Shown here piece by piece: positions 1 through 64,000 of a DNA stretch of 64,000 nt (position 1 is the stretch's first letter; the number at the start of each line of letters is the position of its first letter). Location: contig JANYCD010000035.1 in assembly GCA_025360425.1 (NCBI GenBank), positions 1-64,000 on the forward strand, in the 5' to 3' direction. This DNA is from Sterolibacteriaceae bacterium (GTDB taxonomy: Bacteria > Pseudomonadota > Gammaproteobacteria > Burkholderiales > Rhodocyclaceae). The notes beneath the pieces are model-generated. The model saw only the letters and a program-made list of their open reading frames with translations. It was not told where the DNA came from and ran no database searches. The position numbers were made by a program, and so were the translations under genes.

Positions 1-127
1 GAGCAATGGCAATTTCATTGCCTCGATGGCCATGAACGAACGCAAGGCGCCGGTGTACAAGTGGGGTGCCGGTGGCAAGTGGGCTGATTTCCAGATCGAC
101 GCCATTCGTCGCAAAGGTTCACGCTGA
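1..127 (+). CDS. C-terminal end of an unidentified protein (partial)
   Basis: An open frame enters from the left edge (first full codon at base 2) and ends at TGA 125-127. The visible 41 residues end in KWADFQIDAIRRKGSR, a basic tail preceded by a Gly/Trp-rich stretch. I do not recognise the family. It is followed by a hairpin and then the sigma factor gene on the same strand. Confidence 0.5.
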   Translation, partial: SNGNFIASMAMNERKAPVYKWGAGGKWADFQIDAIRRKGSR

Positions 128-137
128 TCCACGCTGC

Positions 138-158
138 CCCCGAATGTTGTATTCGGGG
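138..158 (+). terminator. Perfect 8-bp hairpin after the first gene
   Basis: CCCCGAAT at 138-145 pairs exactly with ATTCGGGG at 151-158 around a 5-base loop, 11 bases after the upstream stop codon. No T-run follows, so if it terminates it is not a classical intrinsic terminator. It may instead act in the leader of the sigma factor mRNA. Confidence 0.4.
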
Positions 159-240
159 CCAGTCAGCTTCTGAATGTCCCAAAGGCCGCGGTTGTCGCTA
201 TATGACACCGTGGCCTTCAGCAGGGGGAATAAGGAGATCC

Positions 241-933
241 ATGAACGGCGCCGTATCCGACGATTTGACGCAGCAGCCCGCTGACGATACTGCCGCCGGT
301 TTGCCTGCTTCGCCGCATCCGGCGATGCCTTCTCGGAGCCATGTTGAAGATACGCTGCTCAATGATCTGGTCAGCCACGTTGTCCGGCATGATGAAGATG
401 CGCTGGCGAAACTCTATGAGTTGCTGATAGGGCGTGTGTATGGTCTCGCATTGCGCATGACCCGCGATGTGGGGCTGGCCGAAGAAGTGGCCGAAGACGT
501 TTTCTGGCAAGTATGGCGACAAGCGCCACGATTCGATTCGCGCCGCGGTACCGCCATCACCTGGGTAATGACCATCGCGCACAGCCGGGCCTTGGATGCG
601 CTACGTAGCATTCTGCCAGTGCAACTGGAAGCTGATATGACCTTCCTCGCCAATGCTGCCAACGAGGATCAGGGCGGCTGCGACGAACCTCAGGATCTGC
701 TGGCCGCCACGCAGCGAGAACAATGCGTGCATCGCGCGCTGGCCGATCTGGAGCCTTTGCAACGCCAACTGGTAGCGCTGGCTTTTTTTCGCGGCTTGAC
801 GCATGAAGAAATCTCGACACACACTTGCCTGCCGTTGGGCACGGTGAAATCGCATTTGCGCCGAGCCCTGGCGCGGCTGCGGCAAGTGCTTGAACCCGAG
901 TTCCAGAACAAGGTGGACCACCATGAAACCTGA
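241..933 (+). CDS. ECF-type RNA polymerase sigma factor
   Basis: A 230-residue extracytoplasmic-function sigma factor, which would direct RNA polymerase to a stress regulon. Region 2 lies at about residues 55-120 (LAEEVAEDVFWQVWRQ, then a TWVMTIAHSRALDALR helix). Region 4 lies at about 170-220, ending in the helix-turn-helix LGTVKSHLRRALARLRQ. The start is ATG 241 because AAGGAG lies at 231-235; an in-frame ATG at 202 has no such site. The last 11 bases overlap the next gene, a ChrR-like cupin protein, which points to a sigma/anti-sigma pair similar to RpoE-ChrR (singlet oxygen or oxidative stress). The stress it senses is not visible here. Confidence 0.88.
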   Translation: MNGAVSDDLTQQPADDTAAGLPASPHPAMPSRSHVEDTLLNDLVSHVVRHDEDALAKLYELLIGRVYGLALRMTRDVGLAEEVAEDVFWQVWRQAPRFDSRRGTAITWVMTIAHSRALDALRSILPVQLEADMTFLANAANEDQGGCDEPQDLLAATQREQCVHRALADLEPLQRQLVALAFFRGLTHEEISTHTCLPLGTVKSHLRRALARLRQVLEPEFQNKVDHHET

Positions 934-1762
934 CCAACCCCAACCCCATCGCGGCGATGACACTGAAAGCGCTGGCCACGCCAAATTGCTTTATGCGCTT
1001 GCTGCCGCGCTTGATCCCATTGAACCGCAGCCAACGCGACGGCAGGCTTTGCGCCAGCGCCTGGACGCACGCGTTGCTGATAGCGCCGCTCGTCACGCCG
1101 GGTTACGCATCCACCGCGCCACGCAAGGTGAATGGCAACAGTTCAAGACCGGCGTCGCGATGAAGTTTCTGAATCGCGGTCCAAACGGAAATTCCGTGCT
1201 GGTGCTCCTGACTGCGGGCGCCAATCTTCCGGTGCACCGCCACCGCTGGGCTGAAGAAGGCATCGTGCTTGATGGCGCCCTCTATCTGAACGAACACATG
1301 CTGGCTCGCGGCGATTATCACCTGTCGTTGCCGGGCAGCCGTCACGAACGGATCACGGCGCCGCAGGGGGGAATTGTTTTTCTGCGCGGCACCTCGCTCG
1401 GCGGTCGTTGGGCCATGTTGGAACTGTTGGCTGGCTTGCTGCCGCATCGTGGCTCACCCGCCACGACACAGCATGTCGACGAAGGTTTATGGACGGAGAT
1501 CGCGCCCGGAGTTCAGCAACACATCCTGCGCCCCGACGGCGCTTGTCATTCGCGCCTGATTCGCATGGCGCCCCGAACCCGCCTGCCGCGATGCGATCAC
1601 GACCGGGACGAGGAATGCATGATGATCGAAGGTGATGTTTTTTTTGGTGACGTCCTGATGCGCACGGGTGACTATCACTTCGCACCGGCTGGCAGCCGTC
1701 ATGGCCCCATTGAAAGTGAAACGGGCGCGCTCTTCTTTGTGCACGGCGCAGCGGAGTTTTGA
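923..1762 (+). CDS. Double-cupin ChrR-like putative anti-sigma factor
   Basis: A 279-residue protein whose ATG lies inside the end of the sigma factor gene, so the two are translationally coupled. It holds two cupin barrels, about residues 65-150 and 180-275. The first has LPVHRHRWAEEG and GDYHLSLPGSRHE, the second CDHDRDEECMMIEGD and GDYHFAPAGSRHG; these His/Glu sets are typical cupin metal ligands. By family it should bind the sigma factor and release it on a chemical signal. Classic ChrR has an N-terminal HxxxCxxC zinc anti-sigma motif. The helical N-terminus here (residues 15-50) has no Cys and only His outside such a spacing, so the sigma-binding mode must differ, or the protein is a cupin regulator of another kind. 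Confidence 0.75.
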   Translation: MKPDQPQPHRGDDTESAGHAKLLYALAAALDPIEPQPTRRQALRQRLDARVADSAARHAGLRIHRATQGEWQQFKTGVAMKFLNRGPNGNSVLVLLTAGANLPVHRHRWAEEGIVLDGALYLNEHMLARGDYHLSLPGSRHERITAPQGGIVFLRGTSLGGRWAMLELLAGLLPHRGSPATTQHVDEGLWTEIAPGVQQHILRPDGACHSRLIRMAPRTRLPRCDHDRDEECMMIEGDVFFGDVLMRTGDYHFAPAGSRHGPIESETGALFFVHGAAEF

Positions 1763-1869
1763 TGCCCCGTTTCGTTCGGATCAGCGGCTGAACGGTGAAT
1801 ACCACCCCTGACCGTCGCTGGCAGGTATGACCAGTTTAGTCGCGTGGCCCGGCTCGTCCATCAGAACCG

Positions 1870-2433
1870 TTATGCGGAGAGCGTCCACTCCCCGGACAAG
1901 ACTTTTTCTGCCCATATCAACGCAGTGATCGTTTTAGCATCTGTGATCTCGGCATCTCGCACCGCAAGCACAGCATCGGCGACACTCATCTCGATCACGT
2001 CGAGAAATTCATTGTGGTCACGCTCGTGGCCGACATAACTCAGCCCGTGCGCCATGAAAATTTCAATGCGTTCGTTCGAATAGCCGATGCAGGGATGCGT
2101 GGTGCCGAGGTGGCCCCAGGTTTTTGCCTTGTAGCCGGTTTCTTCCTTCAGTTCGCGGCGCGCGGTATCGAGCGGGTGTTCGCCGGCGTCGATCTTGCCG
2201 GCGGGCAATTCGAGGAAGATGCGGCGTAGCGGATAACGGAACTGGCGTTCGAACAGCAGTTTGCTGTTGTCGAGCACGGCAATGACGACCACGGCGCCGG
2301 GATGGGCCACCCATTCGCGAATGCTTTCATGGCCGTTCGGTAGTCTGACACGATCACTGCGAACGTGGAGCAGTACGCCATCAAAGACTGCCTCGCTCGA
2401 CAGTTCGGTTTCGATCAGGTCTTCATCTTTCAT
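1870..2433 (-). CDS. NUDIX hydrolase, ADP-ribose pyrophosphatase type
   Basis: A 187-residue protein with an intact Nudix box (GKIDAGEHPLDTARRELKEE, about residues 79-98, followed by TGY). This is the G-x5-E-x7-RE-x2-EE helix that binds Mg2+ and hydrolyses nucleoside diphosphates linked to another group. The preceding ELPA motif and overall length fit the ADP-ribose/ADP-sugar pyrophosphatase branch (NudF-like). It is the last gene of the minus-strand series after nuoN and DUF2818, but is separated from them by a palindromic repeat, so co-transcription with nuo is uncertain. Confidence 0.85.
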   Translation of the reverse strand: MKDEDLIETELSSEAVFDGVLLHVRSDRVRLPNGHESIREWVAHPGAVVVIAVLDNSKLLFERQFRYPLRRIFLELPAGKIDAGEHPLDTARRELKEETGYKAKTWGHLGTTHPCIGYSNERIEIFMAHGLSYVGHERDHNEFLDVIEMSVADAVLAVRDAEITDAKTITALIWAEKVLSGEWTLSA

Positions 2434-2453
2434 CGCTTCATCCAGAAAAACTA

Positions 2454-2557
2454 TTCACCACAGAGGACGCAGAGGACAGCAAAATCTTCCATCAAAACAG
2501 CACGAGATTGTTGAGGAATTTGATTTCCTCAGTGTCCTCTGCGTCCTCTGCGGTGAA
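2454..2557. repeat. Large inverted repeat (25-bp arms)
   Basis: The left arm at 2454-2478 and right arm at 2533-2557 are inverted copies matching at 24 of 25 positions, with 54 bases between them. Each arm itself holds a tandem 9-mer (CAGAGGACG, then CAGAGGACA). The element fills the gap between DUF2818 and the NUDIX gene and starts 11 bases past the DUF2818 stop codon. It could fold as a long hairpin, and looks like a dispersed non-coding element rather than a simple terminator. Confidence 0.8.
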
Positions 2558-2568
2558 AGGATTTGGAC

Positions 2569-2874
2569 TTATGCCTTGCGCTGCCGCCACAGATAACGCA
2601 CCAGGAAACCGGGGAAGGCCAGCACGATGAACAGACAGAATGTGATGGCATAGAACTGCCAGTCCTGCGGATACACCGAACCGTAGGCGCGTGATTCCAA
2701 TGCCTTGGCGATGGCACCAACAATGAAGTAGCCGGTAACGGCCTCCAGCAGGCGCCAGCCGAAGGCTTTCTCACCGGCACGTGGCGCAACGACAAACAGA
2801 ATTCTGCGGGTGAAGAACGGCAGGTTGGCCGCCACCATGGCGAGGACGACGACAAGAGCCTGTGCTACCGTCAT
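2569..2874 (-). CDS. DUF2818 family membrane protein
   Basis: A 101-residue hydrophobic protein with predicted membrane helices at about residues 3-25, 40-60 and 70-92, and a basic C-terminus (LWRQRKA). It resembles the DUF2818 family, which in betaproteobacteria lies directly after nuoN. Here it starts 10 bases after nuoN in the same operon. A role as an accessory or assembly factor of complex I is suggested only by this position. Confidence 0.75.
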   Translation of the reverse strand: MTVAQALVVVLAMVAANLPFFTRRILFVVAPRAGEKAFGWRLLEAVTGYFIVGAIAKALESRAYGSVYPQDWQFYAITFCLFIVLAFPGFLVRYLWRQRKA

Positions 2875-2884
2875 CTTTGAGTCA

Positions 2885-4366
2885 CTAGGCGCCGAGAGAA
2901 AGCCTCAGCGCTACCAGGCAGGGGACGATGACGAATTGCGGAAACAGTCCGAGCAGCGCGATGGCGATGCCGTTCGCCGAGAGCAATACGCGGAACGGCA
3001 ACGTCGCCTCGATCGGCGCATGATCAAGCGGCGCATCGAAGTACATCAGCTTCACCACCCGCAGGTAATAAAAGGCGCCGATCAGCGAGAACAGCACGGC
3101 GAATACGGCGACACCGACATGGCGGGCGGCGACGATGACCGTCAGTACCGAGAACTTGGCGAAAAAGCCGATGAAGAAGGGAATGCCGGCCATCGAGAAC
3201 ATCAGCACCAACATGATGGCGGCGAACCACGGGCTGCGCTTGTTCAGGCCCTTGAAGTCGTCAAGGTTCTCGGCTTCATGGCCAGCGCGTGACAGCAGCA
3301 GGATCATGCCGAACGATGCCAGCGACATCAGTACATACGCGATGGTGTAATACATGGCCGAGGTATAGGCCGACAGCGCATAGGCACGGTCGCCTGCGAC
3401 TACGCCGGCGGTCAGTGCCAGCACCATGAAACCCATGTGTGAAATCGCCGAATACGCCAGCATGCGCTTGATATTGCTCTGCGCGATGGCGGCAAGGTTG
3501 CCCAGGCCGATCGACAGCACGGCCAGCAGCAGCAGCATGGTTTGCCACTGCGGTGCGAGTTCGAACATGCCGGAAACCAGCAGACGCATCACGATGGCGA
3601 ATCCGGCAAGCTTGGGCGCCGAGGCAATGAAGAGCGTCACCGCTGTCGGCGCACCCTCATAGACATCGGGAATCCACATGTGGAAGGGCACCACGCCAAG
3701 CTTGAAGGCGAGACCGGCGACGATGAACACCAGCCCCAGCAGCATGACGGTATGGTTGTAGTCGCCCTCGTAGATTTCCCGCGCGATGACGTCGATTTGC
3801 AGCGTGCCGGAAGCACCGTACAGCATCGACATGCCATACAGCAGCAGGCCCGATGCCAGCGCGCCAAGGACAAAATATTTCATCGCTGCTTCGGTGGCGC
3901 GCGCCGAATCGCGGTCGATGGCTACCAGCGCATAGAGCGAGAGCGAGAGCAGCTCCACCCCAAGATAAATGGTCAGCAGATGATTGGCTGAAATCATCAC
4001 CATCATGCCCAGCGTGGCGAACAGCACCAGCAGGTAGAACTCGCTCTTGTCGAGATTGCGCGCCTTGAGATAGCTACGGCTATAGACGAGCATCACGATC
4101 ACCGCGCCGTAAGTCAGCAGCTTGAGGAAATCGGAAAGCAGATCGTCGACGAACATGTTGCTGAAGGTCAGCACCGAGTGACCATCGGCAGTGAAGAAGG
4201 TAATCGCGCCGCAGAACAGCAGCGTACTAACGCTGAGCAGCGGTACCACGGAGCGATGTGTTTTGCCGACCAGCAGGTCGGCAAGCAGGATCACACAGGT
4301 CATGGCGAGCAGGAAGATCTCGGGCAGGGCCGGGATCAGGTCGGGCATGACAAAATTGTTCAGCAT
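2885..4366 (-). CDS. nuoN: NADH-quinone oxidoreductase subunit N
   Basis: A 493-residue antiporter-like membrane subunit of respiratory complex I, with about 14 transmembrane helices. The conserved core [15 protein letters not shown] and [15 protein letters not shown] are both visible; the Lys/Glu residues of these helices belong to the proton channel. It is the last nuo gene, 16 bases after nuoM. A shorter in-frame start ([10 protein letters not shown]) is possible at 4348. Confidence 0.96.
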
Positions 4367-4382
4367 TGGGGTTCTCGCGCCG

Positions 4383-5858
4383 TCACATCAGTTTGCTCGT
4401 CGCGACATGCTTGAGCAGGTTGTCCACCGAAGCGTGCATTACTTCGGTAAAGGGGAAGGGATACAGGCCCATGGCCAGCACTGAGGCCGCCAGCACGCCG
4501 AGCACCAGAAATTCGCGCTTGTTGATGTCGGTCAGCGCAGCGACCTTGGGGTTGGTGACCGCGCCGAACACCACGCGCTTGACCATCCATAGCGTGTAGG
4601 CCGCACCGAGAATCAGCGTGGTCGCGGCAGCAAAACCGATCCAGAAATTGAACTTGACCGCACCCAGCACCACCATGAATTCGCCAACAAATCCGGAGGT
4701 CGCCGGCAAGCCGGAATTGGCCATGGCGAACAGCACGAACAGCGTGGCAAATTTGGGCATGGTGTTCACCACACCGCCATAGTCAGCGATCTGGCGCGAA
4801 TGCAGGCGGTCGTACATGACGCCGATGCAAAGGAACATCGCTGCGGAGACGAAGCCGTGGGAGATCATCTGCACCAGCGCGCCTTCGACACCGATCTGGT
4901 TGAAGATAAAGAAACCAAGAGTCACGAAGCCCATGTGCGAGATCGATGAATAGGCCACCAGCTTCTTCATGTCGGCCTGCACCAGTGCGACGAAACCAAT
5001 GTAGATGACGGCGATCAGCGACAGCGTGATCATGAATGGCGCGAGATCGTGGGCCGCATCGGGCACGATGGGCAGCGAGAAGCGGATGAATCCATAGGCG
5101 CCGAGCTTGAGCGCAATCGCGGCCAGTACCACCGAGCCGCCAGTCGGCGCTTCGACGTGGGCATCGGGCAACCAGGTATGCACCGGCCACATCGGCACCT
5201 TGACCGCAAACGAAACAAGGAAGGCAAGGAAGATCAGCGTCTGCGCGGTCTGGTCGAGCGGCAACTGCTGCCACTCAAGAATGCTGAAGCTGCCTGAGTG
5301 GAGGAACAGATAGACGAAGGCCACCAGCATCAGCAGCGAGCCAAACAGCGTGTAGAGGAAAAACTTCAGTGCGGCATAGACGCGGTTCGGGCCGCCCCAG
5401 ACGCCGATGATCAGGTACATCGGGATCAGGCTGGCCTCGAAGAACATGTAGAACAGCAGTCCGTCGAGTGCCGAGAAAATGCCGTTCATCAAACCCGACA
5501 TGATCAGGAAAGCACCCATGTACTGGGCAACCTTGTCCTCGATCACCTCCCAGCCGGCCAGTACCACCAACACGGTGATGAAGCTGTTGAGCAGAACAAA
5601 CAGCATGGAAATGCCATCGACCCCGAGCAGATACTGCGCCCGGAACAGCCGTATCCACGGCATTTGCTCGATGAACTGCATGCCGGCTTCCTTTGCATCG
5701 AAGCCAAGATAAAGCGGCAACGTCACGACAAAGCCCGCCAGTGCCACGCCAAGTGCCAGCCAGCGCGCAGCAGCGGGCCGCTCGGAACCAACGATGAATA
5801 CCAGCAGGGCACCGAAGATGGGTACCCAGATGGCAAGACTCAACAGGTGGTGATTCAT
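4383..5858 (-). CDS. nuoM: NADH-quinone oxidoreductase subunit M
   Basis: A 491-residue antiporter-like subunit of the complex I membrane arm. The family core [19 protein letters not shown] and the following [15 protein letters not shown] helix are intact, as is the N-terminal region with the essential Glu helix. It lies between nuoL and nuoN with short spacers (16 bases on each side), as expected in a co-transcribed nuo operon. Confidence 0.96.
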
Positions 5859-5874
5859 TTGATGGAGGCTCTCA

Positions 5875-7863
5875 TCAGGCGCGATTCAGTAACAGCCACA
5901 TCAGTACAAGAACACCGACGAGCATGGAGGCGGCATATTGATAAATGTGTCCGCGCTGTAGCAGCCGCGCGCCGGCAGCAACCAGGCCAACCAGTTGCGC
6001 CGAGCCGTTCACAGCGCCGTCGATCAAGGCCTGGTCACCGCCCTTCCACAGACCACGCCCGAGCAGGCGTGCGCCACCGGCGAAGTACACTTCGTTGAAT
6101 TTGTCGAAGTAGTACTTGTTATCGAGCAGGGTGTAGATCGGCGCGAAGCGCTGCTTGATGATGGCGGGGATATCCGGACGCTTGAGGTAGAGGAACCAGG
6201 CCAATGCAACACCAGCCATGGCAAGGAAGAACGGCAGCGCGGCAAGGCCGTGCAACGCCATCTCGAAGGGACCGTGAAATTCCCTGGTCATCTCTTCCAG
6301 CGAAGCATGTCTGGTGGCATCAATGACAATCGAAGCACCGAACCAGTCGCCATGCAGCATCGGTTCGATGGTCATGTAGCCAATCAGCACTGACGGAATT
6401 GCCAACAGCACCAGCGGCAACCATACGACCCAGGGCGATTCGTGCGGTGTGCCACCACCGTGATGATCGTCGTGGCCGTGCTCTTCATGCGGCAGCTGGT
6501 CGTAGCGTTCCTTGCCATGGAAGACCAGGAAGTACATGCGGAACGAATAGAAGGCGGTCACGAACACGCCCGCCACCACGGCGAAATACGCAAAACCGGA
6601 GCCGGGCAAATGCGACAACGCCACGGCTTCGATGATCGAGTCCTTGGAATAGAAGCCGGAGAAGAACGGCAAGCCGATCAATGCCAGCGAACCAATCAGC
6701 GACGTGATCCAGGTAATGCGCATGTGCTTCCACAGGCCACCCATGTAGCGGATGTCCTGATTATGGTGGCAGCCGATGATCACCGAGCCAGCGCCGAGGA
6801 ACAGCAGCGCCTTGAAGAAAGCATGGGTCATCAGGTGGAACACCGCCACCGAATAGGCCGAGGCGCCGAGCGCCACCGTCATGTAGCCGAGTTGGGACAA
6901 CGTCGAGTAGGCCACCACGCGCTTGATGTCGTTCTGGATGATGCCGAGGAAGCCCATGAACAGCGCGGTGATCGAACCGATCACCAGCACGAAGGACAGC
7001 GCCGCATCAGAGAGCTCGAACAACGGCGACATGCGTGTGACCATGAAAATGCCGGCGGTCACCATGGTGGCGGCATGGATCAGCGCCGAAATCGGCGTCG
7101 GGCCTTCCATCGAATCGGGCAGCCAGACGTGCAGCGGCACCTGCGCCGACTTGCCCATGGCGCCGATGAACAGGCAGATGCAGATGACGGTCACCAGTGA
7201 CCAGGGGGTGCCGTTGAACAGTTCAATGCTGGTGGCGGCGAGCTGGTCCTTGTGTGCGAACACGGTCGCGTAATCGAGGCTTTCCGCATAGGCAGCAATC
7301 AAACCAATGCCGAGCAAAAATCCGAAATCGCCGACGCGGTTCACCAGGAAGGCCTTGAGGTTGGCGTAGATCGCCGTTGGGCGCGTGTACCAGAAACCGA
7401 TCAGCAGGTAAGACACCAGGCCCACCGCTTCCCAGCCGAAGAACAACTGGACGAAGTTGTTGCTCATCACCAGCATCAGCATCGAGAAGGTGAACAGCGA
7501 AATATAGCTGAAGAAACGCTGGTAGCCAGGATCAGCGGCCATGTAACCCACGGTGTAGATGTGCACCATCAGCGAGACGAAAGTGACGACCAGCATCATC
7601 ATCACGGTGAGCTGGTCAATCAGGAAACCGACTTCCATCTTCAGCCCAGAGGATTGCAGCCAGGTATAGACCGTCCCGTTCCAGGTATGCCCCGCTTCCA
7701 CGTCCTGATAAACGAAGACGGAAAGAACGAATGAAGTCGCGACGCCGAGGATAGTGATCCAGTGCGCGCCGGCGCGGCCGATGGTCTTGCCGAAGAGTCC
7801 GGCAACGATTGCGCCGAACAGTGGCGCCAGCGGAATCAGCAGATAGGTTGTCTTCATGTCCAT
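5875..7863 (-). CDS. nuoL: NADH-quinone oxidoreductase subunit L
   Basis: A 662-residue distal antiporter-like subunit of complex I. It carries the channel motif AQVPLHVWLPDSMEGPTP and the segment DIKRVVAYSTLSQLGYM. The C-terminal third contains the long region that forms the lateral helix along the membrane arm. A His-rich cytoplasmic loop (HEEHGHDDHHGGG, near residue 458) is common in proteobacterial NuoL. The start could be the first or third codon (both Met), near the nuoK stop. Confidence 0.96.
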   Translation of the reverse strand: MDMKTTYLLIPLAPLFGAIVAGLFGKTIGRAGAHWITILGVATSFVLSVFVYQDVEAGHTWNGTVYTWLQSSGLKMEVGFLIDQLTVMMMLVVTFVSLMVHIYTVGYMAADPGYQRFFSYISLFTFSMLMLVMSNNFVQLFFGWEAVGLVSYLLIGFWYTRPTAIYANLKAFLVNRVGDFGFLLGIGLIAAYAESLDYATVFAHKDQLAATSIELFNGTPWSLVTVICICLFIGAMGKSAQVPLHVWLPDSMEGPTPISALIHAATMVTAGIFMVTRMSPLFELSDAALSFVLVIGSITALFMGFLGIIQNDIKRVVAYSTLSQLGYMTVALGASAYSVAVFHLMTHAFFKALLFLGAGSVIIGCHHNQDIRYMGGLWKHMRITWITSLIGSLALIGLPFFSGFYSKDSIIEAVALSHLPGSGFAYFAVVAGVFVTAFYSFRMYFLVFHGKERYDQLPHEEHGHDDHHGGGTPHESPWVVWLPLVLLAIPSVLIGYMTIEPMLHGDWFGASIVIDATRHASLEEMTREFHGPFEMALHGLAALPFFLAMAGVALAWFLYLKRPDIPAIIKQRFAPIYTLLDNKYYFDKFNEVYFAGGARLLGRGLWKGGDQALIDGAVNGSAQLVGLVAAGARLLQRGHIYQYAASMLVGVLVLMWLLLNRA

Positions 7864-7866
7864 CGC

Positions 7867-8184
7867 TCAGCCCTTGAGACTGTCGAGGTCCTCGACGTTG
7901 ATGGTCGAAAGATTGCGGAACAGCACCACCAGGATGGCGAGGCCGATCGCCGACTCGGCGGCGGCCACAGTCAGAATGAAGAACACGAACAACTGGCCCG
8001 CCGGATCATGCAGGTAGTGCGAGAAGGCGACGAAGTTGAGATTCACCGCCAGCAGCATCAGTTCGATGGCCATCAATAGCACGATCAGGTTTTTGCGGTT
8101 GAGGAAAATCCCCACCACGCTGATGGCAAACAGGATTGCGCCGAGCACCAGATAGTGCGACAGGGAAACACCCGCCCAGGTCAT
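7867..8184 (-). CDS. nuoK: NADH-quinone oxidoreductase subunit K
   Basis: A 105-residue subunit with three transmembrane helices, close to the usual 100. The two membrane glutamates of the proton path are present, in [16 protein letters not shown] and in [13 protein letters not shown]. Its start codon overlaps the nuoJ stop (ATGA), so translation is probably coupled. Confidence 0.96.
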
Positions 8185-8789
8185 TCTGCCGTCTCCTTTT
8201 CCGACGGCATGTTGACCATGCGGATGCGGTCTTCACGACGCACCGCCAACTGATCGACGACGCGCATCACCTTGCTGTCCTTGCGCTTGCGGTGGGTCAA
8301 TACCACGGCGGCAATGATCGCCACCAGCAGGATCACCGAAGCCAGTTCGAACGGATAGGCAAAGTCGGTGAACAGCAGGCGTCCCAATTCCTTGGTATTG
8401 CTGTAGCCCACCGGGTTGGTCTGTTGCGGCATGGCATCGAGACCGAAGTAGCGGCCGCTCAATACGGCAAACATCTCGAACACCATCAGCCCGCCAATGG
8501 TTGCGCCCAACGGCAGATGATTCCAGAAGCCGCGTCGTACTGATTCGATGTTGATGTCCAGCATCATCACCACGAACAGGAACAGCACCATCACCGCGCC
8601 GACATAGACCACGATCAGCGCCACGGCGAGGAACTCCGCCTGCAACAACAGCCATAGTCCGGAAGCCTGGAAGAACGCCAGCACCAGAAACAATGCCGCA
8701 TGCACCGGATTGCGCGCTGTGATGACGCGGAAAGCCGCGAAGATCATCACCGCCGACAGCATGTAGAAGAGGATGGTTTTGAAGTCCAT
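8181..8789 (-). CDS. nuoJ: NADH-quinone oxidoreductase subunit J
   Basis: A 202-residue membrane subunit with five helices. The conserved block [25 protein letters not shown] around residue 55, which carries the pi-bulge helix of the complex I coupling region, is visible. It overlaps nuoK by 4 bases. It is separated from nuoI by a 108-base spacer filled with repeat sequence, which is unusual inside an otherwise tightly packed operon. Confidence 0.95.
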
Positions 8790-8804
8790 GATTTTTGTTG
8801 TCAG

Positions 8805-8900
8805 TGAGGCGTGAGGCGTAAGGGGTGAGGAGTAAAAGCCTCTACCCCGCGCCTCACAGTTTTTGAATTCAACTCCTCACTCCTCACTCTTCACCCCTCA
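8805..8900. repeat. GTGAGG-type repeat element between nuoI and nuoJ
   Basis: The spacer holds several GTGAGG units near 8813-8838 and the opposite-strand form (CTCACT, CCTCAC) at 8873-8900, so the two ends form an imperfect inverted repeat. The last unit includes the nuoI stop codon (8898-8900). A related CCTCACT run precedes dnaK at 59571-59595, which suggests a dispersed family. Confidence 0.65.
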
Positions 8901-9383
8901 CCTGAATTTGGCATCCTGCTCGCGGTCGGCAGCGATCTGATCTTCGTAACGATCGCCATTGGCCAGCAGCATCTGCTTGGTGTAATAAAGATCGCCGCGC
9001 TTCTCGCCGTGGTACTCGAACACACGCGTTTCGACGATGGCATCAACCGGGCAGGCCTCTTCGCAGAAGCCGCAGAATATGCATTTGGTCAGGTCGATGT
9101 CGTAGCGAGTGGTGCGACGGCTGCCATCATCACGCTCGGCCGACTCGATGGTGATCGCCAGCGCCGGACACACTGCTTCGCACAGCTTGCAGGCAATGCA
9201 GCGTTCCTCACCATTGGGGTAGCGACGCAAAGCGTGGAGGCCGCGAAAACGGTTTGATTGCGGCGTTTTTTCTTCGGGGTACTGGACCGTGATTTTGCGC
9301 GCGAAGAAATAACGCCCGGTGAGGGCCATGCCCTTGACCAGTTCCTTGAGGAACAGACTGCCGATAAAGTCTCTGGCGCCCAT
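8898..9383 (-). CDS. nuoI: NADH-quinone oxidoreductase subunit I, 2[4Fe-4S] ferredoxin-like
   Basis: A 161-residue peripheral subunit that passes electrons through clusters N6a and N6b. Two full [4Fe-4S] motifs are visible: [12 protein letters not shown] (about residue 60) and [12 protein letters not shown] (about residue 100). It lies between nuoH and nuoJ in the standard order. Its stop codon is embedded in a GTGAGG repeat element. Confidence 0.97.
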
Positions 9384-9393
9384 GATCAGCCTT

Positions 9394-10476
9394 TCACTTG
9401 AATATGTTGAGTGGTGACATCATCCAGACGCCGATGACGAAAATCCACAACAGACAAAGCGGCACGAATACCTTCCAGCCCAGACGCATGATCTGGTCGT
9501 AACGGTAGCGCGGGAAAGTGGCGCGGATCCAGATGAAGAAGAACAGCGTTGCCGCCATCTTCAACGCCAGCCAGTGGAAACCATCCGAGAAGGCGAAGCC
9601 GACGAGGGGCAGATGTTGCAGGAAACCGACCGGCGACAACCAGCCACCGAGGAAGAAAATCGCGACCATGGCCGACACAACGATCATGTTGGTGTATTCG
9701 GCGAGAAAGAACAGCGCGAAGGCCATGCCTGAATATTCCACCATGTGGCCGGCGACGATTTCCGATTCGCCTTCGACCACGTCGAAGGGCGCGCGGTTGG
9801 TTTCGGCCACGCCCGAAATCAGGTAGACCACGAACATCGGCAACAGCGGCAACCAGTTCCATGAAAACAATCCCCAGCCATGATCGGCAAAGTAACCGTG
9901 ATTCTGAACGCGAACGATGTCGGTCAGATTGAGGCTATTGGACACCATCAATACACAGATCAGCGCCAGGCCCATTGATACTTCGTAGGACACCATCTGC
10001 GCCGAGGCGCGCATGGCGCCAAGGAACGGGTACTTCGAATTGGAGGCCCAGCCGGCGATGATCACGCCATAGACGCCGAACGAGGTGATCGCCAGCATCA
10101 GCAATACGCCAGCATCGACGTTGGCCAGTACCCAGCCATCAGCGAAGGGAATGATGGCCCATACTGCAAGTGCCGGCGCCAGGGCGAAAATCGGAGCAAG
10201 AAAAAACAGCCATTTATCGGCGCCGGTCGGAACGATGATTTCCTTGAACAGCAGCTTGATGCCATCGGCAATCGGCTGCATCAATCCCCAGAACCCGACA
10301 CGGTTGGGGCCAAGGCGGATATGCATGTAGCCGATTACCTTGCGCTCGGCCAGGGTCATGTACGCCATCGACAGCAGCAGCGGAATCATGATGCCGACGA
10401 TCTTGACCAAGGTCCACACCAGCGGCCAGATTGGGCCGAAGAAGGCTTGTAAGGGCTGCAACAGGGCCTCCATCAT
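9394..10476 (-). CDS. nuoH: NADH-quinone oxidoreductase subunit H
   Basis: A 360-residue membrane subunit that forms much of the quinone-binding chamber of complex I. Typical motifs are [19 protein letters not shown] near residue 45 and [20 protein letters not shown] near 227, the latter on the quinone-site loop. It overlaps the end of nuoG by 4 bases. Confidence 0.97.
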
Positions 10477-12803
10477 GCCCGCTCCACAATCAGAACGCCG
10501 GAATTTGACAGCGTTGAAGTGGTGACGTGAGCAGCAGCCACACGCACACAGTCATCGGCCACGCCGGCGTCGAGTTGCGCCAGCAACGCCGCTTCACCCT
10601 GCCCCGACTTGATCTTGACCAAAGCACCGTTGGCAAGGCCGAGCTTGGTGAGCGTCGCCGCGTTCATGCGTGCGGTGGGTGGTTCAGCATCTTTGGATTT
10701 TTGCAGGCTGGGCGCACGTCGCACCAGCGAATCGGCAAAGTGGATCGGCACATCGGCAACGCGCTCCAACCCGGTAGCCGCAGCCGGCAAAGTAATTGCA
10801 ATACCGTCGATGCCATTGTCGAGACCGGCGACAAACTCCGGCTTGCCGCCCAAGGCTTCAGCGCGAACCTGTTCACTGTTTTCGTAATCGAATCCGGCCA
10901 CCTGCAGCAGGTTGCCGAGCACGCGCAATACTTTCCAGGCCGGACGGGCTTCGCCGCTCGGCTTGACCACGGCATGGAAACTCTGCACCCGGCCTTCGGT
11001 ATTGATGAACGTGCCGGAAGTTTCACTGAAGGGTGAAACCGGCAACAGGACATCGGCGTATTCGAGCGCCGCCAGAGACTTGAACTGGGCCATCACTACC
11101 ACCGCGTCGGCCTGCTGCATGGCCGCCAGCGCGGCGCGCCCGTCGGCACAATCGAGATCAGGTTCTACGCCAAGCAGCACATAGGCCTTGCGTGGTTCGC
11201 TGAGCTGGCGTGCGGCATTGAGTCCGTCCGCACCGGGGATGGCTTTTGCCGCGTACCCGCCGACGCTGTTGGCGGCTTCGCCAAGAATGCCGAAACGCGC
11301 ACCGACAAGCGTTGCCAGTTGTTGCGCCAGCGCTTGCAGCACAGCAGCCTGCGGATGCTGGACAGCAAAGTTTCCCAACAGTACGGCGCTGTTGCTGCCT
11401 GAGACGAGACTTTCGGCAATCTTTTTCGCAGTAGCAGAAACACTGACACCGGCAATGGCGACATCGGCGGTAGCGCCTTTCAATTCAGCCACAGCCTTGA
11501 CCACTTGCGCCAGCACGTTTGGCAACTGCGAAGGGGCGGCAATGCTCTGCGCAAATAGGTTGATCAACAGGTCGTCATCGGCCGCGTGAATCACACTGAC
11601 CTGCGTGCCGCGCTTGGCGGCCTGACGCAGACGTTGGGCCAGTAGCGGATGGTCCTTGCGCAGGAAAGAGCCGATCACCAGCACACGATCCAGTTTGGGA
11701 ATATCGGCGACCCGCAGACCCAGCCAGGGTGTGCCCTTGCGTTTTCCATCAGCCGAGAAGTCGGTCTGGCGCAGGCGGAAATCAATATTTTCGGAGCCGA
11801 TGCCACGCAGCAGCTTCTGCGCAAGATACATTTCTTCCACTGTGGCGTGCGGGCTGACCAGTCCGCCAATTGCAGCACCGCCATGGGTTTTCGCCACGTC
11901 GCGCAAGGCATGCGCGGCATAGTCGAGCGCCACGTTCCACTCCACTTCCTGCCACTGCCCGCCCTGTTTCAGCATCGGTTTGGTCAACCGCTCTTCGCTG
12001 TTGAGCGCTTCATAGGAGAAACGATCCTTGTCCGACAGCCAGCATTCATTGATGTCTTCGTTCTCCAGCGGCAGCACACGCAATACCTTGTCGTTCTTGA
12101 CCTGCACGATCAGGTTGCTGCCCAGGCTGTCGTGCGGGCTGACCGATTTGCGCCGCGACAACTCCCAGGTACGCGCAGCGAAACGAAAAGGCTTGGAGGT
12201 CAATGCGCCCACCGGACAGATGTCGATGATGTTGCCGGAAAGTTCGGAATTCACCGTGCTCTCGACGAAGGGCATGATCTCGGCGTGCTCACCGCGGAAG
12301 GCCTGGCCCAATTCCATCAGGCCGGCAATCTCCTGGGTGAAGCGCACGCAACGCGTGCAATTAATGCAACGCGTAAGCTCGGTGGTGACCAGTGGCCCAA
12401 GATCCTTGTCGGTGACGACGCGCTTCTCTTCTTCGTAGCGCGAACCGGAACTGCCATAGCCCACCGCCAGATCCTGCAACTGGCACTCGCCGCCTTGATC
12501 GCAGATCGGGCAGTCGAGCGGGTGATTGATCAGCAGAAACTCCATCACGCCCTTCTGCGCGGTCACTGCCATTTCGGAATGAGTGAACACCTTCATGCCG
12601 TTGGTAACCGGCGTGGCACAGGCCGGCATGGGCTTGGGCGCTTTCTCGACCTGCACCAGACACATGCGGCAGTTGGCGGCGATGGACAACTTCTTGTGAT
12701 AGCAGAAATGCGGGATATAGATGCCGATGCTGTGGGCTGCATCCATGACGGTGCTGCCTTCGGCGATCTGCACCGGCTTGCCGTCGATTTCGATTTCTAT
12801 CAT
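10473..12803 (-). CDS. nuoG: NADH-quinone oxidoreductase subunit G
   Basis: A 776-residue iron-sulfur subunit of the NADH-oxidising arm. The N-terminus holds a [2Fe-2S] set (C34, NCRMC, MPAC), then a His-ligated [4Fe-4S] motif ([14 protein letters not shown]), then [10 protein letters not shown] with a distal CPVGAL. The C-terminal two thirds is a molybdopterin-oxidoreductase-like domain without a cofactor role here. It overlaps nuoF and nuoH by 4 bases at each end. Confidence 0.96.
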
Positions 12804-14131
12804 GCCGACCTCACGAAGAAAGTGCTGCCGGCCTTCTGTACTTCAGGTGGCACCAGGCATTGCTTGTGCTCGATGTGATGTTCGAACTCGGCGCGGAAGT
12901 GTTTGATGAAACTGTTGACCGGCATCGCCGCGGCATCACCCAGCGCACAAATGGTGCGGCCCATGATGTTGGGCGTGATGCTGGTGAGCAGGTCGAGATC
13001 ACCAGCGCGGCCTTCGCCGTTTTCAATGCGATGCACGATGCGATACAACCAGCCGGTACCTTCACGGCACGGGGTGCACTGGCCGCACGACTCTTCAAAA
13101 TAAAAATAGGACAAACGTTCAAGTGCTTTCACCATGCACACCGACTCGTCCATCACGATCACCGCGCCGGAACCCAGCATCGAGCCGGCCTTGGCGATGG
13201 CGTCGTAATCCATGGTGACACCCATCATGATGTCAGCGGGAAGCACGGGTGCCGAGGAACCGCCGGGAATCACCGCCTTCAGCTTGCGCCCGCCGCGCAT
13301 CCCGCCCGCCAGTTCGAGCAGCGTGGAGAACGGCGTGCCGAGCGGTATTTCGTAATTGCCTGGCTTGTTCACGTGGCCAGACACGGAAAAAAGTTTGGTA
13401 CCGCCGTTGTTGGGTTTGCCCAGATTGAGATAAGGCTCCGGTCCCATGCGCAGGATGAAGGGAACAGCAGCGAAAGTTTCAGTATTGTTGATTGTGGTCG
13501 GTTTGCCGTAGAGACCAAAACTGGCCGGGAACGGTGGTTTGTAGCGTGGCTGGCCTTTCTTGCCTTCGAGAGAATCCAGCAAAGCCGTTTCCTCACCGCA
13601 GATATAGGCGCCGTAGCCGTGGTGGGCGAACAACTCGAAGTTAAAACCGGACCCAAGGATGTTCTGTCCCATCAATCCCGCGGCACGCGCCTCATCCAGC
13701 GCTTCTTCGAAACGTTCATAGACCTCGAAGATCTCGCCATGGACATAGTTGTAGCCACGTCCCGAACCCATGGCATAGCCGGCGATGATCATGCCTTCGA
13801 TCAAAGAATGCGGGTCGTAACGAAGGATGTCGCGATCCTTGAATGTGCCGGGCTCGCCTTCGTCGGAATTGCAGACGACATACTTCTCGCCCACGTAGGT
13901 CTTGGGCATGAAACTCCACTTGAGGCCGGTCGGAAAACCGGCGCCGCCGCGACCGCGCAACACGGATGCCTTGACAAGGTTGATCACCTCATCCGGCGTT
14001 GTCTTTTCACTGAGTATTTTCTTCAGGGCCTCGTAGCCGCCGCGCGCAACATAATCATTCAGGCGCCAGCCGTCGTCACCGCGGCTCCAGCCGGACGACA
14101 TCACGGGGTTGATGGCTCCAATGGGTGTCAT
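12800..14131 (-). CDS. nuoF: NADH-quinone oxidoreductase subunit F (NADH- and FMN-binding)
   Basis: A 443-residue flavoprotein that accepts hydride from NADH. It has the FMN loop [10 protein letters not shown] (about residue 62), the NADH-binding region [14 protein letters not shown], and the cluster N3 motif [12 protein letters not shown] near residue 350. I start it at ATG 14131, one base after the nuoE stop (TGAAATG) and downstream of a GGGAG sequence. A longer frame from 14149 would run into nuoE. Confidence 0.95.
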
Positions 14132-14132
14132 T

Positions 14133-14606
14133 TCAGGAGCACTCCCCAAGAAGCTTGTCGATTTGTTCGAGCGTCATGAAAGAACACATGCGCTTGTTAT
14201 TCATCAGCAACACCGGCGCATCCCCACAAGCGCCGAGACACTCACCTTCATTCAACGTGAATCGGCCATCAGCGGTGGTTTCGTTGAAATCGATGCCGAG
14301 CTTTTGCTTCAGGTAATCCGCCGCATGCGCGCCACCGGAAAGAGCACAGGGCAGATTGGTGCAGATGGTCAGCTTGTACTTGCCGGTCGGCTGCAGGTTG
14401 TACATGTTGTAGAAACTGGCCACCTCGTACACAGCGATCGGCGTCATGTCGAGTACCTGTGCCACGAAGGCGATGGTTTCGCGCGCTAGCCAGCCTTTTT
14501 CATCTTGCGCAATGGCCAGTGCCGCCATCACCGCCGACTGCTTCTGGTCGGCCGGATATTTGGCGACCTCACGGTCAATTTTCTTGAGGGAAACTTCGCT
14601 CAGCAT
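14133..14606 (-). CDS. nuoE: NADH-quinone oxidoreductase subunit E, [2Fe-2S]
   Basis: A 157-residue thioredoxin-fold subunit carrying cluster N1a. The four ligands are visible as CTNLPC and CLGAC, about 40 residues apart. It lies directly between nuoD and nuoF (2-base and 1-base gaps), consistent with coupled expression. Confidence 0.96.
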
Positions 14607-14608
14607 GG

Positions 14609-15862
14609 TTATCTGTCAATCTCGCCGAAGACGACGTCCATGGTGCCAATGATGGTGACTGCATCGGCAATCATGTGGCCCTTGCCCATTTCATCGAGCG
14701 CCGCCAGATGGGCAAAACCGGGCGCGCGCAGCTTCATGCGATAAGGCTTGTTGGCGCCGTCGGAAATCAGATACACGCCGAACTCGCCCTTGGGATGCTC
14801 GATGGCGGCATAGGCCTCGCCCTTGGGCACGTGGATGCCTTCGGTGAAGAGCTTGAAGTGATGGATCAGCTCTTCCATGTTGGCCTTCATCTTTTCGCGG
14901 GCGGGCGGCGCGACCTTGTGGTTGTCGCTGATCACCGGACCGGGATTGGCGCGCAGCCAGGCGATGCATTGCTGGATGATGCGATTGGACTGACGCATTT
15001 CTTCCATGCGCACCAGATAGCGATCGTAGGAGTCGCCGTTGACGCCGATGGGGATGTCGAATTCGAGGCGGTCATACACCTCGTAGGGTTGCTTGCGGCG
15101 CAGATCCCACTCGATGCCGGAACCACGCAGCATGGGGCCGGTGAAGCCGAGATTCAATGCGCGCTCGGGCGACACCACGCCGACACCGACGGTGCGCTGT
15201 TTCCAGATGCGGTTGTCGGTCAGCAGTTCCTCATACTCGTCGCAATAGCCGATGAAACGATCGGTGAAGTCCTGAAGAAAATCGAGCAGCGAACCCTGTC
15301 GGTTGTCGTTCAGCCCCTTGACCGTCTCGGCGTTACTCCACTTTGAGATTCTGTATTCGGGCATGCGCTCGGGCAAATCGCGATAGATGCCGCCGGGACG
15401 ATAGTAGGCAGCATGCATGCGCGCGCCGGACACGGCTTCATAGACGTCCATCAGCGTCTCGCGGTCGCGGAACGCGTACAGCATCACCGCCATGGCGCCG
15501 ATGTCGAGGGCATGGGTGCCGATGTTGAGCAGGTGATTGAGGACGCGCGTGATTTCGTCGAACATGACCCGGATGTACTGGGCGCGCAGCGGCACTTCGA
15601 TATCGAGCAACTTCTCCATCGCCAGACAATAGGCGTGCTCGTTGCACATCATCGAAACGTAGTCGAGCCGGTCCATGTAGGGCACCGACTGGATCCAGGT
15701 GCGCGTCTCGGCCAGCTTCTCGGTAGCGCGATGGAGCAAGCCGATATGCGGATCGGCGCGCACGATCACTTCGCCGTCCAGCTCAAGGATCAGGCGCAAC
15801 ACACCATGCGCAGCGGGATGCTGCGGTCCGAAGTTCAGCGTGTAATTCTTGATCTCAGCCAC
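14609..15862 (-). CDS. nuoD: NADH-quinone oxidoreductase subunit D (49-kDa type)
   Basis: A 417-residue subunit related to the large subunit of NiFe hydrogenases; it lines the quinone site together with NuoB. The N-terminal [14 protein letters not shown] motif and [13 protein letters not shown] are intact, and the protein ends with the conserved VFGEIDR. It is separate from nuoC, as usual in betaproteobacteria and unlike the fused enterobacterial NuoCD. Confidence 0.97.
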
Positions 15863-15868
15863 GATGTG

Positions 15869-16480
15869 TCAACCCCGGCCGACCTTTCCGTACTGCTCTT
15901 CGCGCACGATGCGCGGCGTGACTTCGCGCGGCTCGATGGTGACGGGTTGGTAGATCACCCGTTTCTGCTCCGGGTCGTAGCGCATCTCGACATAGCCGGA
16001 AATGGGGAAATCCTTGCGGAACGGATGGCCGACAAAACCATAGTCGGTGAGGATGCGGCGCAGGTCGGTATGGCCATCGAAATGAATGCCATAGAGATCG
16101 AAGGCTTCGCGCTCATACCAGTTGGCGCTGTTCCATAGATCATTGATCGAGGGCAATACGGGAAATTCGTCATCACTGGCGAAAGTGCGCAACCGCAGGC
16201 GCCAGTTGTGGGTCACCGAGGTGAGATGGCTAACAACCGCGAATCGACGCAAATTCGGCTTGCCTTCCCAACCTGTGTAGGTGGAATAATCGACGCCGCA
16301 CAAATCGATCAGTTGCTCGAAACGGAGATCAGGATGGTCGCGCAACAATGCAGCGACTTCTAGATAATGCTCCGCAGAAACTTCCACAGTGACTTCGCCG
16401 CAGGCAACCACAGGTTCGCCGGTTCGATCCCCCAGGACGGCACGCAGATTCTGACAAAGCTTTTCCAGCTTGGCGCTCAC
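15869..16480 (-). CDS. nuoC: NADH-quinone oxidoreductase subunit C (30-kDa type)
   Basis: A 203-residue peripheral subunit. The family signature ERE(A)[18 protein letters not shown] and the following [14 protein letters not shown] are present near residues 120-150. It lies 6 bases before nuoD and 15 bases after nuoB. Confidence 0.96.
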
Positions 16481-16495
16481 GGGTGTTGTTCCTGG

Positions 16496-16972
16496 TTAGC
16501 GGGCAATGGTATTGGTGCGCCGAATCTTGTTCTGCAACTGAATGACGCCGTAAATCAGCGCCTCAGCGGTCGGCGGACAGCCGGGAACATAGATATCCAC
16601 CGGAACAATGCGGTCGCAGCCGCGCACCACGGAATACGAATAATGATAGTAGCCACCGCCGTTGGCACAGGACCCCATCGAGATCACCCAGCGCGGCTCC
16701 GCCATCTGGTCATAGACCTTGCGTAGCGCAGGTGCCATCTTGTTGCACAGTGTGCCGGCAACAATCATCACGTCTGACTGGCGCGGGCTGGGGCGGAAAA
16801 AGGATCCGAAGCGGTCGAGGTCGTAACGGGCGCAACCGACATGGATCATCTCGACCGCGCAGCAGGCCAGACCAAAAGTCATCGGCCACATGGAACCGGT
16901 ACGGGTCCAGTTGATGATCTTGTCCAGCGAAGTGGTGACAAAACCTTCTTGCAAAACGCCTTCAATGCTCAT
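16496..16972 (-). CDS. nuoB: NADH-quinone oxidoreductase subunit B (PSST type)
   Basis: A 158-residue subunit carrying cluster N2, the last cluster before quinone. The ligands are visible: the tandem CC in [13 protein letters not shown], then SMGSC and [11 protein letters not shown]. The start at ATG 16972 gives the standard [11 protein letters not shown]-terminus and has GGAGG 8 bases upstream. It is preceded by a 149-base spacer after nuoA. Confidence 0.96.
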
Positions 16973-16993
16973 ACCGCCTCCATGAGGCAGCAT

Positions 16994-17014
16994 GAGACTT
17001 CAAATTTGAGTCTC
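16994..17014. other. Near-perfect palindrome in the nuoA-nuoB spacer
   Basis: GAGACT (16994-16999) and AGTCTC (17009-17014) flank the self-complementary CAAATTTG, giving an almost complete 21-base palindrome upstream of the nuoB ribosome-binding site. It could be an mRNA hairpin or a protein site. No function is known to me. Confidence 0.4.
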
Positions 17015-17121
17015 CCCACCCATCCTCTCCCTCCACGAGGGGGATGCGACTAGCCAACCCCGCCCTTTGGGCGAGGAACAGGTTTATCACCAAGCAGAAT
17101 CCACTTATCAGCATTCTCTGG

Positions 17122-17496
17122 CTATTCCCAATCCAGTGCGCCTCGAGCCCACGCGTATATGTAGCCGATGACCAGAATGCCGAGGAAAACGATCATTTCC
17201 CAGAAGCCGAACATCTTGACGCTGGGGGTGGCGACGATCTCCTTGAATATGGTCGCCCAGGGAAACAGGAAGGCAATTTCAAGGTCGAACAGGATAAAGA
17301 TGATGGCGATCAGGTAATAGCGGACATCGAACTGCATCCGCGCATCCTCAAAAGCCTCGAAGCCGCACTCGTATGCGGAGATTTTCTCGCTGTCAGGATT
17401 GTGCGGGCCGAGGACGCGACCGAGAATAATGGGTGCGCAACCGAAGGCAAAGCCAACGATCAGGAAAATCAGCACCGGAAAATAGTTTTCCAACAT
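17122..17496 (-). CDS. nuoA: NADH-quinone oxidoreductase subunit A
   Basis: A 124-residue membrane subunit and first gene of the complex I operon. Three transmembrane helices and the conserved loop [10 protein letters not shown], whose Cys is the known active/deactive loop residue, are visible. [20 protein letters not shown] follows. ATG 17496 is chosen because it gives the normal MLENYFPV start. The gene begins 40 bases after tRNA-Leu, so nuo may be read from the secG/tRNA transcript, or from a promoter in or before secG. Confidence 0.95.
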
Positions 17497-17536
17497 AAAA
17501 ACATTGCGTCCTGGCTGGAGGGGACCACCCAAACTT

Positions 17537-17621
17537 TGGTGCCGACGGCGAGACTCGAACTCGCACAGCTTTCGCCACTACCCCCTCAAGATAGCGTGTC
17601 TACCAATTTCACCACGTCGGC
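17537..17621 (-). tRNA. tRNA-Leu(GAG)
   Basis: The reverse strand folds as a class II tRNA: acceptor GCCGACG pairs with CGTCGGC. The D-arm is GTGAAATTGGTAGACAC, the anticodon loop TTGAGGG carries anticodon GAG, the variable arm is long, the T-loop is GTTCGAGTC, and CCA is encoded. It reads CUC/CUU leucine codons. It lies between secG and nuoA, a common betaproteobacterial arrangement. Confidence 0.95.
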
Positions 17622-17719
17622 CTGACGACCGCCTTGCAGAGCGGCGCGAGCGGCGCAAATCATAACATTGCCGCGCCGCAAAAGGTAATTTCCGGCATGT
17701 CCTTCGCACTGCAAAAACG

Positions 17720-18085
17720 CTATTTCGGAATGTCTTTCGCCTTTGAATCGTTCGCTGGCGCAGGCACTACCGGAGCATCGCTCTTGCCGGACGCCGGTAC
17801 CGATTCATGGACCGCCTTGTCAACGACGCTGCCCGAAGTCGCCGGTTTTGAACTGGCGAGATAAGTCAGGCTTAAACTGGTGGTAAAGAAAATCGCGGCC
17901 AACACCCCAGTAGTACGGGACATGAAATTCGCCGATCCTGACGCGCCGAAAAGGCTGCCAGATGAACCGCTACCAAAAGCAGCGCCCATGTCGGCACCTT
18001 TACCATGCTGAATCAGCACCAGGCCGATCAGGGTCAATCCCACCAGTATGTGGAATGTCAGCAGCAGGGAATAAATAAAATCCAT
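17720..18085 (-). CDS. secG: Preprotein translocase subunit SecG
   Basis: A 121-residue inner-membrane protein that helps SecYEG export proteins. It has two helices (about residues 3-23 and 55-76) joined by the characteristic Gly/Ser-rich loop GAAFGSGSSGSLFGASGSAN. The C-terminal tail is rich in Ala, Pro and Ser, as in other betaproteobacterial SecG proteins. It follows tpiA by 9 bases. Confidence 0.93.
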   Translation of the reverse strand: MDFIYSLLLTFHILVGLTLIGLVLIQHGKGADMGAAFGSGSSGSLFGASGSANFMSRTTGVLAAIFFTTSLSLTYLASSKPATSGSVVDKAVHESVPASGKSDAPVVPAPANDSKAKDIPK

Positions 18086-18094
18086 ATCAAATCC

Positions 18095-18841
18095 TTATTG
18101 AGCTGCGGTGCAAATCGCCAGAAAATCCTGCGCCACCAGTGATGCACCGCCTATCAGTCCGCCATCAATGTCGGACTGACCGAACAATTCACCGGCATTG
18201 CCGGGTTTGACACTGCCTCCATAGAGAATCTGGAGTTGCTGCGCTCTCGTTGTATCCGCACCGAGACGGGCACGAATCAACGCATGAACCTCCTGCGCTT
18301 GCGCGGGCGTCGCTGTCCGTCCTGTTCCAATGGCCCACACCGGCTCATAAGCAACGACCGCACCCGCGACGCTGGCCGCACCGCAAAGCGCAATGACCGC
18401 ATCAAGCTGCCGCGTTACTACGTCGCCCGTTACATTCGCTTCACGTTCAGCCAGAGATTCGCCGACGCAAAGAATCGGCATCAGACCGGCTTTCAACGCT
18501 GCGGCAAACTTTGCCGCGACAACGATATCGCTATCACCGTACATTGCACGCCGCTCGGAGTGTCCGACGATGACAAAGCGACAACCGAAATCCTTCAACA
18601 TCGTAGCGCTGACCTCGCCGGTATAAGCGCCTTGTTCGTGTTCGGAAACATCCTGAGCACCCCATGCCACCGTACTACCCTCCAGAACCGCACGGGCCTG
18701 CGCCAGATACGGAAACGGTACACAAATGGCAATTTGCGCCGTCAGATCAGCAGCGCCAGCACGAACGGCTGCCAGCAGTCCCTGATTTTCGGCAAGGCTG
18801 CCTTGCATCTTCCAATTGCCAGCAACAAGTTTGGGGCGCAT
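18095..18841 (-). CDS. tpiA: Triosephosphate isomerase
   Basis: A 248-residue glycolytic enzyme that interconverts dihydroxyacetone phosphate and glyceraldehyde 3-phosphate. The start is set at [12 protein letters not shown] so that the N-terminal catalytic Lys block has its normal place. The catalytic His is in IVGHSERR, the catalytic Glu in [11 protein letters not shown], and the phosphate-binding [10 protein letters not shown] is near the end. An ATG 9 bases upstream (MPPMRPK) is equally possible, since neither has a clear ribosome-binding site. Confidence 0.93.
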
Positions 18842-18927
18842 AGGGGGCATAGGGGGACAAGAAAGCTCGCCATTGTATCCCGCGCGTAGAACCCCGGTCA
18901 AACCGCACCCTGCTTAGTGCGTGACGA

Positions 18928-20250
18928 CTATGCGGCCCGCGAACTCCGTGGATTTGCGTCCTCGGCCACCCGTCGGGCGGCCGGAAATACCGCGCGGAAC
19001 ATGCTGCCCTGACCGGACTCGGAACGAATTTGCAACGCAGCCTGATGCTTCAGCAGCACATGCTTGACGATGGCCAGCCCCAGGCCGGTGCCGCCGGTCT
19101 GGTCGGATCGACCCTTGTCCACCCGATAAAACCGTTCGGTCAGGCGGGGGATATGTTCGGGAGCAATGCCTATGCCGCAATCGGCGACGCTGAATACCGG
19201 CAGTCCGCCTTCCAGCGCCCAGCGCACGATTATTTCACCGCCATTAGGCGAATAACGCACTGCGTTGTTGATCAGGTTTCCAAAAGCGCTGCGCAAATCC
19301 AGGGCAATCCCGCGCAGATCGCCGCCGCCGAATTCTGTCCGGATGTGATGGCGACCTTTGCTGATGGCCTCACCGTCTTTGACGAGTTCCGCAACCATCG
19401 CGGGTACATCCACCACTTCTTCGCGCAATCCGGGGCTGCCGGCTTCAAGCCGGGATAGCGTCAACAAATCCTCGACCAGCCGATTCATGCGTTGCGCCTG
19501 CTGGCGCAACATTCCGAGAAAGCGATGCCGGATCTCGTCTTCACCGGTATCGTCATCAACCAAATGTTCCAGCAAGCCAAGGATGACCGTCAGCGGCGTG
19601 CGCATTTCGTGGGAAACGTTGGCGACAAAATCGCGCCGCACCGTTTCCATCCGCTCGCTGCTGGTCACGTCGCGCGATAACAGCAAATGTCCGCCGACGG
19701 CAAACGGCACCAACTGAATTGAATAAATTCGTCCGTCGCCCTGCGAGGAGTTAATTAGAACTGCCTCGTGGTACTCCTCTTCATGAACGTACTGCCCCAA
19801 CTCGGGTTGCCTGATCAAGTGCGTCACCAGAGTGCCGATATCGCGCTCGGGATCAAGTCCGAACTGGCTCGATGCGACAGGATTGAACCATTCGATCCTG
19901 TCATCGCCGTCAAGCAGCATCGCGCCGTCGGGTAGCGCGCCGGCCGCCTGACGAAAGCGCTCCAGACCGGCAGTAAGACGCTGCTGGTTGCGCTCCTGCT
20001 CACGCTGGGCGCGATAAAGATTTGCCAGTACGCTGCCCCACGCGCCGCCAGCATCGGGGATTTTTTCGATATCGGGTGTCATCAACCACAAACGCAAACG
20101 ATGTAACAGCCACCAGTGCGAGATCAGCGCGATGAGCAGCCAGACGCACGCTGCGGCCAAAGCCCACGTTGGGCCGAACAATGCCCAGATCAGCGAGCAA
20201 AAAACCGTGCCGGCCAGCAGGCCGAACACCAGTTGCAGCCAGAAATTCAT
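18928..20250 (-). CDS. phoR: Phosphate regulon sensor histidine kinase PhoR
   Basis: A 440-residue membrane kinase. Two hydrophobic helices lie at about residues 5-45, a PAS domain at about 95-200, the HisKA phosphoacceptor FVANVSHEMRTPLTVILG near 210, and a HATPase domain with NLINNAVRYSP and GTGLGLAIVKHVL. With PhoB it reports phosphate status through the Pst transporter and PhoU. It is last in the pst-phoU-phoB-phoR series, 5 bases after phoB. Confidence 0.94.
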   Translation of the reverse strand: MNFWLQLVFGLLAGTVFCSLIWALFGPTWALAAACVWLLIALISHWWLLHRLRLWLMTPDIEKIPDAGGAWGSVLANLYRAQREQERNQQRLTAGLERFRQAAGALPDGAMLLDGDDRIEWFNPVASSQFGLDPERDIGTLVTHLIRQPELGQYVHEEEYHEAVLINSSQGDGRIYSIQLVPFAVGGHLLLSRDVTSSERMETVRRDFVANVSHEMRTPLTVILGLLEHLVDDDTGEDEIRHRFLGMLRQQAQRMNRLVEDLLTLSRLEAGSPGLREEVVDVPAMVAELVKDGEAISKGRHHIRTEFGGGDLRGIALDLRSAFGNLINNAVRYSPNGGEIIVRWALEGGLPVFSVADCGIGIAPEHIPRLTERFYRVDKGRSDQTGGTGLGLAIVKHVLLKHQAALQIRSESGQGSMFRAVFPAARRVAEDANPRSSRAA

Positions 20251-20255
20251 GCGGA

Positions 20256-20951
20256 CTAGGGGGCCGGAATGCGGGTCGTCATTTTATAGCCGACACCGCG
20301 CACTGTTTCCACCAGCTCCTCACCTTCGATGCCGAGGCTGGCGCGCAGCCGTCTCACATAGACGTCTACGGTGCGTTCCTCGACAAAACGGTGATCGCCC
20401 CAGACCGCGTTGAGCAACTGCTGGCGGCTGAAAACCCGGCCGGGATGAGATAGCAGGTAGTGCAGCAATTTGAACTCGGTCGGCCCCAGTTCCAGCAGCA
20501 CGCCTTCCAGTGTCACGCTGTGTGTCGCCGGGTCGAGTCTGAGGCCATTCGATTCCAGGGCTTCGCCGCTGTGCTGCGGAGCGCGTCGGCGCAGCACGGC
20601 GCGAATGCGCGCCACCAGTTCGCGCGGGCTGAACGGCTTGGACACATAATCGTCAGCGCCGAGCTCCAGACCAGAAACCCGGTCCGCTTCTTCGGCACGT
20701 GCCGTGACCATGATCATCGGCACATCGCGGGTGCGTTGATCCATGCGTAGTTGCCGGGCAAAGGCCGTCCCGGACATACCGGGCAGCATCAAGTCCACCA
20801 ACAACAGGTCGGGCAAAACTTGGCGAATGACGCTCAACCCCTCTTCCGCAGAGTCAACCAACTGCACGTCAAACCCGGCCTGCACGAGGGAATAGCGCAA
20901 CACCTCCTGGATGGCGCGGTCGTCTTCAATCACCAGCACGCGTGTTTTCAT
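20256..20951 (-). CDS. phoB: Phosphate regulon response regulator PhoB
   Basis: A 231-residue response regulator. The receiver domain (residues 1-120) has the acidic pair EDD, the phosphorylation site LVDLMLPGMSG (Asp near 53) and the Lys in DDYVSKPFSPRELV. The C-terminal OmpR-type winged helix ends in VDVYVRRLRASL and RGVGYKM. It should bind direct 11-bp-spaced repeats; candidate sites occur at four promoters in this window. Confidence 0.95.
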   Translation of the reverse strand: MKTRVLVIEDDRAIQEVLRYSLVQAGFDVQLVDSAEEGLSVIRQVLPDLLLVDLMLPGMSGTAFARQLRMDQRTRDVPMIMVTARAEEADRVSGLELGADDYVSKPFSPRELVARIRAVLRRRAPQHSGEALESNGLRLDPATHSVTLEGVLLELGPTEFKLLHYLLSHPGRVFSRQQLLNAVWGDHRFVEERTVDVYVRRLRASLGIEGEELVETVRGVGYKMTTRIPAP

Positions 20952-20959
20952 GTGGATCG

Positions 20960-21679
20960 TCAGGCGTCACCGGACAATGCATGACGCTCCACCTGCTCGA
21001 TCGCGATGTGCCGCACATCAGTGCCCTTGACGATATAAATCACGTCTTCGGCGATGTTCTTGGCGTGATCGCCGATGCGCTCGATGGCCTTGGCGATGAA
21101 AATGATGTCCAGCGCAGTGCTGATGGTGCGCGGGTCTTCCATCATGTACGTTATTAGTTGCCGCAGAATGCCGCGAAAATGATCGTCGACCGCCATGTCC
21201 TCACGGATGATGCGGGTCGCATTGGTCACATCGAGCCGCACAAAGGCATCCAGCACATCGCGCAGCATGTTCACGCCGATGTCACCGACGGTACGAATTT
21301 CGGTCAGGCGCGGCATCTGCAAACGATCCCGCTTGTAAATTTCGCGCGCCATGCGGGCGATCTTGGCCGCCTCGTCGCCAATCCGTTCCAGATCGGTGAC
21401 AATCTTGCTGACCGCCATCACCATGCGCAAGTCACCCGCGGTGGGCTGACGCCGGGCAATGATGTGGGCGCAGTCGTCGTCAATGCTGACCTCAAGGCTG
21501 TTCACCTGATCGTCGTCGCCAATCACCTGTTCCATGCGGTCCATGTCACCGGCAACGAAGGCTTCGATGGCACGGGTAATCTGGGTTTCGACCAGACCAC
21601 CCATCTGCATGACGCGGGAACGCAGGCTCTCAAGTTCAGAGTCGAATCTTTTTGAAACGTGTTCGGTCATTGTCGCCAT
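20960..21679 (-). CDS. phoU: Phosphate signalling protein PhoU
   Basis: A 239-residue all-helical protein with the two tandem PhoU domains. The metal-binding E/DxxxD repeats are visible in ERIGDEAAKIARMA and AIERIGDHAKNIAEDVIYIV. It links the Pst transporter to PhoR and represses the regulon when phosphate is plentiful. It lies between pstB and phoB with short gaps, so transport and signalling are probably one transcription unit. Confidence 0.95.
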   Translation of the reverse strand: MATMTEHVSKRFDSELESLRSRVMQMGGLVETQITRAIEAFVAGDMDRMEQVIGDDDQVNSLEVSIDDDCAHIIARRQPTAGDLRMVMAVSKIVTDLERIGDEAAKIARMAREIYKRDRLQMPRLTEIRTVGDIGVNMLRDVLDAFVRLDVTNATRIIREDMAVDDHFRGILRQLITYMMEDPRTISTALDIIFIAKAIERIGDHAKNIAEDVIYIVKGTDVRHIAIEQVERHALSGDA

Positions 21680-21695
21680 GATTTTGTTCTCCGGA

Positions 21696-22517
21696 TCAGC
21701 CGAATCGGCCGGTTATGTAATCTTCAGTCCGCTTGTCGGTCGGCTTGATGAAGACATCATCGGTACGCCCAACCTCGACCAGCTCGCCAAGATACATGTA
21801 GGCAGTGAAGTCTGAAACTCGCGCCGCCTGCTGCATGTTGTGGGTAACGATGACAATGGTGAATTCGTCTTTTAATTCGCTCACCAGTTCTTCGATGCGC
21901 ATCGTAGAAATCGGGTCGAGCGCCGACGTAGGCTCATCGAGCAGCAGCACTTGCGGCTTCACCGCAATACCGCGGGCGATGCACAAGCGCTGTTGTTGTC
22001 CGCCCGAAAGACTCATGCCGCTCTGATTGAGCTTGTCGGCCACCTCGTTCCACAGCGCCGCCTTGCGCAGCGACCATTCCACGCGATCATCCATGTCGAC
22101 CCGTGACAGCCGCTCATGCAGTTTTACGCCGAAGGCAATGTTGTCGTAGATAGACATCGGAAAAGGTGTCGGCTTCTGGAACACCATGCCAATCCTGGCG
22201 CGCAACGCATTGAGGTCGGTCCCCTTGCCGAGGATATCGACGCCATCGAGCAACAGCTCGCCCTCCGAATGTTGATCCGGATAAAGCTCGTACATGCGGT
22301 TAATAGTGCGCAGCAACGTTGATTTTCCGCAGCCCGATGGCCCGATAAAGGCCGTTACCCGGCGCTTATAGATATCCAGGTTGATATTGCGCAGCGCCTT
22401 GTATTTTCCGTAATAGAAATTGAAATTTCTAAACGCGATCTGGGTCTCCAGATCCGTACCTGTGGTGCTCTGCATGATGGATTCCTTGTCTATCTTCATC
22501 GACGCTCGCATGTTCAT
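21696..22517 (-). CDS. pstB: Phosphate ABC transporter ATP-binding protein
   Basis: A 273-residue ATPase of the high-affinity phosphate importer. Walker A is GPSGCGKST, the signature is LSGGQQQR, and Walker [13 protein letters not shown]. Its first codon overlaps the pstA stop (ATGA). An internal start ([10 protein letters not shown], 14 codons later) would give a length closer to many homologues, so the N-terminus is uncertain. Confidence 0.95.
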
Positions 22518-23368
22518 TGTTTATGTTTATTGCGGAAAAGGATACGCGCCAAAATGTTTAGCGTCAGCACCCCCAGAGTAATCAAAAAAACCCCCGCCCA
22601 GGCAAGCTGCTGCCATTCCTTGAACGGGCTCATGGCGAACTTGAAAATGGTGGCCGGCAAGCTGGCCATCGGTTTGTTCATGTCCAGCGTCCAAAACTGA
22701 TTGGACAACGAGGTGAACAGCAATGGCGCGGTCTCGCCGGAGATGCGTGCCACCGCCAGCATGATCCCGGTCATGATGCCGGCCAGCGATGCCTTCAACG
22801 TAACCTTGCCGATCACCGCCCATCTAGGCGCCCCCAAGGCACTAGCCGCTTCACGCAAGGTATTGGGCACCAATTGCAACATGTTTTCGGTGGTTCTCAC
22901 TACAACCGGAATCACGATCAAGGCCAATGCGACTACGCCTGACATGGCAGAAAAATGGCCGACTCTGGCAACATAAATATCATAGACAAAGAGACCGATG
23001 ATGATCGAAGGTGCCGAGAGCAGCAAGTCGTTAACAAATCTTGTCGTGTGACCCAGCCAGGTATGCTTACCGTATTCAGCGAGATAGACTCCCGCAAAAA
23101 TCCCGATCGGCGTACCCACGATGGTAGCCAGCGAAATGAGAATCAGGCTGCCGGCAATCGCGTTCGCCAAACCGCCTCCCTCCGAACCAGGCGGCGGCGT
23201 CATCTCGGTAAACAAACGCCATGAAAAGCTGGCCACACCCAGTTCGACGGTTGTCGCAAGAATCCAGATCAACCAGAATAGTCCGAACAGCATGGCAATC
23301 ATTGCAATGGTCAACGCCAAAGCGTTTTTCAGTTTCCGGATTCTCCCAAGGCTCACTGCGGTACTCAT
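22514..23368 (-). CDS. pstA: Phosphate ABC transporter permease PstA
   Basis: A 284-residue permease with six helices. It holds the EAA-type loop [20 protein letters not shown] near residue 190, which docks on PstB, and the GETAPLLFT segment typical of PstA. It overlaps both neighbours by 4 bases (ATGA). Confidence 0.95.
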
Positions 23369-24342
23369 GTTCCTTTTCCTTCCTGCGCCGACAAACGCAT
23401 GAGCAGAAGCTTGGATAAGGAAAGAACAATCATAGTAATTAAAAACAGAATCAGTCCCAATTCAATCAACGATGCCGTGTAAATCGGCGATTCAGCTTCG
23501 GCGAACTCGTTTGCCAGCGCAGACGCAATACTGTTGCCAGGACTGAACAGCGAAAATCCGTTGAAAAAGTTCATGTTGCCTATGAGAAAGGTGACAGCCA
23601 TGGTTTCACCGAGGGCGCGACCCAAGCCCAGCATGATGCCGCCAACAACTCCAATCTTGGTATATGGCAGCACCACATTCCACACCACTTCCCATGTCGT
23701 GCAGCCCAGGGCGTAAGCGGACTCTTTGAGCATCGCGGGAGTAACTTCAAAGACATCCCGCATCACCGAGGCGATGAACGGAATCGTCATCACCGCCAGC
23801 ACCACACCAGCGCAGAGGATGCCGATACCAAGGGGCGGACCTTCAAACAAGCTACCCACTAGAGGCAACTTGCCGAGAGTGGCGGCCAAAAAGGGTTGAA
23901 CATATTTGGCAAAAATCGGCGAGAACACCAGCAAACCCCACATGCCGTAAACGATGCTGGGAATACCCGCCAGCAATTCAATGGCTATGCCGAGCGGGCG
24001 ACGCAGCCAGGGCGGCGACATCTCCGTAAGAAACAGCGCAATTCCGAAACTCACCGGCACGGCAATCACAAGTGCGACCAGTGAGGTTGCGAGAGTGCCG
24101 TAAATCGGAATCACAGCGCCAAAACGCTCCATCGGCGGATTCCACTCGCCGGTCCAGAGAAACCTTGCGCCAAACAACTTGATGGAGGGCCACGCGCCAT
24201 CGATCAGTGACGCGATAATTCCGACCAGCAGCAGAAGCGTCAACAGGGCAAAGAACCGGGTCAAGTTGAAAAATACCTTGTCACCCCAGTTGGTTCGAGA
24301 CGAAGAGGTCGTACTGTTATCCACGATTGCGAAACCTTCCAT
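23365..24342 (-). CDS. pstC: Phosphate ABC transporter permease PstC
   Basis: A 325-residue permease partner of PstA. The EAA loop is [19 protein letters not shown], and [18 protein letters not shown] is the family signature. I start it at ATG 24342 (MEGFAIVDN). An upstream GTG at 24366 lies inside the stem of a terminator-like hairpin and is less likely to be used. The hairpin separates it from pstS. Confidence 0.93.
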
Positions 24343-24352
24343 CAGCTTGCGG

Positions 24353-24384
24353 AAAACCCACGCCACCTTAAACGGCGGCGTGGG
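24353..24384 (-). terminator. Hairpin plus U-run between pstS and pstC (likely attenuator)
   Basis: Read on the minus strand, CCCACGCCGCC (24384-24374) pairs with GGTGGCGTGGG (24367-24357) over 11 bp with one G-U pair and a 6-base loop. UUUU (24356-24353) follows directly. This is the form of an intrinsic terminator. It lies 18 bases after the pstS stop codon and just before pstC, so partial termination would give more binding protein than permease. Confidence 0.75.
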
Positions 24385-24402
24385 AGTTTTGCGCGATATC
24401 GC

Positions 24403-25446
24403 TTACTTGCCGCTCCAGACCGGTTTGCCGGAAGCATCCTTGATATCGCCCCAGGCGGTGTGAACCAGCTTGATCACCTTGTCAGGCATCGGCACGTAGT
24501 CCATTTCAGCTGCCATACCAGCGCCATTCTTGTAGGCCCAGTCAAAGAACTTGATGACTTCGACCCCCTGCTCCGGTTTGTCCTGCACCTTCTGCATGAT
24601 GATAAAGGTAGCACCGGAAATCGGCCATGCATCTTTTTCCGGCTGATTGGTAATGATCGCGTAAAAGCCGGACTTGGTCCAGTCAGCAGCCGCAGCCGCG
24701 GACTTGAAGGTCGTGTCATCGGGCTGCGGATAATTACCGGCCGCATTTTGCAACAGCGTGTAAGTCAGCTTGTTCTGTTTGGCATAGACATACTCGACAT
24801 AGCCAATGGCGCCGGGAATGCGCTGCACGAATGCGGACACACCTTCATTGCCCTTGCCGCCCAGACCCACCGGCCACTGCACGGCAGTGCCTTCACCGAC
24901 CTTGGTCTTCCACTCTTCGCTGACTTTCGACAAATAGTTGGTGAAGATAAAGGTGGTGCCGGAACCATCGGCTCGGCGCACCACAGCGATGGCCTGATCA
25001 GGAAGCGGTACGCCGGGATTCAGATCGGCAAGCGCCTTGTCGTTCCATTTGACGATCTTGCCCAGATAAATATCCGCCAGCACGGGACCGGTGAGCTTGA
25101 TTTGGCCGCTCGTGATACCCGGCAAATTGAAGGCAAGCACTTCGCCGCCGATCACGGCGGGAAACTGCATCTGGCCGTCCTTTTCCAGTTCTTCGGGCTT
25201 GCGCGGCATATCGGATGCGCCGAAATCGACGGTCTTGGCGGTGATCTGCTTGATGCCGCCACCCGAACCGATGGACTGGTAGTTGATCTTGTTGCCGGTA
25301 GCCTTCTGATAGGCGTCGGCCCACTTGGCATAAATGGGGGCCGGGAAAGTGGCGCCTGCTCCAGTAATTTCGACAGCTTGAACATTGGTGGCCAGCGTCG
25401 CAGCAACCGCCAGCGTGAGGGACATTAACTTGAATTGGGTTGTCAT
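24403..25446 (-). CDS. pstS: Phosphate-binding periplasmic protein PstS
   Basis: A 347-residue secreted phosphate receptor. ATG 25446 has GGAG 9 bases upstream and gives a signal peptide that ends VQA before [18 protein letters not shown], the usual mature start. Phosphate-contact segments [24 protein letters not shown] and [17 protein letters not shown] are intact. It is first in the pst operon, behind a candidate PhoB box, and is followed by a hairpin that may favour its expression over the permeases. Confidence 0.96.
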
Positions 25447-25480
25447 TTGTTCGCTCCAATAGATGGTTGAGACGGAGCGG

Positions 25481-25514
25481 AGTTTATGGCGCGATTGTGA
25501 CACTGATGTTACAT
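25481..25514 (-). promoter_or_regulatory. Candidate PhoB box and -10 for pstS
   Basis: On the minus strand ATGTAAC (25514-25508) and GTGTCAC (25503-25497) are direct repeats spaced 11 bp apart, the arrangement PhoB binds (consensus CTGTCAT). Eight bases later comes CATAAA, a plausible -10. It lies 35 bases before the pstS start codon. Matches to consensus are imperfect. Confidence 0.6.
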
Positions 25515-25530
25515 GCCCCGCTCTGGCGGC

Positions 25531-25548
25531 CTTTCACGTTGCTTTCCT
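25531..25548 (+). promoter_or_regulatory. Candidate PhoB box for the OlsB-like gene
   Basis: On the plus strand CTTTCAC (25531-25537) and CTTTCCT (25542-25548) form an 11-bp-spaced direct repeat resembling a PhoB site, facing the divergent acyltransferase gene. No good -10 follows, so this is weaker than the pstS and plcP sites. Confidence 0.4.
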
Positions 25549-25639
25549 GTGACACAAATTTGAAACCTGCCGGAAATACTCCTGCAACCGTCATCTCACA
25601 CACTCCTGCTGGTCAATAACGACGCCAGGAGAAATCGGC

Positions 25640-26395
25640 ATGCTGCACAAACGCATTGAGCAAAGCCAGACCAAACATCGTCCCCAATACCATGTGGGCA
25701 TCGCACGCTCCGACAGCGAAATCCGCGAAGCGCAAAAACTGCGCTATCGCGTCTTCGCAGGCGAAATGGGCGCCAAGTTACAAAACCGCGAAGCTGGCGT
25801 CGACGCCGACTTGTTCGACCCCTACTGCGAACACCTGATCGTACGCGACGAAGCCAATGGTCGCATCGTCGGCACCTATCGCATCCTCTCGCCAACTGCA
25901 GCCCGTCGTGTCGGCGCCTACTATTCCGAATCCGAATTCGACCTCACGCGCTTGCAGCATCTGCGGCAGCAAATGGTGGAGGTCGGACGCTCCTGCATCG
26001 ATCCCGATTATCGCGGCGGCGCGGTGATTGCGCTGCTCTGGTCCAAGCTGGCCGAGTACATGGTGACCAACGGCTACCAATACCTGATCGGCTGCGCTTC
26101 CATCGCCATGACCGATGGTGGCCACAATGCCGCGAATCTTTTCGTCCAACTGATTGAAAACAGCCTCGCACCAGTCGAATATCGCGTGTTTCCGCGTTCG
26201 CCGCTGCCTTATGAGCGGCTGGTGACCGGCCAACGGGCCGAGATTCCGCCACTCATCAAGGGCTATCTGCGCGCCGGTGTCTATGTCTGCGGCGAACCTT
26301 CGTGGGACCCCGACTTCAATACCGCCGACCTGCTCGTGATGTTGCCCATGTCACGCATCAACGCGCGTTACGTCAAGCATTTCGTCAAGGAATGA
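25640..26395 (+). CDS. OlsB-like GNAT-fold N-acyltransferase
   Basis: A 251-residue protein of the COG3176 group. The GNAT-like core shows ARSDSEIREAQKLRYRVFAGEMGA (residues 21-44) and VEVGRSCIDPDYRGGAVIALLW near 113-135. Relatives include OlsB, which attaches a 3-hydroxyacyl chain to the amino group of ornithine as the first step of ornithine-lipid synthesis, and FeeM-type N-acyl amino acid synthases. The start has AGGAG 9 bases upstream. It is divergent from pstS and heads a gene series with a glycosyltransferase and dgkA, which favours a lipid role under phosphate shortage. No OlsA/PlsC-type second acyltransferase lies beside it, so the final product is uncertain. Confidence 0.75.
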   Translation: MLHKRIEQSQTKHRPQYHVGIARSDSEIREAQKLRYRVFAGEMGAKLQNREAGVDADLFDPYCEHLIVRDEANGRIVGTYRILSPTAARRVGAYYSESEFDLTRLQHLRQQMVEVGRSCIDPDYRGGAVIALLWSKLAEYMVTNGYQYLIGCASIAMTDGGHNAANLFVQLIENSLAPVEYRVFPRSPLPYERLVTGQRAEIPPLIKGYLRAGVYVCGEPSWDPDFNTADLLVMLPMSRINARYVKHFVKE

Positions 26396-26426
26396 GACGC
26401 CTGATGCATTGCGGCCAAGGATTCCC

Positions 26427-27572
26427 ATGCACGTCTTGATGCTGTCGGACGTTTATTTTCCACGGATCAACGGCGTCTCCACCTCCATCGAAACTTTTCG
26501 GCGCGATCTGGGCGATTTGGATATTAATGTTTCCCTGATCGCTCCGGAGTACTCCACCGCCGACAAAACGCCCGCCACCTGGCGCGTGCCTTCACGCAAG
26601 GTGCTGTTCGACCCGGAAGATCGGCTGATGCATTGGGATCATCTGATGCGTACCGTGAAACAGGCCGGCAACAGCAATGTCGACATGGTGCATATCCAGA
26701 CACCCTTCCTTGCCCACTACGCCGGCATTCGCGCCGGCCGCAGCTTCGGCGTTCCAATGGTGGCCACCTACCACACGCACTTCGAAGAATACATCCACCA
26801 CTATCTGCCTCTCCTGCCGCGCTCTGCATTGCGTCTGCTCGCCCGCCGTCTGGCGCGAAACCAGTGCAATGATCTCGACGCGGTGGTCGTTCCGTCAGAA
26901 GCCATGCGACAAACGCTTAGCGACTACGGTGTCACCGCACCGTTGCATATTCTCCCGACGGGAATCCCGATTGATCATTTCAGCAACGGCAATGGCCGGT
27001 TGTTCCGCGAACGCCATGCGATTGCACCCGATCGACCGCTGGCGCTTTATGTGGGTCGCATCGCCCATGAAAAGAACATCGGTTTTCTGATCGAAGCCGC
27101 TGAACAAATTCGCCATCAACGGCCCGACTTTCTGTTGATGATCGCCGGCGAAGGCCCGGCGCTGGCTTCATTACGCCGCAGCGTTGAAAAACTGCGATTG
27201 GATGACAACGTGCGTTTTGTCGGCTACCTCGATCGCGAAACTGAATTGCCCGATTGCTATGCCGCCGCCGACGTATTTGTGTTTTCTTCCAAAACCGAAA
27301 CCCAGGGACTGGTGCTGCTCGAAGCCATGGCCGCCGGCATTCCGGTCTACGCCTTTGCTGCGATGGGAACACGCGATATTGTCGAACCGTGTCGGGGCGC
27401 CGTGGTGGCGCCGCAAGAATCCGTCGCGTTTGCCGCCGGGCTCACCGAACTGCTGGCCGATCCGAAACGGTTGAGCGATCTCTCAGTACAGGCCCGCGAA
27501 TTCGCCAACATGTGGTCCGCACCGGAACGCGCACGCCAACTAGCCGAACTCTATCGTTCGTTGGTCGACTAG
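26427..27572 (+). CDS. GT4 glycosyltransferase (first of two)
   Basis: A 381-residue GT-B enzyme. The N-terminal MHVLMLSDVYFPRINGVSTSIE motif, the central VGRIAHEKN and the EX7E motif in SKTETQGLVLLEAMAAG are typical of GT4 sugar transferases. That family includes diacylglycerol glycosyltransferases (Agt, SqdX) and alpha-mannosyltransferases. ATG 26427 has AAGGA upstream and matches family starts. It lies 31 bases after the OlsB-like gene and 36 before dgkA. I infer a membrane-lipid acceptor from these neighbours; donor and acceptor cannot be read from the sequence. Confidence 0.82.
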   Translation: MHVLMLSDVYFPRINGVSTSIETFRRDLGDLDINVSLIAPEYSTADKTPATWRVPSRKVLFDPEDRLMHWDHLMRTVKQAGNSNVDMVHIQTPFLAHYAGIRAGRSFGVPMVATYHTHFEEYIHHYLPLLPRSALRLLARRLARNQCNDLDAVVVPSEAMRQTLSDYGVTAPLHILPTGIPIDHFSNGNGRLFRERHAIAPDRPLALYVGRIAHEKNIGFLIEAAEQIRHQRPDFLLMIAGEGPALASLRRSVEKLRLDDNVRFVGYLDRETELPDCYAAADVFVFSSKTETQGLVLLEAMAAGIPVYAFAAMGTRDIVEPCRGAVVAPQESVAFAAGLTELLADPKRLSDLSVQAREFANMWSAPERARQLAELYRSLVD

Positions 27573-27608
27573 TTCCACAAATTCCACTGCCGACACTAAA
27601 ATCTCCGC

Positions 27609-28004
27609 ATGCAACGAGACTCCATTTCCGAACACAGCGAAAGCCCATTCAAGGGCAAGACCGGTCTGATCCGCATCTGGAATGCCCTCCATTATTCGCT
27701 CGCCGGCCTCAAGGCCGCCTACCAGCTCGAAGATGCTTTTCGCCAGGAAGTAAGACTGGCGCTGATCCTGATTCCACTCGCGCTGTTTCTGCCGGCCAAT
27801 GGTCTGGGCAAGGCGCTGATGATCGGCAGCGTCATGCTGGTGCTGATAGTCGAACTGCTGAATTCCGCTGTCGAGGCAACGGTAGATCGAATTTCCCTGG
27901 AAAACCACCTGCTCGCCAAGCGCGCCAAGGATATCGGCAGTGCCGCGGTATTCATATCACTGTTGAATGTCGTCGTAATCTGGGGGCTGGTGCTGTTCGG
28001 GTAA
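27609..28004 (+). CDS. dgkA: Diacylglycerol kinase (DgkA family)
   Basis: A 131-residue integral membrane kinase that phosphorylates diacylglycerol to phosphatidate. It has the usual three helices. The active-site segment ELLNSAVEATVDRIS (near residue 80) and the Glu/Asp-rich LEDAFRQEVRLAL are conserved. The N-terminus is about 10 residues longer than in E. coli. In this setting it would recycle or limit diacylglycerol made by lipid turnover. Confidence 0.9.
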   Translation: MQRDSISEHSESPFKGKTGLIRIWNALHYSLAGLKAAYQLEDAFRQEVRLALILIPLALFLPANGLGKALMIGSVMLVLIVELLNSAVEATVDRISLENHLLAKRAKDIGSAAVFISLLNVVVIWGLVLFG

Positions 28005-28024
28005 ATCTATTTCCTCGAAACAGG

Positions 28025-28053
28025 CAGTAACTTTCCTGTAACCCCTCTTTCAT
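28025..28053 (+). promoter_or_regulatory. Candidate PhoB box with three repeats
   Basis: CAGTAAC (28025-28031), CTGTAAC (28036-28042) and CTTTCAT (28047-28053) are three direct repeats at an exact 11-bp period, each near the CTGTCAT half-site. The group sits 33 bases before the second glycosyltransferase. It implies a separate PhoB-driven promoter inside the gene cluster. A clear -10 is not evident. Confidence 0.62.
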
Positions 28054-28086
28054 CAACGCGTCGCATGCCGCAGCCACCATGGCGGC

Positions 28087-29304
28087 ATGGAACTCAACGA
28101 CGCGAAACTTCTGCGCCGCCCTGCGCTTCCCATGCGCGTGGCGCTGGTGACCGAGACTTATCCACCGGAAATAAACGGCGTTGCGATGACGCTGGGACAT
28201 ATTGTTGACGGATTGCGCCGACGCCGGCACCCGGTGCAAATCGTTCGTCCGCGGCAGCAGGCGCACGAAGTACCAGTGCGGGACGACACGCTTCATGAAG
28301 TCCTGGTCAAGGGCTTTCCGATTCCGCGCTATCCGGATCTGCGCTTCGGCCTTCCTGCGCCAAATACCCTTGCCAGTCTCTGGTCCGCAATACCGCCTGA
28401 CGTTGTCCACATCGCAACGCAGGGGCCCCTCGGCTGGTCGGCCATCGCAGCCGCACGAAAACTGAAACTGCCCATCAGTTCAAGCTTTCACACCAACTTC
28501 GACGCCTACAGTCGACATTACGGAATCGGTCTACTCAAACCGTTGATCTCGGGCTATCTGCGCCACTTCCACAACCGCACCGACATGACGCTGGTACCGA
28601 CCAAAGGTCTGGCTGGGATGCTTCGCAGCGAGGGTTACCGGAATGTCGGCATCGTTTCGCGCGGTGTGGATACCCGGTTGTTCAATCCGGGACGGCGCTC
28701 TAATGAATTGCGTGCACAGTGGGGTGCAGCTTCGGGCGAACTGATAGTCAGCTACGTTGGCCGCCTTGCGCCGGAAAAAAATCTGGATCTGGTCTTCGCT
28801 ACTTTTGACGAAATCAAGCACGTCCGGCCCGATGCCCGGTTGCTGCTGGTTGGTGATGGCCCACAGCGGGCGGCACGCAGCATGCGCCACCCGGAGCATA
28901 TTTTTGCCGGCATGTGCCGTGGCGAAGACCTCGCTGCACACTACGCCTCATCCGATCTGTTCCTGTTTCCAAGTCTGACCGAAACCTTCGGCAACGTGAC
29001 TGCGGAAGCTCTCGCCAGCGGACTCGGCGTGGTGAGCTACAACTACGCGGCGGCGGCCGAGTTGATCGAAGACGGTCACAACGGCGCGTTGGTCGCGCCG
29101 GGAGACTCGGCGGCATTCATCAAGTCCGCAGTGACCCTGGCGACCCATCCTTCGCGGCTGGATCACTTCAAGCTCCGCGCCGCCACCTCCATCGCCAGGC
29201 TCGACTGGGAGCATGTCCACGATGGATTCGCGGCCACTCTGGCGGAGCTCGTCGCCACGCACGAAAGGGCGCACCATGCACAGAACACCGTGGCAACAAA
29301 TTAA
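28087..29304 (+). CDS. GT4 glycosyltransferase (second of two)
   Basis: A 405-residue GT-B enzyme distinct from the first. It has MRVALVTETYPPEINGVAMTL, SSSFHTNFDAYSRHYG, VGRLAPEKN and the EX7E motif SLTETFGNVTAEALASG. These features resemble the SqdX/Agt-type and mannosyltransferase branch of GT4. The first Met is used although a second (MRVALVTE) lies 15 codons in. A triple PhoB-like repeat lies just upstream and a PAP2 phosphatase gene overlaps its end. A diacylglycerol glycosyltransferase is the best guess, not a proof. Confidence 0.8.
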   Translation: MELNDAKLLRRPALPMRVALVTETYPPEINGVAMTLGHIVDGLRRRRHPVQIVRPRQQAHEVPVRDDTLHEVLVKGFPIPRYPDLRFGLPAPNTLASLWSAIPPDVVHIATQGPLGWSAIAAARKLKLPISSSFHTNFDAYSRHYGIGLLKPLISGYLRHFHNRTDMTLVPTKGLAGMLRSEGYRNVGIVSRGVDTRLFNPGRRSNELRAQWGAASGELIVSYVGRLAPEKNLDLVFATFDEIKHVRPDARLLLVGDGPQRAARSMRHPEHIFAGMCRGEDLAAHYASSDLFLFPSLTETFGNVTAEALASGLGVVSYNYAAAAELIEDGHNGALVAPGDSAAFIKSAVTLATHPSRLDHFKLRAATSIARLDWEHVHDGFAATLAELVATHERAHHAQNTVATN

Positions 29305-29800
29305 CGACCTGGATCTGGCGCTGTGTCTGCACTTCAACAAGCTGGCGCACATCCGCTTCTGCCGCGCCCTGTTCCGCGGCATTAGCCGGCTTGGCGATGG
29401 TGTGTTGTGGTATTCGCTGATGGGCGTTCTGCTGCTCGCTCTTGGCATCGATGCGCTGCCTACGGTAAGCCGCATGGCGTTCGCCAGCGTGCTCGGCCTG
29501 GCCATCTATAAATGGCTCAAGACCCGCACCTCGCGCCCGCGACCCTGCCAGGTATATGCCGCCATCTCCGCCGCGGCACCGATGCTGGATCGTTTCAGCT
29601 TTCCTTCCGGGCACACCCTGCATGCGGTGTCGTTCAGCATGGTCGCCTGCGCCGGCTATCCCCAACTGGCACCGGTGCTTTATCCGTTCGCCATGCTGGT
29701 AGCAATTTCTCGGCCCATCCTCGGCTTGCACTATCCGAGCGATGTGCTTGCCGGTGCTTTGATCGGCACACTCGTTGCGCAGTTAGCCCTGATCATCTGA
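29276..29800 (+). CDS. PAP2-family membrane phosphatase
   Basis: A 174-residue membrane protein with all three phosphatase motifs: KWLKTRTSRPRP (near residue 78), FPSGHTLH (near 111) and SRPILGLHYPSD (near 143). PAP2 enzymes remove phosphate from lipids such as phosphatidate or undecaprenyl diphosphate. ATG 29276 has AAAGG upstream and overlaps the glycosyltransferase gene by 29 bases. Next to a GT4 enzyme it could supply diacylglycerol as acceptor. It ends 5 bases from the convergent mgtA. Confidence 0.88.
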   Translation: MHRTPWQQINDLDLALCLHFNKLAHIRFCRALFRGISRLGDGVLWYSLMGVLLLALGIDALPTVSRMAFASVLGLAIYKWLKTRTSRPRPCQVYAAISAAAPMLDRFSFPSGHTLHAVSFSMVACAGYPQLAPVLYPFAMLVAISRPILGLHYPSDVLAGALIGTLVAQLALII

Positions 29801-29805
29801 GAGGC

Positions 29806-32568
29806 TCACTGCCAACCGTAGCGCTTGGCGTAGAAAGTTTTCATCAGTTGGGTCAGCACGCCATAGCCGACCAACGTGACCAACAGCCAGGGAAAGTAAG
29901 CCAATGGCAGCGCCTGCATCTTGAAGTACGGCGCGATGCTGGTCATCGGCATCAGGATGCCGACCGCGATGATACCCAGCGTCATCCCCAGCAGCGGCCA
30001 TGCGGCGCGGCTCTGGATGAACGGAATCTTGCGGGTGCGGATCATGTGCACGATCAGGGTTTGCGACAGCAGGCCTTCGACGAACCAGCCGGACTGGAAC
30101 AGCGTCTGATGCTCTGGCGAGTTGGCGCCGAAGACAAACCACATCACTGCAAAGGTAGCGATGTCGAAGATGGAGCTGATCGGGCCGAAAAACACCATGA
30201 AACGCCCCACGTCCTCTGGATTCCAGCGTTGCGGCTTTTGCAAAAGCTCAGGGTCGACGTTATCGAAGGGAATGCCGATCTGCGAAATATCGTAGAGCAG
30301 ATTCTGCACCAGCAACTGCAACGGCAGCATCGGCAGGAAGGGTAGGAATACGCTGGCTACCAATACCGAGAAGACATTGCCGAAATTGGAACTGGCCGTC
30401 ATCTTGATGTACTTGAGCATGTTGGCGTAGGTCTTGCGGCCTTCGATGACACCCTCTTCCAGCACCATCAGACTCTTTTCGAGCAAGATGATGTCGGCCG
30501 CTTCCTTGGCGATATCAACTGCGGTATCGACCGAAATGCCGATATCGGCTGCGCGCAATGCCGCTGCATCGTTGATGCCATCGCCCATGAAACCGACCAC
30601 GTGGCCGTTGCTGCGCAGCATGTGAACAATGCGCTCCTTGTGGTTGGGCGTGAGTTTGGCGAAGACATGGCAGCGTTCAACAGCCTTAGCCAGATCGGCG
30701 TCGTTCATGGCTTCGAGATCGGAACCGAGCAGTATCTGATCGGACTCCAGCCCGACCTCGTGGCAAATTTTTGCCGTTACCCTTTCGTTGTCGCCGGTCA
30801 GCACCTTGAAGGAAACACCGTGAGCCATCAGCGCTTTGATGGCCGGCGCGGCCGACTCCTTGGGTGGATCGAGGAAGGCTATATAGCCGATCAGGGTCAA
30901 GTTGGACTCATCGGCAACGCTATAGACCTCGCGCTCGGGCGGCAGCTCACTCGCCGCCACCGCGACAACACGCAGTCCCTGTTCATTGAGGCCGCTGGTG
31001 ACTTCCTTGATGCGCGCCAGCAATTCCGCTGTCAGCGGCTCTTCCTTGTCACCATGGCGAACGCGGGTGCAGATCGCCAGCATTTCCTCCAGCGCACCCT
31101 TGCAAATCAGCAGGTGGTGATCTTCACGCTCGGCCACTACGACCGACATACGGCGGCGCTGAAAATCGAACGGGATCTCGTCCACCTTGCGAAAGTCTGT
31201 GGCAACCTTGAGTTCCTTGTGCAGTTGGGCTTGCTCCAGCACTGCCACGTCGAGCAGGTTCTTCAGCCCGGTCTGGTAGTAACTGTTTAGGTAGGCGTAC
31301 TCGAGTACTTCGTCCGTTTCGGTGCCGAAAACATCGGTGTGGCGTTCGAGGAAGATTTTGTCCTGCGTAAGGGTGCCGGTCTTGTCGGTGCACAGCACAT
31401 CCATGGCGCCGAAATTCTGGATGGCGTCTAGTCGTTTGACGATCACCTTCTTGCGCGACAGCAGCACCGCGCCCTTGGCCAGTGTCGAAGTGACAATCAT
31501 CGGCAGCATTTCCGGCACCAGTCCGATAGCGACCGACAGGGCAAACAGCGAGGCCTCGAGCCAGTCGTGTTTGGTGAAGCCATTGATGAGCAGCACAACC
31601 GGCGCCATCACCAGCATGAAGCGGATCAGCAGCCAGCTTACCTTGTTGATGCCGGTCTGAAACGCTGTTTGCGTCTGCACTGCGGTGACGCGTTGGGCCA
31701 ATGCGCCAAAGTATGTTGCACCACCTGTAGCGACCGCCACCGCCGTGGCCGATCCGCTGACGACGTTGGTGCCCATGAACAGGATGTTGTCGAGTTCCAG
31801 AGGATTGCTTGCATTGGGATCGCGCAGATGGGGAAATTTTTCCACCGGCAACGATTCACCGGTCATCGCCGCCTGCGCCACGAAAAGATCCTTGGCCGAA
31901 AGCAGGCACAGATCGGCGGGAATCATGTCGCCGGCAGCGAGGACAACGATGTCGCCCGGCACAATGATTTTCAATGAAACTTCGGCGCGAGTGGCTGGCT
32001 TCGTGTGAATATCCACACCAAAGTATTCGCGAAATAGTGGCGCGGCGTCTTTGGAAAGGTCGCGACGCAGCACCGTAGCGGTATTGCTGACCATCTCCTT
32101 GAGTCGATCGGCGGCACGATTGGAACGCGATTCCTGCACAAAGCGCATCAGCGTCGACAACACCACCATGCTGCCGATAACGATGGCGGCTTTCATGTCC
32201 TCGGTGAAATACGAAATTGCCGCGAGTAGCGTCAACAACATGTTGAACGGGTTTTCGTAGCTTTGCCACAGATGCCTCCACCAGGGCAACGGCTTTTCAT
32301 GTTCGACTTCATTCGGGCCGTGAATGCGCAACCGTTCTTCGGCCTGGCCCTCGGTCAACCCATCGACATGCGTATCGAGGCGTGCCAACAATGCTTCAAC
32401 GTCCTCATGCGCCGCATCGGCGAGGACATGGCCAAGGGTATCGGGCATGTCCCGGCTCACCGAAGTGCCACGCAGCGTGTCGAGCAATGTGATACGACGG
32501 AAATGCCGGGTAATCGCGCGCGTACGCACGAAGCCGGCAAAAAAATCCTTCAAGGCAACCATCTTCAT
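29806..32568 (-). CDS. mgtA: Magnesium-importing P-type ATPase
   Basis: A 920-residue P3B-type ATPase that brings Mg2+ into the cell. The phosphorylation site VLCTDKTGTLTQDK, the actuator TGES motif (AMTGESLPVEKF) and the hinge VGFMGDGINDAAALRAADIG are intact. The C-terminal block of membrane helices has the MgtA/MgtB-type NLLYDISQIGIPFDNVD. ATG 32568 follows GGGAG; an upstream in-frame start at 32613 lacks this. The gene lies downstream of plcP on the same strand after a hairpin-rich 285-base spacer. Loss of Mg-binding phospholipids or phosphate-Mg balance may explain its place here. Confidence 0.92.
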   Translation of the reverse strand: MKMVALKDFFAGFVRTRAITRHFRRITLLDTLRGTSVSRDMPDTLGHVLADAAHEDVEALLARLDTHVDGLTEGQAEERLRIHGPNEVEHEKPLPWWRHLWQSYENPFNMLLTLLAAISYFTEDMKAAIVIGSMVVLSTLMRFVQESRSNRAADRLKEMVSNTATVLRRDLSKDAAPLFREYFGVDIHTKPATRAEVSLKIIVPGDIVVLAAGDMIPADLCLLSAKDLFVAQAAMTGESLPVEKFPHLRDPNASNPLELDNILFMGTNVVSGSATAVAVATGGATYFGALAQRVTAVQTQTAFQTGINKVSWLLIRFMLVMAPVVLLINGFTKHDWLEASLFALSVAIGLVPEMLPMIVTSTLAKGAVLLSRKKVIVKRLDAIQNFGAMDVLCTDKTGTLTQDKIFLERHTDVFGTETDEVLEYAYLNSYYQTGLKNLLDVAVLEQAQLHKELKVATDFRKVDEIPFDFQRRRMSVVVAEREDHHLLICKGALEEMLAICTRVRHGDKEEPLTAELLARIKEVTSGLNEQGLRVVAVAASELPPEREVYSVADESNLTLIGYIAFLDPPKESAAPAIKALMAHGVSFKVLTGDNERVTAKICHEVGLESDQILLGSDLEAMNDADLAKAVERCHVFAKLTPNHKERIVHMLRSNGHVVGFMGDGINDAAALRAADIGISVDTAVDIAKEAADIILLEKSLMVLEEGVIEGRKTYANMLKYIKMTASSNFGNVFSVLVASVFLPFLPMLPLQLLVQNLLYDISQIGIPFDNVDPELLQKPQRWNPEDVGRFMVFFGPISSIFDIATFAVMWFVFGANSPEHQTLFQSGWFVEGLLSQTLIVHMIRTRKIPFIQSRAAWPLLGMTLGIIAVGILMPMTSIAPYFKMQALPLAYFPWLLVTLVGYGVLTQLMKTFYAKRYGWQ

Positions 32569-32617
32569 GACATCTCCCAGGCGCTGAAACGCCAAAAATC
32601 CGCCAGCAATCACGGAT

Positions 32618-32740
32618 TGCCGGCGACGGGATTAATATCAAGGAAGGCGCTGCTGGAACGCCATCCCGCTTGATTGGCGGGATGCCGGCGACCGGAGTTC
32701 GAGTCGGCGTTACCCCACCATGGTGCCGGCCTTGGCCGGC
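32618..32740. repeat. REP-like hairpins between plcP and mgtA
   Basis: Two clean hairpins are present: CATCCCGC/GCGGGATG at 32663-32685 with a 7-base loop, and GCCGGCC/GGCCGGC at 32725-32740 with a 2-base loop. Partial direct repeats (TGCCGGCGACGGGATT and TGCCGGCGACCGGAGTT) start near 32619 and 32684. This looks like a repetitive extragenic palindrome. It also lies in the 5' region of mgtA, so a leader role cannot be excluded. The rest of the 285-base spacer shows nothing I recognise. Confidence 0.5.
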
Positions 32741-32853
32741 GAGCTGTTTATGCCAGCAATTGAATCTATGGCACTAGAGCAACTGTCCACGTGGGGCTCC
32801 ACGAAATGAGAAGTGGGCGAGGGTACAGCAAAATAACTGACTGCACACTGACT

Positions 32854-33687
32854 TCAAGCGTCCGCTTTTTCGCGCAGGCTTTTATGCAAGGAAGACAACG
32901 ATAAATCGGCAAGCGCCACCATTGCCGGCTCTTCCTGCCGTACCGGTTGGCCATCGGCCTGATGCAGCAATTCCATCCGGCCATCCAGATGTTCGACGAT
33001 GGCGGTGCAGCTATCCACCCAATCACCGCAGTTGATGTAAGTGACACCATCGATCTCGCGGATCACCGCGCTGTGGATGTGGCCGCAAATCACCCCATCC
33101 ATGCCCCGCTCGCGCGCAGCATGAATCACCGAGTCTTCGAAATCGAAAATGAAACTGACTGCGGTCTTGATCCTGCGCTTGGCATAGCCGGCCAGAGACC
33201 AGTAGCCGGGCCGCTTCAGGTGGCGGCGCAGCCATGACAATCCGTTGTTCAACGAGACCAGCCAGTTGTAGGCGACATCGCCAAGGACGGCCACCCAGCG
33301 GTGATAACGGGTGACCTGATCGAACTCGTCGCCATGAATCAACAGATAGCGCCGCCCGTCCGCTGCGATGTGGACATGCTCATTGACGACCTTGATGTCG
33401 CCGAAACTGACGCCACCATATTCGCGCAGTGCCTCGTCGTGATTGCCGGGAATCAGGAACACATGCTGACCATGCCGGGCACGGCGCAATATCTTTTGCA
33501 CCACGGTGTTCTGCTGCGCGGTCCACACAATGCCGCGGCTCATGGCCCAGAAGTCGACAATGTCGCCGACCAGATACAGATATTCGGATTCGTAGCAGCG
33601 CAAAAATTCCAGCAAGCGCTCGGCCTGGCAACCACGCGTTCCCAGATGGATATCGGACAGGAAAATCGCTCTTACTCGTTCACTCAC
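32854..33687 (-). CDS. PlcP-like metallophosphoesterase (phospholipid-cleaving type)
   Basis: A 277-residue calcineurin-fold protein related to LpxH. The metal motifs are FLSDIHLGTRG, LVGDIVDFW, PGNHDE, IHGDEFDQ and CGHIHSA. The combination DIHLGTRGCQAE with WDYVYR-less, basic KRRIKTAVSFIFDFEDSV and CGDWVDSCTAIVEH resembles PlcP. That enzyme cleaves phosphatidyl lipids to diacylglycerol during phosphate starvation in rhizobia and marine bacteria. Start: GTG 33687 (MSERVRAIFL) is favoured over TTG 33702; neither has a strong ribosome-binding site. A strong PhoB-like site lies upstream. The alternative is a UDP-diacylglucosamine hydrolase-like function. Confidence 0.78.
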   Translation of the reverse strand: MSERVRAIFLSDIHLGTRGCQAERLLEFLRCYESEYLYLVGDIVDFWAMSRGIVWTAQQNTVVQKILRRARHGQHVFLIPGNHDEALREYGGVSFGDIKVVNEHVHIAADGRRYLLIHGDEFDQVTRYHRWVAVLGDVAYNWLVSLNNGLSWLRRHLKRPGYWSLAGYAKRRIKTAVSFIFDFEDSVIHAARERGMDGVICGHIHSAVIREIDGVTYINCGDWVDSCTAIVEHLDGRMELLHQADGQPVRQEEPAMVALADLSLSSLHKSLREKADA

Positions 33688-33732
33688 GGCTTGCCGGCTC
33701 AAATTTCATGGCGGCAATGGTCCGCTGCGTGA

Positions 33733-33772
33733 GCTACAGCAATATGTCTGATTGATGAAATTTTGATGACAT
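33733..33772 (-). promoter_or_regulatory. Candidate PhoB box and -10 for plcP
   Basis: On the minus strand ATGTCAT (33772-33766), ATTTCAT (33761-33755), CAGACAT (33750-33744) and CTGTAGC (33739-33733) recur at an exact 11-bp period. The first two are close to the PhoB half-site. CATATT, a good -10, begins 8 bases after the second repeat, the same geometry as at pstS. Confidence 0.7.
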
Positions 33773-33813
33773 CGGCAGGGGCTAACCAAAGCGGTTGCCG
33801 GCAGGTATTCTGG

Positions 33814-33840
33814 GTATTACAATAACAAACATAGTAATAC
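33814..33840. promoter_or_regulatory. Operator-like inverted repeat before the vapB-type antitoxin
   Basis: GTATTAC (33814-33820) and GTAATAC (33834-33840) are perfect inverted 7-mers with centres 20 bp apart, ending 14 bases before the antitoxin ATG. The AT-rich spacer and this spacing fit binding of an AbrB-fold antitoxin on one face of DNA for autoregulation. Confidence 0.6.
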
Positions 33841-33854
33841 TCAGGAGACTTGCA

Positions 33855-34094
33855 ATGTCCACAACACTCACCAGTAAAGGTCAAGTGACTATACCCAAGC
33901 AAATTCGTGATGCCCTGAATCTGGCGGCGGGAAGCTCGGTGGAGTTCGCCGTCAATCCTGATGGCGATGTCGTGATACATAAAGTCGGCGCGCGGTCAAA
34001 TCGCAAGCCCGATCGCTTCGAGACGGCGCGAGGCAAGGCCGATGTCAAGTGGCGCACCGACGATTTGATGGCGCTGCTGCGCGGCGAGAGTTGA
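33855..34094 (+). CDS. AbrB/MazE-fold antitoxin (VapB-like)
   Basis: A 79-residue protein with an N-terminal swapped-hairpin DNA-binding domain (TLTSKGQVTIPKQIRDALNL, then GSSVEFAVNPDGDVVIHKV). The C-terminal tail (RTDDLMALLRGES) probably wraps the toxin. ATG 33855 has AGGAG upstream. It overlaps the PIN toxin start (TGATG) and has an inverted repeat before it. Confidence 0.88.
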   Translation: MSTTLTSKGQVTIPKQIRDALNLAAGSSVEFAVNPDGDVVIHKVGARSNRKPDRFETARGKADVKWRTDDLMALLRGES

Positions 34095-34495
34095 TGCTGC
34101 TGGTCGACACCAATGTGCTGATCGACGTTCTGGAGGATGAACCGGAGTGGGCCGACTGGTCGATTGCGCAGTTACGCGCCCAATCGAAGGTGCACTCGCT
34201 GGCGATAAATCCAGTGATCTACGCAGAACTGTCACTGACATTTTCTTCGGTCGAGGCACTGGACGACACTATCGGTCATCTCAAGCTCGCCGTGCTGGAG
34301 TTGCCGCGTCCCGCGCTGTTCCTGGCCGGGAAGGCTTTCTTACGTTATCGGCGCCGGGGCGGCAGGAAAAGCAACGTGCTGGCTGACTTTTTCATCGGCG
34401 CCCATGCGGCTGTGCTTGGATGTCCCCTGCTGACGCGGGATACCCAACGTTACCAGGCCTATTTTCCCAGCGTGACCTTGATTACACCCGACTGA
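34094..34495 (+). CDS. PIN-domain ribonuclease toxin (VapC-like)
   Basis: A 133-residue PIN nuclease. The acidic metal site is intact: Asp in MLLVDTNVLIDVL, Glu in NPVIYAELSLTF, Asp in NVLADFFIGAHA and Asp in LLTRDTQRY. Such toxins cleave tRNA or rRNA when the antitoxin is lost. It starts at ATG 34094, sharing bases with the antitoxin stop codon. A 163-base spacer without other features follows, before arsR. Confidence 0.88.
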   Translation: MLLVDTNVLIDVLEDEPEWADWSIAQLRAQSKVHSLAINPVIYAELSLTFSSVEALDDTIGHLKLAVLELPRPALFLAGKAFLRYRRRGGRKSNVLADFFIGAHAAVLGCPLLTRDTQRYQAYFPSVTLITPD

Positions 34496-34636
34496 AGCAA
34501 AAAAAGGAAATTGATTACCTATCGACCACGGCAGGCTCGCATAGCGATCCAGTTGAAGGTGAAAATGGGAGCCTCGTAACTGAGGAGACGTGTGCACATA
34601 GACTCACCGCAACGAACAAACTATTGCCAACGCGAT

Positions 34637-34660
34637 ATATTTCCATAATAATGGAAATAT
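34637..34660. promoter_or_regulatory. Perfect 10-bp-arm palindrome overlapping the arsR start
   Basis: ATATTTCCAT (34637-34646) and ATGGAAATAT (34651-34660) are exact inverted repeats around AATA. The last two bases are the A and T of the arsR start codon (34659). This is the expected shape of an ArsR/SmtB operator, but its overlap with the start codon is unusual. Confidence 0.7.
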
Positions 34661-35006
34661 GAAAACGTTAAACGCGGTGACAGCGCTTGCAGCGCTGGCC
34701 CAGGAAAACCGGCTGTCCATCTTTCGCCTGCTGGTCAAGACCGGTGAACCAGGCTTGAGTGCGGGGGCCATCGCCGCCAGGTTAGGCCTGCCGGCGGCAA
34801 CGTTGTCCTTCCATATTGCCCAACTGGCGCGGGCGGGGCTCGTTAGCGCGAAACCAGAGAGTCGTTTCATCTACTACGCTGCCAACTACACGGCGATGGA
34901 CGACCTGATCGCCTACCTCACCGACCATTGCTGCGAGGGCAAGGCCTGCCTGCCGAAGACCGCCGCTGCGACGACTGTTAAACGCCGTTTGCCGAAGGCA
35001 GCCTGA
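34659..35006 (+). CDS. arsR: ArsR/SmtB-family arsenic-responsive repressor
   Basis: A 115-residue winged-helix repressor. The recognition helix is in LGLPAATLSFHIAQLARAGLV (about residues 42-62). Arsenite ligands appear to be the C-terminal C91, C92 and C97 (HCCEGKACLP), like the Acidithiobacillus-type ArsR, not the CxC in helix 4 of the plasmid R773 type. It heads an arsR-arsC-aquaporin operon. Confidence 0.88.
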   Translation: MKTLNAVTALAALAQENRLSIFRLLVKTGEPGLSAGAIAARLGLPAATLSFHIAQLARAGLVSAKPESRFIYYAANYTAMDDLIAYLTDHCCEGKACLPKTAAATTVKRRLPKAA

Positions 35007-35015
35007 GGAAACCCC

Positions 35016-35513
35016 ATGTCCGATCAAATCAAGAATGTGCTGTTTCTGTGCGCCGGCAACTCCGCCCGCAGCATTCTCGCCGAGGCCATCATTAACGCAC
35101 AAGGTCGCGACCGTTTTCGTGGCTTCAGTGCGGGCAGCCACCCGGTCGGTCGTGTCAACCCATTTGCGCTGGCATTGCTGGAACGTCAGGGCATGTCGAC
35201 CAAAAGCTTGCGCAGCAAGAGCTGGAACGAGTTCGCCGTGCCCGGCGCGCCGCATCTGGACTTCGTATTCACCGTCTGCGACAACGCCGCAGGTGAGGTT
35301 TGCCCTATCTGGCCGGGTCAGCCGATCAGTGCACACTGGGGTGTTGAAGATCCGGCGGCGATCGAGGGTAGCGACGAAGACAAGCAGAAAGCCTTCTTCC
35401 ACGCCTTCAACTTCCTGCAACGGCGCATCTCGCTGTTCGTCAATCTGCCCCTGACCACACTCGACCGCGTCGGCCTGCAAAAAAAGCTTGCCGACATCGG
35501 CCGCGCATCATGA
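35016..35513 (+). CDS. arsC: Arsenate reductase, low-molecular-weight phosphatase type
   Basis: A 165-residue enzyme that reduces arsenate to arsenite. The CX5R catalytic loop is FLCAGNSARS with Cys12. A second Cys pair lies in TVCDNAAGEVCP, and the family HWGVEDPA segment is present. The thioredoxin-linked class is likely. It starts 9 bases after arsR, and its stop overlaps the aquaporin start (ATGA). Confidence 0.9.
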   Translation: MSDQIKNVLFLCAGNSARSILAEAIINAQGRDRFRGFSAGSHPVGRVNPFALALLERQGMSTKSLRSKSWNEFAVPGAPHLDFVFTVCDNAAGEVCPIWPGQPISAHWGVEDPAAIEGSDEDKQKAFFHAFNFLQRRISLFVNLPLTTLDRVGLQKKLADIGRAS

Positions 35514-36175
35514 GACCGCTGGCGCGCGCCGCAACCGCTGAAGCGCTGGGTAGCGCCGCGCTGCTCGCTGTCGTCGTCGGTTCTGGCATCATGGCCGAGC
35601 GGCTTGCGCTGGGCAACACTGCCGTCGCCCTGCTGGCCAACGCACTCGCCACCGGCTTTGCGCTTTACGCGCTGATCGCCTTGTTTGGCCCTGTTTCGGG
35701 TGCCCATTTCAATCCGGTGGTCACGTTGATGGAAACACTTCGCGGTCATATCGACCGCACCCGACTACTAACCTACTGCTGCGCACAATGGGGCGGCGCA
35801 ATCATTGGCGTATGGCTCGCCCATTTGATGTTTGATCTGCCCATCATTCAACTAAGCCACCACGCCCGCAGCGGGCTCGGCCAGTTCGTCAGCGAAATCG
35901 TCGCCACCACCGGTCTGTTGCTGCTCATCCTCGGTTTGTCGCGGCAGGCGGCGGAACGCATTCCGGCCGCGGTTGGCGCCTACATCGCTGCCGCGTACTG
36001 GTTTACCGCGTCGACTTCGTTCGCCAATCCGGCGGTCACCACCGCGCGCATGCTGACTGACAGCTTCGCCGGCATCCTGCCGATGGATGCACCGGTTTTT
36101 TTTCTCGCGCAATTGATAAGCGTATTTATTGCACTCGTCCTGCACCGCCTGCTTTGGCCATCAACGCCCGCCTGA
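35510..36175 (+). CDS. Aquaporin-family channel, probable arsenite efflux (AqpS-like)
   Basis: A 221-residue MIP-family channel with six helices and the two pore motifs SGAHFNPVVT and SFANPAVTTAR (NPV and NPA). Its stop-start overlap with arsC shows it belongs to the arsenic operon. In Sinorhizobium, AqpS takes the place of ArsB and lets arsenite flow out after arsenate reduction. No arsB or acr3 is present in the operon here, so this channel is the likely exit. Confidence 0.85.
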   Translation: MRPLARAATAEALGSAALLAVVVGSGIMAERLALGNTAVALLANALATGFALYALIALFGPVSGAHFNPVVTLMETLRGHIDRTRLLTYCCAQWGGAIIGVWLAHLMFDLPIIQLSHHARSGLGQFVSEIVATTGLLLLILGLSRQAAERIPAAVGAYIAAAYWFTASTSFANPAVTTARMLTDSFAGILPMDAPVFFLAQLISVFIALVLHRLLWPSTPA

Positions 36176-36176
36176 C

Positions 36177-36217
36177 GCAATCGCGAAACATGCCGTTACA
36201 AAACGGATTGCGGCTGA
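36177..36217. other. Weak nested inverted repeat after the arsenic operon
   Basis: GCAATC near 36178 and GATTGC near 36209 enclose CCGTT/AACGG around ACAA. This could fold into a modest hairpin downstream of the aquaporin gene. There is no T-run. The rest of the 143-base spacer shows nothing clear apart from an AAGGAG ribosome-binding site at 36307. Confidence 0.3.
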
Positions 36218-36318
36218 AACACAATAATTAGCCTGTTCTATTGAACTGACGACATTCATCGACACTCTGTTCACTAAGTGTGAAACTGTCCGGATGACTT
36301 GTAATCAAGGAGCGCGTG

Positions 36319-36702
36319 ATGAAAACAATTGGATGGATGCTTGCGCTGGTGCTGCTTGGCCTGGCTGGCACAGGAAGCGCGTGGGCCGACCGTGACCATT
36401 GGCAGGGGCACGGTCACGGCCACAGTAATGTTTATTTCGGAATAGGGATCGGCCCGTACTGGGGAGAACCCTGGCATTACCGGCCATACGGGTATCCCTA
36501 CCCTTTTTACAACTACCCGTACTATCCGCCCGTCGTCGTGGTACCGGCGCCACCACCGGTCTATATTGAACAAGCGGCACCCGCTCCCGCCCCGCAGACG
36601 AATTATTGGTACTACTGCGGCGCGTCACGCACTTACTATCCCTACGTGAAGGAATGTCCCGGTGGTTGGCAGAAGGTGGTTCCACAGCCACCACAGCCTT
36701 GA
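36319..36702 (+). CDS. Secreted Tyr/Pro-rich protein of unknown function
   Basis: A 127-residue protein with a signal peptide cleaved after SAWA. The mature part begins with a His-rich DRDHWQGHGHGHSN, continues through a Tyr/Pro-rich stretch, and ends in a conserved-looking YYCGASRTYYPYVKECPGGW. The two Cys may form a disulfide. Similar small exported proteins are common in beta- and gammaproteobacteria, but their role is unknown to me. ATG 36319 has AAGGAG upstream. The next gene, 22 bases on, is also exported. Confidence 0.75.
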   Translation: MKTIGWMLALVLLGLAGTGSAWADRDHWQGHGHGHSNVYFGIGIGPYWGEPWHYRPYGYPYPFYNYPYYPPVVVVPAPPPVYIEQAAPAPAPQTNYWYYCGASRTYYPYVKECPGGWQKVVPQPPQP

Positions 36703-36724
36703 GCCCGTCAAAGGAGTTACCGAG

Positions 36725-37240
36725 ATGAAACATTCATTCAAGTTGTCCCTGCTGTCCGGACTGATGCTGTTAAGCGCTTGCACAACCATGCCCAACGGTC
36801 CGAGTGTCATGGCGCTTCCCGGCACCGGCAAGAACTTCGATCAATTCCGTGTTGACGATGCTGATTGCCAAAATTATGCTTTGTATCAGGTCGGCGGAAC
36901 CACCGCCAATCAAGCCTCCACAGATGTCGGGCTGCGCAGTGCCGCCATAGGTACCGCAGTGGGTGCTGTAGCTGGTGCCACGATAGGCGGCCACCAAGGC
37001 GCGGGGGCAGGCGCCGGAGCGGGGTTAATAATGGGCAGCATGGCGGGTGCCGGTGCGGCAGAAAGTTCCGCCTACGGCAGTCAGCAACGGTACGACAATG
37101 CCTACGTCCAGTGCATGTACGCCAAGGGACACCGTGTTCCTGTTGCGGCCGGATACTCAGGCGGCGTGCAGCAACCGTCCAGCGCACCGTCGTACCAACC
37201 TCCGCCTCCGCCACCGCCCGGCTATCCCCCACCGCGTTAA
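36725..37240 (+). CDS. Glycine-zipper lipoprotein
   Basis: A 171-residue putative outer-membrane lipoprotein: the signal ends in MLLSAC with the lipidated Cys at 19. A glycine-zipper helix pair (GTAVGAVAGATIGGHQGAGAG) spans about residues 85-115. The C-terminus is a proline tail with runs of PPPPPPP. It is probably co-transcribed with the preceding secreted protein. The function is unknown; an envelope structural or stress role would be a guess. Confidence 0.78.
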   Translation: MKHSFKLSLLSGLMLLSACTTMPNGPSVMALPGTGKNFDQFRVDDADCQNYALYQVGGTTANQASTDVGLRSAAIGTAVGAVAGATIGGHQGAGAGAGAGLIMGSMAGAGAAESSAYGSQQRYDNAYVQCMYAKGHRVPVAAGYSGGVQQPSSAPSYQPPPPPPPGYPPPR

Positions 37241-37284
37241 CCGGCTGGTTGCGGACTGGCCTTTCGCCCGCAACCATTCAAGCA

Positions 37285-38253
37285 TCAGGGAATCAATATT
37301 GTCGCACCGGTGGTACTGCGCGAATGCAGTGCCTCATGTGCGGCACGGGCATCGGCGAGCTTGAAGCGCTGATTGACCACAACCTTCACCACGCCCGACG
37401 CAATCACCGCGAACAGGTCGTTCGCAGTGTCCTGTAACTCGCGGGCCGTCCGTATGTAATGGGGCAGCCCGGGTCGCGTGAGGTAAAGCGAACCTTTCGC
37501 CGCCAGCATTCCGGGCTCGAATGGCGGGACCGCACCCGAAGAATTGCCGAAGCTCACCATCATGCCACGCATGGCAAGGCAATCGAGCGAACCGGCAAAG
37601 GTGTCCTTGCCGGTGCTGTCGTAAACCACTGGCACGCCTTCGCCATTGGTGATCTCGCGCACGCACTTCACCCAATCGTCCTTGCGCATGTTGAGCACAT
37701 GGGTGCAGCCGTTTTCCCTGGCAAGCGCGATCTTGTCGTCGGAACCAACTGTGCCGATTACGGTAACACCCAAGTGCTTTGCCCACTGGCCCGCAATCAA
37801 TCCAACACCGCCGGCTGCCGAATGCAGCAGAATCGTCTGGCCGGGCTGGACAGGAAAAGTGCGCTTCAACAGGTACTGCGCGGTCATGCCCTTGGATAGA
37901 GAGGCGGCGGCAATTTCATCGCTGATTCCAACGGGCAACTTTACCAAACGGTCGGCTGCGACATTGTTAGCTTCGGCATAGGCCCCCATGACCATGCAAT
38001 AACCAACACGATCACCGGTCTTCAGCGTCGTGACATTCTCACCGACCATCTCGACAACGCCTGCCGCTTCGACTCCCAGAACCGAAGGCAGCGGCAGCGG
38101 ATACAAGCCGGAACGATGATAGGTATCAATGAAGTTGACGCCGATAACGCTGTGGCGCACACGGACCCCGCCTGCGGCTGGTGGCGGGAGCTCGATGTTC
38201 TCAAGCGTCAAAACTTCCGGCCCCCCCGTTTTTGAAATTCGTATGGCTTTCAT
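37285..38253 (-). CDS. Quinone oxidoreductase, zinc-less alcohol dehydrogenase family
   Basis: A 322-residue medium-chain dehydrogenase/reductase. The substrate domain has GVNFIDTYHRSGLYP and the NADPH-binding fold has SAAGGVGLIAGQWAKHLG near residue 147. Catalytic-zinc ligands are missing, as expected for Qor (NADPH-quinone reductase). It stands alone, convergent with the lipoprotein gene. Confidence 0.9.
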   Translation of the reverse strand: MKAIRISKTGGPEVLTLENIELPPPAAGGVRVRHSVIGVNFIDTYHRSGLYPLPLPSVLGVEAAGVVEMVGENVTTLKTGDRVGYCMVMGAYAEANNVAADRLVKLPVGISDEIAAASLSKGMTAQYLLKRTFPVQPGQTILLHSAAGGVGLIAGQWAKHLGVTVIGTVGSDDKIALARENGCTHVLNMRKDDWVKCVREITNGEGVPVVYDSTGKDTFAGSLDCLAMRGMMVSFGNSSGAVPPFEPGMLAAKGSLYLTRPGLPHYIRTARELQDTANDLFAVIASGVVKVVVNQRFKLADARAAHEALHSRSTTGATILIP

Positions 38254-38406
38254 GCGTCAACTCCTAAACGAAACGAATGCATTTTTCGGGCGATGAATAC
38301 CGCCGAGTCACCTCTATCGGCAAGTTCAGATAGGATAGCTGCAACGTCCAGGCCGCCGCATCGGTAGAACATTCGGCCTCACAAAATTTTTGGGGAAGGA
38401 CACATC

Positions 38407-38835
38407 ATGTCGCTTGGTTCATCGTGGAAACTCTTCGCATTCGGATCGGCCTTTTTTGCCGGGTTGACAGCCATCCTTGGAAAACTCGGGGTCGAAGGAT
38501 TGAACTCGAATCTGGCAACCCTGGTACGCACTGTCGTCATCATGGCGATGACTGCCATGATAGTCAGCTTTCGTGATGAATGGCGCTGGCCGCAGGAAAC
38601 AAGCGCTCGCGCCATGACCTTCCTGGTTCTGTCGGGAATCGCTACCGGCCTGTCGTGGCTTTGCTACTACCGGGCTTTGCAGATGGCGCCAGCTTCACTG
38701 GTCGCACCGATAGACAAGCTCAGTGTTGCCTTCGCCATCGTGCTGGGCGTAGTCTTTCTTGGCGAAGCGGTGAACCTGAAGCTGATCGTCGGTGGAACGC
38801 TCATGATTACCGGCGCGTTGGTTCTGGCTTTTTAA
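38407..38835 (+). CDS. Half-size EamA/DMT permease
   Basis: A 142-residue membrane protein with one EamA domain (about five helices), including GLSWLCYYRALQMAPASLVAPIDKLS. Full DMT transporters have two such repeats, so this one probably dimerises. The substrate is unknown. It has GGAAGGA 8 bases upstream, and no partner half-gene lies beside it. Confidence 0.82.
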   Translation: MSLGSSWKLFAFGSAFFAGLTAILGKLGVEGLNSNLATLVRTVVIMAMTAMIVSFRDEWRWPQETSARAMTFLVLSGIATGLSWLCYYRALQMAPASLVAPIDKLSVAFAIVLGVVFLGEAVNLKLIVGGTLMITGALVLAF

Positions 38836-38887
38836 ACTGACCATCGGAAGTCAACGAAACCGGATACTGACCCGGTCACGTCGTTGT

Positions 38888-39466
38888 TTACTTGCTGCGT
38901 CCATATCTGGACGTGAAGCTGGCCTTGCCGAGCATATTCGCATTGATCATGAAGCCCGTGAGCGCTGCCGTGGCGTTTGCGGGGAGTTCCAGTTTCTCTG
39001 CCTTCAATGCATACACCGTAAAGATGTAGCGATGCGGTTTGTCACCTAGCGGCGGACAGACGCCTCCCCATGCATTGGAGCCGAAGTCGCTGCGGCCTTG
39101 CGTCGCCCCTTTGGGTAGTGCAGCGCTGTTCAACGCACCCGCATCGGCGGGCAACTCGGTGACATCTGCCGGAATGTTGATCACCATCCAGTGCCACCAA
39201 CCTGAGCCAGTCGGTGCATCGGGATCGTACATGGTTACGGCGAAGCTTTTCGCGGTCTTGGGAGCGCCACTCCACATCAGCGACGGGGACTTGTTTTCGC
39301 CATTGCAGCCGAACCCGTTGAATTCGAAACTCTTGGGAATCGAGCCGCCTGTCTGGATTTCAGGACTGGACAGCGTGAAACCGGCGGCATGCGTCAATGT
39401 CGGAGTAAGCGCAGTTGCACCAAAGAGAAGGGGGAAAACGGCAGATGCAAATGTTGTACGTTTCAT
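38888..39466 (-). CDS. Secreted YbhB/YbcL (PEBP) family protein
   Basis: A 192-residue phosphatidylethanolamine-binding-fold protein with a signal peptide ending near THAA. The ligand-pocket motifs VTMYDPDAPTGSGWWHWMVINI and FGSNAWGGVCPPLGDKPHRYIF are intact. The bacterial function is not established. It is transcribed towards glmM but is separated by only a short spacer from that gene's 3' end. Confidence 0.87.
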   Translation of the reverse strand: MKRTTFASAVFPLLFGATALTPTLTHAAGFTLSSPEIQTGGSIPKSFEFNGFGCNGENKSPSLMWSGAPKTAKSFAVTMYDPDAPTGSGWWHWMVINIPADVTELPADAGALNSAALPKGATQGRSDFGSNAWGGVCPPLGDKPHRYIFTVYALKAEKLELPANATAALTGFMINANMLGKASFTSRYGRSK

Positions 39467-39506
39467 TAAAACTCTCCTCGAAAATAATAACCACCGACCT
39501 TATTGC

Positions 39507-40862
39507 CTAACTCCCAATCGCGCGGCGCACTGCAGCGGCAATGGCTTCTGCATGGCTAGCTACGGCAGCACCGTCCTGCCCTTCAACCATCACGCGCAGC
39601 AACGGCTCTGTACCCGAAGGCCGCAGCAAAATGCGTCCCTTGCCGTCGAGCAGGCGCTCGGCCTCGGTCGCGGCAGCCTTGATGATCTTGTCAGACTTCC
39701 AATCAAAGTCTACCGGCAACCGCACGTTGATCAGCTGCTGTGGGTACATGGTCAGTTCGGCACAGGCCTGTGCCAATGTCTCGCCACAGGCGCGCAACGC
39801 TGCGAGCACTTGCAACGCGGAGACAATGCCGTCACCAGTGGTATGGCGGTCGAGACAGATGATATGGCCGGAGTTTTCGCCGCCAAGCTGCCAGCCCTTG
39901 TCCTGCATCATCTCCAGAACATAACGGTCACCCACTTTGGCGCGGTCGAAGGCAATACCGAGTTTTGTCATGGCATGTTCGAAACCGAGATTGGTCATCA
40001 ACGTGCCGGCCACACCGGCTACACAACCCTGACTCGCGCGCTGGCGGGCGATAACGTAAAGCAGTTGATCGCCATCGTAGAGCCGGCCTTCGCTGTCCGC
40101 CATGATCAGCCGGTCGCCATCGCCGTCCAGCGCCAAGCCGATATCCGCCTTGCTTTCGAGAACGGCCTTGCGCAGCGATTGCGGTGACGTGGCGCCGACG
40201 CCGTCATTGATGTTCAGGCCGTTGGGCGAAACGCCAATACTCACGACTTCGGCGCCGAGTTCATGAAAGACACTCGGGGCAATGTGATAGCTGGCACCGT
40301 GAGCACAATCTACGGCAATACGCATGCCGCGCAGATCAAGTTCATTTGGAAAGGTGCTTTTGCAGAACTCGATGTAGCGTCCGGCGGCATCGTCGATGCG
40401 ACGTGCCCTGCCGAGCCTTGCCGATTCCATGCAGTGAATCGGCTGTTCCAGCCTGGCCTCGATTTCCATTTCCATCGCATCAGGCAACTTGGCACCCAGC
40501 GCCGAAAAGAACTTGATGCCGTTGTCGTGATAGGGATTGTGTGAAGCAGAGATCACCACACCAGCCTGCAAGCGCAGGGCACGGGTGAGATAAGCCACCG
40601 CCGGTGTCGGCATCGGACCCACCAGGCAAACATCGACGCCGGCTGCGGCGAAGCCGGCTTCCATGGCGGCTTCGAGCATGTAACCAGAGATTCTGGTGTC
40701 CTTGCCGATCAACACCGCCGGGTGTTCTCCTGCCGGCAAATGCTCACGCTCCACCAGCGTAGTCCCGGCAGCATAGCCCAGACGCATGACGAAATCGGGC
40801 GTGATGGGCAGACTGCCCACTTCACCGCGCACGCCGTCGGTGCCGAAATATTTACGACTCAT
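39507..40862 (-). CDS. glmM: Phosphoglucosamine mutase
   Basis: A 451-residue enzyme converting glucosamine 6-phosphate to glucosamine 1-phosphate for cell-wall precursors. The N-terminus [13 protein letters not shown], the phosphoserine loop [19 protein letters not shown] near 100, the metal loop DGDGDRL and the sugar/phosphate loop [14 protein letters not shown] are all present. ATG 40862 overlaps folP by 11 bases. A longer frame upstream is folP sequence. Confidence 0.95.
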
Positions 40863-41694
40863 GTTCAATATTCTCCACTGCATTCCATACGGCCAATGCA
40901 TCGCGCATCGCCGCTACGTCGTGCACGCGCACGATTGCGGCCCCGCGTTGCAGAGCCAACAGCGCTGCGGCGATGCCGGCATGAACTCGCTCGGGTGCCG
41001 CCTGCGCGGTGATCAGGCCCAGCATCGATTTGCGCGAAAGGCCCACCATCAACGGCAACCCTTGGGCGATAAGGTCGTCGAGTCGCCGCAACAAAGTGAG
41101 ATTGTGCTCGAAAGTCTTGCCGAATCCAAAACCAGGGTCGATCACTATACGGTCAAGCGCAATCCCGGCCGCTTCGGCAGCCGCCACCCGGTCCGCCAGA
41201 AACGCCCTCACTTCCACCACAACATCATCATAGCGGGGATCATTCTGCATAGTCGCCGGATCGCCCTGCATGTGCATCAGGCAAACCGCCGCGTAGCTGG
41301 CTGCCACAGCCTCCAGCGCGCCCGGCGCACGGAGGGCATTAATGTCGTTGATCATGTCGGCCCCGGCGTCCAGTACGGCTTTCATGACTTCAGGCTTCAC
41401 AGTATCGACCGACAGGGGCACGCCGCAATCATGCAGTCCCTCGATGACCGGCAGTACGCGATCCAGTTCCTGCTGCAGCGAAACCTGAACAGCTGCGGGA
41501 CGCGAGGATTCCGCGCCGATATCGAGGATGTGCGCGCCCTGCTCCACCATGCGCCGGCCATGGGCAATGGCTTTGCCGGCATTCGCGCCCAGCCCATCGC
41601 CGGAAAAGGAATCGTCGGTGAGATTGACGATGCCCATGATCAGCGGCGTTTTGAGGCTGAGGACGAAGCGACCGCAATGAAGATTATTTTTCAT
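40852..41694 (-). CDS. folP: Dihydropteroate synthase
   Basis: A 280-residue folate enzyme that joins p-aminobenzoate to the pterin. The pterin pocket has [15 protein letters not shown] near the start and [22 protein letters not shown] and [10 protein letters not shown] follow. The first loop reads TDDSFSGDG where many homologues have TPDSFSDGG. It lies between ftsH and glmM in the common ftsH-folP-glmM order. Confidence 0.94.
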
Positions 41695-41748
41695 CTTGGA
41701 AAAACAAAGGCCGCGCGAACGCGGCCCATGCTTTGGTTGATTCAGCCG

Positions 41749-43632
41749 TCAGGCCGGCGCGGCCTCGGTCGGCGCCGCACCCGGCGGCGGGGTATTGGGT
41801 GCGGGCTTGAACTTCGCGCTGCTGGGCTTGGGGGGGCGTGGCGGTTTGCCTTCCATGATGTCGTTGACCTGGTCGGCATCAATGGTTTCCAACTCCAGCA
41901 AGGCAGCGGTCATGGCCTCCACCTTGTCGCGATTTTCTTCGATCAGGCCCCGCGCCAGGGCATATTGCTGGTCGATGATGCGACGAATTTCCTTGTCCAC
42001 CGTCTGCATGGTGGTTTCAGACATGTTCTTGTGCGTGGTGACGGAACGGCCAAGGAAAATCTCGCCTTCCTCTTCGCCATACACCATCGGACCGAGCGTG
42101 TCGGACATGCCCCACTGCGTCACCATGCGCCGAGCGATGTCGGTGGCGCGCTGGAAATCGTTGGAAGCGCCGGTCGTCATCTGCTTCATGAAGATTTCTT
42201 CGGCAATGCGCCCGCCAAACAATACGGCGATAGTAGACAACAGGCGTTCGCGGTCAGTGCTGTAGCGATCACCCTCAGGCAGTTGCATGGTTAGACCCAA
42301 AGCCATGCCGCGCGGAATGATGGTGACCTTGTGCACCGGATCGGTCTTCGGCAGCATCCTGGCGACAACGGCGTGGCCCGATTCGTGATACGCGGTATTG
42401 CGGCGTTCTTCCTCAGGCATCACCATGGAACGACGTTCGGCGCCCATCATGATCTTGTCCTTGGCGCGTTCAAAATCCTCCATATCCACCACGCGCTTGT
42501 TGCTGCGCGCAGCGAACAGCGCCGCTTCATTGACCAGGTTGGCCAGGTCGGCACCGGAGAAGCCGGGCGTACCACGCGCGATGATGTCGGCCTTGACGTC
42601 CTGGGCGATCGGCACTTTGCGCATGTGCACCAGCAAAATCTGTTCGCGGCCGCGGACGTCGGGCAACGGCACCACCACCTGACGATCGAAACGACCCGGC
42701 CGCAGCAAGGCGGGGTCGAGCACGTCAGGGCGGTTGGTGGCAGCGATGACGATTACGCCGGCATTGCCCTCGAAGCCGTCCATTTCCACCAGCAACTGGT
42801 TCAGCGTCTGTTCGCGTTCATCATTGCCGCCACCGAGACCGGCGCCACGCTGGCGACCCACCGCATCGATTTCGTCAATAAAGATGATGCAGGGCGCCTG
42901 CTTCTTGGCATTTTCAAACATGTCGCGCACGCGTGCGGCGCCGACACCGACGAACATTTCAACGAAGTCGGAACCGGAGATTGAAAAGAACGGCACCTTG
43001 GCTTCGCCGGCAATAGCCTTGGCCAGCAGTGTTTTGCCGGTACCAGGCGCACCAACCATCAGCACGCCGCGCGGGATACGCCCGCCGAGCTTCTGGAATT
43101 TGGTGGGGTCGCGCAGGAACTCGACCAGTTCGGCGACCTCTTCCTTGGCCTCGTCGCAACCGGCGACATCGGCGAAGGTGATGCTGTTAGTCGCCTCATC
43201 CATCATGCGCGCCTTGCTCTTGCCGAACGAGAAGGCACCACCGCGTCCGCCACCCTGCATCTGGCGCATGAAGAACACCCAGACGCCGATCAGCAGCAGC
43301 ATCGGGAACCATGACACGAAAATGCTCATCCAGAAGGATTGCTCTTCTTCCGGTTTGGCCACAACCTTGACGTTGTTCTTCAACAGGTCGGACACCATCC
43401 ACAGATCGGGCGGCGAATAGGAAGTGATCTTCTTGCCGTCGACGGTAGTGGCTTCGAGCTGGCGGCCCTGGATCACCACTTTGGCGATATGCCCCTGTTT
43501 GACCTCATCAAGGAACTCGGAATATTCCATTGACGAGAGCGCCGCCTGATGCGCATTGAACTGGTTGAACACGGTCATCAGCACGATGCCGATTACCAGC
43601 CAGATGGCGAGATTTTTGAACATGTTATTCAC
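41749..43632 (-). CDS. ftsH: ATP-dependent membrane zinc protease FtsH
   Basis: A 627-residue AAA+ protease that degrades membrane and regulatory proteins. Two N-terminal helices (about residues 5-22 and 100-120) anchor it. Walker A is GAPGTGKT, Walker [11 protein letters not shown], the second region of homology [19 protein letters not shown], and the zinc site HESGHAVVA. The C-terminal tail is Pro/Ala-rich. It follows rlmE after a 99-base spacer. Confidence 0.97.
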
Positions 43633-43731
43633 GTTGACGCCTCACTTCCACTATTTACCGGACTATCTCACATCATTCTAGCAGCTTGCCCGAACCTGCT
43701 CTATTGGCGTTTTCGAGACAAGCATGAACTG

Positions 43732-44391
43732 CTAACCAAGCTTTTTTCTCGCCAAGAGGAAAATTTCTGCGCTTCTGCCGCGTGAAGCCGCCGGCTTGCG
43801 CATATGCGTCACCCCGAATACTCCACGTATTGCCTGCCGATACTTCATGAAATCCGGGCCCTGAAATACTTTGACCAGCATATCGCCGTCCGGTTTCAAA
43901 TGCTGCCGGGCAAACTCCAGGGTCAACTCCGCCAGATACATCACGCGGGTCTGGTCAACCATCTCTATACCTGACATGTTGGGTGCCATGTCCGATAAAA
44001 CAAGGTCCACCAGCTGCCCATCAAGCAATGATTCCAGTTTTTGCAGGGGTTCGTCTTCGCGGAAGTCGCCCTGAATGAAGGTAACCCCGGCCACCGGTTC
44101 CATTTTCATCAAATCAATGGCCACCATGCGGCCACCGGGCTGAATCCGTTTCGACGCATACTGACACCAGCTGCCAGGCGCTGCACCGAGATCCACGACC
44201 GTCATGCCGGGCTTGAGCAACCTGTCTTTTTCGTCAATCTCCTTGAGCTTGAAAACTGCGCGTGAACGCCATCCGCCGGCCTTGGCTTGCTGGACGTAGC
44301 TATCGGTGACGTGTTCCATCATCCATGCCTTGGTCGTCTTGTTGCGCTTGACGTCTTTTTTTGGAGTGGTTTTTTTTTGCCCGTCATTCAT
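43732..44391 (-). CDS. rlmE: 23S rRNA 2'-O-ribose methyltransferase RlmE
   Basis: A 219-residue SAM-dependent enzyme that methylates U2552 of 23S rRNA. The motifs are [19 protein letters not shown] and [18 protein letters not shown]. The catalytic Lys is expected in [16 protein letters not shown]. The start is ATG 44391; a TTG 5 codons upstream is unlikely. It has a lysine-rich N-terminal extension ([16 protein letters not shown]) and is divergent from yhbY, as in E. coli. Confidence 0.94.
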
Positions 44392-44494
44392 GCTGAGTTT
44401 GACCAATCAATCAGGTTTGTCATTTTCCGCCGGATCGTCTGCATTCGCTTGGCCATTCCGCTGGTGCCAAGGTTCGTCAGGTTACAATCACCCC

Positions 44495-44866
44495 ATGACT
44501 GAACTTAAAACTGCCCGGCGCCGCGAACTGCGCTCTGCGGCCCACCATCTTCATCCCGTTGTCAGCATCAGCTACAACGGTCTTTCGGAATCCGTGCTGA
44601 AGGAAGTTGATCTCTCCCTCAAAGCCCACGAACTGATCAAGGTCAAGCTTCACGGCGTCGAACGCGATGACCGCGATGCGCTCATCCAGCAGATCTGTTC
44701 AACCCTGGATTGTGCGTCCGTGCAGCAAATCGGCAACATACTCGTGCTGTGGCGGGAAAAGCCTGCCGAGATAGTGCCTCCGACCAAGCCAGCGATGCGC
44801 CCCGCCACCAAACGCCTGACCAAGAGAGAACTGGTCGACAAACCCCGCCGCCGCGCTCCGCGCTAG
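44495..44866 (+). CDS. yhbY: YhbY-type CRM-domain RNA-binding protein
   Basis: A 123-residue protein with a CRM domain (residues about 5-95): LRSAAHHLHPVVSISYNGLSESVLKEVDLSLKAHELIKV, with the LHP and GLSE landmarks and a GNILVLWRE strand. It associates with pre-50S ribosomal particles. A basic C-terminal tail extends beyond the usual 97 residues. It is divergent from rlmE, another large-subunit maturation gene. Confidence 0.9.
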   Translation: MTELKTARRRELRSAAHHLHPVVSISYNGLSESVLKEVDLSLKAHELIKVKLHGVERDDRDALIQQICSTLDCASVQQIGNILVLWREKPAEIVPPTKPAMRPATKRLTKRELVDKPRRRAPR

Positions 44867-44906
44867 CTCCACTTACTTCAAATGCAGGCGCAGCCTGCCT
44901 AGCCTA

Positions 44907-44932
44907 GCCACCCTCTTCCTCGGGAAGGTGGC
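44907..44932 (+). terminator. Hairpin after yhbY
   Basis: GCCACC and TTCC pair with GGAA and GGTGGC around a 3-base loop, with a 3-base bulge, 41 bases past the yhbY stop codon. No T-run follows. Confidence 0.35.
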
Positions 44933-44960
44933 CGGACGAACAGCCTGCTTATTTAGTCCG

Positions 44961-44998
44961 CAGGAACAGGGGAAACACTATCCCTTCCCCTGTTCCTG
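44961..44998 (-). terminator. 14-bp perfect inverted repeat at the end of the DUF4149 gene
   Basis: CAGGAACAGGGGAA (44961-44974) and TTCCCCTGTTCCTG (44985-44998) are exact inverse copies with a 10-base loop. One arm encodes the last residues of the DUF4149 protein, and the stop codon lies in the loop. A hairpin this strong at a gene end, facing yhbY, probably stops transcription on one or both strands. Confidence 0.6.
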
Positions 44999-45439
44999 GA
45001 TAGCGACCAAGGCAAACCCGAGCAGCGTCTGCACCAGATAAAGCACGCTGGAAATACCGTGCCACGCCGCAAAACGATCCCGTAGCGCACTTTCCATGAC
45101 CTGCCGGGGCAAGGCATCGGCCTTGAGCTGCGCGATGATCGGCTGGATACCAAAATGGCTGGCTGCATCCAGCACCAGCATTAGCAGCACGATCCAGAGC
45201 ACTCCGGACTTGAAGGCACGCAGGCCATGTCGCATGAACAGGAATAAGACCAGGTAGCCGCCGCAGACAAAACCGATCATGGAGATCAGGGTAAACAGCG
45301 TCCCGGCCAGATTACCAGCCAGTGCATGATCGGGAAGTTGGGCAAACAGCACCGGGGCAACAATGAAACCGATGGCGAACAAACTGCCTACCCATAGGGT
45401 CACGGTGATCGAGTAAAGAACCCCTGCGAGGCGGTTCAT
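44978..45439 (-). CDS. DUF4149 (TMEM205-like) membrane protein
   Basis: A 153-residue protein with four predicted helices and a conserved-looking WVGSLFAIGFIVAPVLFAQL start. This matches DUF4149 proteins found beside greA in betaproteobacteria. Its molecular function is unknown. It follows greA by 19 bases and is probably in the carA-carB-greA unit. Confidence 0.8.
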   Translation of the reverse strand: MNRLAGVLYSITVTLWVGSLFAIGFIVAPVLFAQLPDHALAGNLAGTLFTLISMIGFVCGGYLVLFLFMRHGLRAFKSGVLWIVLLMLVLDAASHFGIQPIIAQLKADALPRQVMESALRDRFAAWHGISSVLYLVQTLLGFALVAIQEQGKG

Positions 45440-45458
45440 TCAGGAAAACCTGCCTTGG

Positions 45459-45931
45459 CTACTCGTATCTGACATCAAGAATCTCGTATTCCCTGACCCC
45501 ACCCGGCGTTTGTACCTCAGCCACATCACCCCCGAACTTGCCGATCAGGGCGCGGGCCACTGGCGAATTGAGCGAGATTTTATTGTGCTTTAGATCGGCC
45601 TCGTCGTCGCCGACGATCTGGTAGGTCACCGTCTTCTTGCCTTCGATGTCCTCCAATTCAACGGTGGCACCAAATACCACGCGGCCGTCAGCATCGAGCG
45701 ACTTTGGATCGATGACCTGGGCATTGCCGAGCTTGCTCTCCACTTCCTGAATACGCCCTTCGATGAAACCCTGTCGTTCCTTGGCCGCATCGTACTCGGC
45801 GTTTTCCGACAAATCGCCATGCGAGCGTGCTTCGGCGATGGCGGCGATGACCGCCGGCCGGTCGACCGTCTTCAAGCGATGCAATTCCTTGCGCAGCAAC
45901 TCGGCGCCGTGCAGTGTCAATGTGACTTTAC

Positions 45932-45935
<4 letters not shown>
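45459..45935 (-). CDS. greA: Transcript cleavage factor GreA
   Basis: A 158-residue factor that rescues stalled RNA polymerase by stimulating RNA cleavage. The N-terminal coiled coil shows [27 protein letters not shown], with the acidic tip D/E residues that enter the polymerase channel. The C-terminal domain ends with [23 protein letters not shown]. It overlaps carB by 4 bases. Confidence 0.96.
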
Positions 45936-49159
<3,224 letters not shown>

Positions 49160-49161
49160 CG

Positions 49162-50292
49162 TTATGCTTTTTCCATCAAGCCGATAAATCGGTCGAACAG
49201 ATAACTGACGTCATGCGGACCGGGGCTGGCTTCCGGATGACCCTGGAAACTGAACGCGGGACAATCAGCCAGCGCGAGGCCCTGCACCGTGCCATCGAAC
49301 AAGGAGCGATGGGTCACGCGCACGTTGCCTGGCAGCGTGGTTTCGTCGACCTGGAAGCCGTGGTTCTGGCTGGTGATCATCACCCGACCGGAGTCGAGAT
49401 CCTGCACCGGATGATTGGCGCCGTGATGGCCAAACTTCATCTTCGACGTCTTGCCGCCGGACGCCAGGCCGAGCAATTGATGGCCGAGGCAGATGCCGAA
49501 CAGCGGGATCGAGCGGGCAAGAAATTCGTGAATAGCGGCGATGGCATAGTCGCAGGGCTCGGGATCGCCGGGGCCGTTGGACAAGAAGATGCCGTCCGGC
49601 TTGAGCGCCAGCACTTCCTGCGCCGATGTCTGCGCCGGCACGACGTGGAGATTGCAACCACGACTGGCCAGCATGCGCAGGATGTTGCGCTTGATGCCAA
49701 AATCGTAGGCGACGACGGTGAAGCGGGCATTCTGTTGCGCACGATATCCTTGACCGAGTTGCCACTCGCCTTCGGCCCAGGGATAAGACTTTGCCGCGCT
49801 GACCACCTTGGCGAGATCCATTCCGGACAATCCGGGAAAACCCCGCGCCTCGGCAATCGCGAAGTCGGGATCGGGATTGTCACCCGTCACAATGCAACCG
49901 GCTTGGGCACCCTTTTGGCGCAGGATGCGGGTCAGTTTTCGGGTGTCGATATCAGCGATGGTGGCAACATTCTTGGCACTCAGCCAGGCATCAAGGTTTT
50001 GCTCACTGCGAAAGCTGGAAGCCAGCAAAGGCAAATTGCGGATGACCAGGCCTGAGGCAAAGACCTGCGCAGACTCGTTGTCCTCGGGATTGGTACCGGT
50101 ATTGCCGATATGGGGATAGGTCAGGGTGACGATCTGCCGGCAATAGGAAGGGTCACTGAGGATTTCCTGATAGCCCGACATCGAAGTGTTGAACACCACT
50201 TCACCGACACTGGTGCCGGTCGCGCCGATGCCTTTGCCCCAAAACACCGTCCCGTCGGCCAGTGCAAGAAGGGCGGGCGGGAACTGAGGCAC
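49162..50292 (-). CDS. carA: Carbamoyl-phosphate synthase small subunit
   Basis: A 376-residue glutamine amidotransferase subunit. The nucleophile Cys is in [15 protein letters not shown], and the catalytic His/Glu in [14 protein letters not shown]. It supplies ammonia to CarB. The 207-base spacer upstream (50293-50499, after dapB) holds no gene and no promoter I could call with confidence. Confidence 0.97.
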
Positions 50293-50499
50293 GTTGGGCT
50301 CCTGATGGCGGCGTATGGGGAACCGGAGAGGGAATCAATCGAACATCAGCCCATCCCGGCAAACCTTCGGATTGTATCCTGCCGATAGCTTCGCAGGCAA
50401 CGACAACCGCTCAAAATTCGGACTCAAGGCTCAAATTGCGACGTTTCGGCGGTCTCTGCCAACGCAATCTCGGCAACGAGTCCGCTCCGACCGTGTTCG

Positions 50500-51820
<1,321 letters not shown>

Positions 51821-51915
51821 GGTGGCCCGACGCAAGGTGATGGAAGATGTTCTGTAAAGCGCGGAAAACTATATCATAGGCAGGCTCGCTCCCGGACTAA
51901 TAAACAGCCACCCTC

Positions 51916-52353
51916 ATGTCCAACTCCCAAGATCTGAAGAACATCGGCCTCAAGGTGACATTCCCGCGCCTGCAGATTTTGGAGCTTTTTCAGAAGAGTG
52001 GCATGCGCCACATGACCGCCGAAGAAGTGTACAAACACCTGATCGCGGAAAACATGGACATCGGCCTGGCGACGGTCTATCGGGTATTGACCCAGTTCGA
52101 ACAGGCGGGGCTGGTGCAAAAACACTTCTTCGAACCGGGCAAAGCCGTATTTGAACTCAATGAAGGCAAGCACCACGATCATCTGGTGTGCATGCAATGC
52201 GGCAAGGTCGAAGAATTCTACGATCCCGAAATCGAGAAACGACAAACCAAAGTGGCGGAAGATCGCGGCTTCGTTATCACCGAACACGCGCTTCACCTTT
52301 ACGCCAACTGCATCCGGCCCCACTGCCCGAACAAAAAAAGCGCCGATCACTGA
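51916..52353 (+). CDS. fur: Ferric uptake regulator
   Basis: A 145-residue iron-responsive repressor. The winged-helix part has [16 protein letters not shown] and [16 protein letters not shown]; the metal-binding region has [17 protein letters not shown]. The C-terminal CIRPHCP pair fits a structural zinc site. I see no convincing Fur box in the 95-base bamE-fur gap. It is followed at 27 bases by a putative manganese transporter gene. Confidence 0.96.
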
Positions 52354-52380
52354 CCTGCACCGCCGGTCAGTAGCAGAACA

Positions 52381-52953
52381 ATGGATGCCTTCCTGACCTC
52401 GCTGCTGCTTGTCACCTTTTCGGAAATCGGTGACAAGACCCAACTGCTTGCTTTTGTACTCGCCGCGCGGCTCCACAAACCGCTGCCCATCATCGCCGGC
52501 ATATTCGTCGCGACCGTCGCCAATCATCTGCTCGCCGGCTCGCTTGGAGTGTGGATCGCTGAATTCATTCCACCGCACTGGCTGCCCCGGATCACCGGCT
52601 CGGTGTTTGTCATCTTCGGCCTATGGACGCTTCGCCCGGACTCGCTGGATGACGATCCCAAACTTCATCGAAGCGGTATCTTCGTCACCACGCTGATTGC
52701 TTTTTTCATTGCCGAGATGGGCGACAAAACACAACTCGCGACTATTGCGCTCGGTGCACAGTTCAAAGGTCAATTGTTTGGCGTAGTGGCCGGGACCACG
52801 CTTGGCATGATGCTGGCTGATGCCCCGGCAGTCATCATTGGCGAGAAACTCGCGAAGAAGCTGCCACTCAAGGCGTTACGCTGGGCAGCAGCCGGTGTTT
52901 TCATACTTACTGGTGTCGTTACGCTATTCAAGGTACCGGACATCACCTTTTAG
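52381..52953 (+). CDS. GDT1/TMEM165 family (UPF0016) transporter
   Basis: A 190-residue membrane protein with six helices and the duplicated family motif, FSEIGDKTQLLAF and IAEMGDKTQLATI. Bacterial and eukaryotic relatives move Mn2+ or Ca2+, and bacterial forms have been linked to Mn2+ export. Being directly after fur, probably in one transcript, it may balance manganese when iron is scarce. Confidence 0.9.
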   Translation: MDAFLTSLLLVTFSEIGDKTQLLAFVLAARLHKPLPIIAGIFVATVANHLLAGSLGVWIAEFIPPHWLPRITGSVFVIFGLWTLRPDSLDDDPKLHRSGIFVTTLIAFFIAEMGDKTQLATIALGAQFKGQLFGVVAGTTLGMMLADAPAVIIGEKLAKKLPLKALRWAAAGVFILTGVVTLFKVPDITF

Positions 52954-53025
52954 TGATGATAGTTGAGGGATTCATTCGGTAGACCGGTCTTGTTATTTCA
53001 GATCAGGTGAGAACTTTTTATTCCT

Positions 53026-53697
53026 CTACAACTGCAGAAGCGACCTGACCCATTCGGTACTTTCCGTCGCGAGGGGCTGGGCATAAGGCAACAAGTTTTC
53101 TTGCCAGTGTGATCGCTCCCACGTATTCGTACCGTGATAGACATAGAGATGGGGACTGTCCAGAGTGACCAGTTTGTTCTCTGACAACATCTGGTCGATG
53201 ACGCTGGTATCTTCGCCCTGGCGCAAATCTGCATAAGGCGGGACGGCACTCCGCTCTGCAACCAGGCTCCCCTCCCAAGCCCGGATGGCTGACACAAACG
53301 CCGCTTGTGTGGCTTCGTCATACATGACCCAGCGCGATAACACGCAGGCCGGCTTACCGCTCGCGCAGATGATGTTTATCTGGTCCGCCAAACGGGCTGG
53401 TCCATGCCAGTCATCGTCATCCCATTGTGCAACATAGTGACCATGGCTGGCTTCAAGTGAGATATTGCGCAAGGCTCCAAGGGTAAGTTTGGGCGAAGCG
53501 GGTACAGCTACAACGCGAATTGACGTTTCACTCAAGGTGGCAAGATAGTCAACGGTCGCCAGATCGTCGGTTTCATAGAGAACAATCAATTCACGGGGCT
53601 GGTAGGTTTGATTTAAAAAGCAGGAAACAGCGCGCCGTAGCATCGGAACCCGATTGCGAGTGACACAAAGACAGGAAACGAGACGCTCATTGCTCAT
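53026..53697 (-). CDS. Family 2 glycosyltransferase (orphan)
   Basis: A 223-residue GT-A fold enzyme. VSCLCVTRNRVPMLRRAVSCFLNQTY is the nucleotide-sugar-binding start, and AQWDDDDWHGPARL contains the metal-binding Asp cluster. No polysaccharide genes lie near, and the two flanking spacers are short or repetitive, which suggests a recent arrival. The acceptor is unknown. Confidence 0.82.
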   Translation of the reverse strand: MSNERLVSCLCVTRNRVPMLRRAVSCFLNQTYQPRELIVLYETDDLATVDYLATLSETSIRVVAVPASPKLTLGALRNISLEASHGHYVAQWDDDDWHGPARLADQINIICASGKPACVLSRWVMYDEATQAAFVSAIRAWEGSLVAERSAVPPYADLRQGEDTSVIDQMLSENKLVTLDSPHLYVYHGTNTWERSHWQENLLPYAQPLATESTEWVRSLLQL

Positions 53698-53758
53698 TCA
53701 GAAATTCCATATAACGAGCAACCCGTATGGCGACCCAGAACCGTACCCGTACCCGTCC

Positions 53759-53796
53759 GGGTATCTCCGGCGATCCGGGGTATCTCCGGCGATCCG
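53759..53796. repeat. Two perfect 19-bp tandem units
   Basis: The unit starting GGGTATCTCCGGCGATCC occurs exactly twice (53759-53777 and 53778-53796), and a decayed third begins at 53797. A shorter CGTACC-type repeat lies just before it (near 53741-53756). The block sits between the GT2 gene and the recN stop codon. Confidence 0.75.
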
Positions 53797-53819
53797 GGTG
53801 TCTCAGCGAAAAGGGCCGC

Positions 53820-55475
53820 CTAGGGCAACCCCAGCATTTCCATCGCATGCTTGCGCGTCGTTTCGGTGATTTTCACCCCGCCCAGCATGCGTGCGATTTC
53901 TTCGATTCGGCTATTGCGATCGAGCGCGTTGACCCGGCTCAGGGTTTTGCCACCCGCCGTTTCCTTGGCGACCGACCATTGCCAGTCGGCCTGGGCCGCT
54001 ACTTGTGGCAGATGGGTCACGCACAGTACTTGGCGACCTGAACCAAGTTGTTTCAGCAATTGCCCGACAATCTCCGCCACGCCGCCGCCGATACCGACGT
54101 CGACTTCATCAAAGATCAGCGTTTGCACCTCGCCCGCCTGGCTGGCGATAACCTGAATCGCCAAGCCGATGCGCGACAATTCACCACCCGAAACGACCTT
54201 CGCCAGTGGCCGCAGCGATTGTCCGGCATTGGCTGAAACGTTGAACGCCACGCGCTCCAATCCGAAGCTGGCGCCCTCAGGAACTGGCTCAAGCGCGACC
54301 TCAAAACATCCGCCGGCCATCGCCAACTGCTGCATGGCAGCGCTGACCTGCTTCGATAGTTTGGCTGCAGCTTTCTTGCGCTCCGCACTGAGCTTTTTCG
54401 CGAACGACTCGAACTGCCGGTGTGCCGACGCTTCGCGTTCCGCCAGCGCTACCGGGTCCGCCAGCAAACGCAATTCGTCAAGCCGCGCGCCCAATTCGGC
54501 CGCAACGTTCGCCAATTCCTCCGGCGCCACCCGATGCTTGCGCGAGAGCGAAGTCACTGCCTCAAGCCGCGCCTCCAGTTCCTGCAGCCGTTGTGGATCG
54601 AGTTCGAGGTGCTGACGATAGCGCGACAGGGCATGGCTCGCCTCACCAAGCTGGATACGCGCACTTTCCAGCAGTTCCAGCGGTTCCTTGAGAGAAGCGT
54701 CGACCTCTTGAAGGTCGCGCAATCGACCGAGCGCCTGATCAACCATCGGCACTACCGCCAACTCACCTTCGTCCAGCGCCTGCATCGTCATATTGGTGCC
54801 TTCAATCAGGCTTGCCGCATGTGACAAGCGGCTGTGCTCGCGGTTGTCCTCCTGCCATTGCGCGACATCGAAAATCAGCGTCTGCAATTCCTTCACCTGC
54901 CACTCCAGCATTTCGCGTTCACGCACGCTTGCTGCGGAATCGTGTTCGGCTTTTTGGCGCGCTTCGCGCAGGCGCTGCCAGACGCGGAAGGCCTCAGCCA
55001 CTTCACGGGCAAGTCCGGCGAGTCCGGCATGGCTATCAAGCAGCGTCCGCTGCGCATCAGGGCGCAACAGTGATTGATGCGCATGCTGGCCGTGAATGTC
55101 CGCCAACCATTCGGCAGCAATCTTGAGTTGGCTCAGCGTCGCACTGGCGCCATTGATATAGGCGCGCGACTTGCCGGCGGCATCGATTACCCGTCGCAGC
55201 AGACAGGTGTCCTCGGCCTCGAAATCGTTGCTACGCAGCCATGCGTTGAGCGGCCCGTCGCCGGCGACATCGAACTCGGCCGCCACTTCGGCGCGTTCCT
55301 GCCCGGCCCGCACTACACCGCCGTCGGCACGCCCGCCGAGCACCAGCGACAAGGCATCGACCAGAATGGACTTGCCCGCGCCAGTCTCTCCGGTGAGTGC
55401 ACCAAAACCCGGTTCGAATTCAAGTTCGAGGCGGTCGACGATCACAAAATCACGCAGGGCGAGGCGACGCAGCAT
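53820..55475 (-). CDS. recN: DNA repair protein RecN
   Basis: A 551-residue SMC-like ATPase for double-strand break repair. Walker A is GALTGETGAGKSILVDAL, long coiled-coil arms span the middle, and KVVSGGELSRIGLAIQVI (signature) with TLIFDEVDVGIGG (Walker B) end the head domain. ATG 55475 is preferred over a TTG two codons upstream. It begins 2 bases after the small Cys-rich gene. Confidence 0.95.
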   Translation of the reverse strand: MLRRLALRDFVIVDRLELEFEPGFGALTGETGAGKSILVDALSLVLGGRADGGVVRAGQERAEVAAEFDVAGDGPLNAWLRSNDFEAEDTCLLRRVIDAAGKSRAYINGASATLSQLKIAAEWLADIHGQHAHQSLLRPDAQRTLLDSHAGLAGLAREVAEAFRVWQRLREARQKAEHDSAASVREREMLEWQVKELQTLIFDVAQWQEDNREHSRLSHAASLIEGTNMTMQALDEGELAVVPMVDQALGRLRDLQEVDASLKEPLELLESARIQLGEASHALSRYRQHLELDPQRLQELEARLEAVTSLSRKHRVAPEELANVAAELGARLDELRLLADPVALAEREASAHRQFESFAKKLSAERKKAAAKLSKQVSAAMQQLAMAGGCFEVALEPVPEGASFGLERVAFNVSANAGQSLRPLAKVVSGGELSRIGLAIQVIASQAGEVQTLIFDEVDVGIGGGVAEIVGQLLKQLGSGRQVLCVTHLPQVAAQADWQWSVAKETAGGKTLSRVNALDRNSRIEEIARMLGGVKITETTRKHAMEMLGLP

Positions 55476-55477
55476 GG

Positions 55478-55696
55478 TCAATGCGGTCTCGGTGTTTTCA
55501 GTTCAGCCCACACGATCCAGCGTCCGCAGGCGGAGATTGTTTCGCGTTGGGTGTGGTGCCAGGGGCCGCCGACGCATGTGCCGCGCGCGTTCTCGGCGTG
55601 GTCAATGCTCATGCGGTCAACTGACAAGCGACGCACGCCGGCCCAGCGATCGCATGACAGGCATTTGGGAATTGCGGATTTGACACGGGTGCCCAT
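55478..55696 (-). CDS. Small Cys-rich protein between nadK and recN
   Basis: A 72-residue protein with four cysteines: KCLSC (12 and 15), GTC (41) and SACG (57). GGPWHH and WIVWAEL lie around the last two. The pattern suggests a small zinc-binding fold. The frame fills the nadK-recN gap precisely: it starts 11 bases after the nadK stop and ends 2 bases before recN. I recall similar short proteins in betaproteobacteria but know no function. Confidence 0.68.
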   Translation of the reverse strand: MGTRVKSAIPKCLSCDRWAGVRRLSVDRMSIDHAENARGTCVGGPWHHTQRETISACGRWIVWAELKTPRPH

Positions 55697-55707
55697 GACC
55701 AGCGCTG

Positions 55708-56598
55708 CTAACCCTTCGGCACCGAGCTCCAATGGAGCTTTTCACGCAGCATGGCAAAGTAGCTGTAGCCCGGCGGATGCAACAGAGTCACGGTCTGATC
55801 AGCCTTGGCCAGGCGCACGCAATCACCGGCCTGGGCGTCGAAGCGCGCCTGTCCGTCGAAGTGCATGCTGGCATCGTAGGGGGGCAACAATGTCAGTTCA
55901 ACCACGCTCTTGTCGGGAATGGTGATCGGGCGATTGGACAGTGCGTGCGGACACAGCGGGACCACCGCGATGCCGGGCACCGACGGATGCAGGATCGGGC
56001 CATTAGCAGACAAGGCGTAAGCGGTGGACCCGGTTGGCGTTGCCACGATCATGCCATCGGCGCGCAGCACATAGAGAAATTCACCATCGACCTTGACTTC
56101 GATCTCGATCATGCGCCCCAGTTCGCCGCGATTGACCACGACATCATTGAACGCCAGTACCTGAAACATCAACTCGCCATCGCGCCGCACCGTGGCCTCG
56201 AGCAAAAAACGGCGCTCCTCGATAAAACGCCCGGCCAGCAAATCACCGATGCCGGTGAGCATGTCGTGACGGGAGATATCGGTCATGAAACCCAGCCGCC
56301 CTTGATTGACACCAACCAAAGGAACATCGTATTGCGCCAGGCGACGTGCCGCATCAAGCATGGTGCCGTCGCCGCCGATAACGATGGCGACGTCAGCTTC
56401 AGCACCGATGGTTTCATAGCTGACCGGCGCATGGCCTCCGCTCGCCATTGACTCGGCGGTACCACGTTCAACCTGCACCTTGACTCCATACCCATGCAGA
56501 TAGTCCGCAAGGGCCAGCACGGACTCGGCAATTTCCGGGCTGCGGTATTTGCCGATCAGGGCTGCGGCGCGGATGGGCTTTTTGAATGTCTCGGTCAT
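55708..56598 (-). CDS. nadK: NAD kinase
   Basis: A 296-residue enzyme making NADP from NAD. The GGDGTML motif (near residue 74) and [13 protein letters not shown] are intact, as are the Gly-rich [20 protein letters not shown] residues of the C-terminal domain. It is divergent from hrcA and begins the nadK-small protein-recN series. Confidence 0.96.
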
Positions 56599-56686
56599 AG
56601 CCGATGATTAAACCATAAACCCGCTATGAACCAGCAAAAGCGCGCGCCGGCTTCATTCCGTCCGACATTTCTATAGAATGGCCCCC

Positions 56687-57706
56687 ATGCTCGACGCTCG
56701 CGCACAGGCCCTGCTCAAAACCCTGATCGAACGCTATATCGCGGAAGGTCAACCGGTCGGCTCGCGCACGCTCTCCAAATATTCCGGCCTCGAACTTTCG
56801 CCAGCCACGATCCGTAACGTAATGTCGGACCTGGAGGAAATGGGCTTCATTGCCAGCCCCCACACTTCCGCAGGGCGAATTCCCACACCGCGCGGCTACC
56901 GCCTGTTTGTCGATTCTCTGCTGACGGTGAAGCCACTGGCGCACCAGGAAATTTCCGAAATCAAGGGCGCCATCCATCCCGACCAACCACAGCGCATCCT
57001 CAGCCATGCGTCGCAACTACTGTCGGCGCTAACGCATTTCGCCGGTGTAGTGGTTGCGCCGCGACGTCAATTGCCCAGCATCCGCCAGATCGAGTTCCTC
57101 AATCTCTCGGAAAAGCGCATCCTGCTGATCATCGTCACCTCTGACGGCGAAGTGCAAAACCGCATTCTGTTTACCCAGCGCTCCTATTCTCCTTCGGAAT
57201 TGGTGGAGGCCGCCAACTACCTCAACCAGAACTGCATCGGCCTCGACTTCGAACAAATCCGCCGTCGCCTGCGTGACGAATTGCACCAGTTGCGCAGCGA
57301 CATGAGCGAACTGATGAATGCCGCAGTCGACGTCGGCAACCAGGCTATCGCCGACGCATCGAGTCAGTACGTGATCAGCGGCGAGCGCAATCTGCTCGAG
57401 GTCGAAGACCTGTCATCCAACATGACGCGCCTGCGCCGCCTGTTCGATCTGTTTGAACAAAGGACCAGCCTTGCCCAGTTACTTGAGGTATCCAGCAAGG
57501 CCGATGGCGTACAGGTGTTCATTGGCGGCGAATCCGGCATCGACACCCTCGACGAGTGCAGCGTGGTCACCGCACCCTACGTTGCGGATGGTGAAGTGAT
57601 CGGCACCATCGGCGTCATCGGCCCAACGCGCATGGCTTACGAACGGGTGATCCCCATTGTCGACATCACCGCCAAGCTGCTCTCATCGGTCCTGTCCAAC
57701 CCTTGA
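56687..57706 (+). CDS. hrcA: Heat-inducible transcription repressor HrcA
   Basis: A 339-residue repressor that binds CIRCE elements and responds to GroEL. The N-terminal winged helix shows [29 protein letters not shown] and [23 protein letters not shown] 56687 (MLDARAQ) matches the usual start; an ATG three codons upstream is also possible. It shares its stop with the hemH start (TGATG). I find no CIRCE near it, so its targets (usually groESL) must lie elsewhere. Confidence 0.93.
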
Positions 57707-58794
57707 TGGGACGTTTCGAGCAGGAACCGCCGCACACGCACGGCACTACAGCGCAAACCGCGGTGCTGCTGGTAAATCTGGGCACACCGGAAGCGCCCAC
57801 CGCGCCAGCGGTGCGCACCTACCTCAAACAATTCCTTTCCGACCCGCGTGTGGTGGAAATTCCGTCCGTGGTTTGGCAACCGATTCTGCGCGGCATCATT
57901 CTCAATACGCGGCCTGCGCGGTCGGCACAGAAATACGCCAAAATCTGGACCAGGGATGGTTCACCGCTGAAGGTTCATACCGAAAAGTTGACCAAGCTGC
58001 TTAAAGGCTGCCTGGGTGAAGCGGGTCATCGCGAAATCATCGTCGACTACGCCATGCGCTACGGCCAACCAGCCATTGGTGCTGTACTCGATCGCCTCAA
58101 AGCTCAAGGCGCCCGCCGCATTTTGATTGTGCCGCTTTACCCGCAATATGCCGCCTCCACTAGCGCCAGCGTATTTGATGCGGTCGCTGCCTGGGGACAA
58201 AGCTGCCGTAACCTGCCCGAGTTGCGCTTCGTGCGTAATTTCCACGACCGGCGCGACTACATCGCCGTGCTTGCCGCTTCGGTGCGGGAGCACTGGAAAA
58301 GCAACGGTCGCGGTGAAAAGCTGGTGATGAGCTTCCACGGCCTGCCCAAACGTTCACTGGATCTCGGTGACCCGTATTTTTGCGAATGCCAGAAAACCGG
58401 ACGACTGCTTGGTGAAGCGCTGGATCTAAAACCCGCAGAGTACGCCGTGACTTTCCAGTCCCGCTTTGGTCGCGCCAAATGGCTGCAACCCTACACCCAG
58501 CCCACCCTGGAACAATTGGCGCGGACAGGTGTTCATCGTGTCGACGTGATCTGCCCTGGTTTCGTCGCCGATTGCCTGGAAACCCTGGAAGAAATCGCCA
58601 TTGAATGCAGGGCTGCCTTCGTTGCCAATGGCGGCAAGGAGTTCCATTACATTCCCTGCCTCAATGAACGACCGGATTGGGTGGACACCCTCAACGACCT
58701 TGTTGTCGAACATCTCGGCAGCTGGCTTGGCCAGTCGGGGCGAGCTGACCCGATTACACTGCTGCGCGCCAAGGCGATGGGCGCGACGCACTGA
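57706..58794 (+). CDS. hemH: Ferrochelatase
   Basis: A 362-residue enzyme that inserts Fe2+ into protoporphyrin IX, the last step of haem synthesis. VLLVNLGTPEAP starts the first domain, the catalytic His lies in VMSFHGLPKRSLDLGDPY, and CPGFVADCLETLEEI is near the end. The start overlaps the hrcA stop, so the two are translationally coupled. Confidence 0.95.
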   Translation: MGRFEQEPPHTHGTTAQTAVLLVNLGTPEAPTAPAVRTYLKQFLSDPRVVEIPSVVWQPILRGIILNTRPARSAQKYAKIWTRDGSPLKVHTEKLTKLLKGCLGEAGHREIIVDYAMRYGQPAIGAVLDRLKAQGARRILIVPLYPQYAASTSASVFDAVAAWGQSCRNLPELRFVRNFHDRRDYIAVLAASVREHWKSNGRGEKLVMSFHGLPKRSLDLGDPYFCECQKTGRLLGEALDLKPAEYAVTFQSRFGRAKWLQPYTQPTLEQLARTGVHRVDVICPGFVADCLETLEEIAIECRAAFVANGGKEFHYIPCLNERPDWVDTLNDLVVEHLGSWLGQSGRADPITLLRAKAMGATH

Positions 58795-58862
58795 TCGAGG
58801 GATCAACCGCGCAAGCAGAGCCATCCTCCTTATGGCTCGAACTACCCTGAATCGGAGTGCCC

Positions 58863-58890
58863 CTTGAAGTCCAACGAGACATCCCCATAT
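58863..58890 (+). promoter_or_regulatory. Candidate sigma-32 heat-shock promoter for grpE
   Basis: CTTGAAG (58863-58869) and CCCCATAT (58883-58890) are 13 bases apart and match the RpoH consensus (CTTGAAA, 11-16 bases, CCCCATNT) at nearly every position. It lies 33 bases before the grpE start codon. Confidence 0.75.
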
Positions 58891-58923
58891 GCGGCCAGTT
58901 GATTAACCGCACACTCACAAATC

Positions 58924-59493
58924 ATGTCGGATCACCCACAAAACCCCTCGTCTCAGCCTAACCAAACGGCTGCCCCCACTGGCGAAGCATGCACGCCCCC
59001 GGAACCCGGCGTGGAAAGCATGCCCAGCCTCGAAGAACAACTCAAAGCGGCCGAACTGTTGGCGGCCGAGCACCACGACTCCTGGCTTAGGGCCAAGGCC
59101 GAAACCGAGAACGTCCGCCGCCGTGGCCAAGAAGACATGGTCAAGGCCGGCAAGTATGCCGCTGAGCGCTTTGCCGGCGAACTCGTCCCGGTCATGGACA
59201 GCCTTGAAGCGGCGCTGGCCAACGAGAACCAGAGCGCCGAAGCGCTCAAGGCCGGGGTTGAGTTGACGCTGCGGCAACTGGTGTCGGCCTTCGAGAAATC
59301 CAGCATGGTCGAGATCAATCCCGCCGGTGAGAAATTCGATCCGCACCGCCATCAGGCCATCGGTCAGCTGGAAGACGAAGGCGAGCCGAACCGCGTACTA
59401 CAAGTCCTGCAAAAGGGTTATGCCCTGCACGATCGCGTGATTCGCCCGGCCCTGGTGATGGTTTCCAAGGCAAAACCCGCGCCTGAGGCTTGA
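58924..59493 (+). CDS. grpE: Nucleotide exchange factor GrpE
   Basis: A 189-residue co-chaperone of DnaK. An acidic, disordered N-terminus is followed by the long dimer helix ([32 protein letters not shown]). The C-terminal beta domain ends in [18 protein letters not shown]. It is preceded by a sigma-32 promoter and followed by dnaK-dnaJ. Confidence 0.95.
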
Positions 59494-59570
59494 ATTAACG
59501 GCTCTGGCCCCAACTTATTGAACAGGTTAATTAATTGCGGGGAGCGTGGCGCTGAGCGGGTTTAACCCCT

Positions 59571-59595
59571 CACTCCTCACCCCTCACTCTTCACT
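59571..59595. repeat. CCTCACT tandem repeat before dnaK
   Basis: Four heptamer-like units (CCTCACT, CCTCACC, CCTCACT, CTTCAC) lie directly upstream of the dnaK ribosome-binding site. They match, on the other strand and in the same order, units in the nuoI-nuoJ spacer. Confidence 0.65.
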
Positions 59596-59609
59596 TGAAA
59601 GGAAGCAAC

Positions 59610-61544
<1,935 letters not shown>

Positions 61545-61549
61545 GGGAC

Positions 61550-61672
61550 CAGGGGCTAGAGTTTAGGGACTAGAAAATCAGCGGAGCGCCTACGGGCGCT
61601 TTCCGCATTTTCGCCCTACCTTGAGCTCTGCCTCTTCCTAGTCACCAGTCCCTAGCCTCCAGCCCCAAAAAA
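61550..61672. repeat. Inverted repeat element with inner hairpin in the dnaK-dnaJ spacer
   Basis: GGGACCAGGGGCTAG and GGGACTAG near 61550-61572 are mirrored by CTAGTCACC, AGTCCCTAGCC and CCAGCCCC at 61637-61667. Inside, GCGGAGCGCC (61581-61590) pairs with GGCGCTTTCCGC (61595-61606) around TACG, with a 2-base bulge, followed by ATTTT. The element ends within a few bases of the dnaJ start codon. Confidence 0.7.
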
Positions 61673-61673
61673 A

Positions 61674-62798
61674 ATGGCCAAAAAAGACTTTTACGAAGTG
61701 CTCGGCGTCAATCGCGACGCATCCGATGACGAAATCAAGAAGGCCTACCGCAAGCTGGCCATGAAGCATCATCCGGACCGCAATCCGGACAATCCCAAGT
61801 CGGAAGAGCAATTCAAGGAGGCCAAGGAAGCCTACGAAATTCTTTCCGATGCGCCAAAGCGCGCTGCCTATGATCAGTACGGTCATGCCGGTGTCGATCC
61901 GCAAGCCGGCATGGGCGCAGGCGCTGCTGGTGGTGGTTTTGCCGATGCCTTCGGCGATATTTTCGGCGATATTTTCGGAGGTGGCCGCGGGGGTAGTGGC
62001 GGACGTTCCAATGTCTATCGCGGCGCCGACCTGCGTTACAACCTGGAAATTTCGCTGGAAGATGCAGCGCGCGGATCAGAGACCCGCATCCGCATTCCGA
62101 CCATGGAGGAATGCGAGATTTGCAGTGGCAGTGGCGCCAAACCGGGCACCGAACCGAAGAGCTGCCCGACCTGCGGCGGCCACGGCCAGGTGCGCATGCA
62201 GCAGGGATTTTTCTCGTTGCAGCAGACCTGCCCGAAATGTCACGGCACCGGCCGTTTCATCCCGACGCCGTGCACTACCTGCCACGGCGCTGGCCGTATC
62301 AAGCAGCAGAAGACACTGTCGGTCAAGATTCCTGCCGGTATCGACGAGGGCGACCGCATTCGTCTCTCTGGCGAGGGCGAGCCTGGCGTCAATGGCGGCC
62401 CGTCGGGCGATCTGTACGTGCAGATCCATCTCAAGGAACACGCCGTGTTCCAGCGCGATCACGACGATCTGCATTGCGAAATGCCGATCGGTTTTGCCAT
62501 CGCCGCGCTGGGCGGAGAAATCGAGATCCCGACCCTCGACGGCATGGCGCGCCTCAAGATTCCTGCCGAAACCCAAAGTGGGAAAGTGTTCCGCCTGCGC
62601 GGCAAGGGCATCAAGGGTATCCGCAGCGTCGGTCGCGGTGACCTTATGTGCCACGTCGTCGTGGAGACCCCGGTCAATCTGACCGAACGGCAACGGGAAT
62701 TGCTCAAGGAGTTTGAAGAAATCAATCTCAAGGATGCCGGACATCACAACCCGCGCGCCAAGGGCTGGATGGACAAGGTCAAGGAATTCTTCGGCTGA
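61674..62798 (+). CDS. dnaJ: Chaperone DnaJ (Hsp40)
   Basis: A 374-residue co-chaperone that stimulates DnaK. The J domain carries HHPDRNPDN, a Gly/Phe-rich region includes [13 protein letters not shown], and four zinc-binding CxxCxGxG repeats follow ([32 protein letters not shown]). The start codon is preceded by CCCC and a run of A, with no Shine-Dalgarno sequence, because a repeat element lies directly upstream. Confidence 0.97.
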
Positions 62799-62873
62799 TC
62801 GGTTCCAGATCGTCTGCGCTGCTGCGGGGAGTATAGCTATCCGGGGTGAGAGAGGGAGCTACAACACTGACCA

Positions 62874-63326
62874 ATGAAACACCACCGCAATATTCGTCGC
62901 ATCGATACCGACGCCAACCGCACCTATGCCTGGCTGGTCCAGGTGCAGCGTCAAAATTGCATCGTTATAAAAATGTTCACCGACACGGTTTACGGCGGTA
63001 GGCGCAAAGCGTTGGCGGCCTCGATCAACTATCGTGATCAACTCATTGCCGGGGTAAACCCCGTTGGGCATGAACTCTGGAGCCGCACAATACTGCGCCG
63101 TAACAACACGTCCGGAATTGTTGGCGTTGCCCGTTACGACAAGCTCGCCAATCCGCGCACCGGACGCCGTGAGGTATTCTGGTTGGCTGCCTGGGTTGAT
63201 GAATACGGCGCCAGCCGCAAACGCAAATTCTCGGTACTGCGCCATGGCGAACGCAAAGCCAGACAGCTTGCCATCACCGAGCGTGAACGCCAGCTCATTC
63301 GGGTCTGTACAGTCAAGCAGGCATAG
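62874..63326 (+). CDS. AP2/ERF-domain DNA-binding protein
   Basis: A 150-residue basic protein with an AP2-like domain at about residues 78-140 (TSGIVGVARYDK, then FWLAAWVDEYGASRKRKFSV). The N-terminus (YAWLVQVQRQ) looks like an earlier, degenerate copy of the same fold. Bacterial AP2 proteins are usually linked to phages, homing endonucleases or mobile DNA. It follows dnaJ but has its own GGGAG, and looks like an accessory gene. Confidence 0.72.
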   Translation: MKHHRNIRRIDTDANRTYAWLVQVQRQNCIVIKMFTDTVYGGRRKALAASINYRDQLIAGVNPVGHELWSRTILRRNNTSGIVGVARYDKLANPRTGRREVFWLAAWVDEYGASRKRKFSVLRHGERKARQLAITERERQLIRVCTVKQA

Positions 63327-63460
63327 TCCGCGAGACGATGGGCAGTCGCCGGTCTCAAGGCCGAAGCGCTGGACGGAGGAGGACGCGGCCAAGCACGAGC
63401 GCATCCGGCAATTCAAAAACCCGCTAAAATCCTTACCCGGTAATACTTGAGGAGCATTTC

Positions 63461-63721
63461 ATGGCAACGGTATCGGTCACCAGCAAGGGCCAGGTCACGA
63501 TTCCCAAAGGGGTGCGGCAGGCGCTCGGAATCACCCCCGGCAGCAAGGTTGAATTCGGCCTTGATGGCAGCGGCGCGCGCCTCAAGCTCATCAAGAGAAA
63601 AGCACCCTCACGCATTGAGGATGGCCCGGATATCCTGAACTATGCCGGTCCGCGCATCCCGATCAATGAGATGCATGGTGGCGTGGCCATGAAGAAGGCG
63701 GCCAAGCGTGCGCGCCGTTGA
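63461..63721 (+). CDS. AbrB-fold antitoxin (second toxin-antitoxin pair)
   Basis: An 86-residue protein whose N-terminal domain is VTSKGQVTIPKGVRQALGITPGSKVEFGL, like the antitoxin at 33.9 kb. The tail has KRKAPSRIEDGPDILNYAG and a basic end, where it probably holds the toxin. GAGGAG lies 9 bases before ATG 63461. It overlaps the PIN toxin gene by 14 bases. Confidence 0.87.
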   Translation: MATVSVTSKGQVTIPKGVRQALGITPGSKVEFGLDGSGARLKLIKRKAPSRIEDGPDILNYAGPRIPINEMHGGVAMKKAAKRARR

Positions 63722-64000
63722 TACCAATGTTGTCGCACGCTATTACCTGCGCGACGACGCGGCGCAAGCGCGCATCGCTACAAGCATCCTGTCGGGCGGC
63801 GACGTGTTCGTGCCCAAAACCGTCGTACTGGAACTCGAATGGGTGCTGCGCACCGTGGCCGGGCAGCCGGCCGACAAGGTCATCGCATGTCTCGCGCATC
63901 TGATCGCCCTGCCGGGCGTCACCGTGGAGGATCACGATACGGTTGAAACCGCCCTTGGCTATTGCCGGCGCGGAATCGATTTCGCCGATGCGCTGCACCT
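63708..64000 (+). CDS. PIN-domain toxin, cut by the window edge
   Basis: At least 97 residues, starting at GTG 63708 with AAGAAGG upstream. The protein begins MRAVDTNVVARYYLRDD, where the Asp is the first PIN metal ligand. LELEWVLRTV supplies the Glu, and DFADALHL at the edge gives the third acidic position. The rest lies beyond base 64000. It is a VapC-type RNase partner of the antitoxin it overlaps. Confidence 0.82.
   Translation, partial: MRAVDTNVVARYYLRDDAAQARIATSILSGGDVFVPKTVVLELEWVLRTVAGQPADKVIACLAHLIALPGVTVEDHDTVETALGYCRRGIDFADALH

Follow-up and report, generated by a model that had tools for sequence, protein, structure and literature searches.

The genes for phosphate sensing and uptake in a Sterolibacteriaceae bacterium lie beside a group of genes for lipid enzymes, raising the question of whether these enzymes form a program by which membrane lipids are remodeled during phosphate starvation and, if so, what each of them contributes. 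We addressed this question using a 64-kb stretch of DNA that contains the locus (the window) and 101 genomes.

Layout of the locus

All of the genes that a sequence-only reading had placed beside pstSCAB-phoU-phoB-phoR are present in the open reading frame (ORF) list of the window at the positions given here, and family scans agree with their assignments, so the gene list stands:

18928..25503, minus strand: phoR, phoB, phoU, pstB, pstA, pstC and pstS, phosphate sensor/regulator and transporter (ORFs; pstS probably starts at 25449)
25531..25548, plus strand: weak Pho-box-like site 5' of the olsB-like gene (10/14 positions; shuffle P = 0.06)
25640..26395, plus strand: OlsB-like ornithine N-acyltransferase candidate (Acetyltransf_5; OlsB equivalogs are the top NCBIfam matches)
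26409..27572, plus strand: GT4a, a GT4 glycosyltransferase, candidate diacylglycerol (DAG) glycosyltransferase in Agt1's place (family scans, tree, synteny; probable start 26427)
27609..28004, plus strand: dgkA, diacylglycerol kinase (DAGK_prokar, 113 bits)
28025..28053, plus strand: triple Pho-box-like site 5' of GT4b (15/21; shuffle P = 0.0015)
28087..29304, plus strand: GT4b, Agt2-type glycosyltransferase, candidate glucuronosyl-DAG synthase (GT4 family; identity, tree)
29213..29800, plus strand: PAP2-family lipid phosphatase (family scan; start probably at 29276, within the end of GT4b)
29806..32613, minus strand: mgtA, Mg2+-transporting P-type ATPase (TIGR01524, 1372 bits)
32854..33702, minus strand: plcP, PlcP-type phospholipase C, a metallophosphoesterase (identity to PlcP-type proteins)
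33733..33772, minus strand: four tandem Pho-box-like half-sites 5' of plcP (triple 33744-33772, 16/21)

PhoR, PhoB, PhoU, PstB, PstA, PstC and PstS each exceed at least one NCBIfam equivalog cut-off, and the pst-pho genes on the minus strand are divergent from the lipid operon on the plus strand.

The lipid genes form a conserved module

Pairs drawn from five families (GT4a, DgkA, PlcP, GT4b and OlsB, with E-value limits of 1e-40, 0.001, 1e-30, 1e-80 and 1e-30, respectively, and 1e-45 for Agt1) lie no more than 10 kb apart in 12 to 32 of the 101 genomes, whereas single genes placed at random would, on a rough estimate, lie this close in ~0.6% of genomes. Among genomes that have both members, such linkage was found for GT4a-PlcP in 24/35, GT4a-GT4b in 25/40, DgkA-GT4b in 32/50, PlcP-GT4b in 27/37 and GT4b-OlsB in 23/49; the gap is shorter than 400 bp in 27 of the DgkA-GT4b cases and shorter than 200 bp in 15 of the GT4a-PlcP cases. 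The gene arrangement exceeds chance, and the module is real. All five families are linked in just 6 of the 101 genomes, and 43 have one or none. Clusters of these genes also occur in Rhodocyclaceae and other relatives, with the cluster or its core present on contigs of Dechloromonas, Azonexus, Zoogloea and Accumulibacter. The search of related genomes that had been proposed did recover the gene set; the locus is not a one-off, as comparable clusters are found repeatedly within its family. Loci were taken from 40 of the 45 other genomes with a GT4a match, excluding G032, G033, G042, G070 and G082 (partial or 33% matches); the 46 "GT4a" genomes include two 33% matches and three partial ones. Loci L033-L072 and L083-L162 are partly the same contigs, and their counts were not summed. 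Alignments A1-A4 contained the window protein plus 21, 21, 26 and 10 rows, respectively, chosen from the loci.

One gene had to be removed from the proposed cluster. Among 40 and 80 partly overlapping loci, mgtA lies near plcP in one other genome only (L039, which is also L127), and no Pho-like site was found before it (P = 0.46, shuffles). We rejected MgtA as a cluster member on these grounds; it is probably a bystander.

PlcP and the two glycosyltransferases

Identity between the window PlcP and six PlcP-type proteins from named bacteria, including that of P. aeruginosa (L076) and a pSymB copy of S. meliloti, is 48.7-52.6%, and this level of ~50% bears out its earlier description as PlcP-like. 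LpxH was considered for the 32854-33702 protein and ruled out: it is 29% identical to its own genome's LpxH, and it scores 49 bits with the LpxH model TIGR01854 (cut-off 190), compared with 269 bits for the genome's own LpxH. The motifs DxH, GDxxD, GNHD and GHxH, which we take to be the metallophosphoesterase metal-ligand motifs, are invariant in 22 of 22 rows of the PlcP alignment; they cannot tell PlcP from LpxH, because LpxH belongs to the same superfamily.

GT4b is 48.5% identical to P. aeruginosa enzyme L077 and just 32.9% identical to Agt1. The L077 gene adjoins plcR and phospholipase C, and it was taken to be PA0842 (Agt2) on the basis of this position, as PA0842 presumably adjoins plcR in P. 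aeruginosa. GT4b groups with Agt2 in the tree (clade support 95/95) and has the motif FPSLxETFGNVxxEA in common with it. These similarities make GT4b an Agt2-type enzyme and a candidate glucuronosyl-DAG synthase. A candidate UDP-glucose dehydrogenase, which would supply UDP-glucuronate, is encoded on contig G000:C24; its best equivalog, TuaD, gives 498 bits, under the cut-off of 700, whereas the general model for NDP-sugar dehydrogenases gives 455 bits, over its cut-off of 190. It is the better candidate because the dehydrogenase on C78, the contig of the OlsA-like gene described below, scores better as a UDP-N-acetylmannosamine type, and an OlsA-UDP-glucose dehydrogenase locus on C78 was ruled out by the same score. 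The C24 dehydrogenase gene has no good Pho-like upstream site (8/14).

GT4a is only 28-29% identical to Agt1 and Agt2. A donor motif of the FPSxTDTFG type is a mark of the Agt family (PMC8231724); GT4a has FSSKTETQG in the window and no Agt-type FPSxTDTFG or FPSxTETFG motif. Its identity values, tree position and missing motif rule out GT4a as an Agt, and it may work like an Agt without being one. Only one of the GT4 proteins that the earlier interpretation took for lipid enzymes, GT4b, is Agt-type; GT4a belongs to a separate subfamily. Agt1-type enzymes occur in 13 of the 101 genomes, beside plcP in 13 of 13 (gap 9-624 bp) and without GT4a in 12 of 13. GT4a and Agt1 occur together in one of 56 plcP genomes (Fisher p = 6e-6, phylogeny ignored). 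When G033, a 33% GT4a match, is discounted, the tally is one genome with both, 33 with GT4a only, 12 with Agt1 only and 10 with neither. Because it represents a separate GT4 subfamily that takes Agt1's place beside plcP, we regard GT4a as a candidate for a new subfamily of DAG glycosyltransferases. No tested member of this subfamily was found.

Twelve of the 13 Agt1 genomes lie outside the window's family, which matters for the co-occurrence and exchange tests, as these ignore phylogeny.

Pho-box-like sites and the predicted ornithine-lipid route

The best triple site in the window, at 33744-33772 before plcP, was matched by none of 2000 shuffles (0/2000 reached 16), and the second-best precedes GT4b. 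The sites upstream of pstS and olsB are not significant against the consensus used, which is that of E. coli (P = 0.19 and 0.06, respectively). Among relatives, sites matching at least 11 of 14 positions precede operon-first plcP in 15/47 cases (0.4 expected), GT4a in 12/62 (0.4) and GT4b in 7/20 (0.5); the positive control, pstS, has them in 5/8 (0.1 expected), pstA/B/C genes called operon-first in 0/40, and olsB in 2/23 (0.1 expected). For these counts, duplicates were removed by upstream sequence, upstream regions under 150 bases or containing N were dropped, and so were GT4 matches below 42% identity. A predicted Pho box is therefore present upstream of plcP and GT4b in the window, and such predicted sites are enriched in relatives. 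GT4b genes located behind another module gene seldom have a site in relatives (2/38). Most of the GT4a sites belong to genes that stand alone (5/17 with a site, versus 2/54 directly upstream of clustered GT4a); few sites inside operons are expected, yet this is not support.

Two OlsB equivalogs are the best of all NCBIfam models for the acyltransferase at 25640-26395, yet it misses their cut-offs (180 versus 350 bits and 172 versus 320), and we therefore call it OlsB-like. No other Acetyltransf_5 protein was found in the genome. For OlsA, the strongest candidate is an acyltransferase encoded on another contig (G000:C78), for which two OlsA models rank top with 130 and 129 bits versus a cut-off of 300, and whose gene has no good Pho-like upstream site (7/14). 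The proposed ornithine-lipid route thus has an OlsB-like start in the locus, but it is incomplete there.

A proposed pathway and its alternatives

Gene kinship at the family level, conserved linkage, the exchange of Agt1 and GT4a, and Pho-box-like sites are the observed basis for our main reading, to which we assign a probability of roughly 0.8: the locus is a PhoB-controlled membrane-lipid remodeling module. This agrees with the earlier claim of a Pho-linked locus with a PlcP route to glycolipid. By analogy with characterized relatives, from which all enzyme activities and products are drawn, PlcP would strip the phosphate head group off phospholipids at low phosphate, yielding DAG. GT4b would attach glucuronic acid to DAG, so that an acidic glycolipid takes over from phosphatidylglycerol, and GT4a would attach a neutral sugar to DAG, with glucose the likeliest choice, which is Agt1's job in Pseudomonas. 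The OlsB-like enzyme, together with an OlsA encoded elsewhere, would make ornithine lipid. DgkA would convert non-glycosylated DAG to phosphatidic acid, and PAP2 could run the reverse; because these reactions are opposite, the pair would set the DAG pool. Least certain are which sugar and acceptor GT4a uses and in which direction DgkA and PAP2 work. We give even odds to the broader proposal that GT4a founds a new subfamily of DAG glycosyltransferases, regulated by phosphate and with FASRTETQGLVLLEA as the typical motif, which has replaced Agt1 as the partner of PlcP in Rhodocyclaceae and some other proteobacteria, also acts as a stand-alone Pho-regulon gene, and is of a kind that could fill the "unidentified MGDG synthase" gap of other bacteria.

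Alternatively, GT4b and GT4a could act in series, adding a hexuronic acid and then a hexose to DAG to build a two-sugar head group. This possibility gains weight from the co-occurrence of GT4a and GT4b, which among ten pairs tested showed the strongest association (Fisher p = 6e-12, with no correction for phylogeny), and from their linkage in 25/40 genomes. GT4b is also present in only 1 of 13 Agt1 genomes, so that Agt1 may be replaced by the two enzymes as a unit. Two sequential GT4 enzymes also produce HexHexA-ceramide in phosphate-starved Caulobacter (PMC6445935), although the substrate there is ceramide. GT4a, however, holds the plcP-neighbor place of Agt1, described in PMC8528852 as acting on DAG itself to give MGDG, and it also occurs alone with Pho-box-like sites; we regard action in series as possible but improbable. 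It is still less likely that GT4a is not a lipid glycosyltransferase at all and instead makes a phosphate-free surface polysaccharide or part of LPS induced by phosphate starvation. The GT4 family is very large and heterogeneous, GT4a is distant from the Agt enzymes and lacks their motif, its best NCBIfam matches are all far under cut-off (138 bits versus 400 for the alpha-monoglucosyl-DAG synthase (Mgs) model), and its N-terminal half, considered for a basic charge that might indicate membrane binding, is no different in this respect from those of the genome's other GT4s. Nevertheless, its two best weak matches are to models of lipid glycosyltransferases (137.7 and 137.6 bits, the next scoring 93), it has its position beside plcP in common with Agt1, and it joins the Agt clades (support 92/87) in a tree drawn by midpoint with long outgroup branches. 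Grouping of the GT4 proteins with polysaccharide enzymes, the outcome named beforehand as evidence against a lipid role, did not occur, as this tree separates both GT4a and GT4b from E. coli WaaG/WaaB and from the remaining GT4 proteins of the genome.

The main reading also includes dgkA and the PAP2 gene, which could be housekeeping genes for envelope recycling that merely lie in the locus, leaving plcP, GT4a, GT4b and olsB as the module. No second dgkA copy was found in this genome (84% complete), 84 of the 101 genomes have a DgkA although many of them lack the cluster, and PAP2 is present in few loci (6/40 in one set and 6/80 in the other, the sets overlapping), with GT4b-PAP2 pairs also in L035, L038, L050, L060, L068 and the Acinetobacter locus L078. 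We nonetheless consider this account doubtful, given the close linkage of dgkA to GT4b, the presence of dgkA as the next gene found by Agt1-plcP in three genomes without GT4b (G020, G081 and G090), and the enrichment of DagK alongside PlcP and OlsAB when P. putida BIRD-1 is starved of phosphate (PMC5082522).

Relation to known systems

Lipid renovation in P. aeruginosa involves PlcP (PA3219), Agt1 (PA3218) and Agt2 (PA0842), with Agt1 producing MGDG and Agt2 producing GADG (PMC8528852). The locus resembles this pathway in its PlcP (~51% identity), its GT4b (48.5% to the presumed Agt2), its two GT4s, its predicted Pho boxes and its putative ornithine-lipid route; it differs in that GT4a, from a separate subfamily, holds Agt1's place, and in that one locus beside pst-pho also contains dgkA and the olsB-like gene, whereas plcP-agt1 and agt2 are apart in Pseudomonas. 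The plcP-agt operons of marine bacteria and Methylosinus are alike in having plcP next to a GT4 and a Pho box, and Methylosinus co-produces ornithine lipid, but they have a single Agt and the term diacylglycerol kinase is absent from both texts (PMC4796936, PMC9239053). The same papers report the Methylosinus MGDG synthase as unidentified and another putative DAG glycosyltransferase beside plcP in some type Ia methanotrophs. P. putida BIRD-1 has the same functional set, with PlcP, DagK, OlsA and OlsB enriched in low phosphate; DagK is missing from the list of proteins lost in its phoBR mutant, which names PlcP and OlsAB, although the set is described as PHO-dependent in the discussion, and locus tags place plcP and olsAB apart (PMC5082522). 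Here, dgkA, the olsB-like gene and plcP are in one locus, with the OlsA candidate elsewhere. Sgt1 and Sgt2 of Caulobacter crescentus, likened here by description and not by sequence, are likewise two phosphate-starvation GT4s with neighboring locus tags, but act in series on ceramide (PMC6445935). By comparison with these systems, the locus would be a compact variant of a known pathway, PlcP-Agt remodeling plus ornithine lipid, in which one enzyme, GT4a, is uncharacterized. Among the papers listed in literature searches, none had a title or abstract start describing such a cluster in Rhodocyclaceae, which is weak evidence of absence as the searches covered few subscription journals.

Rhodocyclaceae include wastewater phosphorus-removing and denitrifying bacteria. 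By analogy, the cluster most likely lets the bacterium swap phosphorus lipids for sugar and amino-acid lipids when phosphate is exhausted. If this is true, such bacteria could replace phospholipids with glycolipids and ornithine lipid by way of one compact Pho-controlled locus, and a new subfamily of lipid glycosyltransferases would become easily testable.

The locus and its predicted lipid pathways

Open reading frames and family scans of the region 25504-33772 placed an olsB-like gene, a GT4 glycosyltransferase gene (GT4a, 26409-27572 +), dgkA, an Agt2-type GT4 gene (GT4b, 28087-29304 +) and a PAP2 gene on the + strand, separated by short gaps or overlapping, in a row divergent from pstSCAB-phoU-phoB-phoR; the - strand holds mgtA and plcP. 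The genome assembly is 2.47 Mb in size and 84% complete. In the proposed scheme, PlcP would release diacylglycerol (DAG) from phospholipid, GT4b and GT4a would cap DAG with sugars, DgkA and PAP2 would interconvert DAG and phosphatidic acid, and the OlsB-like enzyme would catalyze the first step of ornithine lipid synthesis, the best OlsA candidate being encoded on another contig. For Acinetobacter, olsB is described as phosphate-regulated and olsA as not (PMC11828411). A precedent for dgkA is DagK of Pseudomonas putida BIRD-1, which is enriched with PlcP and OlsAB during phosphate starvation; among the proteins which that report lists as lost from a phoBR mutant are PlcP and OlsAB, and DagK is not named (PMC5082522).

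The surroundings contain other genes. mgtA (29806-32613 -) sits between the glycolipid operon and plcP, and among 40 and 80 loci of relatives (partly the same contigs) it lies near plcP in one other genome (locus L039, identical to L127), in a different orientation. A MazE/AbrB-type antitoxin gene and an overlapping PIN-domain (VapC-like) toxin gene (33795-34495 +) adjoin the plcP promoter. The row at 34659-36175 +, encoding an ArsR-like regulator, an arsC-like low-molecular-weight phosphatase and a MIP-family channel, is perhaps a small arsenate-type operon beside the phosphate genes; the latter two proteins score under their NCBIfam cut-offs. AT skew in the window peaks at 2001-8000 and 60001-62000 (0.17-0.26 in 2-kb steps).

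Identity of PlcP and the two glycosyltransferases

The window PlcP shares 48.7-52.6% identity with PlcP-type proteins from P. aeruginosa, Sinorhizobium meliloti (a pSymB copy, not necessarily the characterized gene), Sphingomonas, Roseomonas, Thiodictyon and Mitsuaria, and the P. aeruginosa gene is followed by a GT4 gene, matching the description of PA3219-PA3218. With the LpxH model TIGR01854, a separate LpxH of the genome scores 269 bits, the window PlcP 49 and P. aeruginosa PlcP 44.5.

GT4b shares 32.9% identity with Agt1 and 48.5% with a P. aeruginosa enzyme encoded beside plcR, a phospholipase C and a ceramidase; because of its position beside plcR, which PA0842 adjoins, we take this relative to be PA0842 (Agt2). 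In our tree (midpoint drawing), GT4b rows, Agt2 and an Acinetobacter relative form one clade (support 95/95), neighbored by the Agt1-type enzymes (98/96). Expressed in E. coli, Agt2 yields glucuronosyl-DAG and Agt1 monoglucosyl-DAG (PMC8528852). An Acinetobacter locus (L078, 4890-6764) has the same pair as the window: a PAP2 gene comes after a GT4b-like gene (41%), and the annotation of the 11-kb stretch covered shows no plcP.

GT4a shares 28-29% identity with Agt1 and with Agt2, and its rows form a separate clade (100/100). Retaining GT4 enzymes follow an E-x7-E rule, and both glutamates are kept in GT4a. Most GT4a rows carry the motif F[AS]S[RKQ]TETQGLVLLEA, while three rows deviate at the first residues and another two have a single change close to the end. 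The corresponding motif is FPSxTDT[FY]G in Agt1-type rows and FPSxxET[FY]G in Agt2-type ones; the published Agt motif reads FPSxTDTFG (PMC8231724). A plcP-linked relative (48.7%) occurs in the gammaproteobacterium Thiodictyon. Five same-family loci (L043, L046, L052, L057, L059) hold stand-alone GT4a genes with common neighbors; at several of these loci the neighbors are fbp-like and cytochrome bc1-like genes and not plcP (names read from translations).

Conservation and exchange of GT4a and Agt1

We examined linkage in 101 genomes, 61 from the same family (window genome included) and 40 from the same order, in which GT4a occurs in 46, PlcP in 56, GT4b in 51, OlsB in 75 and DgkA in 84. By chance about 0.6% would be linked, a rough figure for single genes placed randomly in a 3.5-Mb genome.

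Linkage of family pairs (at most 10 kb apart, among genomes with both)
GT4a-PlcP: 24/35
GT4a-GT4b: 25/40
DgkA-GT4b: 32/50
PlcP-GT4b: 27/37
GT4b-OlsB: 23/49
DgkA-OlsB: 22/66
GT4a-DgkA: 21/45
DgkA-PlcP: 19/51
PlcP-OlsB: 16/51
GT4a-OlsB: 12/44

Sorted by their largest set of linked families, the genomes fall into classes of five (6 genomes), four (13), three (18), two (21), one (36) and none (7). Around the best 80 of 585 GT4a loci in named genomes, many on short contigs, neighbors included PlcP (49), GT4b (42), DgkA (34), PstB (23) and OlsB (20); PlcP neighbors occur, among others, in Dechloromonas, Azonexus, Zoogloea, Accumulibacter, Sterolibacterium, Rugosibacter, Sulfuritalea and Parasulfuritortus. 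Cultured relatives that carry the cluster include Dechloromonas denitrificans (L123) and D. hortensis (L112). Among the matches listed from named genomes, the closest GT4a relatives are Rhodocyclaceae MAGs, and the window probably derives from this family.

Agt1-type enzymes occur in 13 of the 101 genomes, adjacent to plcP in all 13, and GT4a is absent from 12 of these; the remaining one, G082, shows a GT4a match that is partial and lies on a different contig. The 56 plcP genomes divide into 34 with GT4a only, 12 with Agt1 only, 1 with both and 9 with neither (Fisher p = 6e-6, without correction for phylogeny). Because Agt1 lies between plcP and dgkA in three genomes (G020, G081 and G090, the last with OlsB close by), the module around Agt1 and GT4a is alike. 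These data fit, without proving, replacement of Agt1 by its distant relative GT4a, which is therefore a candidate DAG glycosyltransferase. Alternatively, GT4a and GT4b may have a joint, two-step role, since their co-occurrence is the strongest of all pairs in the 101 genomes (Fisher p = 6e-12) and GT4b is present in just 1 of the 13 Agt1 genomes.

Pho-box-like sites

Single matches to the published Pho consensus are common and carry little weight alone: the window has four sites at 11/14, with 3.4 expected at that score and a further 0.6 at 12. The three-repeat form is more telling: its two best places on either strand of the window lie directly 5' of plcP (16/21, reached in 0 of 2000 shuffles) and GT4b (15/21, P = 0.0015), in the right direction. 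Sites upstream of pstS (P = 0.19), olsB (0.06) and mgtA (0.46) in the window were not significant. In relatives, we counted upstream sites of at least 11/14 separately for operon-first genes and for genes following another module gene.

Operon-first genes of relatives with a site (0.0-0.5 expected per class)
plcP: 15/47
GT4a: 12/62
GT4b: 7/20
dgkA: 4/17
olsB: 2/23
phoU: 1/6
pstS: 5/8

Genes following another module gene had sites in 1/17 (plcP), 0/51 (GT4a), 2/38 (GT4b) and 1/29 (dgkA) cases. Those pstA, pstB and pstC genes that were classed as operon-first had sites in 0/40. The GT4a sites come mostly from lone genes (5 of 17 stand-alone versus 2 of 54 clustered genes in the named set).

Relation to known pathways

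The pathway is already known (PMC4796936, PMC8528852, PMC9239053); new, as far as could be found, are the compact Rhodocyclaceae locus and the GT4a subfamily. PMC9239053 reports the Methylosinus MGDG synthase as unidentified and describes, in type Ia methanotrophs, a non-Agt DAG glycosyltransferase beside plcP, compared there with a B. subtilis enzyme. Both points may fit the GT4a subfamily.
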